Part shown: in pieces, positions 1 through 64,000 of the stretch
Layout of the letters: each line of letters begins with the position of its first letter
Numbering within the stretch: the first letter of the stretch is position 1
Assembly (NCBI GenBank): GCA_905221615.1
Contig: CAJNDT010000005.1
Location: 248,001 to 312,000 of the forward strand
DNA length: 64,000 nt
Reading direction: 5' to 3'
Source: Symbiodinium sp. CCMP2592
Lineage: Eukaryota; Sar; Dinophyceae; Suessiales; Symbiodiniaceae
Made by a program: the position numbers and the translations under genes
Notes under the pieces: generated by a model
Told to the model about the DNA's origin: nothing
What the model saw: only the letters and a program-made list of their open reading frames with translations
The model's database searches: none

Positions 1-1474
1 GCAGCCACGACCTAAACCCCCACCCAAACCCCCACCCAACCCCAAAACCCTGGCCCTGAAGACCTAAAACCTCTTGCAGAATTGTTTCGCTTATTGGGGC
101 GTCAGGAATGGGACTCTGTACTACTACTGTACTACTATTGTACTATTGTACTGCTACTGTATGCCTTGCTTATTGGGGGAGGGCTGCTAGGGTGAACCGC
201 CGAATCGGGGATTCGACCCTAGCTCAAAAGAGGCCTCTCCAGTACTAAAGTTTGTATAAAAAAATCAATTTTGGGTCCAATCTGGACCGACCCCCCTTTG
301 GGAAGGGTTTAGGGCTTAGGGTTTAGGGTTTGTTAGGGTTTAAGAGTTTAGGGTTCGTTAGGGTTTAGGGTTTTTGTAGGGTTTAGGGTTCAGGCGCTGG
401 CTTTATGCTTTGCTTATTGGGGGAATGTGCTCACTGGCTTTATGCTTTGCTTATTGGTATTATTTCTGTACTATTACTGTATTACTACTGTACTCCTGTA
501 CTACTGTTGTACTACCACTGTACTACTAGTGTACTACTGTACTACTATTGTACTACCACTGTACTATTACTGTACTACTATTGTACTACTGTACTACTAT
601 CGTATTACTACTGTACTACTATTGTACTACCACTGTACTACTGTTGTATTACTATTGTACTACTGCACTACTAGTGTACTACTACTGTACTACTATTGTA
701 CTACGGTACTATAATCGTACTACTACTGTACTACTACTGTACTACTATTGTGCTACTATTGTACTACTGTACTGTACTATTATTGTACTACTACTGTACT
801 ACTATTGTACTACCACTGTACTACTGTTGTGTTACTATTGTACTACTGCACTATTATTGTACTACTACTGTACTACTACTGTACTACTATTGTATTACTG
901 TACTATTATCGTACTACTACTGTACTACTACTGTACTACTACTGTACTACTATTGTGCTACTATTGTACTACTGTACTATTATTGTACTACTACTGTACT
1001 ACTATTGTACTACCTCTGTACTACTGTTGTATTACTATTGTACTACTGCACTATTATTGTACTACTATTGTACTACTACTGTTTTATTTCTACTGTACTA
1101 CTATTGTACTACTGTACTATTATTGTACCGCACAAAGCTTCAGACGTGGTCGATTGTGGGTGGGAGTGTGTGAGTGTAGGTTACGGAGGCAAAAGTGTTC
1201 AAAATGAAGGGTTTTTAGTCTTGGTAGTAGTCTTGGAGTGATCGGGGCTTGGTTTCCAGCATTTGGTGATCCCCAGACCCCCCCGACCCCCGACCGCGCA
1301 TTCGCGCAGAACCGCAGACCCTGCACCCAAGCCAACCCCCCAAACCCCGGCACCTCCCAATTCCCTGCCACTCAGTGTCCGGGGTTACCGGTTCCAAATT
1401 AAAGAGACCAAAACTTTTTGGTCGGGGGGAGGGGGGGGGGGGTACCCCACTATTAAACCGACCGCCACATTAAT
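1..1474. mobile_element. TIR element, copy 1 (left end outside window)
   Basis: This segment matches 61352-62656 from its first base (gcagccacga) to the shared right end CTAAACCGACCGCCACATTA near 1455-1474; after that the two copies diverge. The complete copy at 61187-62656 shows that about 165 bp of the left end lie before this window. It contains a stop-poor TACTACTGTAC-type repeat (440-1130), a TTTAGGG-like stretch (300-395) and a C/G-rich right part (1260-1450). No transposase-like protein is visible, so it is probably non-autonomous. The long plus-strand frames in it (Tyr-Tyr-Cys-Thr-Thr repeats) are products of the simple repeat, not genes. Confidence 0.7.
440..1130. repeat. TACTACTGTAC-type low-complexity array with a higher-order period
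   Basis: The array is built of TACTACTGTAC and TACTATTGTAC blocks. A longer block, beginning gtactactattgtactacca and running through ctgttgt to actgcact, recurs near 617, 801 and 995, giving a higher-order period of about 185-195 bp. The other copy of the element shows the same block near 61965 and 62151. The repeat is nearly stop-free in the plus frames. Confidence 0.85.
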
Positions 1475-1476
1475 TT

Positions 1477-1528
1477 AGAGAGAGAGAGAGACACACACAC
1501 ACACACATGTGTGTGTGTGTGTGTGTAT
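1477..1528. repeat. (GA)n(CA)n(GT)n microsatellite
   Basis: A GA run passes into CA and then GT. The (AC)n/(GT)n halves are self-complementary and can form a hairpin. Confidence 0.9.
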
Positions 1529-2285
1529 TTATAATATCTCTATGGCAGCCTCGCCGTGTTCTGGTCTTCAGTTGCCGCTGCCAGAGCGTTCGATGAACCT
1601 TTCCCGAGATCTGGAGATCGAAACAAATGTCCCTGGATGCTGTGCGCAACAACCCCTGGAACTCGAAACCCGAAATCCGTACGGACCAAACAGTTCCTGA
1701 GAGCTGGGGGCAAGAACTCACTATTCTCTCTTCGGCCTGCGATGTCAGCATTCTCTTTCTTGTCCTGGGCTCCGGTGTAACGATTGAGGGAGGACAAAAA
1801 ACAGCAGACTTGAAGTGCTCAGGCAGGAAGACCAGGGCCGTGGGCTGAGGAGGTTCAGAGGGTCGTCGACGGCATGCCATGCAGCATGTTTATGTAGGGT
1901 CATGCAAGCAGGAAACTGCAAGGCAGATAAGCTTTGCAGTTCCTGCGAATTCTATCCGGTCCCAAGTCCAAAGACGTGCAATGTTTGCTCTTGGCACCTC
2001 GACTTCCTTGCTGTCATACAGACGATGACGACTATTATCCCAATGAGCTCTAAACTCTAAACCCCTCCGAAGCTCAGAAGCCCTCAACTGTGTTGGGGCT
2101 AAGGGATCTTGAAGAATCCAGTGCGGGCAGGATTCCACGTGGCCCTCAATGCGGACGGAATACTCATCCTCGCTTTCAGCGGTCTTTTTGGGGTGAATGA
2201 TGAGGGCCTTTGGGGCGTCGGTAGGCGGGCGAATTTTCAGACAAGCATGTGCGAGGCAATGACCGGGTCACTGTTGCTTCTTCAT
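1529..2285. other. No confident gene
   Basis: Short overlapping frames exist on both strands between 1540 and 2140. None has clear codon bias or a convincing splice-site pair. A minus-strand exon around 1600-1720 cannot be excluded, because it has CAG acceptor-like sites, but I cannot support one. Confidence 0.4.
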
Positions 2286-2390
2286 ATTGGAGTTTCAGAA
2301 AATAGAGGACCCTAAATAGTACCCTAAGTATAGGATCCTTATTATAAGGACCCCAAAATAAGGTACCCCAAATATTCTGAAACTCCCATA
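2286..2390. mobile_element. Foldback element, family H1
   Basis: The ends are inverted repeats (GGAGTTTCAGAAAATAG against ATATTCTGAAACTCC) around a GGATCC centre and a GGTACC-like inner block. Related copies lie at 6679, 36772, 46319, 51694 and 58764. Confidence 0.75.
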
Positions 2391-2489
2391 TGCATGATGT
2401 ACGACGCTTCATCGCTAGTTTGGGGGCCACACCGAGACACCACACACGACTCGGGTTTGGCGATGCTCTGGTTTATTGAAAAAGCACTA

Positions 2490-2580
2490 GCCTGAACCCC
2501 TAAACCCCTAAACCCTGAAACCCTAAACTCTAAAACCTCAACCTCTAAACCCTAAAACCCTAAATCCTAAACCCTCATCC
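2490..2580. repeat. Degenerate CCCTAAA (telomere-like) tract
   Basis: A run of CCCTAAA, CCCCTAAA and CCCTAAAC variants. Confidence 0.85.
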
Positions 2581-2613
2581 CTGGATCAGGAGAAGGCTTC
2601 GTTAGTCCTCGAC

Positions 2614-2652
2614 CAAGTTCTTGCTGAAGACTGCCAGGAGGGGCTTTGCCTC
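2614..2652 (-). CDS. Possible small exon
   Basis: On the minus strand an acceptor-like CAGCTTCAG is followed by 13 codons (EAKPLLAVFSKNL) and a GT donor (TTG|GTCGAGG). If not spliced, the frame reaches a TAA five codons later, so this could be a terminal exon. It is on the same strand as the exon chain at 27-61 kb, but no link across the LINE can be shown. Confidence 0.3.
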
Positions 2653-2884
2653 CTGAAGCTGTGGGGCTAAACCCTAAACCATAGTTCCCTCCGGGTAGGA
2701 TTATTGTCTCGAACCTTCTTCGGATAGCATTATGGACTCGAATTTTCAATGTTTAGAAAGGAGGTTGGCATAGTAGTCGAGGACTTAGGCCCACGAGACC
2801 TAAGCCCGGGCAGGTGTTTATGTGCGGCTCTAAAAATCACGACGAGTATGCAGAATCGTCTCTCCGACTCAGCAAGTACTTGCG

Positions 2885-3470
2885 GTATGTGTGTGTGTGT
2901 GTGTCTGTATATATGTATGTATGTATGTACATAGGTAAGTAGGTGTGTATGTATGTATGTATGTATGCATGTATGCAATCATGTCTGTAAGTGTGCGCGG
3001 GTGTGTAATGTATGTGTCATGGTGTGTATGTATTTATGTGTGCATGTACACATGTATGATGCATGCATGCATAGCTGGCATATCTATTCCCAGACATGCG
3101 TGCCTATACCATGTGCATCTACCATGTATGCAAGCAAACATGTACACTGACACATCCACACATCCGTCCATCCATGCATCCAGGCATCCATGCGCACATC
3201 CATCCATCCATCCATCCATTCATCCATCCGTCCGTCCGTCCGTGCGTCCATCGATCCATCCATCCAGCCAGCCATCCGTCCATCCATCCAATCTACGCAT
3301 CCATACCATACATGCAAACATTGACATCCATGCTTCCTAGCATCCATGATTTCCATGCATCCATCCATTCATCCCTCGCTTCCTCCCTCCGTCCTCCGTC
3401 CATCCAGCCACCCACCCACCCACCCATCCATCCATCCATCCATCCATCCGTATGTACGTACATACCGTAT
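2885..3470. repeat. GT/ATGT and CATC tetranucleotide microsatellites
   Basis: ATGT-type repeats (2885-2980) pass into imperfect CATC/CATG/CGTC repeats (3090-3460). The frames here (HPSIHPSI or MDGWMDGW) are products of the repeat. Confidence 0.9.
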
Positions 3471-4265
3471 TCATGCACAAGGTTTGATTCAGAGCCCCGA
3501 GGGCTCATCAGGACTTGCGCAATACAATCTCCGACTCTCCGACTCAGAAACCGTGGTTGTCTTGATTCAATACCATATACTAGGCCACGACCTCGGATTC
3601 AATCCCTCAGTCCCGGACGTTGACATAAAGATTACGCTTCAGGGCTCCTTTAAAGGTTCCATAGTGTTCCCATTGAAGCGTTCTCTCAGGGGTACTACAA
3701 GGGCGTTATGATGCTGGGGTCCTCACTTGAATTGGAATGGGATTGTGCTGTAGCATAAGTAATTTAGGCTTCTAATTATACTCCCTGTATTCAGGACTGT
3801 CAGCAAGTACTCTGACCGTGTCGTGTAGTTCTATGTAGTAGGTGTAACTCGCAAAAGTAATGCGCTAAGAAGAACTCACACACCAGACCGCTTTGGTTCT
3901 AGGGTATCGGGTTTTAGGGTAATCAGATTTGATATTATAGGGTTTGGGGAATATTAAGTTAGTAGTTCTCGAGACTTCAGCCCTAAATACTGAAGCCTAA
4001 AAAACTACAGCCGGAACCATGAACCCTAAACCTTACCCCCAAAGCTTTAGGCCTAATCGCCAGCTCTGCATTGCCCCCCCCCCCCCCCCTGTCAGGGTTC
4101 TATATAAGGGTCCCTTGTAAGGGTTCGCAAGAAAGGGTCCCTTTCAGGGTTCCCCAGAGATCCCACATAAACAAACCTTGCAAAACCGCCCAAGCTCCTG
4201 CAGCAATTCTGTACTGCCCTGGCACGGCAGCTTGAAGGATTGAGGCTGAGGCTGCTACATCTTCT
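3471..4265. other. Nothing recognised; poly-C at about 4074-4090
   Basis: Ordinary AT-richer sequence with scattered CCCTAAA-like words and a homopolymeric C tract. No exon-like island was found. Confidence 0.5.
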
Positions 4266-4279
4266 TGCACTTCCTAGAG

Positions 4280-4740
4280 AAGCAGTCATATAGATATGTA
4301 TATATATATATATAAATATATACATATCATATGTACAAAATACATATCTGTGTGTATATACATATATATATAGAGAGAGAGATATAGATGTATACACATA
4401 CACTGGATCCATTTGCGATGTAGGCGTATACATATACACACACCTACAAAAACATATACACATCCATGTGCATACAAATACCATACCCATACCCAACCAT
4501 ACATACATACCTGCCTATACATACATACATAACCCGTATATACATGCATACATACCTAGATACGTACATACATACATACATACATACATACACGAACAGA
4601 GCATACTTGCAGTACGGAAACCAACACATGTTCAGATATGATACCTGTGCCTGTCCCGCCCCCTTTCTCTAGATGCGGCCGCTGAATGTATGTATGAATG
4701 TGTGTATCTATGCACACACATATTAGCATGTCATACATAC
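4280..4740. repeat. AT and ATAC/ATGT microsatellite block
   Basis: TATA runs at about 4295-4385, then ATAC/CATA repeats at 4420-4600. All frames here are low complexity. Confidence 0.85.
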
Positions 4741-5136
4741 ACTTTAAGCACAAGTACAGAGACATGCTCGAGCATAGGTAGAACAAAAACATAAGGTCAG
4801 GTGCAATTAAGCGAATCATCGTTGACTTGCTAGTACGTCATGTCGTGTGCAAGAATTCCAGGTCTTCATCGGTTTGCCAGGCTGGTGGTCTGCGAACCTT
4901 ACCTAGTTGGGGCTTTTAAAGCCTTTGAAAAAACCTCTGGGAAAATACAAAATGCCTAAAGCCCTACCTGGTTAAGATGGTCTGGGATTTGGGGAATTTT
5001 TTTGCGCTCCCAGGTGTCGAACGTAGGGAAAAAGCTTAGACCTGAAACTTGAAACCTACAGCGACGGTCTTAGGGTCAAGCCTGCTGAAGGGTTCATTGA
5101 GGTTTGGGGCAACAGATCTTGAAATGCTCGACCAAC

Positions 5137-5189
5137 CTCACACAGCTCCAGAAAGCCCGTTTGGTCCACGAAGATGATCAGAGCTTCTA

Positions 5190-5223
<34 letters not shown>

Positions 5224-5228
5224 TTCTT
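5137..5228 (-). CDS. Possible exon carrying a (GA)n microsatellite
   Basis: On the minus strand a TCCTGCAG acceptor is followed by a Glu/Arg-rich stretch coded by the GA repeat (plus-strand CT run, 5190-5222), then VEALIIFVDQTGFLELCE and a GT donor (GAG|GTTGGTCG). The non-repeat part has plausible composition. The link to the main gene is not established. Confidence 0.35.
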
Positions 5229-6678
5229 CTGCAGGACACGAGGGACGAGTTAACTCATACTTCAGGCGGGGATGTGAAAACAAGCTCGAACATGACTGAT
5301 TGTCTGGAAATATCTCTGAGTTGTCCTTTAAGCCCTTTGAAAATTATGTAGTACTATGGTTCTCTACAAAATAGTAGGGGAAATTAAAAAAGATCCCAAA
5401 GGACAACCCAGATCTTAACATGTTTTCATTCTCTGTCGCTCTCTATCTTTCTTTCTGTTTTTCTTCTGTCCCTCGCTGGTTCTTTCTGTCTTTATATCTT
5501 TCTCTCTCCCTCTCTGCTGCGCCTCTGCAAAGTAGAGACCGCTCGGGTAGCTCATCATCTCCATCTCCTTCCCGCATAGTCACGGTAGCCCAAGGTGTTT
5601 AGGGTGAAGGGAATTCCAAAAGGCCCTGAAGTATGAAACTGCAAAGCCCCAAAGCCGCAAAATGCTTCACCCTAACATGCTGAAAGCAGGGGCTTCAATT
5701 ATTAGACTAGGATTTCGGGCTCCTTTGTAGCATTAGTTACAATAGGGAACCTCACGGAACATTATTGGTCATTGTTAAAAGCTTCTATATTAGATCGTGC
5801 CGGGGCGCTGCCGGAAGAGGGCCGCTTCGCACGACCATTTCCTTCAGCTGGGGAATTTGGGTATGAGGGTTCAGCCTTGGTACAGGTCTTGATTAACAGC
5901 ACCAATGTTCGCAACACTATAGGATTCGCGGTGCAACTACCAGATAACAACATGTACCATAGGAAAAGGAGTCATAGGACGATGTTCAGATTTCGGAGTT
6001 TAACATACGGGCAACAAAAAACCTAGTCTTGAGTAAAACCTTCCTTCTTCTGGACTCTTTACTTTAGTCATCGTATAGTATAGTATACCGCAACACCCTA
6101 TTCAGTTCGTTCCGGAGCCTGTCCGAGGGCGTTTGGGCTGAATCGTCTCCCCTGTATTCAAGCTCCAGGCGAGAGGCGCAACAACACCATGACTGTCGGG
6201 ACACAGGGTCCGGATACAAAGGTTTTAGGGCTTAGGGTTGAGGGTTGAGATGATACAGAAGCCAATATGGGGGCCTTAAAAATCACGATAGATTTTTGGG
6301 GCTGACCGTGGTTAGGGCTGCAGTGCCTTGAGGAAGCTGAGCAGCCGACAGCAGATGTGGGTTTGCATATTGACAAACTCTCATGTTAAGCCGCTCTTGG
6401 GGTGGAGGTGCACCGACTTCACGATCTAATTACGGGTTGAGAACGAAATCCTACCCTAAACCCTAACTGCTCTGAATCCGGAACCCTCAACGCTTACTAC
6501 ACCCCATGATTCCAACCCGCCCCCAGAAAACATGCTAGAGGCCACTCAGCCGGTTTCGATTCGATTTCCCGGTGCCCGAAGGACTGTGAAAGCCTCCGAG
6601 GTGCCACAGATCCCACTTTGAAAGCCGAAACCCTTTAACCCCAACCCTACAAAATACCTTTGCATGCTCGATTTAGAA
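5229..6678. other. No confident gene
   Basis: A plus-strand frame at 5772-6026 (84 codons, reads protein-like in the middle) has no supporting splice or start context. A 20-bp minus-strand micro-exon at 6307-6326 (acceptor CTTCCTCAAG, donor ACG|GTCAGCC) would be phase-compatible with the exon at 27352-27383, but this is weak evidence. Confidence 0.3.
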
Positions 6679-6790
6679 ATATGGGAGTTTCCGAAAATAG
6701 GGGACCCTAGTATAGTACCCTAAATAGTAGGATCCTTATTATAAGGACCCCCAAAATAAGGTACCCCTAGTTTTCGGAAACTCCCATATA
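6679..6790. mobile_element. Foldback element, family H1
   Basis: Near-perfect inverted ends (ATATGGGAGTTTCCGAAAA against TTTTCGGAAACTCCCATAT), an inner ACCCTA/TAGGGT-type block and a GGATCC centre. This is the best-preserved H1 copy. Confidence 0.85.
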
Positions 6791-6799
6791 GGGTGGCAG

Positions 6800-7271
6800 G
6801 CCCAAGCTCTCAGGAAGAACGGACCCTTAAAGTTAAATATATGGGGTATGGTTTTATTATTAGTATCTCCCTAATAAAACCCAATATATGCACTCACCTA
6901 ATCCTAAACGGAGCCCTAACGACACTCACCAAAACGGTAATATAAACCCTGAATCATACAACCCGCAACCCAAGCCACCAAAGCCATGTCCCAAACTGTA
7001 AAGGTTGACTATAGTAACCCTTTCAAGCTATTATAGTATCCCTTAAAGGAAGCCTTTAGGGAACCCTAAACCCTGAACTCTCGACCCTGAACCCCTAACC
7101 CCTTAGACCCCGGAGCCCAAAGCCCTACCTAGACTCCCCAACTACCCTCTAATATACCCTAAATACCCACTATTGAGGGCCACAAGGGCTCCATTAAGGG
7201 GCGCTTGGGGGTTCCTGGTAAGGTCCTAAACCCCAAACCCTAAACCCCTAGACCCCAAACCCCCAAACCCT
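6800..7271. other. Telomere-like degenerate repeats flanking the LINE 3' end
   Basis: CCCTAAA, CCCTGAA and CCCCAAA variants dominate from about 7060 to 7271. They abut the 3' end of the minus-strand retroelement. No gene is visible. Confidence 0.7.
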
Positions 7272-7400
7272 AAACTCACTCACTCACGCGCCAGAGGAAG
7301 GTCCTGTGCTATCCAAGTCATGCAAGGGCCGAAAAGCAGAGCTGCTGTAGCACTGCGGCCAGAAACTAGAGAAACAAAGCCTGTACAAAAACGAAGGGCC

Positions 7401-10400
7401 TCAGGCAGCCGGATAGGCCCAGAAAGCCCGCAAGGAAAGCGGGGGCGGGGCCGCAGGAGCAGAACCGGCAATGATGGCGCGAGCAAACGAGGCCAAGGAA
7501 GCAGAGCTCGCAGCCAGGAAAACAGGACCTGCAGGGGACCAGAAGTCCAAGAAGACGGCAGAAGGAAGCAGCCGCCGCAAGAGGACGAGGCCCTGATGAC
7601 TGGGGCGCCCGGGAATCCAGAGGGCGCCGAACCGCAGAACAACCTTACAGGACATGCGGAAGGAGATCAAGGCAGCAGCAATCCCCAACAGAGACCATCT
7701 GCCGGAGGTCGCATCGCCAAGAGAAACAGGAGCACCAAGCCCGGAAGACGAGGCGCGACGGAGGACGCCAAGCGACCGGAAGGCCCGGAACTCCCAAGGG
7801 GCAAGGAGCTCCAAGGCTGACCACAGGGGCCAGAAGCAATGCCACGATGGGGGAAGCCGAAAGACCCCACCCATGGCGAGAAGCCCAGGCCACCAGGGTG
7901 TAGGCAGAGCCCAATCCTTGCCTGAGGCGGCCCCATCGACAAAGGAGAACCAAGAGGGCAAGAAACCCACAAATGACAAAGATGAGGCGAGGCGAGACAG
8001 GGAGGGCTCCGAAACTGGAGCCGTAGCTTGGAGAGATCCAAGTCCGGCAGGGGTTGGAGCAGCAATGGAGGACCCTGTGACGGCCCGTTGCAGGTTGCCG
8101 GGGACGAGGTCGGAGAGGGCCGGTGAGCGCTGCGCTGTATCCCACTCCTGTTGCAGCTCCTCCTCATCAGCAGGCAGGCCCAGATCCGCGGCCCGACGCT
8201 GTGCTGGGGTGGCATTGCAGGGCCCGCAAAGGCGTTGTGGGGCAACACCCCTGTGGGCCGTTCTACCCTTGCGTTTGGTGCCAGACCCATACTGGTAGAC
8301 AGGCCCTACCGTCACCCGAAGCCCATGCAAGCAGGCCCGGTGGGATTGCAAATGGTATTTCAGCCGATCCGAAGAGTGGAAATCGTGCATACACCAGAGG
8401 CAGACAGAGCCGGCCATGTAGGCAGTCACATCGGACAGCACGCCATGCTTGCGATGCATGTGGGCTCTGACCGCGTGCAGGCTCGGGAAAAAGATGCTGC
8501 ACACCGGGCATCGATGGGCCTGGGGGGGTCCTATAATTTGGGTGGCCTTACGGGTAGAGAGGTCATCCCACAGCTGAGCACAGGCAGAGTACCTATGTCC
8601 AAACTTGCTGAGTGCCTTGCAGGCGCGAAGGAGGGCACGGCTGTGGGTATGAACAAACAGAACCGTGACGGCGGGGGGAGAGTTCGGGTCCCAAACTTCA
8701 AGCGCAACCCCAACCCTCATACATGCTGCAACGAGGGCCTGGCACCAAGGGAGGGCCCTGTTCCACGCCGCGTCGACGATTTCACGCACCGCCGTGGGTG
8801 CTTTGCAGAAGAGCTGGACGCAAAGGCGACACTGACTGATGGTAGTAGCCAGGTCAGGAGGAGTAATGTCGGCAAGGAGCCGAAGCAGTGGGGTGGTGAG
8901 CTTGTGCCCGACCTGCCACGAGGACAACAGGATCCTGGCCGTGCGATCGAAGAGGCCAGTGAGAGGGGCCGTGGCACGGCCGGAGTCGGCCAGAGACATA
9001 GCAAGGGAGGAATACGCGGAGGGCAGGACTCGTCCCGCGACCCACGCCCGTTTAAGTTCCCAGGGCAAGCAATTGCTGCAGAGGAGGGTGCGGGCAAGGG
9101 AGGCCGCAGCGGCGCCTCGTTGGGCGGCAAGCTCACAATCGCGGCGGCCCGTATCCCGAGGCAGCTGAGCCACACCCAGATACTTATACTCGGGACACAA
9201 CCTGATGCTGTCAGAATCAGAGATCTTTAACATGGCATCGCCAGTAAGGAGAACTCCGCGGGCCGCCCGAGCGCCCTCCCCCCGGATGTCAACAAGGGCC
9301 TCAGTTTTACCCGCACCCAAATTAACACGAAATCGGAGGAGTCGGAGAGTGTCAAGGATAATGCCGACCAGCACGGGCAGTTGAACAAGAAGATCAGCTG
9401 GTCGGTCAAAATCGGCCATAACCGCAAGGTCGTCAGCCCAGCCGATGGGCTTGACCCCTGGGGAGAGGCCGACTTCAGCGCCGGCGCTGGTGTGAACAAT
9501 GCCCTGGCGGGTGGCAACGCGCTGGATGTGCTGAAGACCGACAGCGAAGAGGGCCCCAAAAAGGATATCAGCCAGGCCGTCACCTGGACGAGACCCCCGT
9601 GACGCAAGATAAATGTTGGAAGAGCCAGAGAGTGACCAGTGGGAGAGGGCGACGCAGTCACGGAGGAGCGCAACAACGTCCTCTGTAACCCCCAAGGCAG
9701 CAAGGGCCCCTTGTTGTTGGAGGCTGAGAACCAGCCCAGCAAGGTGGTGATGCTCTGGCAAGGCAACATCATCAGGAAAGCCTTCAAAGAGGAGATCCCG
9801 GCTGGCCTCATAGTACGCGGCCTGGATATCGACGAAGACCACGGCAACACATCGGCCGGCAGAGATGGAAAGGTCCCAGGCACAACGGAAGGCGGCCAAC
9901 GCAAATCCTGTGTGGACACCTTTGCGGCCCCCGAGCTGCATAGGCTCGTATCGCGACAAGACGTGGCCACCCACAGTGGAGCGCAAATGCGAATGCCAGA
10001 GCTTCGCGATGCCGTTCAATAGCGCGATAGAGCGGTAATTGGCAGGAAGAGAGGCAGGGCCCTTCTTGTAAAGGGCACATACAATGGCAGCCTTAAAGGC
10101 AAAAGGCTCCCTTCCTTGGAGAGCGATGCGCACGCACAGGGGCCAGAGCCACTGCCCTGCTGAGGCTCCCTGCGCGCGCCAGAGCTCGTTCCGCAATCCG
10201 TCTGGTCCTGGGGCCTTGGCGGCCGCCTGTCGGACACACATTTGTTCCATCTGCAAGAGGGTAGGAACCGCCTCGGCGCACGGGAGGCGCGGTTCATTCA
10301 TCCATCGCTCAGCGGCGCTGGAGAGCTGCACTGGGCTGACCAGACTGGCCCCCTCCTGATCACGGAACTGGGCCTCCAACTCACTATCAATGTCGAACCC

Positions 10401-13217
10401 ACCGGCTGCGTGGACAGACCGGCGCTCGTGGGCCTTGCGGGAGGCCCAACGCAGATGCCGGATGGATTCCAGAGGGACTCCAGTAGCTTCCCAGTGTTTG
10501 GTCGCCTCCAGAGTAAGTGTGCGGAAATGAGCCAGCTTGTCGGACCTAGCAAGATAGTGGGCCTTCTGCTGAAGCCCCCGAACATGAAGATTACAAGCCT
10601 GGAGAAGGAGGCGGGCATGCTGCAGGCCCGTCGGATCAGGGCGCAGGGGTGCAGGGTGTGTGCACCCCAGACGCCAGACTTGCAAAAGAAAGCGACGCTG
10701 CTGCCACTCCAGATTGGTCCGAAGCCGGGGGAGCTGTTCTCGCGCCTGCCGAACTCGATCGAGTGCGGCAACAGAGGCCGCTGTGATGTAGGGCTGTCGG
10801 ATGGGGCGACGTGGAGGGCGAGGAAGGGCCCGGAGCAAGCAGGAGTGCTTGGTCTTAAGAGCCTGCACTTCAGCTCCCACGCTGTCAATGTGCCGGAAGG
10901 TGGACGGCAGAGCTCCCCAGAGATCGGCAGCAATGGCCCGTGCCTGGTGCACAGTTGCGCGGGGTGGGGCCGGCGCTTTGGGCCGGATGGCCTGGCCCCG
11001 AAGGTCGCACTCGACCAGAAGCGGCATATGATCCCGACGACCATTGAGAATGTCCAGCTCAGGAAGCTGTCGGGTGCGACGGCAGGACCAGGGGCCTGCC
11101 TGGAGCAAGATATGGTCTAGACGCTTGCGGGTGCCGCCAGTATGCTCCCAGGACCAGCCCGGGCCGTCCTGAAGGTCCGAGAAGGAGGCGGGGGCGAGGA
11201 GGCCAAAACGCTGGATGGTATCAAAGAGGCCTTGCTCGCCCGCGCCTTCTTCACCATTACCGAGAGCATCCCCGATATAGGCATGGTCTTCATCGGCCCA
11301 AAGGAGATCAGCGTTAGCATCGAGACCCAGGACTAAAGTGAGGGCCCGTGGGAGCTGGCACAGCTGAGATTGCAGTGAGGACCAAAAGTGGTGGATTTCG
11401 GGCACTGGTCTGTCGGCGTGTGGAGCATGCGCCGCTACAACGGCCAAAGGGAGGTCCGCCCGTTTACAGACTATGACTAAAAGTCTGGGGTCAGCACAGG
11501 CAATCCGCCAGTCATCCAGGCGGAGGGGGGGGTTAACTATCTGGGGCCTAACCCAAATTTCGCAACCGTAGCTACCTTTTTGGGCACCGGAGCGCCAGGT
11601 GAGAAGGCCGGCTGTATCCCATCGGCCCCCTTTGCTGCGCGTCTCCTGAAGGCAGACCACATCAAGGCCCAACTGGGCGACTTGAGAGTACAGGTATTGA
11701 CGCCGCTGGCCATGACCCGAAGGATTGAAGAAGGAGGCACAAGAGTCCCGCATGGTTTGAACGTTAGCCGTAACAATGCGGAGGGATAGCGAGGGTGCTA
11801 GCGGCAACGGTCGCTGGGGCTCTAGCGACGGAGCCGCACAGGGCACCTCGGCGGAAGGGCACTGGACAGCGGGCCCTCGACCTGCTGGTGCGTGGGTAAG
11901 TGACTGCGCGGTGAGACGGATCCAGGGTCTGCCTTGGACCACCTTGGCATGTGGAATGAGCCAGAGCCAAGGCGCCGCTTCCTGCAGCAGAGCGGGGAGG
12001 GCAGCATCGACATGTTTCCAGGGATGCCATGAGGTCCGACCAGCCCAGCCAGCAAGAAAGTCGGCGATCGTATTAGGGAGAATGCCAACATGGCTGTGCA
12101 CGTGCTGAAAGCGAGTGGACATACGGGACTGGACAGCCTGCCAGATATAACGAGTAAGGGTGGTGACTGGCTCATTGGCCTGCGCTTGCCCGGCCGCGAT
12201 CTGGAGCGCAGAGGCATTGTCAACCGCAATGGTGACCTTGGCAGGCGCTGCTGACGTCAGAAGGGAGAGGCGGTCAACCCAGGCGAGGAGCCAGAGGCCC
12301 GCAGCCTGCAAGGCCCAAAGCTCAGCGTGAAAGGAGACACCACTCCCGGGAGCCGCAGTTCCAGAGAACCAAGGGGTATCGGCCCCCGCGGCGCCGAACC
12401 ACCCGACCCGGTGCCACTTGTGACGCCACCAAGCCCATACGCAGAAGGCCCATGCGCCTCCCCGTTCGCCACTCCCATCAGTGGCGATGAGAACCTGATC
12501 GGGTACACCGCCAGACCATACTGGGAAACTAGAGAAGGCCTGGCGATAAGGCGCAGGGGCGGATGCCGGGAGATTCTGGAAGAGGTCGTGCGTCCACCAC
12601 AGCTGGTGCAAGGAAGCCTGAGCGGCACACTCTTGGTGAATATCTGCCGCCCAGGAGAGTCCATCCGGGCTGTGCCAATCTGGCGCCCCCCATGCACGAA
12701 AATAGCAGCTGGTGCGGGAGAGCAACCCGAAATCCACTCCAATGGGCGAAGGCCCTGGAGTCCGCGCAAGGGCATGAGTGGAGACCGGCGGGAATCCAAG
12801 GGCCGCCGTGCCCGGAAGCAATTCGGGCAGCCCAGCCAGAAGAACCCAAGCACTGAGAGAAGAAAACCAGTGCCTACCCAGACGTCCGCGAACGGCCAGA
12901 CTGGCAAGCAACGGGAGCAAGGTGCGGGAGGGAGCGCTGCCCAGGGGGGAGCCGCTGTCACCATCCCGCAGGTGCGCCATGGCGAGGCACAACTCGAACG
13001 CTAAGGGGGGGTCGGGCAGACAAGACATGGGCCCAATGAAGATTAGGGCTTTCAGGGACAAGATGGAGCCCAAGGTCGTCAACCCGGGCTGCTGGAATCC
13101 AGCGGCCGACACTGAACCGGACCAGAGAAGGACGGAAGGTGCAATGTTCAGGATCCCACTGTTCATCACTGGTAGTGGGGACAGTAAGCGGGACCGGGTC
13201 TCCCGAAAACCAAGCAA
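7401..13217 (-). CDS. RNase H / APE endonuclease / reverse transcriptase / zinc-finger polyprotein part (ORF4)
   Basis: This is the enzymatic part of the retroelement. Residue numbers count from the Met at 13217; the first 65-70 codons are probably not used, because the preceding module is coded in another frame until the C7 run at 13005-13011. Residues 82-87 hold the last L-R-D-G-D motif and 100-140 a hydrophobic segment. RNase H spans about 240-395 with D247 (TDGSG), E299, D333 and D386. The endonuclease/exonuclease/phosphatase (APE-type) domain spans about 478-740 with N485, E525 (LQETR), H597, D633/N635 (GLDANAD), D701 and D729-H730. RT spans about 980-1350: motif A D1130 (VVFVDIQAAYYE), motif B near 1206-1217 (SRGSRPGDGL), motif C WADD 1260-1263, motif E YKYLG. 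Two C2H2 fingers follow (C1570/C1573/H1586/H1591 and C1606/C1609/H1622/H1626) and a CGPC at 1664-1667. The last 200 residues are Trp/Leu/Ala-rich and unrecognised. RNase H in front of the endonuclease reverses the usual I-clade LINE order. Confidence 0.85.
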   Translation of the reverse strand: MLGFRETRSRLLSPLPVMNSGILNIAPSVLLWSGSVSAAGFQQPGLTTLGSILSLKALIFIGPMSCLPDPPLAFELCLAMAHLRDGDSGSPLGSAPSRTLLPLLASLAVRGRLGRHWFSSLSAWVLLAGLPELLPGTAALGFPPVSTHALARTPGPSPIGVDFGLLSRTSCYFRAWGAPDWHSPDGLSWAADIHQECAAQASLHQLWWTHDLFQNLPASAPAPYRQAFSSFPVWSGGVPDQVLIATDGSGERGGAWAFCVWAWWRHKWHRVGWFGAAGADTPWFSGTAAPGSGVSFHAELWALQAAGLWLLAWVDRLSLLTSAAPAKVTIAVDNASALQIAAGQAQANEPVTTLTRYIWQAVQSRMSTRFQHVHSHVGILPNTIADFLAGWAGRTSWHPWKHVDAALPALLQEAAPWLWLIPHAKVVQGRPWIRLTAQSLTHAPAGRGPAVQCPSAEVPCAAPSLEPQRPLPLAPSLSLRIVTANVQTMRDSCASFFNPSGHGQRRQYLYSQVAQLGLDVVCLQETRSKGGRWDTAGLLTWRSGAQKGSYGCEIWVRPQIVNPPLRLDDWRIACADPRLLVIVCKRADLPLAVVAAHAPHADRPVPEIHHFWSSLQSQLCQLPRALTLVLGLDANADLLWADEDHAYIGDALGNGEEGAGEQGLFDTIQRFGLLAPASFSDLQDGPGWSWEHTGGTRKRLDHILLQAGPWSCRRTRQLPELDILNGRRDHMPLLVECDLRGQAIRPKAPAPPRATVHQARAIAADLWGALPSTFRHIDSVGAEVQALKTKHSCLLRALPRPPRRPIRQPYITAASVAALDRVRQAREQLPRLRTNLEWQQRRFLLQVWRLGCTHPAPLRPDPTGLQHARLLLQACNLHVRGLQQKAHYLARSDKLAHFRTLTLEATKHWEATGVPLESIRHLRWASRKAHERRSVHAAGGFDIDSELEAQFRDQEGASLVSPVQLSSAAERWMNEPRLPCAEAVPTLLQMEQMCVRQAAAKAPGPDGLRNELWRAQGASAGQWLWPLCVRIALQGREPFAFKAAIVCALYKKGPASLPANYRSIALLNGIAKLWHSHLRSTVGGHVLSRYEPMQLGGRKGVHTGFALAAFRCAWDLSISAGRCVAVVFVDIQAAYYEASRDLLFEGFPDDVALPEHHHLAGLVLSLQQQGALAALGVTEDVVALLRDCVALSHWSLSGSSNIYLASRGSRPGDGLADILFGALFAVGLQHIQRVATRQGIVHTSAGAEVGLSPGVKPIGWADDLAVMADFDRPADLLVQLPVLVGIILDTLRLLRFRVNLGAGKTEALVDIRGEGARAARGVLLTGDAMLKISDSDSIRLCPEYKYLGVAQLPRDTGRRDCELAAQRGAAAASLARTLLCSNCLPWELKRAWVAGRVLPSAYSSLAMSLADSGRATAPLTGLFDRTARILLSSWQVGHKLTTPLLRLLADITPPDLATTISQCRLCVQLFCKAPTAVREIVDAAWNRALPWCQALVAACMRVGVALEVWDPNSPPAVTVLFVHTHSRALLRACKALSKFGHRYSACAQLWDDLSTRKATQIIGPPQAHRCPVCSIFFPSLHAVRAHMHRKHGVLSDVTAYMAGSVCLWCMHDFHSSDRLKYHLQSHRACLHGLRVTVGPVYQYGSGTKRKGRTAHRGVAPQRLCGPCNATPAQRRAADLGLPADEEELQQEWDTAQRSPALSDLVPGNLQRAVTGSSIAAPTPAGLGSLQATAPVSEPSLSRLASSLSFVGFLPSWFSFVDGAASGKDWALPTPWWPGLLAMGGVFRLPPSWHCFWPLWSALELLAPWEFRAFRSLGVLRRASSSGLGAPVSLGDATSGRWSLLGIAAALISFRMSCKVVLRFGALWIPGRPSHQGLVLLRRLLPSAVFLDFWSPAGPVFLAASSASLASFARAIIAGSAPAAPPPLSLRAFWAYPAA

Positions 13218-13350
13218 AGAGGAGTCCAGGCTGCCTAACGCGAAAGGGGCTGCCCCAGAAGGCTAGCTGACGAGCCTGGAGTAGGGTTTCCCAAAACCGC
13301 CCGACAGGTGAGCGGAGGCGCGGGGCCCACGTGGCGCTGGCCAGAGTCAA
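12958..13350 (-). CDS. Out-of-frame segment of the LINE polyprotein (module bridging ORF3 and ORF4)
   Basis: The coding signal moves to this frame between two poly-C runs (13378-13382 and 13005-13011). Just upstream of its Met the frame reads FLRSGDVLTLASATWAP, the R-S-G-D motif missing from the end of ORF3. It continues through CTFRPSLVRFSVGRWIPA, which matches the F-x-F-x-G...P-G-x-W-x-P-V box of the neighbouring modules. At the C7 run the signal passes to ORF4 (PDPPLAFELCLAMAHLRDGD). So this is an internal piece of one polyprotein, not a separate gene. Confidence 0.65.
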   Translation of the reverse strand: MTLASATWAPRLRSPVGRFWETLLQARQLAFWGSPFRVRQPGLLFAWFSGDPVPLTVPTTSDEQWDPEHCTFRPSLVRFSVGRWIPAARVDDLGLHLVPESPNLHWAHVLSARPPLSVRVVPRHGAPAGW

Positions 13351-16300
13351 GACGTCACCAGACCGGAGGAATAAGGTGGGGGTACAGGTCGTAGCAGTAC
13401 CGCAGCCAAGACGTATGACAAGTCAGGAATAAAGTGGCTGCTGGCTCGTGCAAGATCAGCCACAGCACAGGTAGCGGGAAGAAGTGCAGCTCTAGTGGCA
13501 GGCGGGCACTGGAGCAGCACAGTGGCAAACAGCGGAGCCGATGGTACCGGGACCCAGTCGATGAACCGGTGGTCCTGAGGTGGTCGAACCCTGGTGAAAT
13601 CGGACCAAGCGGGTGCGGCCTCCTGGAGAGCAGGTGGGACAAACAGAGATGGTCCCGGAAAAGGTCCAAGGAGGCCCCGGGCTGGGTCCCAGAGGCGGTG
13701 GCGAAAGCCAGGCGGTTCAGCAGCTGACCCGTCACAGTTTGACGTTGCCAAAGACCATTGTCGACTGCCGCTCTCGTGGGGAAGACGTGCCCCCGACACC
13801 GGGGGGAGAGCGAGCAGCCCAGCAAACATGAGAAGATAGCCAGGGGCCAAAGAGGCAGAGCCAAGTGCCCACCAAGCTGCAAGCCCGAAAGAGCAGGGGA
13901 GCCAACAGGAGGGGAAGAGTCCTGGGCAGCCGGAAACAACATCGCCGCTGCGAAGGGTCGTCCCTTGGCGCAGTTCCTGGTGTGGGACACCAAGGACGCG
14001 GGGCTGAGAAGAGATAGATGGGAGCTCAGTCCAGAGTTGCCAGGCATCGGTAACGGCTGTGACAAGGGCACACCAGCAATGGCCGTCTGCTTCCACAATG
14101 ACATTGACCCTCGAAGGGTCCTCCGGCAGCAAAACCAAGTGGGCATGATCCTGGGCGATCCAGGGAACCGGAACCCAACGCCCAGGGTAGTGGAGGCTAA
14201 AGTCACCATCAAAAGTATAATCAAGAGCACGCCAGCGGCTGCCTGCCGGTGCGTGTCCCCGGATGGCTCGAACAGCAGGCCTCCAGAGTATGAAGCTGAC
14301 ACGGGTGGAGACCGAGAAATCAACAGCCCAAATGGCGCAATGCCGCACTTGGGCGTCGGAATGAAAGCACGGGGGCTGGTATTCGGGCGCAAAAGCTGCA
14401 GGAGGCAATGCAACAACCAGGTCTCCAGATCGCCAGCGCACGCCTTGGTCAGATGTGGCATCGGCTGTGAGAGCACTGGGTGCACGAACCGAGAGAGTTT
14501 GCATCGGCTGTAGGAAGCGGAGAGCCGCGCCCAGCCAGGACACAGAGGTAGTGCAGGGCACAAGGATAGAGAAGTGCCGATCCAAGGAGGAGACCGCTAA
14601 ACAGACAAGGTCTGGCGTCAGGGGACGGGGAACAACCAGAAGGGCCGGTATGGCAGCTGTCGGCCACACAGGTGCAACTTCAGCACCCCAAGCTGGGTCG
14701 CAGGAGCGTGTGAGAGCATTGAGCTCTTCGGTAGTCGAGGCAGTGGGTAGTCGCCCAGCCTCCTGGGGACCTGTGAAGGGACTAAGAAGGACAATGTCAA
14801 TCTCTGTGCGATTGGTGAGATCAACCAGATCAGCCGCAGCGGCTGCGGCCCGCCACGGGAAGAAACCCACACGAATTGGCTGTTCCGGCAAATCAAGTGC
14901 GGGAGTCATACCCTGACCGGCACAAACCAAGCAAGCCAGGGCGAGAAGCCGGGGCCATCTGGCCGAAAGGACCACAAGCCAAGCCCAGCGACCAGAGATG
15001 GCGGCGGCAGCAGAAGACGAGGGCCCCCAGCATGGGCGCACAACTGGGCCCGGGGCCGGACCCGCAAGGCTTTGCGGGGGCGGTCCGGTAGGGTCCCAAA
15101 CCGTGTCAGCAGTCGGGTCCAGCACGAGGACATCGCCATCTCGGAGAGGACTGTCTGCACGAACGTACTGCAGAGCAGGTAGAAGGCGCCACCCAGGTGG
15201 AGCACGGTAGGCATTGCAACCAGCGAGCAACAACCCCTGAGGCTCAAGATCGGGAGGCAGTAAGAGAAGGACATGAGCCTCACCAGTGGAGGTGCTGTGT
15301 ACCAGGTGCAGACTGGAGAGATCCCCAGAGAGGACAGGAACCCACGACCCTGACAGCGCTCTGCCATTAAGACTCCAGAAGGTGGGGCCCTCAGGATCCC
15401 AATAGCCGGTATCCCTGATCCGAATACAGTGGCCAGATCGACGGCCCGTATACCACAGGCAGACGTAGCCGCCCGAGTCAAAGCGAAAAGGGAGCGACCA
15501 GCTGGCAACTTGCCGTGCCCGGTCCAGAGAGGCATACTGCAGCAAGGGATAACGGGTAGCACCCGGATCGGAAGGCTCAGGAAGGAGGCTAAAAGCATCG
15601 CCGTTGCGGAGCCGGATATGCGCATTCGGGATGGTAGTGCGCAGCACAGGTGGTGCTATGACGCGCCAAAACCGGGTGTGAGGAAAGACGCGAACAGCAA
15701 GCCGGTGAATGTCATCGAGAGACGAGTCCACCGAGGCAAAAGCAACGGCCGAACACCCCTCAATGTGCAGGGCCACAGTAGCAAGACCGTATGGTGCAAC
15801 CGGAGCGACTGTGATCTGCGAAATTGGGAGCACCGCCCGGACAGGGAAGAAGCGATGGGCCCAAAGCCCGCAGTGGCGCGTACCTTCCTGCTCGATAGAC
15901 CGCCATGATCTGGTCGTGTCAAGGAAGCTGGTCTCGCTCCAGCCCCTCAGGGGGCACAAAACACGAGCCGTGAGTGGTCGGGGACCAGGGAAGTAACGTG
16001 CGAGTGGGCCATCAGGGCTCTCGGGCTGCCAGCCACCTAGCGGAACATAGGGCTCCCCATCATTGAAATCGATGGCAGGGGGAAAGAACCTCCCCGGCCA
16101 GGGATAGGAGGGTGAGCGACTTCTGCTGGGCCGTCGCCTAGTGCGGATGGTACGCGCCTCGGAAGAGTCCGCGCTGGGGCAGCGGCCAGAGGCACTGGAG
16201 GACGCTCCCCACACAGGTTCAAGAAGCCCGAAGAAGACAAGAGCTAGCAGGAGAGGGCGCCTCCCCAGGAGACCGAAAGCAGCAGAAAGGACCCACCAGT

Positions 16301-16442
16301 CTCCGTCCCCTGGTCTGAGCAACCTGACAAGCCTGGCTGGATGCAGGTCGAAGGGAGTACCCGGCAATATAGAAATCGTGCGCAGCGTCCCGAGCGGTTT
16401 CAACACACCTTGTGGCCCCACTAGACTGAATAATATTGGCAT
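13347..16442 (-). CDS. LINE polyprotein, middle part (ORF3): repeated R-x-G-D modules
   Basis: Its frame takes over from ORF2 at the C6 run 16474-16479 and ends in a stop just past the C5 run 13378-13382. The annotated start is simply the first Met; the coding signal begins about 11 codons earlier. It holds R-x-G-D motifs near 16305 (RPGDGDW), 15602 (LRNGDAF), 15133 (LRDGDVL), 14428 (WRSGDLV) and 13942 (LRSGDVV). Tryptophan boxes of the type P-G-R-W-V-P-V-P-W lie between pairs. Hydrophobic segments at about 16290-16205, 15000-14910 and 13910-13795 end in small-residue sites (VWGASSS, CAGQGM, VSGARLP) like signal-peptidase sites. The function is unknown; composition and spacing suggest small compact, possibly beta-grasp-like, domains, which is inference. 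Confidence 0.7.
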   Translation of the reverse strand: MPILFSLVGPQGVLKPLGTLRTISILPGTPFDLHPARLVRLLRPGDGDWWVLSAAFGLLGRRPLLLALVFFGLLEPVWGASSSASGRCPSADSSEARTIRTRRRPSRSRSPSYPWPGRFFPPAIDFNDGEPYVPLGGWQPESPDGPLARYFPGPRPLTARVLCPLRGWSETSFLDTTRSWRSIEQEGTRHCGLWAHRFFPVRAVLPISQITVAPVAPYGLATVALHIEGCSAVAFASVDSSLDDIHRLAVRVFPHTRFWRVIAPPVLRTTIPNAHIRLRNGDAFSLLPEPSDPGATRYPLLQYASLDRARQVASWSLPFRFDSGGYVCLWYTGRRSGHCIRIRDTGYWDPEGPTFWSLNGRALSGSWVPVLSGDLSSLHLVHSTSTGEAHVLLLLPPDLEPQGLLLAGCNAYRAPPGWRLLPALQYVRADSPLRDGDVLVLDPTADTVWDPTGPPPQSLAGPAPGPVVRPCWGPSSSAAAAISGRWAWLVVLSARWPRLLALACLVCAGQGMTPALDLPEQPIRVGFFPWRAAAAAADLVDLTNRTEIDIVLLSPFTGPQEAGRLPTASTTEELNALTRSCDPAWGAEVAPVWPTAAIPALLVVPRPLTPDLVCLAVSSLDRHFSILVPCTTSVSWLGAALRFLQPMQTLSVRAPSALTADATSDQGVRWRSGDLVVALPPAAFAPEYQPPCFHSDAQVRHCAIWAVDFSVSTRVSFILWRPAVRAIRGHAPAGSRWRALDYTFDGDFSLHYPGRWVPVPWIAQDHAHLVLLPEDPSRVNVIVEADGHCWCALVTAVTDAWQLWTELPSISSQPRVLGVPHQELRQGTTLRSGDVVSGCPGLFPSCWLPCSFGLAAWWALGSASLAPGYLLMFAGLLALPPVSGARLPHESGSRQWSLATSNCDGSAAEPPGFRHRLWDPARGLLGPFPGPSLFVPPALQEAAPAWSDFTRVRPPQDHRFIDWVPVPSAPLFATVLLQCPPATRAALLPATCAVADLARASSHFIPDLSYVLAAVLLRPVPPPYSSGLVTS

Positions 16443-19400
16443 GCCCCTGAGAGGGAGACTGCTCGACGAGCCAGGGGGGAGCGCCTAGATGTCCATGGCA
16501 GGGGGCCCAGCGGTGGTGGCCAAGCTCAACCTCATGATGCAGCACTGTAGCTGCCGTTGCGTCCCATTTGGCCTGATGGCCCAGCAACACGACCCTAGCG
16601 GAACGGCTAGGGGACCACAGAAGCACACAGGAGGCTTGGGCCACCACAAAATCAGAGTGCCAGGCCGCAGCGGCATGGGCAGCACCCCATGTCAAGTACA
16701 CCGGGGGCTCGCGAGGCCCTGCGAGAGGGTCCAGTTGGAGAGGGCAGACAGCTAGGACGTCCCCAGAGCGGAGTGCGAGGACTGGCCGATCAGAGTGAGC
16801 GGTGGCCCCCAATCCGGGCTGGAGTTTAAGGCTCACGCGGCGGCCAAGCCTCATCTGGAGGGCCTGAGTGAGGTCTCGAGGGGTAAGGAAGGACGGCAGG
16901 ATGACACAGAGCATCTGACCTAAACCCAAGACAATAAGGCAAACCAGCCTACTTCCCGGGAGAGGGACAACAACCTGGGACCCTTCCAAAACCAGGCCAG
17001 TGGCAGCAAATCCCCGATGCCATGATGTCAAAGTGCGGTGGGCGTCTGCCATAACATCATCGAAAAGGTGACGTGGGTCGGCCTCAACACGATGCCATGG
17101 TGCAAAAGGGTTGGCAACAGTGACCGAGACCCTGGGTGGGGCAGCTGGTGGAATAACCGAGGATGTGGTCTGGCTCAACACCGAAGTTTCCGGAACCATA
17201 GCTTGCGCGCCATGTAGGCACCAGGTCAGCATAAGAAGACGGGAGAAAAAGCCGGAATGAGCCCCAAGGGAAACCAGCAGAATCGAAAGAAAGGTGCCCG
17301 TACGACAGGAGGAGAAAGCTGGGACGAGGCCCAGGGCCAAACCCCACAGAAGTGGACGGCCGCTGCAGGCCCCTCGGGCAAAGTCGCCGAACACGACATC
17401 CCCGTTCCGAAGCTCACAGGCCTGATTGAGAGCGTAGGAGGGGACTCCCCCCACTTGCAGGGATCCAGGGAGGAAGTGCAGTTGATCGGCAAGGCTATCG
17501 CGCGAGGCGATCCGATCAACGGTACGGCAGAGGCGGCCTTCGGGAGAGGCAGCAACCACGTTAACCTGAGCCGCAACACCATGGACCTCGATCAATTGCA
17601 ATGCCCGGGCACCGGACCACTGAACGGGTGTCCACATGCCCGGAAAGTGGTTACGGAAAGTGCCGGTGAACGTAAAGGATTCTGGGCACCAGGCTTCTCC
17701 AGCTGAGACAGAGGCCAACAGGGGTGGGCGATTGGGGCGAAGCAGGTGCACAGAAATGCCGAACATAAGTTGAAAGCCCGTAGCCCAGGGAGCGTGGTGA
17801 GCTGCAAGGCCATCCTGCAGGTGCCAAGGATCGACAAACTCGAGCGGCTCGGAAGGGTCCTCCGGAGGGTCATGGATGTACACGACATCGCCGTTGCGAA
17901 AACGGAAAGCCGCGGGCGGAACATCAAAGAGCTCGCAGATCGCGAGCCCGTGCGGCAGGGAAATGCCATCAACGGGGCTATTGATGTGACGCGAGATAAA
18001 GGCTGTCAACCACGCCACTGTCATGGTCCGCGGGGTAAGCGTGGCCCGGTGGTGGCCCCGCCACATCAGCATAATGGTCACAAGGGCCGCATCTTGTCCC
18101 ACCGGGACCATGGACAACTCGTTGAAGGCGGGGCCCGGCCACACAGGAAAGAAATCAGATGCCCATCCCGGGTCGTCGTTGAGGAACTGAGCCCAGACTT
18201 GACCGTGGCGAGTGTCATGGGAGGCTGTGTATGGGGGAAACACCCCCAAGAAGGGACTATGCAGAACAACATAGACCGGGTCCTCTGCCGTAATGGCGGA
18301 AAAGTCGCGGTTGATTGGATCGGTACCCCAAGGAAATCCACCTGGTCTATGCATGCCTTGTGCTAGAGCAGCGCCAGCAAGGAGTCCAAGAGAGAGGCAC
18401 ATTGATGGGGTAAGCCGGCAGAAGATCAGCGAGAAACAGCCCCAAGACAAAACGGGGCGACCTTGTGAGGAGGAGGGGATGTCGGGGCTGCCGGTAGCAA
18501 GTTCATCTTCGCTGGTCAGGGCAGCAAAGGCGGCGACTTGTTCCGGCGGAGGAGGAGACCGTGACTGAGAGCGGGGTCGCACAGCCAGACAGTCGCCATT
18601 GCGGAACTGGACGACCGAGGACCCTTCCTGAACCTCAGGGGGGCGAAGATCGTACTCACTCCCGTCAAGCTGCAGAGCGCGTAATGCCGCGGTCCCAACA
18701 CAGACCGGGAGACAGCAGGGCACAAGGCGGCCTTCCAGCACAATACCAACAGCTGCGTTCCCAGGTGCTTGCGGACACCCGATAAGGTGTACAGCAGTAG
18801 CATCAGGCTGCGGTTGCAGGAGCACAATATCGGCCCAACCCCGGCTGCGGGCGTGTCCCCTGAATAGAACAAAGGGATTGATCTCAGGGCCAGCAGAGTA
18901 CTCAACAAGCTCGCATTGCTGTCGGGCGGTGAAGGGATTGTGAATGCAAAAGGGGGTGCCGAGAGGAATAGCGGCAGCAAAGGTCCGCAGGCCTCGCTGG
19001 AGACCAAGCAAATCGGCTTGAACACGGCGGACAGTGTCCTCGTCCGCGGCGGGCTCCCTTTCAACTGAAGACGGCCAGAGGCCTAACGCATAGTCCTCCA
19101 GCGGCCGGGCGGCGCGGAGGAACCACATACGAGGCTGGAAAGGGGCATTGACAGGCTCTGGTGGTGGTGGGCCGGCAGGTCGAGAGACCGGGGTGGGCTC
19201 AGCGGCAGACATGTTGAAGGCTTGGACAGGTGGTGGGCCTGCATCCTCGGACTGTTCATCGTCTGAACTAGCAGGTGGCGCACTGATAATCGAACCTGCA
19301 CCTAAGGTTGCGAGGACAAGGAGGCGCCCGAAAGCCGAAGATCCAAATAAACCCCGAGTGCAGACTAAGGAGAGAACAACCACCGAAAGCCTATCCTGTC

Positions 19401-22400
19401 GCCGGCAGTTCGACACACTCGCAATATCGAGCAGATCAACAGTGGAGGGGCTGACCGCAGCACAAGCACTTTGCGAGGCAAGTCGCAGAACAGGTTGCGA
19501 TTCCCCAGCCGGTTCTGCATCCGGTTCAGCAAGTCCGGCCCAGAGTCGTGAAGTGTGAAAAGAAAGCTCCTGAGATAGCATGTGAACTCGGGAAACCGTG
19601 GCATGATCAAGGCCGGTGCCATTACCTGAGAGGTCCGTTTGGACTTCCTGGTCAATCAAAGGCACATGCGATGCGCCGGCGGCACGTCGGTTCCCGTGGC
19701 CATCGAGGAGGATGGCAGGTTCTAGCGCCGGACCCCTACTCGGAACATGCCGGAAGTAGGGTCCCTCAACCACCAGGGGATCCGGGTTCCAAGGGTCATC
19801 ATCACCCGGGATCCTTGCAAGAGCACCAATCAAAATCTGAATGACAGCTCCGGATGGAAAATCAGGCAAGGCAACTCCTGGCGGGTACAGCTGACCGGCG
19901 TAGGAAAGAGCGGGGCTCCGCTCTGGTAAATGGCCCCCCGGGAAGAGAGCTCTGAGATGGGCAGAGACGACATCCCAACTAAAGGGCGAATGCCCGAAAG
20001 TAACGGCCGCAGCGTCCCCCCAGTGGAGCAGCCAAAACCGGACCGTGGGTCGCGTAGCAGGAACGACCGGCACGAAAAGGACATGCTGGACGGAGCTGTC
20101 CGTAGTGGAATGTGTGGGCTGGAACTCACCGGGATCGTCAATATGGTGGAGACGGCACATCAGCTCTCTCAACCAACGGGTCGGGTAACCCTGAGGACGC
20201 CATGGAAGGTCAACGGGTGCATTAATGTTGAGAGTCCAGATGCGAATGGTTGTCGGAGGAGGCGGCGAAGCCTCAGCGACTGGGGCCAGAGCAAGGAGTT
20301 GGGGAGGTTGCATAGAGGCCACGTGGCGGCAAAGCAGGAGCAACGCGAGACTGCCGAAAAGCGAGGGGAGCCGGGCCCGGGCCGCGACAATTTTAAGAAC
20401 TCCATCAACCAGTTTACCCTCTAGTCCCGGAAGAACACTAGTAATAAGTGCCCGAGCCCCTTGCGGGCAGGGAGACATATGGCGGACTTCGGCAGAGGGC
20501 TCAACGTTATGGACAGCCCCATCCGGCTCCACAGCGCAGAAGAAGAATGTGCAATGGGAAGTGTAGTGCTGGACCACCGGTCGGAGAAGCTCACAACCGA
20601 TTGAGTCACGCAGTATCCACCAGCCATATGGTGAAGGCGGGGAAACGATGAGATCAAGCACTTGAGGGCTGGAGTCAAAAGCGACGTGCAGTCCGTACTC
20701 GCAGTCCGGCAAGAAGGCGCCAAGGTAAGCACTAAGATGCTGATCAAGGTGGCGTGCACCAACCCTCAAGTGGACGGGGCCTTGCCCGGGAAGCCAAAGG
20801 TGCATCTGCACTTCTGGGTGAGGTGAGGCGCCAGTAACATACGCACCAAGTTGAGGTGCTGAAAGGGCGAACCCGTGCGTCTGCCGGGCAAGCTCGTGAG
20901 TCCAAGACATGGTGCAGGGCCGTGAAAAGTCGCGACAAGTTTGCAGTGTCTCGGATTCCGCGAGACGAGAGAACAAGGGAGCAGGCTCAACCATCACGCG
21001 GACTGACACCACAGGGAGAAGGAGGCTGAGAGCACACAAAAGCGAGTACCGCCGCAAGCAGGGCAAGCCAAGAGCAGCGGAGGCCAAAGGGCCCGGGGGC
21101 GGTGGCGGGCTAGGCGTCTCGGCCTCGCAATTACGCACCAGTTGGGAGACTCCTTCAGGAGAGTCGTACCCAACACTGACACACTGCATCGCAACACCTG
21201 TGATGTCACGGGGAAATGGCCAGACACGGCTGTCGCTGGACAGAAACGTTTGTGGTAGCTCCCAGAGAGACAGGGAAAGAGCCTGTGCAACTGCTTCCCA
21301 GGAGGGGACAGGGGTGCACATACCGTAGAGTCGGCTCCCCTCTCGGAGGGCCCACACGGTGAATCCGGGCAGACATGCAACCAGGCACTTGACGTGCCAT
21401 GCATCGCACCAGAGGTCAACGAGTTCGGACGCAGAGTCAGGTGTGACACCGGCACCGCAAACAGACGGGGGTGCCTGGAGTACAGCAGCCGGCGTGCTGG
21501 CAGAAATGAAGGGGGCGTTAGTTTGGGAACCTATACTATGGAAAACCCGAGCCCTAGGGGGAGGGAGGGGCGGAGGCGTGCGAACAAGTCTCGGCTCCCA
21601 GCTGAGGCTCAAAAGGTGCTCCCGGGCCCGTGCAAAGTCAGCCTGCACATGGACATGCCAGTAGCGACAGTCAGCTCGACCAGGAAAGGAGGTGCATTCC
21701 CAGGTTAGAACAGAGAGGCCGAAGGGCTGCAACCTTCGAAGCAGAGCAGCGGCGGGGCGGTTGCTGCGAAGAAGACTTTCCAAAAAGGCCGGGAAAGATT
21801 CAAAGACGCCGGAAAAGGCCAAGTGCAGACCCACAGCAGAGGGGTCAGACGCATCAGTCACCCGATATGTGACACAGTCCTGGCCAGGGAAGGCGGCGAC
21901 GAAGGCGGCATGAGGGAGAAGGTCAGCTCCGGGTAGCGCGACGAAGACATGCTGGCCTGGGGTAACGCTGCGCAACAACGCACCCAGCACAGAAGTATCA
22001 AGGTCACAAGCACGCGGGACCTCGAAAGATAACACGCCAGCCACAGGATGAAGCAGCGACACGATTCGGCCTTCCTGAAGCCAGCGCGATGCAGTGCCAA
22101 CATTGTGTGGAATAACAAAAGCTGAGACATCGAGGGTGCGCGCCTCAGTGTTGACACGCACTCGTACCACGTCGCCTTGGCGAAGCCGATGTGCCGTGCC
22201 CCGAAGGATCTGGACGTCAGCCGAAGCAGCCGCTAGCTGCGCAGCCTCAAGAACATGATCAGCACTGTATTCCTTGGGTAGCTCAACACAGACAACCTCT
22301 CTACCTAGGTCCAGAAGAACAGTTAGGGTCTCAGGGCGGGACGGGAGAGCCACAAGATTAACCGCCTCAAGAGTAGGGCCTGCAGAGGCAGCAACAATCT

Positions 22401-24627
22401 GAGGGCGACCTATTCGGATGGCCTGACGGTAAAGCTCGGCGGCCGCATCGCGAGCACTCTCAGTGTTGGCAAACTCAAGGCGGACCGAAGATCCGGGCCA
22501 CCAAAGGCGGCAAGTAATGAGAAACACCTCACTGGCGGAGGGAAAAACTGACCAAAGCGGTCCGTCACCAAAGTCGCCAACCTGAAGCCACCTGGCCTGT
22601 AAATGCGTGTGGGCACCTGCTGGTGCCGCAACCTGACGGTCAGGAGCCCTATTAGCTGAAACCACAACATCCCTAGGAGTGGCTGGCGCACTGTGCATCT
22701 GAACGGCATTACCAGGCATCCCACAGGAGATGACGAGGCACGCACCCCAAACAAGGAGGCTCCCGACGCCATGGTGTGGCCCGCGCAACACACAAGCAGC
22801 CAAAAGAATACCCCGAGTGCCGCTGTATTGGCTAACGACCGATGAAGAAGCCGAGCCAGGCTCGGCGGCCGACACCAAGGCACTGGGGGAAGTGGTGCTG
22901 AGAAACTCAGACGGAGTGACTCCAGTGCAAGCGGGCATGGCAGTAGACGAGGAAGCCCTAGCAGGGGAGGGCAACAGGGTGTGCTGCAGCGCAGAAATGG
23001 TGTCAGAGGTGCCCGGGGTGTCCCAGCCGCCTACCTGGTCCTCCGAGGAGGAGGAAGAGTCTTGACGAAAGACATGCGGGAAGAACATGACAACAATCGG
23101 GACACTGCTGGTGAGGACCTGATCTGGTAATACCGCAAGCTCTCGATGGAGGAGGCCGAACCCGCCACGGGCGCACTGTTCGACCCACTCGTGGGGGAGG
23201 CTGCTGCGGTCCCGTCGAGAAGCAACCGTAACCGCCGCAAGAGCAGTAACAGGAGGAGGAACGCAAACAGTAGTCAGCCTCCAGCCAACTGGACGGAAAT
23301 CGAGAATGCAAGGTACCTCATCCCTAGTACAGTGTACCTCCATGAACTGCACAAGGGGAAGGGAAGGAAGCGGATGCCAGATGCGGAGGACCCCCCCACA
23401 AGCACTGGGAGATGCCCTAGTAGACACAATACGTCGAAACGTAGCGGCGTCAGCAAATACCGGGGCTTCGACATACACCAGTCCATTAGGGGTGATAAGG
23501 ACAGCTTGGTTATGCGAGTGGCCCGGGAAAGCTTCGTGGGCTGAGGGTGCCGTCGGGAGGCTCACCTGCATGGACGAGAACAACGAAAGGGGGGGATCCA
23601 AAGAAGCACCGACAGGTCCTTGCAGCGCATCAGCAGCTGGGCCAATATGAAATTGCAGAGTGTCGACGTCCTGCAGAAGGAGGGGTTGGGACATCAGCGT
23701 CAACCATCCCCAGGGGCACTTAGCAAGCAGAAGGTCAACTTCAGTCTGCATCGTCTGAGCCGCGAGAGCAAGGACCGCAATGGCTCTGCAAGTAGAGTCA
23801 CGGGGGCACATAAGCATGCATATGCGGCCTCCCAGCGGGCGGAGGTCAACGGGCAGCCAGACTTGACGCCATGAACAGGCAGCCGGAGTGAGAAGAAGCT
23901 GCTCACTTGGCAGGCCGGGAAGGACCCCGCGGATGGCTGAGATAGAGAAGACACCAACAGGGAATCCCAAGGTGGCAGCAAGCCGGGCATGCAAGAGCGG
24001 CCCATGCAACCATTCGTCAACCAGGAAAGGGACAGGGCAAGGTTCGAGAATGGGAGCTCCAGGCGGTGTACCCACAAAGACAGCAAGGTGCCGACGACTG
24101 CGGTCGGTGCGTGGGAGAAGCAAGTTACCCGTACGGCCGACAGGGTAAACCTCACACATTTCCTCAGCAGTAGGAGTGGGCAGAACCGGCCCCGTACTGA
24201 GGACAGGGAGGCCCTCATGAAAGCCGTGGGCATGTAATTGCACAGCAGTGGAGGATCTCAGCCCCCAGGAGGAGACAACCGCCGCGCCGAGGTGGAGAGT
24301 GACGCCATCGGCAACTGAAAGGTAGAGCAGCAGAAGCGTCATCCTCAGGCAGGGCCCACTGTTCCGGCACGGACGCACTGGAGTACGGTGCCTAGCTCCC
24401 CGAACCTTAAGACCCGCAGAAAGGACCCCAGCACCGCACGCCACGCCAGGTTCTCCAAACATAGCAGCCCTGAGGCGAGTGACCCATGCCAAAGGCAGGA
24501 CGAGCCCGCAAGCACAGCGCCAGTGATGCGAAGTCCAAGACAGGGCAAGGAGGGCATGGGGGTAAAAGTCCATACCCCAACCTGGGAGGAAGGCAAGAAG
24601 CTCACTGATGCCTGCACACATCATCAT
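16219..24627 (-). CDS. LINE polyprotein, N-terminal part (ORF2): repeated modules with internal signal-like segments
   Basis: The open frame runs from 26742 to 16219, but its first ~600 codons overlap ORF1 and look like a shadow. I place the start at the Met triplet 24627-24619, though translation could begin anywhere after the ORF1 stop at 24918. About 2,800 residues follow. R-x-G-D motifs occur near 22180 (LRQGDVV), 18598 (FRNGDCL), 17890 (FRNGDVV), 17400 (LRNGDVV) and 16763 (LRSGDVL). Hydrophobic segments lie near 24830, 24340, 22770, 21030, 20340, 19340, 18400 and 17280; several end A-x-A-like before Gln-x-Met (ALAQGM, GAQAM). Pro/Ser-rich linkers occur at 23050-22850 and 21600. The last ~85 codons after the C6 run at 16474-16479 are probably out of frame. 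No enzyme motif is recognised. Confidence 0.7.
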   Translation of the reverse strand: MMMCAGISELLAFLPGWGMDFYPHALLALSWTSHHWRCACGLVLPLAWVTRLRAAMFGEPGVACGAGVLSAGLKVRGARHRTPVRPCRNSGPCLRMTLLLLYLSVADGVTLHLGAAVVSSWGLRSSTAVQLHAHGFHEGLPVLSTGPVLPTPTAEEMCEVYPVGRTGNLLLPRTDRSRRHLAVFVGTPPGAPILEPCPVPFLVDEWLHGPLLHARLAATLGFPVGVFSISAIRGVLPGLPSEQLLLTPAACSWRQVWLPVDLRPLGGRICMLMCPRDSTCRAIAVLALAAQTMQTEVDLLLAKCPWGWLTLMSQPLLLQDVDTLQFHIGPAADALQGPVGASLDPPLSLFSSMQVSLPTAPSAHEAFPGHSHNQAVLITPNGLVYVEAPVFADAATFRRIVSTRASPSACGGVLRIWHPLPSLPLVQFMEVHCTRDEVPCILDFRPVGWRLTTVCVPPPVTALAAVTVASRRDRSSLPHEWVEQCARGGFGLLHRELAVLPDQVLTSSVPIVVMFFPHVFRQDSSSSSEDQVGGWDTPGTSDTISALQHTLLPSPARASSSTAMPACTGVTPSEFLSTTSPSALVSAAEPGSASSSVVSQYSGTRGILLAACVLRGPHHGVGSLLVWGACLVISCGMPGNAVQMHSAPATPRDVVVSANRAPDRQVAAPAGAHTHLQARWLQVGDFGDGPLWSVFPSASEVFLITCRLWWPGSSVRLEFANTESARDAAAELYRQAIRIGRPQIVAASAGPTLEAVNLVALPSRPETLTVLLDLGREVVCVELPKEYSADHVLEAAQLAAASADVQILRGTAHRLRQGDVVRVRVNTEARTLDVSAFVIPHNVGTASRWLQEGRIVSLLHPVAGVLSFEVPRACDLDTSVLGALLRSVTPGQHVFVALPGADLLPHAAFVAAFPGQDCVTYRVTDASDPSAVGLHLAFSGVFESFPAFLESLLRSNRPAAALLRRLQPFGLSVLTWECTSFPGRADCRYWHVHVQADFARAREHLLSLSWEPRLVRTPPPLPPPRARVFHSIGSQTNAPFISASTPAAVLQAPPSVCGAGVTPDSASELVDLWCDAWHVKCLVACLPGFTVWALREGSRLYGMCTPVPSWEAVAQALSLSLWELPQTFLSSDSRVWPFPRDITGVAMQCVSVGYDSPEGVSQLVRNCEAETPSPPPPPGPLASAALGLPCLRRYSLLCALSLLLPVVSVRVMVEPAPLFSRLAESETLQTCRDFSRPCTMSWTHELARQTHGFALSAPQLGAYVTGASPHPEVQMHLWLPGQGPVHLRVGARHLDQHLSAYLGAFLPDCEYGLHVAFDSSPQVLDLIVSPPSPYGWWILRDSIGCELLRPVVQHYTSHCTFFFCAVEPDGAVHNVEPSAEVRHMSPCPQGARALITSVLPGLEGKLVDGVLKIVAARARLPSLFGSLALLLLCRHVASMQPPQLLALAPVAEASPPPPTTIRIWTLNINAPVDLPWRPQGYPTRWLRELMCRLHHIDDPGEFQPTHSTTDSSVQHVLFVPVVPATRPTVRFWLLHWGDAAAVTFGHSPFSWDVVSAHLRALFPGGHLPERSPALSYAGQLYPPGVALPDFPSGAVIQILIGALARIPGDDDPWNPDPLVVEGPYFRHVPSRGPALEPAILLDGHGNRRAAGASHVPLIDQEVQTDLSGNGTGLDHATVSRVHMLSQELSFHTSRLWAGLAEPDAEPAGESQPVLRLASQSACAAVSPSTVDLLDIASVSNCRRQDRLSVVVLSLVCTRGLFGSSAFGRLLVLATLGAGSIISAPPASSDDEQSEDAGPPPVQAFNMSAAEPTPVSRPAGPPPPEPVNAPFQPRMWFLRAARPLEDYALGLWPSSVEREPAADEDTVRRVQADLLGLQRGLRTFAAAIPLGTPFCIHNPFTARQQCELVEYSAGPEINPFVLFRGHARSRGWADIVLLQPQPDATAVHLIGCPQAPGNAAVGIVLEGRLVPCCLPVCVGTAALRALQLDGSEYDLRPPEVQEGSSVVQFRNGDCLAVRPRSQSRSPPPPEQVAAFAALTSEDELATGSPDIPSSSQGRPVLSWGCFSLIFCRLTPSMCLSLGLLAGAALAQGMHRPGGFPWGTDPINRDFSAITAEDPVYVVLHSPFLGVFPPYTASHDTRHGQVWAQFLNDDPGWASDFFPVWPGPAFNELSMVPVGQDAALVTIMLMWRGHHRATLTPRTMTVAWLTAFISRHINSPVDGISLPHGLAICELFDVPPAAFRFRNGDVVYIHDPPEDPSEPLEFVDPWHLQDGLAAHHAPWATGFQLMFGISVHLLRPNRPPLLASVSAGEAWCPESFTFTGTFRNHFPGMWTPVQWSGARALQLIEVHGVAAQVNVVAASPEGRLCRTVDRIASRDSLADQLHFLPGSLQVGGVPSYALNQACELRNGDVVFGDFARGACSGRPLLWGLALGLVPAFSSCRTGTFLSILLVSLGAHSGFFSRLLMLTWCLHGAQAMVPETSVLSQTTSSVIPPAAPPRVSVTVANPFAPWHRVEADPRHLFDDVMADAHRTLTSWHRGFAATGLVLEGSQVVVPLPGSRLVCLIVLGLGQMLCVILPSFLTPRDLTQALQMRLGRRVSLKLQPGLGATAHSDRPVLALRSGDVLAVCPLQLDPLAGPREPPVYLTWGAAHAAAAWHSDFVVAQASCVLLWSPSRSARVVLLGHQAKWDATAATVLHHEVELGHHRWAPCHGHLGAPPWLVEQSPSQGHANIIQSSGATRCVETARDAAHDFYIAGYSLRPASSQACQVAQTRGRRLVGPFCCFRSPGEAPSPASSCLLRAS

Positions 24628-24917
24628 GGCAAAGGGCGGGCACACAGTTGCCGCAGCCCACCACGCGGAGGCAGAAAGGGTGCAACCAAGCTGCCAAGAG
24701 CGTTGCCAGGACAATCTGGGACCGTAGGCCGAAAAGAACCTCTCAGTGACAGCCGAGACTCTACGTATGGCTATACACACTATGATGCAGCGCCCGAGGA
24801 AAAGGCTGACCGTGATCAAAATAAGGTGTGAACAAACACACCCTATTTGAGCACGATCAGCAGGGCAAACTGCTACAAGGTCGGGGCCGTTGCAGAGCGG
24901 CTGGTGTTCTCGCCGAT

Positions 24918-26594
24918 TCACTCTAGCTCCGTGGGGTCCGCAGAGTCGGTCACTCGGAGGAAGGGTGATGGCATCCGGAGCAGCACTTGCACTCTTGTGT
25001 CCTGTGACGCATCTTTTGCAATAAAGCCACGGATCGGGGCGTCGGCCTCGAGAAGTAGGTCCGGGAAGAGCCACTCCTGTGCTGTTGAGGGCGCATACGA
25101 GAACGGGTCCACAATCCTTCCCGCAGTCAAATGAGCAGCCACAAGAAGTCCCTGCCTGGCAGACGGAAGGGCATTGGAACACAACCAAAGCTGCTGCATG
25201 ACCTCTCGCAGATCTCGATGAAGGGACTGGAGATGGGCCAGCTCCGGTTTGGCCACCGCACGCAACATGCCTTCCCAGACAGCTTCGGCAGCAAGCGCCA
25301 CAACCTCCTGGGCCTGTGCATCCACAGTGAGTGGCAGGGCTGCATCTTGACGTGAGCATTGCCTCAGTTCGCCGATCAGGTCCGCTCCGTTCTCGGTGCA
25401 GAAGTGGAGCATAGCAAGCCACGCCACCGTCCAAGGACTCGTACTGTTGGACGTAGGGTCCGGGATGAGCTCGGGGCCGTCGTCGACCACAGCCACTTGC
25501 GGAGCACGTTGCACAGAGTCGGGCGTACGGCCCGTCGCTTCTCTTGTCCAAGGTGGTTCCACATGATCTCGCCTGGGGCTCTTCGAGGGCCGGTCGGAAT
25601 GGCCTGCACTGCGCTTCCGCCATCGCCCAGAGACCACGGTCGGAGCGATAGACCCGAAGCTCAAGGAGTCGAGCTGCCCAAGGACTGGGGCTGCCCGGGG
25701 TAACTCGACATCCACCACTGCACCTCTGTTTGCAAGAGGAGTGGAGGTCGGGGTCATCCCAGGCAGTTCGTGAAGTCCAGTTTGACCAAAACTGACATCG
25801 GAAGCGCCGTCCTGTGCCAGGACAGGGCCGGAGGGTAGCTGCGGAGGCTCCATGGCGAAAAGGGCGTGCGGTCCAGGCTCTGTAGGCAGGGGTGCAGGCA
25901 GCACTGTTCCAAAAGCCTTGAGGCCTGCAGCCAACTGCATCACCACGTGTTCTTGCGAAGGGGACCAAATAGGGCCCATGGTCTCCTCCGCCTTGACAAC
26001 CTGAGCCGTAGTGAGCTCCGAGGGCTGTGCTGCCAAAATATCCCTCATCTCGGCGGCCGCCACAGTGGTGTCCTCGTCCAACTTGTTGCCCAACGCCCTG
26101 ACTTGGGTAATAAGCCCGACCAGGCGTTGGCTCACAAGCATAAACCACTGCTGCAGCGCTGTCGCCAGCTCCTCTTTCGCACGCATGTTGCCGGACAGGC
26201 GCTTGGAGAGACGATTGGCAGCGTTGGAACGGCGCTGGAATCGCTGTTCCGCTGTGGCTTGCGACTCCAGCACTGCTGCAGGACCCCACAGGTCCTGCGT
26301 TGACCTGTTCTGAATAGATTGCAGAGCCGAGACAACACCTTGGGGAAGTCCGAATTCCACCCTGGACACCTGCTGTGGAGGCTCTCCTTTGCCACCACCT
26401 TGTTTCCCCGACTTGTTGGCGCCTCCACCTGAAGAAGCCTTCGGGGCCATGCTGCCGTGGTGCGTAGCAATGATCCGCAGCGCTTCGGCAGAGATCACGC
26501 CACGCCTCAAGGCCCGGCGTGCTTTGTGTCGGGCACGCCGCTGTCTGCGGTGCCACGGAGGGCTCGCCCTCCTTTTCAAGGCCGCCGTGGCCAA
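24918..26594 (-). CDS. Gag-like ORF1 of the LINE
   Basis: A 558-residue frame at the 5' end of the element, the position of ORF1 (nucleic-acid-binding) in non-LTR elements. Residues 8-33 are Arg-rich (RRQRRARHKARRALRR). A second Met at residue 49 (MAPKASSGGG) could be the true start. A Gly/Lys-rich linker follows, then a long alpha-helical, Ala/Gln/Glu-rich region (about 75-230), a Pro/Ser linker with a basic RKRSAGHSDRPSKSPRR patch, and a helical C-terminal domain (about 400-540). No CCHC knuckle or RRM motif is visible, so the gag-like role rests on position and composition. It is the better-composed of two frames overlapping here. It ends 291 bp before the first Met of ORF2, and the ORF2 frame stays open across that gap. 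Confidence 0.7.
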   Translation of the reverse strand: MATAALKRRASPPWHRRQRRARHKARRALRRGVISAEALRIIATHHGSMAPKASSGGGANKSGKQGGGKGEPPQQVSRVEFGLPQGVVSALQSIQNRSTQDLWGPAAVLESQATAEQRFQRRSNAANRLSKRLSGNMRAKEELATALQQWFMLVSQRLVGLITQVRALGNKLDEDTTVAAAEMRDILAAQPSELTTAQVVKAEETMGPIWSPSQEHVVMQLAAGLKAFGTVLPAPLPTEPGPHALFAMEPPQLPSGPVLAQDGASDVSFGQTGLHELPGMTPTSTPLANRGAVVDVELPRAAPVLGQLDSLSFGSIAPTVVSGRWRKRSAGHSDRPSKSPRRDHVEPPWTREATGRTPDSVQRAPQVAVVDDGPELIPDPTSNSTSPWTVAWLAMLHFCTENGADLIGELRQCSRQDAALPLTVDAQAQEVVALAAEAVWEGMLRAVAKPELAHLQSLHRDLREVMQQLWLCSNALPSARQGLLVAAHLTAGRIVDPFSYAPSTAQEWLFPDLLLEADAPIRGFIAKDASQDTRVQVLLRMPSPFLRVTDSADPTELE

Positions 26595-26917
26595 TCCAAA
26601 GTAGAAAAAGCCCGAAGATCACGAGCGGGAGGATGGCAAGATATGCTTTGAGAGCGCCCATAAAAGGGCGTGTAGAGCGGTAGGGAGCCAGTCGGCCGAA
26701 GCAGCGAATGGCAAGCCCACCGAGAAAATACTCACGGGACAACGGCTAAGTCAATAGCAGCGTGCCCGTGGTATGTGGAGCCTCCAGCTCCAGATCCGCA
26801 GCCGCAGGGCCGACGGATGTCGCGCCGCCTATGGCAGCGCTGGGGTTGGGTATACGCAGTCAGGCAGGACACACCAGGTTGGTGACGTCCGCCCAAAGCT
26901 GTGCTCGAGCCACAACG
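26595..26917 (-). other. 5' region of the LINE with a short hydrophobic overlapping frame
   Basis: This is the stretch between the 5' junction in TTTAGGG repeats and ORF1. From 26742 a frame opens with Met and encodes one clear hydrophobic segment (AYLAILPLVIFGLFLLWIG) before overlapping ORF1 in another register. It could be a small leader peptide or chance. No promoter motif is recognised. Confidence 0.4.
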
Positions 26918-27130
26918 CCTAAACCCTAAACCCCTAAATCCTAAAACCCAAAGCCCTAAGGTCCTACAGTTTAGGGTTTTAGGGTTTAAGGGTTTAGGGG
27001 CTTAGGGTGTAGGACCTAAACCCTGAACCCCTCGACCCTAAACCCTAAAACCCTGAACCCTAAAACCATAAACCCTAAAACTCTAAACCCCTAAGCCCTA
27101 AAACCCAAAGCCCTAAGGTCCTAAACCCCA
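26918..27130. repeat. Telomere-like CCCTAAA/TTTAGGG tract at the LINE 5' junction
   Basis: CCCTAAA variants, switching orientation at about 26965-27010 (TTTAGGG) and back, so the tract itself can fold. It directly abuts the element's 5' end. Confidence 0.85.
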
Positions 27131-27166
27131 AACCATAACGCCCCTAAACCCTTCGACCTCAAGCTT

Positions 27167-27255
27167 AGCAGGGAATGGGGGGGAAGGATCCCTATAGTAC
27201 CTATATAATCCCCTATAGTGGTCCCAATAACCCATTCCCCCACTCCCTGCTGAGA
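27167..27255. mobile_element. Foldback element (family H12)
   Basis: Inverted ends AGCAGGGAATGGGGGGGAA and CCCATTCCCCCACTCCCTGCT, with an inner CTATAGT/ACTATAG block. Confidence 0.7.
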
Positions 27256-27351
27256 ACCAGACAGAGACTATAGATACCCTAAGACCCCTTATAGAACCCT
27301 TATAGGACCCTTTAAAGGAATCCCAGTGGCCCGGATGGGTAGCGGAACCAC

Positions 27352-27383
27352 CACAGGGCCCAAGCCGGCTGAGGTGCCACAAC
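27352..27383 (-). CDS. Candidate exon, most 3' in the chain before the LINE
   Basis: Acceptor GTCTGGGAG|G, ten full codons (LWHLSRLGPC), donor TGTG|GTGGTTCC. It takes one base from the preceding exon's split codon, which fits the two-base end of the exon at 30631-30667. The 549-bp satellite would lie in the intron between them. Confidence 0.45.
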
Positions 27384-27559
27384 CTCCCAGACAAGTCGAG
27401 CTTTTGTTTATGGGGTCCTTAAGGGAGGGTGGTTCAAGGGGGGAGGGTAGAAAGGATCCTTAGGGAACCTTAAGGGAACCTTAGGGAGCACTAGAGGGAA
27501 CTAGGGATTACTAGCTGATCTACCCCCCATGGGAGCCCCCTCCCATAAGGACATTGTAA

Positions 27560-27680
27560 TAGCTAGGGCGATTTAGGGTTTAGGGGTTTAGGGGTTTAGG
27601 GTTTAGAGCCTTTGGGTTTAGGGTTTAGGGGCTTAAAGGTTGAGGGATTTAGGGTTTTGGGTTTAGGGGTTTAGTTGTGG
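27560..27680. repeat. TTTAGGG-like tract
   Basis: TTTAGGG and TTTAGGGG variants in one orientation. Confidence 0.85.
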
Positions 27681-27767
27681 TTTGCAAGGCGACTTAGGAG
27701 GCCTTGATAATAAGAATTAGGCTCTCTTTAGGTCTAGAGCGTTACCGCATAAAAATGGTACGACATA

Positions 27768-30215
27768 CTACCGCAGGACGAAAGTTCGCCATACAACATG
27801 AAGTTGAGAGATCACCACATGTTCACCCCTTTTCCCCCGTAGAATCCTAGCACAACCCCGCAAAGCTCTCCGCCGGAAACTATATAATAGTATAAATTTA
27901 TTCCCGGAAAGTAATTACTCCGCCACGTTGGCCACGTAAAATGGGTCTTGGGGCTCTCCGCCTCTCCGCGGCATACATCTATGTTATAAGCTGCATGTCG
28001 AAACTTTCGGCCCGGTGGTGATTTCCGCTAAAGCCTCATTAGTCCATCCTGGCTCCTCTTTTTCTCGTGCAGACCACAGGACTGCAACACCCGGAATGCC
28101 CGCGGATTTCCGAAACACATCCCCGATGCGGCATGGCTAAAGCCTACTTAGTCCATCCTGGCTCCTCTTTTTCTCGTGCAGACCAGGACTGCAACACCCG
28201 GAATGCCCGCGGATTTCCGAAACACATCCCCGATGCGGCATGGCTAAAGCCTACTTAGTCCATCCTGGCTCCTCTTTTTCTCGTGCAGACCAGGACTGCA
28301 ACACCCGGAATGCCCGCTACCGCAGGACGAAAGTTCGCCATACAACATGAAGTTGAGAGATCACCACATGTTCACCCCTTTTCCCCTGTAGAATCCTAGC
28401 ACAACCCCGCAAAGCTCTCCGCCGGAAACTATATAATAGTATAAATTTATTCCCGGAAAGTAATTACTCCGCCACGCTGGCCACGTAAAATGGGTCTTGG
28501 GGCTCTCCGCCTCTCCGCGGCATACATCTATGTTATAAGCTGCATGTCGAAACTTTCGGCCCGGTGGTGATTTCCGCTAAAGCCTCATTAGTCCATCCTG
28601 GCTCCTCTTTTTCTCGTGCAGACCACAGGACTGCAACACCCGGAATGCCCGCGGATTTCCGAAACACATCCCCGATGCGGCATGGCTAAAGCCTACTTAG
28701 TCCATCCTGGCTCCTCTTTTTCTCGTGCAGACCAGGACTGCAACACCCGGAATGCCCGCGGATTTCCGAAACACATCCCCGATGCGGCATGGCTAAAGCC
28801 TACTTAGTCCATCCTGGCTCCTCTTTTTCTCGTGCAGACCAGGACTGCAACACCCGGAATGCCCGCTACCGCAGGACGAAAGTTCGCCATACAACATGAA
28901 GTTGAGAGATCACCACATGTTCCCCCTTTTCCCCCGTAGAATCCTAGCACAACCCCGCAAAGCTCTCCGCCGGAAACTATATAATAGTATAAATTTATTC
29001 CCGGAAAGTAATTACTCCGCCACGCTGGCCACGTAAAATGGGTCTTGGGGCTCTCCGCCTCTCCGCGGCATACATCTATGTTATAAGCTGCATGTCGAAA
29101 CTTTCGGCCCGGTGGTGATTTCCGCTAAAGCCTCATTAGTCCATCCTGGCTCCTCTTTTTCTCGTGCAGACCACAGGACTGCAACACCCGGAATGCCCGC
29201 GGATTTCCGAAACACATCCCCGATGCGGCATGGCTAAAGCCTACTTAGTCCATCCTGGCTCCTCTTTTTCTCGTGCAGACCAGGACTGCAACACCCGGAA
29301 TGCCCGCGGATTTCCGAAACACATCCCCGATGCGGCATGGCTAAAGCCTACTTAGTCCATCCTGGCTCCTCTTTTTCTCGTGCAGACCAGGACTGCAACA
29401 CCCGGAATGCCCGCTACCGCAGGACGAAAGTTCGCCATACAACATGAAGTTGAGAGATCACCACATGTTCACCCCTTTTCCCCCGTAGAATCCTAGCACA
29501 ACCCCGCAAAGCTCTCCGCCGGAAACTATATAATAGTATAAATTTATTCCCGGAAAGTAATTACTCCGCCACGCTGGCCACGTAAAATGGGTCTTGGGGC
29601 TCTCCGCCTCTCCGCGGCATACATCTATGTTATAAGCTGCATGTCGAAACTTTCGGCCCGGTGGTGATTTCCGCTAAAGCCTCATTAGTCCATCCTGGCT
29701 CCTCTTTTTCTCGTGCAGACCACAGGACTGCAACACCCGGAATGCCCGCGGATTTCCGAAACACATCCCCGATGCGGCATGGCTAAAGCCTACTTAGTCC
29801 ATCCTGGCTCCTCTTTTTCTCGTGCAGACCAGGACTGCAACACCCGGAATGCCCGCGGATTTCCGAAACACATCCCCGATGCGGCATGGCTAAAGCCTAC
29901 TTAGTCCATCCTGGCTCCTCTTTTTCTCGTGCAGACCAGGACTGCAACACCCGGAATGCCCGCTACCGCAGGACGAAAGTTCGCCATACAACATGAAGTT
30001 GAGAGATCACCACATGTTCACCCCTTTTCCCCCGTAGAATCCTAGCACAACCCCGCAAAGCTCTCCGCCGGAAACTATATAATAGTATAAATTTATTCCC
30101 GGAAAGTAATTACTCCGCCACGTTGGCCACGTAAAATGGGTCTTGGGGCTCTCCGCCTCTCCGCGGCATACATCTATGTTATAAGCTGCATGTCGAAACT
30201 TTCGGCCCGGTGGTG
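27768..30215. repeat. 549-bp tandem satellite, 4.5 copies
   Basis: Units start (ctaccgcaggacgaaag) at 27768, 28317, 28866, 29414 and 29963, so the period is 548-549 bp; the fifth copy stops at 30215 (ggcccggtggtg). Copies differ by only a few bases. Each unit contains 2-3 internal sub-repeats of about 108 bp (ctaaagcct...catggct) with a polypyrimidine-CAG word (CTTTTTCTCGTGCAG). The repeated 63-codon frames (MQTTGLQHPECPRIS...) are sub-repeat products, with no sign of being a gene. Confidence 0.95.
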
Positions 30216-30630
30216 TAGGGACCTTAATCACTAGCAACGGTGATGCATTGTCCTGGACTACTATATGTAATCACTACTTTTGCAAACCACTAAACATTTC
30301 ATCTGGACAAACCTTTGAAAGCTGGAGGTAACTTTAGTCTATTCCCACGCAAGGTTGTATGGAATCTGACGACAGCTTGGTGACTGGATGAATTCACCTC
30401 TTCGCGCACTTGACTAGCTACTTGTGCACAGGTTCACCGCGAATGGCTTACATACGGCTCAAAAACTTATGGTTTAACCGAAAGCAAGAACTCCGAAATT
30501 CAGGAATTCTGAAAACAACAGCATGGGCATACATGTGTTGGGAACTGGGATTTTAGGCATAGGTGAGGTGGAGGGTTTTACAGTTTAGACCCTTGTTACC
30601 ACAACTGTTGGCTTCGTACCGCTGGAAGGC

Positions 30631-30667
30631 CTTTCAGCCGCAGTAGGCCTGGTGCGCTTCCGGCCAC
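30631..30667 (-). CDS. Candidate exon
   Basis: Acceptor TGCAAACAG|GT. In the phase given by the previous exon it reads GRKRTRPTAAE and ends in AG before a GC donor (GAAAG|GCCTTCC). Unspliced, the frame would stay open to 30585. Basic and probably flexible. Confidence 0.45.
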
Positions 30668-30880
30668 CTGTTTGCAGGACGAGTTGGGATGTCGAAATCA
30701 GTTCGTAGGTGCTTCCGTTGCGACGAAGGGTAAAAGCTTTCTTTTGGTGATGCCGACACCATTTTTGGAGCGGTTCAGGGTCCAGGCTTGTTCTGGGATG
30801 GGAACGAGCTACTGAAGCAGATCCTGATTGGAATATAGAGGCGTCTGTGGCTGACATCTGCCCTTGAACACTGAGGTCAC

Positions 30881-30963
30881 CAGATCTCGTCGACTTATGC
30901 CCTGCAATATCCCCGCCTCCACGAGCCACTGGTAGACCGCCAGGCTCCGATCCAGGTCAAGAC
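30881..30963 (-). CDS. Exon: amphipathic helix
   Basis: Acceptor TTATTAG|GT, then LDLDRSLAVYQWLVEAGILQ, a well-formed amphipathic helix reminiscent of helix-repeat proteins such as PPRs, though one repeat is too little to assign. The donor is either GC at 30901 (CAGG|GCATAAG, phase fits the next exon) or GT at 30881 (GATCTG|GTGACC). The start phase fits the exon at 31500-31544. Confidence 0.6.
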
Positions 30964-30970
30964 CTAATAA

Positions 30971-31020
30971 GGGGCCTTAATAATTCGAACACGGTTTTGG
31001 GGGTTCCCTTAGGGTCCTTT
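30971..31020. repeat. Partial H9 foldback end
   Basis: GGGGCCTTAATAATTCGAAC and GGTTTTGGGGG match the H9 family end; the other arm is missing. Confidence 0.5.
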
Positions 31021-31029
31021 AAAGATAAG

Positions 31030-31499
31030 GGCTTTGAGCTTCAGCCATATTCCCGTTTTTTTGATTGAGAACAGTGCAGGATTGGTCTCTCCGAATAGCA
31101 AGCAAGAGCCCTTGTCGTCTCTGTATACCTACATCTACTATACTAAAACAGTCATACTCATAGTAGCAACACTAAACCACAGTAATGACAACGACACTCA
31201 TACCAAAGTGCATAATGCTAATAATGCTAATAATGCTAATATTAGCAACAGCGATAACAACAACAGTATCAATAACAATAAAAATCGTAATACTAATCAT
31301 GACAGTAGTAACAATAGTACTCATAGATAGCAATGATTGTAATCATGGGAAAGAAAAACAATATTAACCAATAGTATCAATAGTAAAAAGTAAAGAAGGC
31401 ATACTAAGACTAGTAACAAAACTGAACGCCATACGTATTGAAAATGTAGGTTATCCTAACCATACAGAATAACCATAATCATAAGAAGCACTAGTATAC
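31030..31499. other. AT-rich intron DNA with ATAATGCTAAT/AATAGTA repeats
   Basis: Imperfect AT-rich simple repeats (about 31180-31420). The Asn-rich or Ile/Met-rich frames here are products of these repeats. Confidence 0.6.
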
Positions 31500-31544
31500 C
31501 AACTCCCCGGTCCTCGTCTTCAGGAACCCCAAAGCCTCCGGCCT
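31500..31544 (-). CDS. Candidate exon: acidic segment
   Basis: Acceptor GCTTGAG|AG, donor GTTG|GTATACTAG. In the phase of the flanking exons it reads AGGFGVPEDEDRGV. A second frame (RPEALGFLKTRTGEL) is also open, so the reading depends on the phase of the neighbours. Confidence 0.5.
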
Positions 31545-31921
31545 CTCAAGCTTCGAACCCAGAAAGCCGGAAACTCCTAACGGGCCTGAACCCTACGGTT
31601 TAGGGTTGAGGGGTAACCCTGAACACCCCAAACCGGCCCAACGCATAACGCTGAACCTTCTCTTATCTATCGAAACTTACAAGAGCCCCTAGAGGCACTC
31701 TATCTCCACCACCATACAAATGAACCCTTAAACTTTATGTAAAGAAAACGCATAAATCCTGTAGCGCTAGGAAGCTATGTAATCTCTCTCAGGCCTTAAC
31801 TCAATCCTTTAAAAACCCTTACGCTTACACACTAAACCCTGCTTGAACAGTCCTCATTGATCCCTGTCTAAGCCCTTAACCCGAAGCCCTGAAATTAAAC
31901 AGGCCACAAAAAGCCCTAAAC

Positions 31922-31988
31922 CCTGGGCAGGATGTTGGGAATCGAGCCAGTCTCTTCCCCGCTCGTCTGATGGCCCTCCAGGAGGAGC
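31922..31988 (-). CDS. Exon: Pro/Gly/Asp-rich segment
   Basis: Strong polypyrimidine acceptor (CTTTTTTCCCAGAGCAG|GCT), 22 codons starting APPGGPSDERGRDWLD, donor CAGG|GTTTAGGG. The start is in phase 0, exactly as required by the exon at 32632-32788. Confidence 0.6.
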
Positions 31989-31994
31989 CTGCTC

Positions 31995-32600
31995 TGGGAA
32001 AAAAGCAGCTCTTGCTTTTCGTTTGAACCCCTTTTTGTGTGCTGTTGACCCGAGGAGTTTACGGTTTATTTAGGGTTTAAGGTTTCGGGTTGAGGGGCGA
32101 AGGGGGTAGGAGTGTACGGATTTCATGTACTCTGCAAGGTTGAGACAGATTTGCCGCATTAGCACCTGCACAAATATGATTACAGAACAATGAATAAGCA
32201 AAATGCAAACCGACATGATGCAAATGCTTTCACATTTACGGCTTAGTCCCACTTAATACTTCCGCGCATCATCGATGCTACCTTGCTCTAAATCCCGCCC
32301 CTTACAAATGGAATGATCAGCATGCTGATGGTGGCTATCTAGGATAGAATCAATGCTGGGAGACGGACAGTACAACAACAAAAAAAAAACATCATATCGC
32401 AAACCTCCGAAGTGAGTCCAGACACTTCGCAGTCCGGAATCCTCCTTGCTAGGTCTCGTGTCGCCACCAAGCTCTGAATCTCTATCTGAACACTGGATAC
32501 CTATAGATAAGGTATAAGTATAATGTAAGAACCTGATTCAGAAACCTTGGGTCCTTATTAGGGTTCCTTATGTGAATCCTACTATTTTGGGGTTACAGGC
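31995..32600. other. Intron DNA, nothing recognised
   Basis: AT-rich with a few CCCTAAA words and a short poly-A at 32381. No exon-like island. Confidence 0.5.
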
Positions 32601-32631
32601 CCAGGGTTTCTTAATCAGGCTCCTCCATTAC

Positions 32632-32788
32632 GCCCTTCGGGCAGTCAAGCCTGAACTCGAGCTGGGCTTCTACGGTACAATCGTGGCGGCTCGACTTGAG
32701 CTTTCCGCGGTGCTCCTTCAGCACCTCCGCGATCTGAGGTAACATCAGCGCCTGCTCGGACAGCGCGTGACAGGCCATGCAGGAGAGT
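32632..32788 (-). CDS. Exon: CxxC segment, the longest exon
   Basis: 157 bp. Acceptor ACCTCCAG|A, 52 codons, donor GGC|GTAATGG. It contains LSCMACHALSEQALMLPQ, a helical stretch with Lys/Arg/Glu, and two further Cys (HDCTVEAQ, RLDCPKG). Four Cys, two in a C-x2-C, suggest a disulphide or metal site; a saposin/canopy-like fold is conceivable but unproven. It has high GC at codon position 3 and no stop in its frame. The split glycine codon (GG|A) with the exon at 33563-33666 fits. Confidence 0.7.
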
Positions 32789-32948
32789 CTGGAGGTCTAC
32801 GTACGGTGCATATGATGTACCTACAGATCTCTTTGTTTATGTACTTGCCCCTTTTGAACATAAATATACACCAACATGTACGTATAAGTAGATATGCTCA
32901 TTACGTATATGTATATGTGCTCATTACATACACATGTATATGAATGAG

Positions 32949-32961
32949 AGAGGGGGAGAGG

Positions 32962-33021
<60 letters not shown>

Positions 33022-33031
33022 GAGAGAGAGC
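32949..33031. repeat. (GA)n microsatellite
   Basis: A GA run of about 80 bp with two GAGC interruptions. Confidence 0.95.
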
Positions 33032-33211
33032 GAGACAAAGCAACACCCATCTACTATGCGTTTATGTTAATGTACATCTGTGTATGCACGTACTTATGAG
33101 TGTATGCATGCATCCATGTATGTGAAACACTACTCGAAGATGGCCCTCTGCAGTCCAGTTCGAAGCATGCAAACCTGGCCCTGACAAGATTGTACCCAGA
33201 AAGCTCAGTAC

Positions 33212-33290
33212 TCCTTAGTTAAGGAATATACCTTAAATTATAAGGGCCTTAATGTTATGATTTAAAGTATATTCCCTGATGAAGGGGTAT
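33212..33290. mobile_element. Foldback element, family H3 (inner part)
   Basis: TTAAGGAATATACCTTAAAT against ATTTAAAGTATATTCCCTGA; only the core of the family is left. Confidence 0.55.
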
Positions 33291-33562
33291 TGGGCTCTCT
33301 GGGTAGACTTCGGCCTGTAACCCAAACAAAAACCATCAAGCCCTGAATCACAAAGTCCTTGCTATCTACAATGTAAACCCTCAGGTCCTGAAGTCCCAAA
33401 GCTCAGTAAACTCAGAAGGAACCCGAAAGCCCCAAAGCCCAAACCCAGAAACCCGCAACAAAAACAAAGAGCCCTGAACCTCCAAACCGCATAGCCACAA
33501 AACCCAAAAGCGCACGGAGCCCTAGAAGCCCTTCTCAAGCGACCTACACTCTAAACCATTAC

Positions 33563-33666
33563 CCGAAACTCCAAAAGAGCTTCTGCTGCGCCTGTTTCGG
33601 ATCCCCGGCGAGGAGTTCTGACGAGGCATCGGGGAAGGGAATGCCGCACTGAGCCAGCCTCGAGGT
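33563..33666 (-). CDS. Exon
   Basis: Acceptor TAAGCAG|ACC, 34 codons beginning TSRLAQCGIPFPDASSELL and ending QQKLFWSF plus two bases, donor TTTCGG|GTAATGG. It has the same donor context as the next exon. High codon-3 GC and coherent composition. Phase 0 at its start fits the exon at 34679-34764. Confidence 0.65.
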
Positions 33667-34239
33667 CTGCTTAGGTAATAAAGGGGCCTTGATATTTACC
33701 ATAATTCTCATATATTAGAAACACCCAAAAAGAGTATAGATGATTATTTAAGGGGTTTAGCATTACTTCAAGGGTCTCTTCAAGGGCTCCAGTAAGCTTC
33801 CCTTAAGGAGAGTAGCGGTTCAGGAGTTGAGGGTTTGGATTTATATAGGAGGTTCCTACAAGAGTTTCTTTGCGTGCTTCTTGAAGGGTTTTTGTTACTT
33901 TTTTTTATGCAGAGTTCCTTTAAGGTGTAAACCTTCAGGGTCTTCGCAACATATACTCCTACCTGTCAAGTTTCAACAGTCGATCTACAGGTTAACGTTG
34001 GGGACTGTGTGGACATCTTGCATTAACAAAAAAGTTTCGGGTTTACATGCTGGAATACAAGGACATGTACAAGCAGTGCCTTAATCATATTTCAACATAG
34101 CATGATCGAAGGAAAGAGTATGCTTTTCGATCAGGTGATATGGGTAGTTGAGGGCATGCTCCAAAGTGAGTGCGAGCCCGACAAAACCCAAAGCCCTAGA
34201 CCCTAACTCTCAACCTGAACCCGAAACCCTGAAACCCCA

Positions 34240-34295
34240 AACCCTTACTTAGTAAGTAGGGTTATAGGTACCCGAATTGGGGTTATAAGTACTAA
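34240..34295. repeat. Partial H4 foldback arm
   Basis: ACTTAGTAAGTAGGGTTATA plus GGGGTTATAAGT; the same words as the complete copies at 37060 and 63826. Confidence 0.6.
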
Positions 34296-34355
34296 TTAAA
34301 CCCTTAAACCCTCAACCCTGCTAACCTGAACCGAAATACAACCCCTTGCACCCAA

Positions 34356-34476
34356 AGCAATCAGTCAAAGGGTCCGATGTACTGTTATGGGGAATACTTC
34401 CCCAAATCATAATAGTAATTCCTAATATAGAAACCCTACAATCTACTATATCGGTACTTTGGACCCTTTGGGTCAG
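34356..34476. mobile_element. Foldback element, family H5
   Basis: Inverted ends AAAGGGTCCGATGTACT and GGTACTTTGGACCCTTT. This copy serves as the empty site for the nested insertion seen at 49797-50001. Confidence 0.75.
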
Positions 34477-34678
34477 TCAAAACCTCAACCACGGCTTCCA
34501 CCAGTCTTTTCGCTTCAGCGGAGCAGTCCCTTCTTGCACTGGTGTGCGACGGATGCCATGTGCTTCCTAAAGCCTGGGCTCACAGTTTTGCTACAGTGAC
34601 CAATTCCAGCTTCTAGTTGTGGGTTTAATAGGGTTCGGAGTTGCGCACCATGCTTTCTTGGATGATTGAAGGGCTTAC

Positions 34679-34764
34679 ACGACGTTTTATCAGGTGCTCC
34701 TGCTTCTGCCTGGACGACGGTAGTTCCAGTTGCAATTTCGAAGTCCAGCGTTCAACCGCTTCCC
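34679..34764 (-). CDS. Exon: charged helix
   Basis: Acceptor AACCCTTAG|GG, 28 codons starting EAVERWTSKLQLELPSSR, donor CGTCGT|GTAAGCC (canonical). It needs one base before and ends in phase 0; both neighbours satisfy this. Codon-3 GC is lower than in the other exons. Confidence 0.55.
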
Positions 34765-34769
34765 CTAAG

Positions 34770-35830
34770 GGTTCACAGGACACGATACTTACTGCAGATA
34801 CAAACACAGGAACTTCAGTATGATTGGCTTGGGTTGTGTGTATGTATGATTCTAAATATCCTCGGCTTTCGCGAATCTCGTGCTACAGCCCACCCTCAGC
34901 AAATCCCATGCCCAAGAGGGCCTTCGCACCTTCCAAAACAACTGGACGACAAAGCTAGGGCTTCAGGGGTTTAGGTTGAGGGTGTGTGGGGTTCTGTCGG
35001 CCCTTTTTGGGAATGCGATTACGAGATGTGTTAGGTTCTATGGGCCGCAGGGTCCATGGGTCAGGGTTCGGAAAAGAAACTGGGCATACCGGATGGGAAT
35101 GCAGAATGTGTCCGGTACCATCTTTTGCTTTCGGATTTTCAGGGGGCGGGGGAAGGCTTCAGAGTCTCGATTGGAGCAGTATTCGGGGCATGGGAAACTT
35201 CACAAACCCACAGGAAACCTCAGCTTCCTAAACTTTGTTGCTGAATTCGTAAGCCCCCCAAAAGTGTACACTTTCAGTTTTATAGTGGGTAATAATTATC
35301 CCACTCAGCTACTAAGTCAATAATCGGCCAAAGATCTATGTGACCTGGACCTCTTCCTGCAGAGCGCACAGGCCCCTCAGAACCACCGAAACCCAGAAAC
35401 TCTGAAGTCTAGGAACCCAGAGCCCACAATACACCGCCCATGAACCCAAATCCTAAAACCCTGCCCCCTCACACCCCAAAACCCTCCAGCCCCATGCTCT
35501 TAACCATCATGTAGCTTCTTGACACTGCGACCTCCAGCCAGGGCCCCTCAACCCCGAAACGCCCCAACCCCCCCCACTGTTGTCATCTATACCCCCCTTG
35601 TAACCAGCATAAAAATCAGATCTTTAATATTCTCTTGGGTTTCATATTCATACAAAATAATTCCAAAGGAGACTACAGTCATCATAGCATCTTATCTTAG
35701 TTGTTGAGTTCACAAGCCCCCCAAAGTGTACACTTTCAGTTTTATAGTGGGTAAGATCATCCCAAAAAGTGTAAAGTGTACCCACTCAGCTACTTAGTGA
35801 TTCTCTGCTATTCTGCTGTACTAAGGTGTA
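34770..35830. other. Intron DNA with a duplicated segment
   Basis: Two related copies (35240-35330 and 35706-35800) share AGTGTACACTTTCAGTTTTA and CCCACTCAGCTACT; the second has an extra self-complementary AGTGTAAAGTGTACCC insert. A word block at 35610-35690 (TTAATATTCTCTTGGGTTT) recurs at 53160. No gene is seen. Confidence 0.55.
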
Positions 35831-35831
35831 T

Positions 35832-35948
35832 TACAGTAGAAGCCAGAAAGTTGGAACATCATCTTCCCCATGCCCTTAAGATAACGTATAGGGGATCCTA
35901 GCACTAATCCTCCTAAATCCATGTTCCAACTTTCTGGCTTCTACTATA
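35832..35948. mobile_element. Foldback element, family H10
   Basis: Inverted ends GTAGAAGCCAGAAAGTTGGAA and GTTCCAACTTTCTGGCTTCT around a GGGGATCC centre. Sister copies lie at 53940 and 57671. Confidence 0.85.
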
Positions 35949-35953
35949 GATAC

Positions 35954-36033
35954 CTGTAGCCTCAAAAAATGCCGCCAGGTTGCCACTCGCACCGAGTGAG
36001 TCGGACGTCGCTTCCAAGCGTACCGGGCGCAGC
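35954..36033 (-). CDS. Exon
   Basis: Acceptor CTTTGACAG|G, 26 codons (LRPVRLEATSDSLGASGN...), donor CTACAG|GTATCT. It begins with the last base of an Arg codon started in the 23-bp exon at 37508. An isolated GC-rich island in AT-rich intron. Confidence 0.7.
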
Positions 36034-36183
36034 CTGTCAAAGATTCAAGGTTCAGGGTTTAGGGGGTAATTGGGGTTTAGGGTGCAGGGTTTAGCCCTGA
36101 ATAGCCTACCTTGTAGGGCTTCTTTCTAGGATTTCTGCATATATGTCCTTAAAAATGTAGGTTCTTCGGGGCTGAGGTGGTTT

Positions 36184-36288
36184 ACCTATGGTCTCCATTG
36201 TAGTTCCTTTTGTTGGTTTAACCAAGTATATATTAAGGATCCTAAAAGGTAACCCCAAAAGGGAAAGACAATGGAGACTACAGGTAGG
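36184..36288. mobile_element. Foldback element, family H2
   Basis: Inverted ends CCTATGGTCTCCATTGTAGT and CAATGGAGACTACAGGTAGG around AAGGATCCT. The best sister copy is at 46769. Confidence 0.8.
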
Positions 36289-36771
36289 GTTTAGGGGGTA
36301 TTGGGGCTTGTGGTCAGGGTTTAGGGGGTTTGGGGTATAAAATTTAGGGAAGGTTTTCTTGTTTGAGGGGAAGGGGGGTCTGAGTATGAATAACGGAACC
36401 TTTCGGGATTAAAGGTTTCAGCTTGCTGGTTTAAGTTTTCGAAAACTCGCGGCTGGGGTCATGCAAGCAGGTTCCGCATTTTGCCGGCTCAGGGTCTGGG
36501 GTGCCAGGCTCATAGGGTTTCGGACTCCGCATTGCAGCAAGGGATGGGAATGTAAAGTTTGACGTGGACTTCGAGCGAAACCTACTAATTATGTCTTCTG
36601 TGGGGCCTCAGTAGTTTGAATAGAGCTGCCCTAGGAAAAAAAGTTGCTAGTACTGTAGAAGTGGTAAATATTCCGACCGCTATATAATGCTCTTTGGGCT
36701 GAAGACGCGATGTCGTGAGATTTTGGGGCTTGGAAATTCGAGCACCAGGCGCCTTAAGATGAAAAAGATTG

Positions 36772-36877
36772 TGGGAGTTTCAGACAAAAGGGGACCCTAA
36801 TATAGTACCCTAAATAGTAGGATCCTGATTATAAGGACCCCAAAATAAGGTACCCCATAATATTCAGAAAGTCCCAT
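36772..36877. mobile_element. Foldback element, family H1
   Basis: TGGGAGTTTCAGACAAAAGG against TATTCAGAAAGTCCCA, with the family's GTAGGATCC core. Confidence 0.75.
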
Positions 36878-37059
36878 GTCTTCGTCGCAGAGTTTGTGAG
36901 CAAGAATCCTAAATTCTGCTTCTCTGCAATCACTGCTTTGGGTTTTGGGGGTTTTAGGAATTTAAGGGTTTTGGGCTCGAAGGTCTGAAAGCTCTGAATG
37001 CTTCAAAAGCCGCGCAGACAGCATCAATCCAACAACCCATTGGGAGACCCTCACTTACA

Positions 37060-37168
37060 GGATCATGGGACTTAGTAAGTAGGTTATGACTGGGCTTATA
37101 AGTCACCTAAGTGGGGTTATCCTAATTATAACCTACTTATAACCCTACTTACTAAGTCCCATGATCCT
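37060..37168. mobile_element. Foldback element, family H4
   Basis: Perfect outer arms GGATCATGGGACTTAGTAAG and CTTACTAAGTCCCATGATCC. A near-identical copy is at 63826-63933. Confidence 0.85.
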
Positions 37169-37384
37169 TTTAAGCAAAACCCAGATGACCAAAGCCGTCG
37201 TACACACCGCTCATCATCACCTCGATCATCATAAGCTCTGCGGGAGCTAATAAACCCTAAACCCTTGTCACGTAGAACAATCTACTTGTCGGCTATCATG
37301 GGTAACAAAAGGTTAACCTTTTAGGGTATATAGGGATTCTATAGGGACTATACTACCCCAAAAAAGTTAAAGGTTAAATACTCT

Positions 37385-37470
37385 ACTACCAGGATCATCC
37401 TAAAAGAACGATCCCAAAGGGTCCAAGTACCAATATAGTAGGCTCTTGGACACTTTGGGGATCATCTGAA
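37385..37470. mobile_element. Foldback element, family H5 (short form)
   Basis: GATCATCC, CAAAGGGTCCAAGTACCAAT and the reverse arm around GGCTCTTGGACACTTTGG; degenerate. Confidence 0.5.
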
Positions 37471-37507
37471 CCCCCCTAAAAGCCAGAACGCGCAGCCGCG
37501 CGCCGAC

Positions 37508-37530
37508 CTCGAGGCCAACGAATCTAAGTC
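37508..37530 (-). CDS. Micro-exon (23 bp)
   Basis: Strong acceptor CGCTTCCTCGCAG|GAC, seven codons (DLDSLAS) plus two bases, donor CTCGAG|GTCGGC. Its two leftover bases and the first base of the next exon make an Arg codon. A plus-strand reading of this island (NAQPRADLEANESK) is also coding-like; I prefer minus because of the phase chain. Confidence 0.5.
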
Positions 37531-37740
37531 CTGCGAGGAAGCGAAGACCATGTTGCGAGGCCTACTTCTAGTCTTCCCCAAAGGGTCCAAGTAGCAGTAT
37601 ACTTTAGGGTTTAAGGTTTAGCGGTTTAGTGGTTTATGGTTTAGGGTTGTATAGTAAATACTTTGGGGGCCCAAATGCCCAAATGGCTACTAAGAGCCTA
37701 CTATATTGGTACTTAGACCCTTTGGGTTCCTTCCTTCTTG

Positions 37741-37823
37741 TTCCTTTTTTGGTTGCCTTATAGGACCCCAAACATAACAGTGGTTGAACCAAAACAAGCC
37801 GAACTACAATGGAGACTATAGGC
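37741..37823. repeat. Partial H2 foldback
   Basis: ACTACAATGGAGACTATAGG and related words; only one clear arm. Confidence 0.5.
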
Positions 37824-38089
37824 AACCCCAAACCTCAACCGCCCCAAACCCCAGACCCTGACTCACCCCTGATCGTAGGGCTTCTGCTAGTTGGCTTCAT
37901 CTTCAAGCCAAAGCTGATTCTACCCAAAGCCCTCAACACACACGTAGAGCCTAGAACCTCCACGGTCAACGATCCTGGATGTTCATTCTTCACCCAAGCC
38001 GAGCTTAGGAGTTTAGGGGTCCCCAATCCTAAGCACCTTAAACCCTAACCCCTAAGCCCTAAAGCGGCTATGCGCTCCTCTTTTAACAC

Positions 38090-38131
38090 GGCTTCACCAT
38101 CGGCGCCCTCGTATTTGCAGGCCGCCATGTC
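38090..38131 (-). CDS. Exon
   Basis: Acceptor CTGCCGAG|GAC, 14 codons (DMAACKYEGADGEA), donor GCC|GTGTTAAAAG. Phase 0 at both ends. The frame stays open on both sides (PISAE before, VLKEERIAA after), so the exon could be somewhat longer. Confidence 0.6.
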
Positions 38132-38335
38132 CTCGGCAGAAATCGGTCGAGGGATTCGAACGGGCTTTAGGGGTTTGGGTCTAGGTTCGGGGTTTGAGGC
38201 TTATAGTTTGGAGGCTAAGGGTTAAGTATCCGGGGTTAAGGTTTCGGGTGGGCAGTGTCGATTCCCAACATCCCCAGCTGGCGAAGCCTCATCGCAATGG
38301 AAGCTGGAAGTTCGGTTACCCAAATATATGTGTGT

Positions 38336-38397
38336 ATATATATATATATATATACACATGCATATGTATATATATAGAGAGAGAGAGAGAGAGTTTG
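38336..38397. repeat. (TA)n then (GA)n microsatellite
   Basis: TATATA runs followed by GAGAGAGA. Confidence 0.9.
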
Positions 38398-38559
38398 GGG
38401 CTTAGGGTTCCCGAAGCCCTGAACCCTAAACCTAGCTTAGGGTTTAGGGGTACAGCAGCCCTCCCGACATAAGGATACGTGGGCCTCCAAGGACACAAAC
38501 ATCGGCGCTAGTCGCTGAGCTGTCAACCACCACCCAAGCTTGATACGAGACGATGCTGT

Positions 38560-38720
38560 ACTAGGCTAGTTTCTATTACTATTACTGTTACTGTTTCTTT
38601 TTGCTGATACTATTACGTACTGTTGCTCTTACTGTTACTTTGCCAATAACATTGCTATTGTTTTAGCTATTGCGATTACTATTATTACTTTTACTATTAC
38701 TACTATTGCTATGCGATGCT
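38560..38720. repeat. ACTATT/ACTGTT low-complexity tract
   Basis: Imperfect trinucleotide-like TTACTATTACTGTTACT words. They are loosely like the array in the TIR element but shorter and degenerate. Confidence 0.6.
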
Positions 38721-39138
38721 ACACTGTACGATACCATACTATACTTGTATTAAGGCCCTTGCATTATCACATCCCAAACTCTGAACCCCACCGCCTTCAA
38801 GCAATTCTGAGATTCAGCTTCTGACAAGCAGAGCTTAAAACACGCTTCAATCTGCTCTGGAGCCTTGCACCAAAGACCTATAGAATGCAACACCCCAACA
38901 CCTTGGCTTACAGTAATCTCGCTGACGAATCTGCACAGAGAGTTTCGGGTTCCCGAGCCTGATGCCCGGATGAACTTGTATAGGACCAAGAAGGCTTTAC
39001 TTTACGATTATACGAAAGCTAAACTGTGCGACACTGTAATTATTGTACGATACTATACAATACTATACTATACGTACTCATATTCACATGCCCCTGTCTT
39101 ATGTTGGCGAGAGGCCGTCATAAGTTGCCAGCCGGCAC

Positions 39139-39177
39139 CGTCTCCATCCAGGCCCTGTCGCGCCGCATGCTGGATGC
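39139..39177 (-). CDS. Candidate exon
   Basis: Acceptor CCTCACCAAG|GCA, 13 codons (ASSMRRDRAWMET), donor ACG|GTGCCGG. The plus strand also offers a tidy exon here (CCAG|...TTG|GTGAGG). The minus reading is preferred because it fits phase 0 on both sides. Confidence 0.45.
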
Positions 39178-39350
39178 CTTGGTGAGGGTTTAGGGGGTTT
39201 AGGGTGTCGGGGGTTTGGGGGGTTTAGAGGGTTTGGAGGTTGTAGGGGGTTTAGAGGGTTTAGGAGGGTTTGCGGAGTGTAGGGGGTTTAGGGCAGGTCC
39301 ATGGAAGCAGGGAGATGCCTGGCGTAGCAACAATTCAGAAAAGACAGACA

Positions 39351-39440
39351 TATACACATCGAACCGAAACAACTGCGTAGGTCTGTATACATGCGTATAC
39401 ACGTACATATACACATGCATACATACATACATACAGATGA
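39351..39440. repeat. ATAC/CATA microsatellite
   Basis: ACATACATACATACATAC and ATACACAT words. Confidence 0.85.
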
Positions 39441-39589
39441 ACACATACATTGTAGCTACGCATGAAGAAGAAGCTGGCGAGGATGACGACCAGAGAGAGC
39501 CCTTGGGTCCGATGATTTCGAAATGTCGGACTTTCACTGCAAGCTGGGTCCCGAGGTTTAGATTTGGGGTCGAGGGCTGTCAGGATTGA

Positions 39590-40490
39590 GGGCTTAGGCG
39601 GTAGAGCTGGGCTTTAGGGCTTTGAGGATTTAGGGATTTAGGGTTTCGGGTTAGGCATTAGGGCTTGAGGGCACAACGACGAAAGCCTGAACCCGGCCAC
39701 GCTAAATAAGCAAGCTCGGGTCGGTCTCCCGGCAAAAGCAGGAAGGTCATCTTATCCCCCTATGCAAGCTGCAAAGATGAAGGCGATCTTGGTGCGTGCA
39801 TATATACATACACAGATAGAAACACACTCAAACAGAATCTGTATGCACATTCATCCACATGTTCGTGCAGAGACAGAGAGAGATAGAGAGACAACAAGAC
39901 CAGTACAAGAGTAGTGGAAAGAAAGAGCCCTCAACCCGAAACCCTAAACTCGAAACCCTAAACCTCCAAACCCTAAACCCGAAACCCCAAACCCGAAAGC
40001 ATGTGTGCGAAAAAGGAACTCACAGGTTTCAGGAGTACCTGCTGCGGTCTGTGCGTAGTTTCGCTAGGCTGAGCCAGTCCCTGGACTGTCAGCGCCCCAA
40101 AGAAGAGCGAAGAATTGCAAACCGCACCCAAAAAGAGTCCAGTAGTGAATCTCCTAGTCCCACGGTTTCGTGGATTTGGGGGCAAGTCGTTCCAGCTTTA
40201 TCTGAGATGCGTAGTCCCAAGGCGAGCTTGAGTTCCTCCACATCCACCTGCTGCGATCATGCCGCCGCACACTTATACGGGTATGTAGTGTGCGCAACTG
40301 GAAACACAGTCGACACAATTCGGGATGAATTGGTAGGACAAGCTCCAAAAAATGAGGCATACATTCAATCCATTTCGCCATGGGAAGCAGACTAGCACGT
40401 CAAACGGACACGTCCCAAACCCTCCCACAAATCCGGGAGCAACAAGGTTCAGATACTCTTGGTCTGTCGGAGTTTGCGTCGACTATGCGC
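39590..40490. other. Intron DNA, no confident exon
   Basis: CCCTAAA-like words at 39930-40000. A plus-strand frame (39859-40395) lacks splice or start support and has ordinary codon use. Confidence 0.45.
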
Positions 40491-40496
40491 CTGGAT

Positions 40497-40620
40497 ATTA
40501 CATACCAAAAGCCCTAGTTCTAGTAACCCTAAACCTAAACCTTTTTAGACAAAACCATGCCATACCAAAAACCCTAAGCCCTAATTCTAGTAACCCTAAA
40601 CCTAAGCCCTTTTTGGAAAA
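40497..40620. repeat. Tandem duplication of ~60 bp
   Basis: CATACCAAAAGCCCTAGTTC and AGTAACCCTAAACCTAA occur twice with small changes. Confidence 0.8.
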
Positions 40621-40696
40621 CCCCAAGCCCCAAAGCTCCAAACCATCCCAAACCCTGACACCCCAATTATCGCAACGGGGAAGTATCCCCTTCCGG

Positions 40697-40739
40697 TAGG
40701 GTTTAGGGTTTAGGGTTTAGGGTTTAGGGTTTAGGGTTA
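40697..40739. repeat. Perfect (TTTAGGG)n, about 5-6 units
   Basis: The cleanest short run of exact TTTAGGG heptamers in the window; interstitial. Confidence 0.95.
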
Positions 40740-41025
40740 CAGTGCCTATATACCCTTTGGGACCTTAAACCTCAACCCTGAAGCCCCAAACCCTTTTCTG
40801 GGCTCTTGTTAAGGCTTGCATTAATTTTATAAGCACCATAATAAGGAAACCATATGATATGTTATGGATCCCTATTGTGGCGTTCTCCTTCAAGGTCTTT
40901 TCCTTCATCATTCCACCCACTGTCTTTCGTCCGCTGGACCACTCGTTGTCTCCAATGCGCACAATGAGAGACTTTGTGATGGTGAAGGAGTTTCCAGTAA
41001 AGTTGAGGTTCAACTTCACTTTCAC

Positions 41026-41076
41026 CTCCTTCTCCTTTGCTCTCTGCTCTTTCTTCTCGGCGTCTTTGATGGCTTT
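41026..41076 (-). CDS. Exon: Lys/Glu helix
   Basis: Acceptor CCCGGAAGAG|AAA, 17 codons (KAIKDAEKKEQRAKEKE), donor GAG|GTGAAAG. Phase 0 at both ends. The frame stays open to about 40860 and remains protein-like (VKVKLNLNFTGNSFTITK...), so a longer exon ending near 40880 is possible. Confidence 0.55.
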
Positions 41077-41261
41077 CTCTTCCGGGTAACTTAAATTAAC
41101 TTCCTTAACCCCCTAAAACCCTTTAGAACCCTTAAAGGAACCCTTAATCGATCCCTCTCTAAGGCGCCTTAAACCCTGTACCCGTAAAGAAACCCTTATC
41201 GATCTCCTATAGATCTCTTAAAGGAACACTTATAGATCTCTATTCTGGTAATTTGAAGCAA

Positions 41262-41665
41262 CTTCCTAAACCCTAAACCCAGTTTGCTGGGCAGGAGAAG
41301 AAAGAAACCCTAACCCCTGAACCTCAAATCCCAAAACCCTAAATCCCCAAACCCTTAATCCCTAAACCCTAAATCCCTAAACCCTAAATCCCTAAACCGT
41401 GAATCCATAAACCCCAAACCTTGAAGCCCCAAACCGCACACCCTCAATCCCTAAACCCTAAATGCCTAAACCCTCAATCCCTAAACCCTCAATCCCTAAA
41501 CCCTAAATCCCTAAACCGTGAATCCATAAACCCCAAACCTTGAAGCCCCAAACCCTACACCCTCAATCCCTAAACCCTAAATGCCTAAACCCTCAATCCC
41601 TAAACCCTAATTATAAATACCTAAACCCTAAATCCCTAAACCCTATAGCCCCAAACCTTTTTCTG
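41262..41665. repeat. CCCTAAATCC-type array with a 120-bp duplication
   Basis: Telomere-like CCCTAAA/CCCTCAATC units. The block CCGTGAATCCATAAACCCCA recurs 120 bp later (about 41397 and 41517). Confidence 0.9.
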
Positions 41666-41922
41666 GGCAAGAGCAGAAAGCCCTTATGGGACTTAAACCT
41701 TAACCCCTATACCCTTAGAGGAACCCTTATCGGTCTCTCAAAGGAAACCTTATAGATCCCTATTATGGTAACTTGTATAAGCTTCCTTAACAAGAACCCA
41801 ATTTTCTGGGCAAAGAAAAGAAAGAAATCCTAACCCCTAAACCCAAACCTGGAAGCCCCAAATCCTTAAACCCAAAAAGCCCCTAAATCCCTAAACCCAG
41901 TTTCCTGGGCAAAGAAAAGGGC

Positions 41923-42106
41923 CCAGACCTTCCAAAATCATTTAATTAAGGAACATACCTTAAATCATACTAGGGATCCTTTTATAATTTAAGGTATATT
42001 CCTTAATTAAGGGGTATTAGAATCCCCTAAACCCTAAACCCTATAGATCCCTTAAAGGATCCCTTAAAGGAACCCTAGGTCCCTAGGTATTCCGAAGGTC
42101 TGGGAC
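41923..42106. mobile_element. Foldback element, family H3, with internal insertion
   Basis: Left arm CCCAGACCTTCCAAAATCAT; inner palindrome TTAAGGAACATACCTTAAAT against TTTAAGGTATATTCCTTAAT; the outer right arm CGAAGGTCTGGG is displaced to about 42093 by some 75 bp of CCCTAAA/AAAGGATCC sequence. Confidence 0.7.
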
Positions 42107-42117
42107 TTCCCCGGGGC

Positions 42118-42162
42118 CTCCCCTGCGAGGAGTCGTCGGATCCAGGCTTCGCGCTCCTTTCC
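42118..42162 (-). CDS. Exon
   Basis: Acceptor CTCGCCAG|GGA, 15 codons (GKEREAWIRRLLAGE), donor GAG|GCCCCGG (GC). Phase 0 at both ends; the helix continues that of the preceding exon. Confidence 0.7.
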
Positions 42163-42175
42163 CTGGCGAGAGGAA

Positions 42176-42376
42176 GGGTTTAGGGCTTCAGGGTTTAGGG
42201 GTTTAGGGTTTAGGGTTTAGGGTTTAGGGGTTTAGGGCTTCAGGGTTTAGGGTTTAGGGTTTAGGGGTTTAGGGCTTCAGGGTTTAGGGTTTAGGGTTTA
42301 GGGGTTTAGGGCTTCAGGGTTTAGGGTTTAGGGTTTAGGGGTTTAGGGCTTCAGGGTTTAGGGTTTAGGGTTTTTC
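42176..42376. repeat. Higher-order telomere-like repeat, 37-bp unit
   Basis: About five copies of a unit made of TTTAGGG, TTTAGGG, TTTAGGGG, TTTAGGGC and TTCAGGG. The same variant order recurs each time. Confidence 0.95.
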
Positions 42377-42986
42377 GGTGGGTTTCTTTAGGGTTCCTTC
42401 AAAGGGTTCCTTTAAAGGGGTTCGAGAAGAGATCTGTAGCGTTGAGGGTTTAGGGCTTCGTTCGGGGCTTAATAGAGTGTAAGATTTAGAGGGCTTAGGA
42501 TTGCAGTCTAGGTCTTAGGGTTCAGGCTTTTGAGGTATTGGTGTTTAAGGTTTGTAGGCGTAGGGCTTATGGTTTCGGACTATGGACATGATAGTAGATT
42601 GAGGCAACCTGAAAAGGAACCGCAAGACTATTCCTTGCCTTAGTAGCCCTTCGAATAACCCTTGCAAGGTTTGAGGCTCTGGGATTGAATTTACGGTTTA
42701 TAACTAATTATTGTCGGACGTGATTTCCAAGTTTCTGGGCCACACCGCCTACACTTGCTAAGCTAGTACGTGTCCATGCAAACCGAGACACACTGCGGTG
42801 CCTAAGCACCATGGCCCTGGTGTCCGTTACGACTCCTTTAAAGAAACCCTCTGAAGAACCTTCAGGGATCCCGTATAGGGACCCTCAAAGGAATCCGTTA
42901 ATTTGGACCCTTATCGGAACCCCTTTCTAGAAACCCTTAAAGGGGCCCTTATGGAACCACTGAACACAACCCTCGAAGGAACCCCC

Positions 42987-43092
42987 CAGACCTTCCAAAA
43001 TCCCTTAATTAAGGAATATACCTTAAATTATAATAGGATCCCAAATATGAATTAAGGTATATTCCTTAATTAAGGGATTTTGGAAGGTCAGG
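42987..43092. mobile_element. Foldback element, family H3 (complete)
   Basis: Long arms: CAGACCTTCCAAAATCCCTT with AATTAAGGAATATACC, mirrored by GGTATATTCCTTAATTAAGG and GATTTTGGAAGGTC, with an AGGATCC centre. Confidence 0.9.
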
Positions 43093-43143
43093 GCCGTTCG
43101 TGAACCCCTTATAGCGCCACAAGCAGGTCTGGGTTGCTGAGGC

Positions 43144-43184
43144 CAGCCGCTCACGCAAGGCCATGGCCTCGTTGTGCGCGGTGC
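43144..43184 (-). CDS. Exon
   Basis: Acceptor GCGTGGAG|GC, 13 codons (TAHNEAMALRERL), donor CTG|GCCTCAGC (GC). Its first two bases finish the Gly codon begun in the exon at 44232. Very low A/T at codon position 3. Confidence 0.75.
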
Positions 43185-43345
43185 CTCCACGCTAAGGTTC
43201 GGTGTGGGGTTTGGGGTCATGTGCGGTTGAGGGTTATAGCGTTGGGCGTTGTGGGATTTGGGGATAAATGTTTAGGGCTAAAGGGTGCAGGGCTAGATCG
43301 TATAAGCTTGAGTGTGAGGTGTGGGGTTCTATTGTTTCGGGTTTG

Positions 43346-43470
43346 TAAATATGTATAAATATACATATAGGCACACATATATACATTGTAAGTACATTAA
43401 GAAACAAGTAAGTGTGTATATATGCATAAATGTAGAACTTCTATATATACATATATTACATACATCTGTG
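43346..43470. repeat. AT/ATAC microsatellite tract
   Basis: TATATACAT-type words, imperfect. Confidence 0.75.
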
Positions 43471-43499
43471 GGCTTTTGGGCTTTGGGGATGTTAGGGTG

Positions 43500-44225
43500 T
43501 TAAGGTGCTGGGTAGGTTAGGGTTGAAGCTTGAAGCTTCACCTGGATCCTTTAGCGCAGTACTGCTTTTTGTTTGGAGTGGGCTATCAGGCTATCAACTG
43601 TCTTATTGCGATAACTGCAGGAATGTACACACCGGCCCAAAAAGATGATCTTGGAGTGTCCAGGTAGGGTCCGGCTTATTCCCAAAGGATCCATGTAAGC
43701 ATGTGGCATTATGTAACTTGGTCTTGAACATACCGTATAGTACGCATATCCCTTGACCCTATACAGGGACCCCTGTGCATAGTCATAGTATATTACCAAC
43801 GCACTCGGAATCGAAGGGCGATGGAAAGAACACCTGCCGGGAGTCTTTGCGAAGTTGTAAAAGCAATGTCAAGGCACCTGGTGCTGCACAACCTCCATTT
43901 ACTGCCCTCAAGCCTGCGCCCGCAGGAACAGAAACACTGGCAGGATCAAACCCTGCAGGGACAGTTCGGATACCAGCGCGATAGCTAATCTTCAGTGCCC
44001 GTAGTGTAGATACCCTCTATACATCCCAACGAAAAATTATAAACCCAAAGCTCTCAACTCCTAACTCCTGAAAACGCTTCTAAACCCCACAGAACCCTGA
44101 ACAGAACCGTCAGAGGGTCCAAGTACTCCCGATTATATGACTTTAGGGCCATTTGAGGTACCAATAACAATAAGTAAGGACAACTTGGACTGCTCTGGCT
44201 CCCTGAACAGAAGGCTTCCGTGTGA
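43500..44225. other. Intron DNA, no confident exon
   Basis: Short frames on both strands (for example plus 43775-43984) without good splice context. Confidence 0.4.
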
Positions 44226-44231
44226 CCCGGC

Positions 44232-44275
44232 CTATGGGTGAGCCCCAGTTCCAGTTGGGATCGGCCCAGCCCCGC
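44232..44275 (-). CDS. Exon with Trp-rich motif NWNWG
   Basis: Acceptor CCGGCCAG|G, 14 codons (RGWADPNWNWGSPI), donor ATAG|GCCGGG (GC). Joining to the next exon gives ...GSPIGTAHNEA... through a split Gly codon. The Trp-dense motif is very unlikely to arise by chance. I have an unverified impression that similar motifs occur in dinoflagellate proteins. Confidence 0.75.
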
Positions 44276-44309
44276 CTGGCCGGTGAAAGTGGATTTGGGC
44301 TCAGGGAAT

Positions 44310-46318
44310 AGGGTTTAGGGATTATAGGGGGTGTACTGCTTAGAGCGTAGGGTCAGGGTTAGGGTTTTATTTGGGTTTAGGGTTTGGGGTTTAGGGCTTC
44401 AGGGCTTTGGGTTTAAGCTTTTTGTTTGAACTCCTTTTCTACATGGCCCAATAGGTGTTTGGAGGGCTTGGGACTTCGGGGTTTAGGGTTAGAAAAGAAG
44501 GTTCAAGTTAAGGGCCTTATGGTTTCGAGGTTCCAGGCTCTAAGCGCGTAGGGCTCACGGCGTGGGTTTTGGGGGTTGAATCCCAGGGTTGCAGGGCTCA
44601 AACCCTTAGACATCGGAATCCAGTTCTGAAGCGAACCTTGAGTGAGGGTGCAAAGGAACCAATAATTAGCCAGTCGGGTCTGTGATTGTGTGATTGTAAC
44701 AACGTAGGTCAATATTTGGTGGACGACATGATTAGTAGGCACTTGGACCCGGAAGGGAAGAATCAATCCCAATCCGGAGCACTCTGTTGAACTCGTTAGT
44801 TCTCTCTCGAGCCGAGCTTTCGCGAGCCCTGGTCTACATAATCCCGGGTTTCGGGACGAGTCCCTCGTCCTATACAGGTTCGACATCCCCGATCCATGAG
44901 AAACTCCCAACATCGCCTAAACCCTAAACTCTCAGCCCCAAACGAAAAACGTCCCTAAACCCCAAATCCAGTCAGGCCGAGCTCGCAAGCCTAAACCGCC
45001 CTAAGGTTGAAGTTTTTTTCGTGAAGAAGGGTGAACAATAACTGGCGCCCGCGTTTTTTGTGAAGCGGTTTAGGGCATAGGGCTTTCCCGGTCTGACGGT
45101 CTTTGAGCCGGGGGAGATTAAGGCTCAAAGAGTTGCTTAGGAGCTGTAGTTCTTCTTCAGACTTGGGGACTTCTTGCTGCACGGATTACGGCCCCTGAAG
45201 TCTACGCAACCTTAACACCAAAAGCCTACTTGTCTAAGGGTTTCTATCCAGGAAGTCATCATAACGGGACCTGACAAAAGCAGGTTTTCTAGGGATGAGG
45301 TAGCCCATTATTAAGGCTTCATGGCTTTTGGGTTTAAGGCCCCTAAAGCCCTCGCCCATGCACCCTGATCCCATCCAAGAAGCCTCGAAACCGCGCCGTG
45401 CAAGCGAGCACTCTCCTGGACCGGTTTATGGGGTTTAACTGTAGCGTTGGAAAAGGTAATGCCGCTAGTGCTTTCTAGGGGTCTCTTTATTACGATTTCC
45501 TCATATTCATAATCTCCTTAAGAGGTAGGGTTCGAGTTAGGTCTTCTTTGAGCCGAAGTTTTGTGTGGATCCTATACAGCACCGAAGTCCCCGACACATC
45601 TCACAGCGCCAACGGTTTAGGGTTTAGGCTTATCTAACTCCAAGACACCCTGGAGTCCGAAACAGCCAATACTGGGGCCTTCATAATTAGAATAGGGCTA
45701 TGGGGCCCATTATACTATAACTATATTTAAAAAAGGGAACCCCAAAATAGTATTGGTAATTATTTCGGGTCCCTGCGGTAATTGCCCCAGAACTCCGAAT
45801 GTCCGTGCACAGCCGTGGATCCAGCATCGCACTTCTGAACAGCTACAAGCTTCGGGCTTAAGCCCTCGGGTTGGAGACGCCCCCATCTAAACTTCCCACA
45901 AAGAGCTATCCATCTCAAACCTCCATAAGCCCACATACAAAGCCCAAACTGCTGGATCTTGCAAATTGAAGCTCGCAGGCCCCAAAAGCCCTCAACTCCC
46001 CACTACTAAATCCCGACACCCGGCACTCCTGCACTCTGAAACACCAACCTTTCAGCTCATGACAGCTTCTGCAGCCCTAAATCATCAAGGTTGGTTTGGG
46101 GTCCACAGAGCTGAAGACATCCACACCAACCGCAACCCCTGAAACCACTCGAGGCCACCAAGCCGCAAAAACTCGCGAACACGGCTTGGGTTTAGGGGGT
46201 AGGGTCTACCTGAACCCCCAAACCCGAAAGTAACCCCAACAAAAAGCCCAAACCAACACCCAAAAAGATGCCTAAAGCAACCCCAACAAAAGTTACCCTC
46301 TGGGGTACTACATTACTT
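44310..46318. other. Intron DNA; possible micro-exons not supported
   Basis: TTTAGGG words at 44310-44420. Minus-strand islands at 45389-45412, 45809-45832 and 45130-45180 have AG/GT borders but no independent support. H9 is at 45680. Confidence 0.4.
45680..45777. mobile_element. Foldback element, family H9
   Basis: CCTTCATAATTAGAATAGGG and AATAGTATTGGTAATTATTT arms around ATTATACTATAA. Confidence 0.7.
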
Positions 46319-46410
46319 GGGAGTTTCCGACAATAGGTGACCCTAATATAGAGTAGGATCCGTATTGTAAGGACCTTACAAAAAAGGGAACCCACATTTC
46401 CGGGAACTCT
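46319..46410. mobile_element. Foldback element, family H1 (degenerate)
   Basis: TGGGAGTTTCCGACAATAGG against ATTTCCGGGAACTC. Confidence 0.65.
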
Positions 46411-46492
46411 AAACCCTTACAGAGCCCCTGATAGTACGCTTATAGTAACCCTTCAAAGGAACCCTAAGTTCCGAAAACCCCCACGTAGGGTC

Positions 46493-46562
46493 CTGCATCA
46501 GCTTAATGGCCCTGGGAATTATGGTATATTCCTTATTTATGGGTAATGCAGGATTTATATCC
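46493..46562. repeat. Partial H6 foldback
   Basis: TCCTGCATCAGC...ATGGTATATTCCTTA...AATGCAGGATTTATAT; same core as 49827-49934. Confidence 0.6.
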
Positions 46563-46639
46563 CTAAACCCTACAACCCTATAGATCCCTCGAAGGAACCC
46601 CTTAAACTTAAAGGTACCCTATAGATCCCTTCAACTAAA

Positions 46640-46768
46640 TGCAGGATTTATATGTGCGGTTGTCAAAATTAGGGTTCCTTTTCGGGTCCCTAAAATAGTA
46701 CGGCACCTGACATTTAGGGCAGCCAAACAGAGACCCTAAGTTTGACAACTACCCATATCATCAACCAT
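46640..46768. mobile_element. H6 right arm interrupted by an H7 element with ATAT duplication
   Basis: H6 sequence GCAGGATTTATAT is followed by a 101-bp H7 (46654-46754, GTGCGGTTGTCAAAATT to TTGACAACTACCC), then ATAT again and TCATCAACC. The uninterrupted form is GGATTTATATCATCAACC at 49920, so ATAT is a 4-bp target-site duplication. Confidence 0.85.
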
Positions 46769-46874
46769 ACCTATAGTCTCCATTGTAGTTCCTTTCTTTG
46801 GTTTAACCAAGTCTATATCAGGGATCCTAAAAGGTAACCCCAAAAAGGAACTACAATGGAGACTATAGGTAGGT
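46769..46874. mobile_element. Foldback element, family H2
   Basis: Near-perfect arms CCTATAGTCTCCATTGTAGT and ACTACAATGGAGACTATAGG, with a CAGGGATCCT centre. Confidence 0.85.
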
Positions 46875-46886
46875 TCCAAGCAGAGC

Positions 46887-46922
46887 CTGCATCCGGGGCC
46901 CCGAGACGAAACAAAGCGGGCC
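46887..46922 (-). CDS. Micro-exon (36 bp)
   Basis: Acceptor GCCTGCTGAG|G, donor ATGCAG|GCTCTG (GC). In the phase set by its neighbours it reads ARFVSSRGPGC with split Met and Arg codons at the borders. All three frames are open, so support comes from phase only. Confidence 0.5.
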
Positions 46923-46929
46923 CTCAGCA

Positions 46930-47035
46930 GGCGAGTTTTAGGGATTAGGGTTTAGGGTTTTGGGTTTAGGGTTTGGGTTTAGGGTTTAGGGTTTAGGGCT
47001 TAGGGTTAAGGGTTTAGAGTTTAGGGTTTAAAGCA
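46930..47035. repeat. TTTAGGG-like tract
   Basis: TTTAGGG, TTTTGGG and TTAAGGG variants. Confidence 0.85.
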
Positions 47036-47084
47036 TAGACAAAAAAGCAAGGAATCATGAAAGGAACCCTACTATAGGGGCCTC

Positions 47085-47170
47085 AGTGGCCTTAATAATG
47101 GGGCCCACGATACTATAATTGTAATAAGGAACCCCGAACATAGTGGAGATACCATGGAAAACCCCATGGA
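47085..47170. repeat. H9-like partial foldback
   Basis: CCTTAATAATGGGGCCCAC and GATACTATAATTGTAATAAG plus GGAACCCC; one arm degenerate. Another partial copy lies at 47414-47482. Confidence 0.5.
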
Positions 47171-47785
47171 ATCATAAAAGGAATTCTTAAAGACATCCGA
47201 AAAGATCTTTTATGATGATTACTCAAGAACCCTTATTATTAGAGTTCGCAGAATGAACCCTTGACCAGCACGAGGGTTTGAGGGTTTGGGGTTCGGATGT
47301 TGCTAGGGTCGGTGCGATGCGCAACTTCATTCTGCGGGTTTGGGACTTTGGGTTTGGGGTAGCACAGGATCCCAGAAGCAACCTCGAGGAGGAAACGAGT
47401 CTGAAGCGAATATAGGGGGCTTATTCATAATTAGAACCGGGTTTTGGAGTAGATTATGCTATAAGTACAGTATGGAGCCCGCAAAACAGAATCGGGTGTC
47501 TGGCATTGGGATACATCGGATCGCTTGCGAATGCTGAGGGTAGGGAAGTATCGTTTCTTAACCCTCTCTGTTTGAAATTACAGGGAAGCTTACGAATCTG
47601 GCGGGTCTAAGCAGACTCCAATGCTGGCAGGCTCAGCTAGTCAGACTTATCAATGCAGCTCCTGCTTTGGCGTAGATGGTGTCTTATTCGGGGAGCTGAC
47701 TTGAAACTTATCTCCAAGCATCCGGCACACAAAACGGTTTAGGGCTTCGGGGAAGAGTCCGGAGTGCCAGTTTCTCGCTACCTTA

Positions 47786-47888
47786 CCCTTAGGCTCCATG
47801 TATCCGAATAGTATACACTTAGCCCTATAAAGTACTGTACATTAGGCCCAAAGTATATACGATTTGGGTAAATGGACCCTTAGGGTTA
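47786..47888. mobile_element. Foldback element, family H8
   Basis: CTTAGGCTCCATGTATCCGA and GTAAATGGACCCTTAGGG arms, with GTATACACTTA/AAGTATATAC inside. Confidence 0.75.
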
Positions 47889-48111
47889 GCCTCCAATTAT
47901 TGGATCATCCTAACAATAAAAGCAAGCTGACAACAACGCTGCTGTCCAAAAGACCTGGTGAAGCTCTCATCCAATCCCTTCAGGGGCTTTGAACTTCGAA
48001 ATGCATTTTAGGGTTTTAGGTAGTCTTACACCGTACAAACCAATCCAGACCAGAGGTGTAGGATTTAGGATTTAAACCACCGAGCCGTTGCATTTGCTGT
48101 CCAGGAGCAAC

Positions 48112-48156
48112 AGCGGCGAGGATGGCTAGCAACCAGAAGCGTTTTGGCGAGCCCAT
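48112..48156 (-). CDS. Possible first exon with signal peptide (alternative to the chain)
   Basis: A Met at 48156 opens MGSPKRFWLLAILAA followed by a GT donor (GCT|GTTGCTCC). That is a textbook signal-peptide-like N-terminus. It is not needed by the phase chain (48304-48323 joins 46887-46922 directly), and the plus strand also reads well here (MASNQKRFGEPIAQKK), so it is either an alternative start or chance. Confidence 0.3.
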
Positions 48157-48303
48157 TGCGCAGAAGAAGAGAACAGACTCAACTGTAAACTTCCCTAACC
48201 CTTTACATGGGGGGGGGGGGGGGCAGTTCGCAATTAGTTTGCAATTTAATGCACACGCCTAGAGGGAATCGCCCGGGGGTGTGGCAGTAGGGATTCGGCT
48301 TAC

Positions 48304-48323
48304 ATGTTGCGGAGGCTATCTTG
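48304..48323 (-). CDS. Micro-exon (20 bp)
   Basis: Acceptor CCGGCGAG|CAA, six codons (QDSLRN) and AT, canonical donor AT|GTAAGCC. The AT joins the first G of the 46887 exon to make Met. Small, but both borders and both phases fit. Confidence 0.5.
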
Positions 48324-48349
48324 CTCGCCGGGCAGGGGTTTTGGAGTCC

Positions 48350-49170
48350 ACCGTTTTAGGGGTTTAGGGATCAGGGATGAGGAAATAGGATGGATATAGG
48401 GGTTCAGGCTCGGGGCATCAGTGTTCAGAGTTGGGCAGTTTAGGGAATGAGAAGTCCAGTTCCGATGGAACTACGCTTGGTTGGTCTTCGGTTTTCCTTG
48501 CAAGCACAACCTGCGGCGAAGAGAGGAGCTTGAGTGGGCCCGAGTTGCTTGGATGTTCGGCTCCTTCGACTACCAAACCATACACCGGTAGTCCCAAAAA
48601 ACATCAGTGTAATGGTAACGGAGCCGACACACATGAACAGGAATTGCTTCGAGGACCGTTTCGACGCTTTCGTTGGGTTCGACAAACCCTGTATAAAGCT
48701 AGGAGTGTATAACATAACGGGATGCCAGTAAACAGTACTAAGTCAGCTCCTTGTAGAAAGCCAACTACCATGCAATACATTGACGGTCGGATCCCCAACA
48801 CAAGGACCAACGCAAGGCCTCACTCACATATTATTTTATATGTTATATATTATCATACTCTATTCCGAACTCTAGCAAGTGGGCCCAAACCTAGAGATTC
48901 ACCCATGTGCCTTTGTCCCGACTTCTCGAGCTCCAAACGTGAGCTCTAACCCTAAGCCCTAAACCCGAAACCCTCCAGCTTAAACTGAAAGCCGAAGTCC
49001 GAGATCCCAGGGCCTTAAACTATGTAGTTCTGTTATCCTAAACCCTACGTTCACCCTGAATAGTCTACCTCTTTAGGGCTCTTTATTATGATGTCTCTAT
49101 ACAAAGCCTTAAAAAGCCATGCTATTCCAGGTTAAGGTACAGCCTAAGCCCAAAACTCTTTTGTAGGTCT
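48350..49170. other. Intron DNA, nothing confident
   Basis: Frames on both strands at 48431-48810 have no splice or codon-bias support. Confidence 0.4.
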
Positions 49171-49176
49171 GATATC

Positions 49177-49241
49177 CGAGAGCTTGGGCAGGTACTTCTG
49201 CTCGACGACAGCCAACGTGCTGTTGACTTCCAGCCTCAACG
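49177..49241 (-). CDS. Exon
   Basis: Acceptor CCCTGCAAG|CG, 21 codons (LRLEVNSTLAVVEQKYLPKL plus S), donor CTCTCG|GATATC (GA). Helical and highly protein-like. It takes one base from the previous exon and ends in phase 0. Confidence 0.65.
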
Positions 49242-49796
49242 CTTGCAGGGTTCAGGGTTGAGGGTTTAGGGTTGGGGGTTTCAGAAATTCAGAAGCCGTA
49301 GTATATAAACCCCTAGACTAAGTGGTAGCATCCTTAGTTTCAAGACAGGCCCCCAAAACAAGAATGAAGGGTCTCATCCTTAACAAACCTCTCCATCACT
49401 GTCATGCTATGCCCGGATCTGCGAAGTTTCATGTAGAACACAAGCATTTCCACTGAGCCTCACCAGCGCGACATCCACCAGGGTTAGGGTTCAGGGTTCA
49501 GGCAGAAGCCTGACATCCCAATTGGGTCACTCGTAACACCCCAGAATTCCTCCAAGTTTCAGAGTTTCTGGATTCGATTTCCTTGTAGTCCGCTTACATG
49601 CGACACACTTTTGGATCTCAAAGTAACTAGACCCTAAACTGAAGGCTTAGGGCTGAAACTTTAGGGGCTTAAGCTTCATTTTCAGTGCTTAGGCTTCGGG
49701 GTGTTGGGGATTCATATCCAGGGTTTAGGGCTCACGTCCTAGGGTGCAAGCTTTACAGATTCGGGCTTGGGGCGCAAAACCTGCAGGATCCTAGGT

Positions 49797-50001
49797 GCAG
49801 CTATGGGGGATACTTCCCCAAATCATCCTACGGTTGATGGTATAAATCCTGCATCACCTTAAGGACCCTAAACTATGGGAATTATGGTATATTCCTTATT
49901 ATGGGTCATGCAGGATTTATATCATCAACCGTAGTAATCCTTAGTATAGAAACCCTACATTCCTACTATATAAGTACTTTGGATCCTTTGGGAAAAGACT
50001 A
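49797..50001. mobile_element. H5 foldback with a nested H6 foldback (49827-49934)
   Basis: The outer H5 parts (ATACTTCCCCAAATCAT and AGTATAGAAACCCTAC) match the uninterrupted copy at 34356-34476. Between them lies a ~108-bp palindrome with arms CTACGGTTGATGGTATAAAT and TTTATATCATCAACCGTAG. Confidence 0.85.
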
Positions 50002-50425
50002 GAGGCCTCAGGGCTAAAAGAGGGTCTAAAGAATGGCAGGCGAGTTAGGGGTGACCCAAGGATCTCTGCAATCCAACAAGAGTTTAGGGCCGCGGGGTTT
50101 AGGGTTTAAGAGCTTAGGGTTTACCAGGGAGGAGAAGGTTAGCACTACAGTTAGATTCAGGAACCCTGGAAGCAGTATTGACGATTTGCCTATCGCCTAA
50201 ACCTTGTCGGCCTTTGAGCCCGCGTTGGGTGCGAATCCGACGCTGCGATGCATGGATTGTGAAAGCACCTAGCAGCACTTGGGGCAAGACTGCAACTGGA
50301 GTAGCGGATTTCCAAAAGACACATGCCGAAACTGAAAAAACCCTAAACCGCAAAACGACCCTAATCCTCAAACCGTGAACCTTTAAACCCTAGAACCTGC
50401 ACTCTCTCCCTCCGGCAGAAAGCTC

Positions 50426-50477
50426 CCAAGCTCTGGGGCGGCGGCTCGATCTCAGGGCTCCTCTTTGGCGGCCTGGG
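50426..50477 (-). CDS. Exon: Pro-rich
   Basis: Acceptor TTGCATCAG|CCC, 17 codons (PRPPKRSPEIEPPPQSL) and one base, donor CTTGG|GAGCTTT (GA). Phases fit the exons at 53277 and 49177. On the plus strand the same island reads KAPKLWGGGSISGLL. Confidence 0.5.
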
Positions 50478-50478
50478 C

Positions 50479-50635
50479 TGATGCAACTTAAGAGCCTTAA
50501 TAATTGGAACTGGGTCCTGATTTACGGCCTTCACTAGTAGTTAGAACAGGCTTCGGGGGTATAGTATACTAAAGCTATAATATGGACCCCCCCCACCCCC
50601 CGGAAACCTTATTCTAATTATGAAAGGCCCCTAAG
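50479..50635. mobile_element. H9 foldback (expanded)
   Basis: GAGCCTTAATAATTGGAACT and CTTATTCTAATTATGAAAGG arms, with a second H9-like start inside and a poly-C tract. Confidence 0.6.
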
Positions 50636-50730
50636 CCTAAACCCTAAACCCTAAAAATCCTAAACCCTAAACCCTAAAAATCCTAAACCCTAAACCCTAA
50701 AAATCCTAAACCCTAAACCCTAAACCCTAC
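50636..50730. repeat. CCCTAAACCCTAAAAATCCTAAA array
   Basis: A 21-22-bp unit repeated about four times, telomere-like. Confidence 0.9.
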
Positions 50731-50828
50731 ATTTGGGGCCTTAGAAATAGGAGTTAGGTTTTGCGGCGTCTGCAGACCCGAGCCTGAGACGAGCCAAGCT
50801 TCAAATGACTTGTGCATCGCGTGAACTT

Positions 50829-50856
50829 TCATACGTATATATATATATATATATGC
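50829..50856. repeat. (TA)n microsatellite
   Basis: Uninterrupted TATATA then GCATGCATG. Confidence 0.9.
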
Positions 50857-51162
50857 ATGCATGTATAACATATTTTATTTATGTATGAACGGTGTAGGCT
50901 TTAGGGTGTATAGGGTTTAGGGTATATATGTACAGCAAATGCTGGGTTTCCTCATTATGGTAACTTACATTAAGCATTCGACAAAGTTTGGATATAACTC
51001 CATGAATATGCTGCAGAGACGAGTCATGCTTCGAAGACCAGGAATCAAGCAACTGTAGAGGAAAATCCCACGGACAGGAAAATCTACGTGCGATGTTCCG
51101 CGGCCCAGCTGAAAGGTGCATCTTCTTCGAGCACACACAGGCTTCATTAGGAGCCTAGTACA

Positions 51163-51239
51163 GAGGCCTTAATTTTTAGAATAGGGTTTGGGGGGCCCAT
51201 TATACTGTAATCATAAAAAAAAGCCCCAGAATAGTATTC
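51163..51239. mobile_element. H9 foldback
   Basis: GGCCTTAATTTTTAGAATAG, TTATACTGTAATCATAA and CCCCAGAATAGTATT. Confidence 0.6.
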
Positions 51240-51453
51240 CCTAAGGGTCCATGTACCCAAGTAGTATATACTTTGGCCCCATGTACCTAGATAGGGAGTA
51301 CTTTATAAGGCTAAGTATACACTATTTGGGTGGCTGTCAAAATTGTGGCCCCTTTTTGGGCACCCTAAATATTTGGTGCCGTACTATAATAGGGACCTAA
51401 AAAGGGAGCGCAATTTTGACAAACACCCATTTGGGCACATGGACCCTTAGGGA
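51240..51453. mobile_element. H8 foldback with nested H7 (51328-51428) and ATTT duplication
   Basis: H8 arms CTAAGGGTCCATGTACCC and GGGCACATGGACCCTTAGGG are split by a 101-bp H7 (GGGTGGCTGTCAAAATTG to CAATTTTGACAAACACCC). ATTT flanks H7 on both sides and occurs once in the uninterrupted H8 at 60225 (ACTATTTGGGTACATGG). Confidence 0.9.
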
Positions 51454-51693
51454 TCGTCACAATTGTTTAGACCCCTACCCAGACCCCGGTAGGATCTAAA
51501 AAGTAGATCCCTGACGTAATGGGGGTTCCTATAAAGTACCCTTAGTAGTATAGGGCCCAAATTGGGGGATCTACTTCCTGGATCCTCCCGGGGGTCTGGG
51601 TATATTAGGAGCCTAAACTCGCCTTGAGCACACGTGTACGAAGGTCGCTCTCAAGAATTCGATTAGAAATTGCTTTCGAGCGTAGCTTTAGAT

Positions 51694-51791
51694 TTGGGAG
51701 TTTCCGAAAATTTGGGGTACCTTCTTCGTGGGTCCCTCTAATGAGGATCCATCCAAAGTGCTATATTAGGGTCCCCTTTTTCCGGAAACTT
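51694..51791. mobile_element. Foldback element, family H1
   Basis: TTGGGAGTTTCCGAAAATTT against CTTTTTCCGGAAACTTTTG. Confidence 0.75.
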
Positions 51792-51910
51792 TTGTTTGGT
51801 GATGTGGTTCTCAGGGATCGTGGTCTGGACGGTTTTAAGACATTCCAAATCTCAAGTGGGGACAAGGACGTCCATTTTGCAAGAGTAACTTGCGTCATGC
51901 AAGAAATTGT

Positions 51911-51911
<1 letters not shown>

Positions 51912-51943
<32 letters not shown>
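51912..51943. repeat. (TA)n microsatellite
   Basis: About 15 TA units. Confidence 0.95.
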
Positions 51944-51949
51944 TTAGGG

Positions 51950-52865
51950 ATGGGCCGTGTATCTGCAACAGGTGTGCTCATAAGACTATACTTACGTATT
52001 AGCGCTCAATTCTAAGTTTTTGCCATTGTCCGCTAAGCGGCCATCAATGCAAAAACTAAGGCTTCAGTTAAGTCCCATTTTGGGAGAGAACAAGTCAGTG
52101 AGCAGGAAACGCGGCTACATATGGGGAAGGATTCAAATCATTTTCTCGATTCCCAATACAAAAAACACCATACTGCTCAAGTTCAAGTTCTGGTGTTCCA
52201 CCTGCGAAAGGAGGTAAGTACGCCCGATTTGTACGCAGCATCTCAGAAAAAGAGCAAGTGCTTGTGCCCGTGTGTGTGTGTGTGCTGTAATCTCCGAGTT
52301 GCCGCACTTTTGTGTCCTTCTTGTCGTAACATGGTTGTAGTACTGAACCCTGCGAAGAATATTGAACTTCCCAGCCTCTATTACGTGGTGTTGAGGGCTA
52401 TTGCAAAGGTTTCCAATGGTTGGGCCTTGATAGCTAGAATAGGGTTGGGTGCCGGGGTAGATGATACGACATTGTACTAGTTTCATGTGTAGCGAACCTA
52501 AGAAACCAGAGTAATCATTGCGAATTGTTTAAGCAGCTATATTAGGTTCTCCCAGTGCGACACTTCTAGAGGGTCATGGCCTGCTTGCAAAATTGTGCTG
52601 GTTACTGTTAACATCATTCTTCATGTCATTGTGTGCTAGAGATTACAAGGTTATGAGGCTCAGGGCTCCGAATTTGTACTTCGGTCAAACCTTCCCGCTC
52701 GAAACGTTCAGGAACAGCCATTGATTGTCCTACCGAGCTGGGTAGAGTGTGGCACTGATGGGCAGTTTTCCCAAGCCTTTGCAAACAGTCTCCAGTCATG
52801 GGTTCAAGCTTCTGGGATTATTGTGGTTGCTTGAATGTGAGTAAATCGGTTGAAGGGGCTTGAGG
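51950..52865. other. Intron DNA, nothing confident
   Basis: Frames on both strands at 52121-52486 include a GT repeat (52272-52284) and a partial H9 (52422-52480). No supported exon. Confidence 0.4.
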
Positions 52866-52867
52866 TT

Positions 52868-52975
52868 TAATGTTGGAGCCTAAATAATTACCAATACTGT
52901 CTTGGGGTTCCTTGTTATGCATAGTTATAGTATAATATCCCCAAAATCTTATTCTGATTATTAAGACCCCCCCCT
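52868..52975. mobile_element. H9 foldback
   Basis: GAGCCTAAATAATTACCAAT and CTTATTCTGATTATTAAGAC arms. Confidence 0.7.
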
Positions 52976-53276
52976 AGTATGCTGCAAGAGGTTCTCGAAC
53001 CTTCAAGATCTTATGCCATCCGGTCGTTGTTCAGTTCGTGTAGATCCAGAGAATTACCTTCGGCAGGGTCTCCTAACCCTATACCCGAGAAACGCTAAAC
53101 CCCTGGGCGAAGTCAATAAACCTATACTATACCCCACTTAGAACCATAATCAACAAAACATGTTTAATATTCTCTTGGGTTTGATATGAACAAACATGAA
53201 AAACACATAATTCCTAAGGAGACTAAGCATATGCTTATAAACCCCAGGCGAAACAAGCTGGTCGAGGTCCCGGAAC

Positions 53277-53328
53277 CTGGAGGCGGGAGCCGCGGTCGGC
53301 GCAGCCTTTGGCGTCACGGTCCCAAGAC
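53277..53328 (-). CDS. Exon
   Basis: Acceptor TGCCCAG|G, 17 codons (SWDRDAKGCADRGSRLQ), donor CTCCAG|GTTCCGG. It completes a Trp codon split with the exon at 54839 and ends in phase 0. Codon position 3 is almost all G/C. Confidence 0.65.
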
Positions 53329-53779
53329 CTGGGCATGGCCCTAAAACCCGACAACTTGTGAGAACCTGGGCTCCGAAACAGTAAGGGTAGGTAATCAATC
53401 GTGTTCGTACTGTTTGACTTCAGGAAGAGAAGCCTGAAATACAAAGGGCGAAAGGGGAATTCAGGAGCCCTAACCCCATTCACCCAGAATTCTGAAATCC
53501 AAAACGCTTTAAACTATGAGCCCTAAACCCCTGAACCCCACCCTCAAAACCCTAAAGGTTCTGCAGCCCTGTTGCCGTCATAGCAAAATTGCTAACCCGA
53601 AATGCAGGACAGCTTGGAACACGGCCTGCTAGGATGTGAAATCACTTTGCGCTACCCTAGACTCCAAGATCATGACTGAACCTGTTTGGAAGATAACGTT
53701 TGAGGAACATCTGAAGCTGACAGAGGGGATTAGCGCTGAGAAGGTCATTTATCGCACAGCCAAGGGCTCCAAAACCACA

Positions 53780-53840
53780 AACCTCAAACCCTAAACCCTA
53801 AAAACCCTAAACCCTAAAAACCCTAAAAACCCTAAACACA
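53780..53840. repeat. CCCTAAA/CCCTAAAAA array
   Basis: Short telomere-like run. Confidence 0.85.
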
Positions 53841-53939
53841 CAACTCTGCAATCCCCAATCCATAAGGCATGAATGGAGTTTCACTTGTCGGGCGGTTCGG
53901 GATCCCTGGCATTTCCAGGTTTTAGCTTTCTGAAGCTCT

Positions 53940-54057
53940 TACGGTAGAAGCCCAAAAGTTGGAAACCCAATAGCCTCAATCTTTAAGAGTAATGTATAGG
54001 GAATCCTAGCACTATTTGTCCTTCATCCGGTTTCCAACTTTTTGGGGTTTACTATAC
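53940..54057. mobile_element. Foldback element, family H10
   Basis: GGTAGAAGCCCAAAAGTTGGAA-type arm (53942 on) against TTTCCAACTTTTTGGGGTTT, with the GTATAGGGAATCCTAGCACT core shared with 35832. Confidence 0.8.
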
Positions 54058-54059
54058 TG

Positions 54060-54835
54060 GAAACCTGCATATCAAATACAAAAGCCTGCAAGTTGATAAG
54101 GACTCCTCTCAAGAGGCTATAGTTTAACATACCCAAGCCCTAGTCAAACGCTCAAGCCCCTGGTATCTGCAGCGTTTGCCTGAATCTTCATATGTGTGTA
54201 TAACTATTCAGACCTCTACAATACATCGTAAGCATTCAGCAGTGTTTAATGCGCCCTGCTGCAAGTGCTACCATGTACTGGTTACCATACAACCATTACA
54301 ATAAGGACTGCCATGTAATCAATGCTGTGTCGGTACTCGAATGCTTACGACAAGGACTACCACAACCATAACTTGAAGTACTATATAAGGGACACGTATT
54401 ATAGTCATTACTGTAAGGGCTACAATAATGAGTCCTCCAAGTCTTAAAAACTACAAAGATTATACCAATTACAGCAAGGGCTACAATAATAATGAGTCCT
54501 CCAAGTCTTATATGCTACAAAGGCGAACAAGGCCAAAAGAGATCCGACGGGGTGGCGAAAATGTGAATCACTCACTCACACCAGAAATAGTCCTAATTGA
54601 AGCAAGGACGTTCCTCACCCTAAGCCCTAAATCCCAAAGTCCAAAACCATACACCCCGAGGCCGACTCTCCAATTCTTGTACCTGCACCCCACTGGTAGG
54701 GCCCCAAAACAGCACGTAAGCCAACATTAGGATAGGGATATCCCATATAAACCCCCTTATAATAAGGCCCAATAAGGTAGGGATATCCGTATAAAATGCT
54801 TATGCTTATGTGCTTTTTGGCTCCCTGAACTGGGG
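54060..54835. other. Intron DNA, nothing confident
   Basis: Imperfect repeats around 54420-54510 (ATAATGAGTCCTCCAAGTCT twice). Confidence 0.45.
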
Positions 54836-54838
54836 CAC

Positions 54839-54870
54839 CAGCTTTCCAACTTGCGAAGGTCACGGACAGC
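54839..54870 (-). CDS. Micro-exon (32 bp)
   Basis: Acceptor ATGGGTCCAG|GCT, ten codons ([10 protein letters not shown]) and TG, donor AGCTG|GTGCCCC. Phase 0 start fits 55371-55451, and the TG|G Trp codon fits 53277-53328. Confidence 0.55.
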
Positions 54871-55238
54871 CTGGACCCATGGTAGCTGTCGGTTCAAGTT
54901 CAGAGGTGAAGGATTCAGGTTCCAGGTTCTTTGATTGAAATGAAGTTGTGAGTCTCTCTAGTTTGAAACTATAGTTACGATAAAGTTTTTTGGGCGGGTA
55001 TGGTATAATGTAAACAGAACAAGGCCTTGGAACTAACAGGGAACAACGGATCCGCATAAGTATGAACGAGGTTGCAGCCTCGACACACCACTGGCTGTTG
55101 CAGCGGATGATACTAGCAAGTTGAACGGAAGAAAACACTCCGATACAGAGTTGGGGACATCGCACGATCCCGGCAAACAGCCGCGGCAGCAGAGCAAGAG
55201 CACACAACCCTCTATATATATGTATATACAAACAGAAA

Positions 55239-55239
<1 letters not shown>

Positions 55240-55278
<39 letters not shown>

Positions 55279-55283
55279 CACAC

Positions 55284-55347
<64 letters not shown>

Positions 55348-55350
55348 AAT
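55240..55350. repeat. Long (TA)n block
   Basis: Nearly pure TA with ACACAC and AAATAT interruptions. The Ile/Tyr-rich frames here are products of the repeat. Confidence 0.95.
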
Positions 55351-55370
55351 ATATACACAAAAACACACAC

Positions 55371-55451
55371 AGCTTCCCCCCCCCCGCCACCCTTTTTCCC
55401 GGCCTTCTCTGCCGCCACCTTCTCTGCCATCAAGGCTGCCAAAGCTGCTTC
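55371..55451 (-). CDS. Exon: Ala/Lys/Glu coiled-coil with Gly run
   Basis: Acceptor CTGAAACTTCAG|GAA, 27 codons ([20 protein letters not shown] then GGGGGEA), donor GCT|GTGTGTG. The glycine run is coded by a G10 tract, a possible length-variable site. Unspliced, the frame extends upstream into a hydrophobic stretch (MRNYMLLLPLIFVVAILLLL), which might instead make this a first exon of a membrane protein. Confidence 0.6.
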
Positions 55452-55957
55452 CTGAAGTTTCAGCAGCAGGAGAATGGCAACTACAAATATAAGGGGCAAC
55501 AGCAGCATGTAGTTGCGCATATATACAGCTGAGCCCCATAACACTAATCCTGAAACTATATATGAGACAAACTCCGTTAGCAGTTGGGCGCCGAGGTTCT
55601 CCGTCGGTGGCAGAGTATCCCTGAGCCATTACGAGAATGGTTTCTTTTCAATAGCACAGAACCTGATGCATTGTAGGTTTGGCATTGAGTGCTTGGGGCT
55701 TCGAGCCCAGGGTTTTGAGGTAATAGAGATTCGCGGGCTTGGGGTTCAGGGGTTGGTGATCTTCGCTGCCCCTCAGAAACCAACATCCCTGTCAGGTGCC
55801 GTCATTTTCAAACACAAATGCACCTCAACACTCACTCCCTAAACCTTCAAATCTTCAACTCATAAACTAGAAGCTAGCTGTTGTCGATCGATTTATCGGG
55901 GTCGTGGCATGGGATTTTGAAGGGGCTTATGAAAAAGCTATGTGAGGAGGTCTCGAC

Positions 55958-55998
55958 AAAGGCTCCGGTCATGCGACGAAAGGTCGTTGCAGGGCGTC
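55958..55998 (-). CDS. Candidate exon
   Basis: Acceptor CTTCGATAG|GA, 13 codons (RPATTFRRMTGAF), donor TTT|GTCGAGA. Borders are average, but it has exactly the phases needed between 56784-56838 and 55371-55451. Confidence 0.45.
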
Positions 55999-56384
55999 CT
56001 ATCGAAGACTTGTGGAAAAGCTATGTCATTTCAGGGTTTAGGGTGTTGGGTTTAGGGGTTTAAAGTTTCGACAGAGGTCACTCTATGAGTGGGGAGTCTG
56101 TTCGCGGAAGTGGGTCCCAAAGCAAATCGTCAATATGACTCATAGCGGGCTCGCAGTTGCCTTCGGGCTCCTGTCTCCTAACTGTATTTATTTTGGAACA
56201 CGCCAGCCGGGACCTTGCCGTTTGCCTTCGTGGCAAGGATTTTTGATTACATATTACAGCAACTCCCGACGAAGCCCCGGAGGAAAGCTGCGTCCTTCTC
56301 ACCTCAACAAACATGTACAAATACCTATCGGTCTTAAAATGCTGCATCTGCCGCAACGGCACCTGCCAAATACCAAACCCGAAA

Positions 56385-56783
56385 CCCCAAACCCAACACC
56401 TCAAACCCTACACCACAATCAACTCCTGCAAACCCTAAGCCCCAAACCCTGAAGCCTAAAAGAAAGAACCCCCGAACCTCAACCAAATCCTGTAAACCCT
56501 AAACCCCTATCCCTAAAACACCCAAAACCCCAAACACAAAGCTTGAAATCCTACATCCCCAGCCCTTCTTCTAGACATAAACCTCAAACCCTAGTAACCC
56601 TATAAGCCCCCAAACCGAAAAACCTAAACCCTTAACTGTAAAACCGAAACCCTAAATCCCAAACCCCCAAAACACCCCTACACTCTAAAACCTAAACCCT
56701 AAATCCCAAACCCCCGAACCCCTAAACTCTCCAAAACCTAAACCCTATAAATCCCAAACCCCTAACCCCCCCAAGACCTAAAC
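56385..56783. repeat. Degenerate CCCTAAA tract
   Basis: About 400 bp of CCCTAAA, CCCCAAA and CCCGAAA variants. Confidence 0.9.
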
Positions 56784-56838
56784 CGTCCTCCGCAGAGAGT
56801 GCGTCCCTGAGCCGTCCCAGACTGGCCTGCCGAGCCGG
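56784..56838 (-). CDS. Exon
   Basis: Acceptor AACCCCGAG|CCG, 18 codons (PARQASLGRLRDALSAED) and one base, donor GACG|GTTTAGG. A GC-rich island directly between two telomere-like tracts; helical. Confidence 0.6.
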
Positions 56839-56862
56839 CTCGGGGTTCTAGAGCACTGGGTC

Positions 56863-57075
56863 TATTTAGGGGTTTAGGGTTTAGGGGTTTAGGGTTTAGG
56901 GCTAGGGTCTACAGGGTTTAGGGTTTAGGGTTATAGGGCTTAGGGTCTATAGGGTTTAGGGTTTAGGGGTTTAGGGTTTAGGGCTTGGGGGTTTTATAGG
57001 GGTTTAGGGTCTATAGGGTTTAAGGTTTAGGGGTTTAGGTTTAGGGCTTTAGGGGTTTATGGTCTATAGTAGTCC
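56863..57075. repeat. TTTAGGG tract with GGTCTATAGGG variant
   Basis: TTTAGGG units interspersed with GGGTCTATAGGGTTTAGG blocks; opposite orientation to 56385-56783 across the exon. Confidence 0.9.
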
Positions 57076-57196
57076 CAACTCTAAGCAAAAACGAATAACT
57101 AGAATGGAGACTATAAGTCGTGTTTAGGGACCCAAGCCCCAGTGCGAGCCTCCAAAGCTCTAGGAGTCAAGAGCTCATGTTGCTCAGAACTGATAT

Positions 57197-57278
57197 GGGC
57201 AGTTGTAATTACCTCAAAATAAGAGGTGCCGCATAAGAACAGGGACCCCAAAAAGTATCCTAATATTGACAACCACCG
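57197..57278. mobile_element. H7 foldback with ATAT duplication
   Basis: 82 bp, an internally shortened copy (GGGCAGTTGTAATTACC to ATTGACAACCACCG), flanked by ATAT at 57193-57196 and 57279-57282. Confidence 0.75.
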
Positions 57279-57670
57279 ATATTCATAAGGAATTACATCA
57301 TTAGGGTTTAGGATGGCTTAGGGTTGCGTCATATTACGAGGACCTGCAGAAGCAGGTGATAGAGGACTCTTGTCCTCCAAGCTCGGGTTAAACTATCTCC
57401 ACATCCCGAACCCCGTTATGCCCCTTTCCTGCGAGACGAATGATTACGAGCCCCTACCCCTCGTATAAGATAAGTCCCTTGTTTGAAATTGAACCTCGAA
57501 GCCATTAAGGGTAATTTTATTTAGTTTCACCCTTAAGGCCATGCTCGGATCCAACCCCAAAGCCCTTAAAGGCCCGAAGATCCCAAATTCTGAAACCTTC
57601 GGTCCCAAACTCAGCTTCAACTGTAAAGCCTGGAAGCGCAAAACCCTGAAACCCTAGAGCCCTAATTACC

Positions 57671-57787
57671 CCAGTAAGGTAAAAGCTAGAAAGTTGGAAT
57701 ATGATTATCCTAACCCTTCTATGGTAAATTATCGGGTATCCTACCAAGAAACCATATTCCAACTTTCTGGAGTTCCCTGTAACCCAG
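57671..57787. mobile_element. Foldback element, family H10
   Basis: AAAAGCTAGAAAGTTGGAAT against TATTCCAACTTTCTGGAGTT. Confidence 0.8.
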
Positions 57788-57799
57788 TGATGCCGCAAC

Positions 57800-58460
57800 C
57801 CCAAACTCACATCCATAAGCCCTATACGCCCCTAGCCCTACAACCTTGCAAGCCCTTCTAAATACCCTCACACTAAAATGCCCTCAGCCCTGAAGCATTG
57901 GGCTTCAACCCAGACGTTGAACCGTAAATCTGCAAACCTACACCAATCTACATCTGAATCCCCAAATCCATCAGCAAAAACGACGGATCAAACCAACCCT
58001 ATCTTAGACCCACCGACAAGAAGAAAGTCAAAACAACCTCGACCCCAAATCCACGAAAACACGAAAGCATACAACAACCGTAAAGCCACACAGGTGACAA
58101 GAACGAGCAAGCAAAACAACAACACACACACACACACATACGCAAACGCAAGCACAAACACAGACACACACACACACACAGACAGACAGAAACTAACAGA
58201 CAAGACCCTCCCTAAACCCTGAACCCGAAACTCCAAACCCTAAACCCGAAACCCTAAAACCCTAAAGCCACAAACCCTGAACACCCTAAACCGCCAAACC
58301 GAAACCCTGTTAGACCCTAAATGCCCCTTATTTGGGACCATATACCCCTATTTGAGGGTACAAGGGGGGGTCCTGGACACCGAAACGAGGCCCGAACTTC
58401 AACCATAAACCCTCTAAGCCCTAAGCCCTGAAACCCTAGACCCTAAACCCTAAACCGCCG
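57800..58460. other. Intron DNA; CA-rich tract and CCCTAAA words
   Basis: (CA)n-like stretch at 58120-58200 and degenerate CCCTAAA at 58200-58330. No exon. Confidence 0.5.
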
Positions 58461-58463
58461 AAC

Positions 58464-58550
58464 CTCGGATTCGGCGACGTCCGCCTCCGCTTTCGCCTCC
58501 GCGGCCTCGGCTTCTGCGGCTTTGGCCTCCGCGGAGCGGAGCGCCTGGCA
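58464..58550 (-). CDS. Exon: Ala/Glu coiled-coil
   Basis: Exactly 29 codons (CQALRSAEAKAAEAEAAEAK and on to ESE). Canonical borders CCTCTGCAG|TGC and GAG|GTTCGGCGG, phase 0 at both ends. GC about 70% in a ~45% GC surrounding. One of the clearest exons in the window. Confidence 0.8.
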
Positions 58551-58763
58551 CTGCAGAGGATCCTCGAATTCATAGAGCTCCTAGACCTAAGAGTAACCTA
58601 GGAATATAAAGGGTGCCCTTTTTGGTTTAAAGGGGGTTATAAGGGAACTTAAACCCTCAAAAAGGGAGTAAGGGCCTACTCTGGATCCTAGGCTCCTTTA
58701 GGGGGTCTCTCGGGCTCTATAAGGGGGTTCGAACTTTTTTCATTGCAAAGGATCCTGGAGCTC

Positions 58764-58953
58764 ATATGGGAGTTTCCGAAAATTAGGGGTACCTTTAAAG
58801 GGATCTATAAGGGTTCCTTCAAGGGATCGATAAGGGTTCTAATAAAATAGAGTTTCCAAAAATTAGGGGTACCTTACTTGGGGTCCTTATACGGAGGATC
58901 CTACTATTTAGGGTACTATAGTAGGGTCCCCTGTTTTCGGAAACTCCCACATA
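58764..58953. mobile_element. H1 foldback with a partial second copy inside
   Basis: Outer arms ATATGGGAGTTTCCGAAAAT and TTTTCGGAAACTCCCACAT; a second left arm AGAGTTTCCAAAAATTAGGG at about 58849 suggests internal duplication or nesting. Confidence 0.8.
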
Positions 58954-58959
58954 GGGCTG

Positions 58960-59605
58960 CTGTGAGGGATCTATAGGGCTAATTTACAGGGCTCCTTTAA
59001 GGGATCTATAGGGTTCTATAAGGGTTTAAGGCTCATCTTTTGGGGGATTCAGGGTTATTAGGGTTTATGAGTTTGCTTAGGGTTTACCCCCAAGGGCCCT
59101 TTCAAAGAGCCCTTATGGTCCTCAATAGCGGGTATTGCGCGTGTATGAGCGGGGAGTTGGAGGCTCCAGGATTTGTGTGTTTCCTATAAACCCTCTATAA
59201 TCCACAAAACCCGTCACCCTCAGCATCGTGAAATGCGAGGCTCCTCTACGAGATCCAGTCGGGATGCAAACATTGACGCATCAGAGCTCGGAAAAGGCTT
59301 ATGGTTGAGGGCTGGGGGTTTCGGGTACGATCCAGCAAGGTAAAGCGCTGAGATCTGGGCCCGTGCCAGAGTTCACAAACAAACTCGACTGTAGGCTTCA
59401 GGGTTTACGGCCCAGGCTTCAGCTTTTCGGGCCTTTCGCCATCCTGGGTCCAATCCGAACTGCCCTCTGAAACGACATGACACGAAGTGAAGTGGCACAA
59501 GCGAAGCGGCTTGGAAAACCCTGCACACTCACACGAATTGTAGCTTTAGGGTTGTTGGGCTCAGCTGAATACTCAACTCAGTGGTTTCGGCCTGACGGCT
59601 ACCTA
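58960..59605. other. Intron DNA, nothing confident
   Basis: AGGGTTCCTTTAAAGGGATC-type words and TTTAGGG remnants; no exon. Confidence 0.5.
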
Positions 59606-59615
59606 TGATTGAAAC

Positions 59616-59710
59616 CTTCCGCGCAAACATGTCGGAGCAGACTTCCTGGAGCTTGAGACGGGACACGTGCTCCACAACGAGCTCCTTCGTAGCATAGGGG
59701 CAGGTAGGGG
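59616..59710 (-). CDS. Exon
   Basis: Acceptor AACCAAAAG|CC, 31 codons (PTCPYATKELVVEHVSRLKL then QEVCSDMFARK), donor AAG|GTTTCAATC. It completes an Ala codon from the exon at 60266 and ends in phase 0, as the next exon needs. Confidence 0.75.
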
Positions 59711-59916
59711 CTTTTGGTTTCCTTTTCAATGTTTTGTGTATTCTACATTCAAGTATGCTTCAAAAGAAATCCTGAACCCTATAAACCCCTTAACCCCAAA
59801 CCCTGAACCCGAAACCCCAAACCCTATGTCCTAAACCTCAAAGCCGCGGACGCCTACACCAAACCTCAAAGCCCTTGAAGCCTTGGAACCCATGCTGCTA
59901 CAAAAGATCCAATATA

Positions 59917-60008
59917 GGGGCCTGAACAATTGGAAAAGGGTTTTGGGGTATATGATACTATAACTATGCTAAGGAACCCCCAAAATAGTATTGGTAATTA
60001 TTGAGGCC
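59917..60008. mobile_element. H9 foldback
   Basis: GGGGCCTGAACAATTGGAAA and AGTATTGGTAATTATTGAGG arms around TGATACTATAACTATG. Confidence 0.75.
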
Positions 60009-60185
60009 CCTGTCTTACCTCAACATACCCAAAACCATAGGCTCCATGTCACATGGGACCACGGCATGCAATATTCTTGCCAGAACCCAACAGGCTTTGG
60101 GGGCTTCGACGTGCCGAAAAGTCAAGATAACAAACTACAGATCCTCCGAGCACTGGAACAGGATTCGGCGTTTAGGGGTTGGCCT

Positions 60186-60252
60186 TAAATGTCCCTATAT
60201 AGGTACATTGGGGCCAAAGTATATACTATTTGGGTACATGGACCCTTAGGGC
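60186..60252. mobile_element. H8 foldback (uninterrupted right part)
   Basis: CCAAAGTATATACTATTTGG and GTACATGGACCCTTAGGG. This is the empty-site form for the H7 insertion at 51328. Confidence 0.7.
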
Positions 60253-60265
60253 CTGAAGCCAAGAC

Positions 60266-60381
60266 CGTCCTGGACCCAGCGCAGCAGCGTCTCACAGGGT
60301 GCAGAGGCCCTCGCAACTGCGGCGAGCTCCAGGGGTGCTTTCACGGGAACCTGCTCAGGCGAGACATCACAGGATGCAGGT
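60266..60381 (-). CDS. Exon
   Basis: Acceptor ACCTCAAAG|A, 38 codons (PASCDVSPEQVPVKAPLELA then AVARASAPCETLLRWVQD), donor GACG|GTCTTGG. The helix ending in C-x3-L-x-W-V loosely recalls the helix before the dynein stalk, but the similarity is too short to assign. Strong codon bias. Confidence 0.75.
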
Positions 60382-60561
60382 CTTTGAGGTCTGGGGTTTA
60401 GGGTGTAGAGGTTTGAGGTCTATGGTTTAGGTGTTTAAGGTTTAGGGTTGAGGCTTTAGGGTGTCTTTGAGGTCTCTCGGTTGTAGAAGCACAGGTCTTC
60501 GCGACCTTCGACAAACCCAAAACTCCAAAGGTCGTAATAGCAGCAGTGGTAGCTACTACTG

Positions 60562-60646
60562 AGAGTTGTCAGCTAGAAGTTGCTTCGTGTACTGGAAGCA
60601 GTGCCACTGCTTCCAGTACACGAAGCAACTTCTAGCTGACAACTCT
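60562..60646. repeat. Perfect palindrome, 42-bp arms, 1-nt loop
   Basis: 60562-60603 is the exact reverse complement of 60605-60646 (AGAGTTGTCAGCTAGAAGTT... and ...AACTTCTAGCTGACAACTCT), with a single C at 60604. GCTAC/GTAGC words extend it imperfectly. Confidence 0.95.
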
Positions 60647-60804
60647 GTAGCCCGAACTAATCCACAGATATCCGTGAAGACACCCAGCTCGAAAGAGAGA
60701 TCTTGAGTGTCGGTCTTGTGCTACAAGCCTTACGAAAGACAAGAAGCTTAGGCATCGAAAACGGGGATCCTAAACCCTTAACCCCCGTAAACCATTGAAG
60801 TTCA

Positions 60805-60910
60805 TGGTGCACAAAGGGTCCTAAGTACCTGTATGGGCGATACCTTTCCAAACCATAGTCGTGATTCCCACACCTTCTACCATCCATAGGTACTTCGGAC
60901 CCTTGTGGGT
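60805..60910. mobile_element. H5 foldback (degenerate)
   Basis: CAAAGGGTCCTAAGTACCTG against GGTACTTCGGACCCTTGTG. Confidence 0.6.
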
Positions 60911-60958
60911 GTTCCGGATCCCAAATGATGTTCATCTCCCGCCCCACCGTGGCACTAC

Positions 60959-60991
60959 GGCGCAGCGCGGGCTTTGCGGAAGCACCTCCAG
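60959..60991 (-). CDS. Candidate exon, most 5' in the phase chain
   Basis: Acceptor TGGTCTCTGAG|C, ten codons (WRCFRKARAA) and CC, donor GCC|GTAGTGCC. Phase fits 60266-60381 through a Pro codon. The plus strand has a longer competing frame (60940-61108: HYGAARALRKHLQLRDQKRK...), so strand is not certain. Confidence 0.4.
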
Positions 60992-61186
60992 CTCAGAGAC
61001 CAGAAGCGAAAGTTCGAAGAAACTTCGGATTTTCCTAGGGCCCTTTTGGAGGATCCTTGTGGGACCTCCATACTAGCCTTTATATGCAAGATCGATGCAG
61101 GACCTTTGTAGTAAGCTTCCGCTGCTTTCTTGGAAAGCATTTGGGGCTTCCAGAATCGAAAACGGGGCATCTCTGTGAGGGTACTA

Positions 61187-62656
61187 ATGTGCCGGTCGGT
61201 TTAGGAATATGGGCTCTTTTAATGCGTTTTTTCCGGGGCTAATTCCGACCGGTCGCCCCTTTTTGGGGGTGGTCTAATTAATGCGTTTTTTTTTGGCTGG
61301 GGGGATTTTTTGGTGGCGGGGCTGTGCTATTTGCTGATGGTCAATCTTAAGGCAGCCACGATCTAAACCCCCACCCAAACCCACACCCAACCCTAAAACC
61401 CTGGCCCTGAAGCCCCAAAATCTCTTGCAGAATTGTTTCGCTTATTGGGGCGTCAGGAATGGGAGTCTGTACTACTACTGTACTACTATTGTACTATTGT
61501 ACTGCTACTGTATGCCTTGCTTATTGGGGGGGGCTGCTAGGGTGAACCGCCGAATCGGGGATTGGACCCTAGCTCAAAAGAGGCCTCTCCAGTACTAAAG
61601 TTTGTATAAAAAATTCAGTTTTGGGTCCAATCTGGACCGACCCCCCTTTGGAAGGGTTTAGGGCTTAGGGTTTAGGGTTTGTTATAGGGTTTAGGAGTTT
61701 AGGATTCGTTAGGGTTTAGGGTTTGTTAAGGTTTAGGGTTCAGGGTTTAGGGTTTCAGGCGCTGGCTTTATGCTTTGCTTATTGGGGGAATGTGCTCACT
61801 GGCTTTATGCTTTGCTTATTGGTACTATTTCTGTACTATTACTGTATTACTACTGTACTACTGTACTACTGTGGTACTACTACTGTACTACTAGTGTACT
61901 ACTGTACTACTACTGTACTATTACTGTACTACTACTGTACTATTATCGTACTACTACTGTACTACTATTGTACTACCACTGTACTACTGTTGTATTACTA
62001 TTGTACTACTGCACTTCTATTCTACTACTACTGTACTACTACTGTACTATTATTGTACTACGGTACTATAATCGTACTACTACTGTACTACTACTGTACT
62101 ACTATTGTGCTACTATTGTACTACTGTACTATTATTGCACTACTACTGTACTACTATTGTACTACCACTGTACTACTGTTGTATTACTATTGTACTACTG
62201 CACTATTATTATACTACTACTGTACTACTACTGTACTATTCTAGTATACCTTGATTAGTGGGGGGGGATTGGACCCTAGCTCAAAAGAGGCCTCTCCAGT
62301 ACTAAAGTTTGCATAAAAAATTCAGTTTTGGGTCCAATCTGGACCGACCCCCCTTTGGAAGGGTTTAGGGCTTAGGGTTTAGGGTTTGTTATAGGGTTTA
62401 GGAGTTTAGGATTCGTTAGGGTTTAGGGTTCAGGGTTTAGGGTTTCAGGCGCTGGCCCAGACCCCCCCGACCCCCGACGGCGCAGTCGCGCAGAACCGCA
62501 GACCCTGCACCCAACCCGCCAAACCCCGGCACCTCCCAATTCCCTGCCACTCAGACCCCTGACCCCTGTCCGGGGCTACCGGTACCAAATTAAAGAGACC
62601 AAAAAGTTTTGGTCGGGGGGGGGGGTACCCTATCACTAAACCGACCGCCACATTAG
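61187..62656. mobile_element. Complete TIR element, 1470 bp, likely TA target
   Basis: Terminal inverted repeats TAATGTGCCGGTCGGTTTAG (left) and CTAAACCGACCGCCACATTA (right) differ at one base. If the outer TA is the target duplication, the element begins ATGTG and ends CACAT, as in TA-targeting transposons. The order inside is a G/T-rich left part, a C/A-rich block (61352), the TACTACTGTAC array (61830-62250), TTTAGGG-like tracts, and a C/G-rich right part. A 150-170-bp block (CTCAAAAGAGGCCTCTCCAG... with TTTAGGG) occurs twice (61570 and 62278). No transposase frame. Copy 1 is at 1-1474. Confidence 0.8.
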
Positions 62657-62692
62657 TTGGGTTGCTATACATATACACATATGTGTATAAAT

Positions 62693-62747
62693 AAATAAAT
62701 ATATATATATATATATATATACATATGTATATACATATGTGTATATC
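62693..62747. repeat. (AT)n/ATAC microsatellite
   Basis: AAATAAATA, TATATA and ACATATGTATAT, self-complementary. Confidence 0.9.
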
Positions 62748-63184
62748 CTAACCCGAATAGGGCTACGTGTTTAAATATAGGATATGAACGGTTATGACCC
62801 ACAAGACGAAGCAAGGGACTATTCCTGTCATTCCGGCTCCTATATGGTAGATTAACAAGGGGTCCATGTGTTAGAGGTCCTACTATCTAGTCAGCCATAT
62901 TACGCTCCCCGGTTTTCTGAAGCTCATGTTTCATTCCTAACTCTCGCCAATCTGCCTCGAGTGCGTGCTGCCTGGTTTTGTTTGGGGTTTAGAGTTGTGC
63001 GGCGCGCGAGACACCATGCACGAACTGCAACAGAACCTATTCGAGGCAGACTGACTAGGGCAGCCTTGATTACACTCTAAACCTCGGCGCCACGAGAACC
63101 CGCCCCTGCATCCCATCCCCGGAAAAAAAACACCACAAATCCTTTAGGGGATCTCTTCAAAGGAACCCTTCAAAGGAGCCCCAC

Positions 63185-63268
63185 AGGCGGGCCTGGAGCC
63201 GGTGCCGCAGAGGTGCCCGTGGAGAGGCCCAAGTACGCTGTTGCAACGTGAGCGGCCACGGCAGGTGC
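63185..63268 (-). CDS. Candidate upstream exon (strand ambiguous)
   Basis: Acceptor CCTGTGGAG|GCA, 28 codons (APAVAAHVATAYLGLSTGTS...), donor CCT|GTGGGGC on the minus strand. The plus strand also gives a canonical pair (CACAG|GC...AC|GTGAGCGG; GPGAGAAEVPVERPKYAVA). If minus, it lies upstream of the chain, with the TIR element in the intron between them. Confidence 0.45.
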
Positions 63269-63717
63269 CTCCACAGGATTTAAGGTTAGTTCAGGAAAGG
63301 GGTTTTTTGGGACTATAGGGATGAAGCGTTAGGGCGTTTAGGGCTTAGATTAGGGTTTCTGTAACTGCAAACCCGCGAATCTACTCTCCCAATTAGCGTC
63401 CCTGTTTCAGCCCCCGAAACAGTACGGCACCTTAATCTAGAGAACTGTCGTACGCTGCAAGGGCAGGGCGGGCAGGGCACCTTTAAGGGTTCCTCAAAGG
63501 GTATATACCGTAAAAGGTGCCTAACTAGCTTCATCCTTTCACCACTCGACGTTCTATCCTTATTGCATCCTGCAAGTAGGGACCTTGATGTTTGGGATTC
63601 TTATCTCCCCTACACCCCATACACTGAGGGCCTGGGTTTCCGGGGCACCGGCTTTCTCATTGCAAAACACGATGGATGGGACTGCCGCAAAAAAGCTTCG
63701 GCTTCGAGTCTACTTAA

Positions 63718-63745
63718 AGGATCATGGGACTTAGTAACTAGGGTT
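63718..63745. repeat. Single H4 arm
   Basis: GGATCATGGGACTTAGTAAC followed by unrelated CCTTAAAGGG sequence; an orphan arm 100 bp before a complete H4. Confidence 0.6.
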
Positions 63746-63825
63746 CCTTAAAGGGCTCCTTAAAAGGGATCTACAAGGGTTCCTTAAAGGGATCTATAGG
63801 GTTTAGGGTTTAGGGGTTACTTAAA

Positions 63826-63933
63826 GGATCATGGGACTTAGTAAGTAGGGTTATAAGTCGGTTATAATTAGGATAACCCCACTTAGGGGACTTATAACCC
63901 CAGTTATAACCTACTTACTAAGTCCCATGATCC
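63826..63933. mobile_element. Foldback element, family H4
   Basis: Arms GGATCATGGGACTTAGTAAG and CTTACTAAGTCCCATGATCC, identical at both ends to the copy at 37060-37168, with the same GGTTATAA inner words. Confidence 0.85.
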
Positions 63934-64000
63934 TCTAAGTACCGTGTGTCACATATACCATCTGGCGAAGCCCACATAGATCCTCAAGGACGAAATGAAC

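Follow-up and report, generated by a model that had tools for sequence, protein, structure and literature searches.

A dinoflagellate LINE with tandem modules of predicted ubiquitin-like fold and conserved hydrophobic segments at the module borders

The element and its reading frames

The window analyzed here, a 64-kb stretch of a dinoflagellate genome, contains a LINE of ∼19.6 kb, the two ends of which were placed by eye against other copies (Table 1). The class assignment of the original prediction is borne out by the APE-type endonuclease (PF03372, with a score above the family cut-off), the LINE-type reverse transcriptase (RT), the simple-repeat tail, (GTGA)n-like, that forms the 3' end, the many diverged copies with variable flanks, and the absence of long terminal repeats, with no direct repeat of at least 80 bp (seed 14) detected within 6800-27400. 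The RT motifs were recognized by eye, and one of four RT members has an RVT_1 match (E = 0.014); the RT profile, when compared with solved sequences, matched five, an RNA-directed DNA polymerase (8c8j) and four LINE-1 ORF2 proteins, all weakly (E = 0.03-0.11). The window copy sits in TTTAGGG-like repeats, yet telomere targeting was rejected because such repeats are missing from several other copies for which the 3' flank was read. Searches of IMG/VR and prokaryote genome contigs, with queries taken only from the enzyme part and a piece of the RT, confirmed no relatives.

ORF1 has a basic N-terminus and matches no Pfam family at E values of 1 or below. The ORF2 polyprotein spans about 5,700-5,900 residues, ∼3,900 of which lie upstream of the RNase H, APE endonuclease and RT. 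The conserved in-frame ATG is the candidate ORF2 start; in the copies inspected by eye, there is no ATG before J0 from which ORF2 could start farther upstream, and no slippery heptamer that might support frameshifting is common to all copies. The three frameshifts of the window copy (near 16.3k, 13.4k and 12.97k) reflect either decay or assembly error. In other copies, the modules are uninterrupted and the open frames extend for several thousand codons; in one of these (C4168), the frame stays open from the modules to the end of APE, RNase H included, with a shift inside the RT.

Table 1. Features of the element in the 64-kb window
Feature	Position	Strand	Evidence or remark
Whole LINE	7275..26918	-	comparison with other copies
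ORF1	24918..26450	-	510 aa from MAPKASS
ORF2	7401..24627	-	conserved in-frame ATG at 24627; frameshifted in window copy
J0, hydrophobic segment	24751..24831	-	
J2, hydrophobic border segment	22696..22818	-	
X2, LRQGD-type domain	22153..22332	-	homologous to module domains
J3, border segment	20992..21087	-	
J4, border segment ending VAS-M	20311..20385	-	
J5, border segment	19282..19407	-	
X1, FRNGD-type domain	18574..18759	-	
J6, border segment ending AQG-M	18352..18462	-	
Module M1	17383..18279	-	LRxGD domains 18087-17869 and 17571-17383; W-x-P-V box between
J7, border segment ending AQA-M	17197..17364	-	
Module M2	16299..17133	-	frameshift near end in window copy
J8, border segment ending PVWGASSS	16194..16298	-	
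Module M3	15114..15974	-	
J9, border segment ending GQG-M	14907..14999	-	
Module M4	13923..14804	-	modelled as four ubiquitin-like domains
M4 modelled domains	about 14804-14625, 14612-14403, 14339-14121, 14114-13923	-	
J10, border segment	13782..13916	-	
Module M5	12957..13676	-	two frameshifts in window copy
J11, hydrophobic segment preceding enzymes	12798..12929	-	
RNase H domain	12033..12512	-	N-terminal to endonuclease
APE-type endonuclease	11058..11708	-	PF03372, E 3e-10
Reverse transcriptase	9003..10304	-	
Zinc-finger-like C/H region	8346..8519	-	weak match, E 0.4-0.9

Homologous modules with a predicted ubiquitin-like fold

The homologous modules lie in the N-terminal two thirds of ORF2 and cover at least 18.3k-12.9k. 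A scan of both strands of the 64 kb with the pattern [LVIF][RKH][NSDQEG]G[DE] yielded 10 minus-strand sites within the element, none on its plus strand, and a single site elsewhere. Ten of the 12 places originally listed for the motif L-R-[NSDQ]-G-D fall inside these sites, with 18598 and 17890 reading F-R-N-G-D, and the other two have to be corrected: 14428 is actually W-R-S-G-D, and the L-R-P-G-D at 16305 comes from the wrong frame, the open copy having T-R-D-G-D at the same place. Measured from the originally listed positions, the motifs of four pairs are separated by 490, 458, 469 and 486 bp, close to the proposed 460-490 bp, but the fifth pair is off (398 bp), and the distances to the next pair, proposed as 640-705 bp, are 637, 703, 705 and 582 bp. 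The P-G-x-W-x-P-V box that the original prediction placed inside each pair is clear in two modules (PGMWTPV and PGRWVPV) and degenerate in three (SGSWVPV, GRWIPA and HHRWAPC).

The modules do align to each other and are tandem duplicates, as proposed. In self-BLAST, 17904-17388 matches 14438-13931 (E = 8e-19) and 15611-15254 matches 13368-13008 (E = 1e-11); in leave-one-out HMM comparisons, five of the seven LRxGD domains (A1, A2, A4, B1 and B4) beat all 500 shuffles, whereas A3 was reached by four and B3 by one of the 500. The related domains X1 and X2 lie upstream of the modules, and an HMM of the LRxGD type run over the rest of 24.3k-18.9k found nothing beyond these two. Other upstream units in this region look ubiquitin-like by eye only.

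Comparison of the module domains with Pfam and PDB sequences gave no convincing match to ubiquitin or any other family. By structure prediction, a ubiquitin-like fold is well supported. The AlphaFold2 model of domain A1, built from an alignment of 10 repeats from the window, has this fold (pLDDT 85.4, pTM 0.72), with a best Foldseek match in PDB at E = 1.8e-3 and probability 1.00; among the 50 matches listed, nearly all are ubiquitin-like, judged in part by title, with one plain exception, a viral VP30 domain. The ubiquitin-like matches include TBCE, FAF1 UBL1, SUMO and ubiquilin, and comparison with viral models likewise retrieved many ubiquitin-like proteins. For the whole module M4, the model is middling (pLDDT 68.7, with the five models spanning 47-69), and its best matches, the USP7 UBLs (E = 5e-7), linear tetra-ubiquitin, OASL, FAT10 and ISG15, come with low TM (0.13-0.24) and high rmsd. 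Because these best matches are tandem-ubiquitin structures, the module probably consists of four ubiquitin-like domains rather than two. The proposal of two small, possibly beta-grasp domains thus holds, by prediction, for the fold, modelled for one domain and one module, but probably not for the number, and the W-x-P-V box is better read as belonging to a further predicted domain that precedes each second LRxGD domain.

In the open copy, none of the 11 xRxGD motifs is followed by Gly-Gly within the next 18 residues, and in five other copies, Gly-Gly follows the motif in two places only, in one copy each. The domains thus have a predicted ubiquitin-like fold but lack the C-terminal Gly-Gly of a conjugated modifier.

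Hydrophobic segments at the module borders

Hydrophobic segments are found between the modules and further upstream as well. As the original prediction had it, these signal-like segments recur at module borders, and they persist in two diverged subfamilies, with identities of about 50% and 70%: at nine borders (J2-J10), they occupy the same places in both. Over the range assessed (J0 and J2-J10), the segments stay hydrophobic and poor in acidic residues at 50-70% identity while the letters diverge. Three diverged copies (20-63% identity) supplied 25 border rows; in every row, the best hydropathy over 12 residues lies above the background median, and in 11 rows it lies above the background 95th percentile. 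In one copy (C1380), compared at equal divergence, acidic residues account for five of 328 residues in the borders vs 158 of 1552, and the mean hydropathy is 0.86 vs 0.00; both differences run the same way in each of the five copies examined.

A strict signal-peptide rule identified six sites, one of which lies within a domain, and no site in the enzyme part; 200 shuffles gave a mean of 2.3 sites (sd 1.5, maximum 9). This excess over chance is moderate at best, and stronger evidence for the segments comes from the character that they keep as copies diverge. The (-3,-1) small-residue pattern fits 46 of 49 hand-picked rows, but this fit is weak and does not clearly exceed the control: the corresponding column is present in 18 of 20 junction windows compared with 12 of 16 equally diverged non-junction windows, and at J0, J3, J5 and J10, there is no such column at the chosen place in all rows. 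The segments are short, and on a position-independent insertion scale only J0 falls below zero; J0 is also the only border that is not outscored by a stretch within domain M2b. N-glycosylation sequons are rare (three in 3,754 residues). At some borders, such as J5, J7 and J9, two short hydrophobic halves flanking basic residues can be discerned by eye.

Lysine depletion and selection

The modules contain seven lysines among 3,754 residues, compared with 35 among 1,450 in the enzymes (Fisher test, 6e-8 versus Asn and 8e-11 versus Arg), and base composition accounts for half of this depletion. That the module region is under strong purifying selection is well supported: the dN/dS is 0.09-0.13 in five of the six unsaturated comparisons (2,122 to 3,743 codons), the sixth copy (C632) showing 0.62.

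Comparison with known systems

With other LINEs that encode an APE endonuclease and RNase H, the element shares ORF1 and ORF2, the PF03372 domain, RT, RNase H, the 3' simple repeat and the diverged copies; it differs in size, in the long pre-enzyme part of ORF2 with its ubiquitin-fold modules, and in having RNase H on the N-terminal side of the endonuclease. SymbioLINE-Dnmt of Symbiodinium is, as described in PMC5890265, also a dinoflagellate LINE with an additional domain under purifying selection, but that domain is a DNA methyltransferase in its ORF1. In LINEs with 2A peptides, the proteins are likewise produced as a polyprotein, and 2A-like peptides can also act as signal sequences, as reported for sea-urchin NLR proteins (PMC4981915); however, the NPGP of the 2A motif D(V/I)ExNPGP is missing from all three sense frames in a scan of 14 stretches; these cover mostly the pre-RT part and, for the window copy, only sequence outside the RT. 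Burro (gypsy-like) and Terminons (Penelope-like) are comparable in size and in their thousands of residues of accessory domains, but belong to other retroelement classes, and the parts of PMC6431247 drawn on here do not mention ubiquitin-fold arrays for them. Tandem UBL proteins (USP7, OASL, FAT10 and ISG15) and linear ubiquitin resemble the modules in predicted fold and tandem arrangement; unlike these, the modules have no detectable sequence similarity to them, lack Gly-Gly ends and are encoded by a retrotransposon.

Possible roles of the modules

The best explanation, which we favor tentatively and with less than even confidence, is a membrane-inserted polyprotein of lysine-poor ubiquitin-fold arrays that is probably cut by signal peptidase. 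If the border segments are internal signal or signal-anchor sequences, the nascent chain would be threaded through them into the ER or nuclear-envelope membrane, signal peptidase would cut at several A-x-[AGS]-M-like borders, releasing separate ubiquitin-fold arrays, and RNase H-APE-RT would be kept on, or brought back to, the cytosolic or nuclear side. The arrays might then give the element a scaffold, either membrane-associated or lumenal, to anchor or shelter the RNP, and their lack of lysine would keep them from being ubiquitylated. Several observations count against this explanation, namely, the rare sequons, the weak insertion scores and shortness of the segments, the (-3,-1) control, the strict signal-peptide rule with its limited excess over shuffles, the share of base composition in the lysine depletion, the middling M4 model with its low-TM matches, the lack of any sequence family that recognizes the domains, the upstream units that are ubiquitin-like by eye only, and C632; furthermore, the RT, led by J11, would be lumenal unless the topology alternates. 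A farther-reaching version, which appears possible but rather doubtful, is a LINE lineage with the RT as the tail of a secretory-pathway polyprotein, in which some ten lysine-poor ubiquitin-fold modules would each be led by a signal and freed by signal peptidase, that is, a LINE making membrane or lumenal, possibly exported, envelope-like proteins.

A serious, even if somewhat unlikely, alternative is that the polyprotein is cytosolic and uncut. Its hydrophobic segments would be buried as linkers or make contacts during assembly, and its lysine-poor ubiquitin-fold arrays would dock, as scaffold or decoy, to ubiquitin receptors, the proteasome or segregases and in this way protect or position the LINE RNP. 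The weak insertion scores of the borders and the best structural matches to tandem UBL proteins such as USP7 are consistent with this possibility, and so is the lysine depletion: in UBL shuttle proteins, lysine deserts are conserved and keep the proteins themselves from being ubiquitylated (PMC10169902), and because these are reported for cytosolic ubiquitin-pathway proteins, the depletion points away from the lumen. A cytosolic polyprotein, however, leaves unexplained the kept hydrophobicity and the near absence of acidic residues at borders that diverge in sequence. The segments could also be uncleaved transmembrane hairpins or anchors of a multi-pass membrane protein with its ubiquitin-fold arrays on one side, for which the two-halved segments at J5, J7 and J9 could be invoked; this is unlikely, given that the halves are short for membrane spans and the small-residue ends remain unexplained, although those ends do not go beyond the control. 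An array without protein function, be it selfish ballast or a frame left open by chance in GC-rich DNA, could be suggested by a copy with most of the modules deleted in frame (C3646), the dN/dS of C632 and the scarcity of stops in GC-rich DNA, but is very improbable, being contradicted by the dN/dS of about 0.1 in the other five comparisons and the unchanged architecture at 50% identity. Polyubiquitin-like maturation, with deubiquitinase-type cutting after each domain to free the units, is hardly credible given the near absence of Gly-Gly, even with linear tetra-ubiquitin among the M4 matches.

Implications

LINE life cycles are known from elements with two compact ORFs, and the usual LINE is about one-third as long as the element described here. 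We know of no studied LINE with a life-cycle step that involves membranes or the ubiquitin system. The additional conserved tandem ubiquitin-fold modules, the signal-like borders and the scarcity of lysine imply such a step, which hints that the life cycle differs from those of well-studied LINEs. One genome contains many open copies that have diverged to different degrees, which makes the question testable, and the element would be a case of ubiquitin-fold arrays evolving beyond the reach of sequence families.

An array of homologous, predicted ubiquitin-like modules in ORF2

The original prediction held that small domains ending in L-R-[NSDQ]-G-D recur inside a LINE, form tandem modules and might adopt a beta-grasp fold. 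The motifs do lie at the positions given, with different letters at three of them (F-R-N-G-D at 18598 and 17890, W-R-S-G-D at 14428), and the one at 16305 had been read in the wrong frame: the open reference copy, on contig C4168, has T-R-D-G-D there. Homology of the modules (M1 to M5) is borne out by self-BLAST, whose top pairs have E 8e-19 and 1e-11; in leave-one-out HMM searches, five of the seven domains exceed all 500 shuffles, the remaining two being reached by 4 and 1 of the 500. Two further relatives upstream, X1 and X2, scored 8.3 and 6.3 bits before inclusion in the HMM, compared with 7.8 for the best decoy; with these and A5 added, the HMM detects ten domains of the LRxGD type in the open copy, each one a member of the set it was trained on, and no further domains above decoys. 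Profile-profile comparison agrees with the HMM, with one weak match near the untrained domain B3 and weaker matches on the reversed sequence.

Sequence families do not recognize the module domains, and AlphaFold2 models cover domain A1 and one whole module. The A1 model (ten window repeats; pLDDT 85.4, pTM 0.72) has two strands followed by a helix and four short strands, and its Foldseek matches in the PDB are mostly ubiquitin-like domains (TBCE, FAF1 UBL1, SUMO, ubiquilin and EccD), with a best E of 1.8e-3, none below 1e-3, and TM of 0.33-0.49 when normalized to the query and at most 0.60 when normalized to the target; a viral structure library yields many ubiquitin-like proteins among other folds, again none below 1e-3. 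The whole-module model (six rows) is weaker (pLDDT 68.7, pTM 0.64; 47-69 across five models) and, in our reading, consists of four strand-strand-helix-strand repeats. Proteins with ubiquitin folds in tandem match it best, namely USP7 (E 5e-7), linear tetra-ubiquitin, OASL, FAT10 and ISG15, and 27 matches have E of 1e-3 or less. Query-based TM values are small (0.13-0.24 among the 50 matches listed) and rmsd values large, as would be expected of flexible arrays, and a poor model might give the same. The predicted models point to a ubiquitin-like form of the suspected fold.

Features of the LINE and its surroundings in the window
Feature	Positions	Strand	Remarks
LINE	about 26,918 to 7,275	minus	~19.6 kb; ORF1, ORF2 and (GTGA)n-like tail
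ORF1			510 aa; first ORF of the LINE
Hydrophobic frame (J0)	24751-24831		Conserved; between ORF1 stop and first conserved ATG of ORF2
Border segment J4	20311-20385
Border segment J7	17197-17364
Modelled module	14867-13911
RNase H	12033-12512		N-terminal to APE endonuclease
APE endonuclease	11058-11708
107-bp tandem array	28027-29963		17.7 copies, about 63% matches
CTGTACTACTA-type tandem arrays	466-1128 and 61822-62238		Close to both window ends

Copies, selection and lysine depletion

The surrounding genome (1.098 Gb, 5,383 contigs) contains 429 exact copies of the dinoflagellate spliced leader, 217 of them forward and 212 reverse, where the reversed control has none, and 25 DVNP matches, compared with none in 14 control genomes, which identifies the host as a dinoflagellate. 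TTTAGGG-like interstitial arrays are numerous across the window; the element, which contains no direct repeats of 80 bp or longer, is inserted in one, and several other copies sit outside such arrays.

ORF2 ends in RNase H, APE endonuclease and reverse transcriptase, in this order; the RNase H of LINEs usually comes after the reverse transcriptase. PF00075 matches RNase H in four of four subfamily members (best 2.4e-5), the window copy, at 2.2e-4, falling short of the curated cut-off, and PF03372 matches the endonuclease (3e-10). The best solved-structure matches of the reverse transcriptase are weak and mostly LINE-1 ORF2 (E 0.03-0.11).

The enzyme part has at least 26 matches in the genome (24 of 1,935 candidates scored) and M1 at least 128 scored matches (404 candidates), in identity groups of about 95-100%, 81-86%, 78-80% and 63-65%, with further matches at 29-33%, many of which share a contig with a closer match about 3.4 kb off, as M4 would give. 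The window copy carries three frameshifts; open frames among M1-matching copies reach 6,547 codons. In C4168 the frame stays open across the modules, RNase H and APE and shifts within the reverse transcriptase; C2112 and C1380, 70% and 50% identical to it over the module region, have open frames of 5,927 and 5,862 codons that run from the beginning of the fetched stretch. In C3646, most modules are absent in frame, the first unit being joined to the last module and open into the enzymes. Paired M1 modules in the same orientation, with 14-17 kb between, occur on C2112, C447, C5172, C1780 and C5329, as if in head-to-tail element arrays.

Nei-Gojobori estimates (our own script; module region of nine copies against C4168) give dN/dS of 0.11 for the window copy, 0.13 for C946, 0.12 for C5097, 0.11 for C1546 (dS 0.27) and 0.09 for C1009 (dS 0.25); C632 gives 0.62 over 1,750 codons, where decay and misaligned ends are both possible, and dS is saturated for C134, C191 and C524. 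For RNase H through the C-terminus, against the window copy, the values are 0.07 (C1009), 0.08 (C1546) and 0.07-0.23 (closer copies), so that the modules are nearly as constrained as the enzymes. Constraint is weaker in the stretch preceding RNase H and in the C-terminal tail, with 0.22-0.26 for C1009 and C1546.

Lysine accounts for 7 of 3,754 residues in the module region (C4168), compared with 35 of 1,450 in the enzyme part through the C-terminus (window copy), a depletion relative both to asparagine, whose codons likewise begin with AA (Fisher p 6e-8), and to arginine (8e-11); seven other copies have 5-17 lysines per 3,200-3,735 aligned residues. The desert is partly compositional because base composition at fourfold sites, similar in modules and enzymes, would on its own lead one to expect about 0.4% lysine in the modules; these lie about twofold below expectation and the enzymes far above it. 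For RAD23A, UBQLN1 and other UBL proteins, conserved lysine deserts are described as preventing ubiquitylation (PMC10169902).

Module borders and the putative polyprotein

Ten border segments (J0 and J2-J10) were chosen for hydrophobicity in the reference, so that the test rests on the copies other than the reference. For C134, C191 and C5063, with 20-63% of letters in common, the best 12-residue hydropathy exceeds the background median in all 25 border rows and the 95th percentile in 11, and the C2112 and C1380 subfamilies have segments at matching places for J2-J10. At equal local divergence, the borders of C1380 contain 5 acidic residues in 328, versus 158 in 1552 elsewhere, with mean hydropathy of 0.86 versus 0.00; the trend is the same in five of five copies (acidic p 8e-9 to 3e-3), of which C191 and C5063, as close kin, are not independent. 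Where a hydrophobic residue has been substituted, the new residue is more often hydrophobic within borders than elsewhere (p 0.0002-0.044 for four copies, 0.11 for C1380).

The border ends look like signal-peptidase sites, J4 ending in VAS-M, AAS-M, AAA-M, SAA-M or VAA-M and J7 in AQA-M, AHA-M, AAA-M or CQA-M across copies. The signal-peptidase rule fits 46 of 49 hand-picked rows from nine borders, a figure that loses most of its force because a rule-obeying column occurs in 18 of 20 junction windows and in 12 of 16 other diverged windows. A strict signal rule finds 6 sites, versus 2.3 in shuffles (maximum 9), and 0 in the enzyme part. The borders score modestly for membrane insertion, and every one of them except J0 is beaten by a stretch within domain M2b. 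The main alternative, an uncut, cytosolic array engaging the ubiquitin system, strikes us as a serious if rather doubtful possibility.

In the full-text literature searched (subscription journals and preprints lying outside it), no title or abstract opening among the matches listed mentions arrays of ubiquitin-like or beta-grasp domains in a LINE. The nearest known elements are described as dinoflagellate LINEs carrying a methyltransferase (PMC5890265), LINEs bearing 2A (PMC4981915) and giant retroelements, which belong to other classes (PMC6431247). The analyses establish module homology, the predicted fold of one domain and one module, selection, preserved border character and lysine depletion; insertion, cutting, topology and role are inferences. 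Tentatively, and at somewhat less than even confidence, we propose that ORF2 encodes a polyprotein of lysine-poor ubiquitin-fold arrays that would be inserted into the membrane and, at several of its borders, probably cleaved by signal peptidase.
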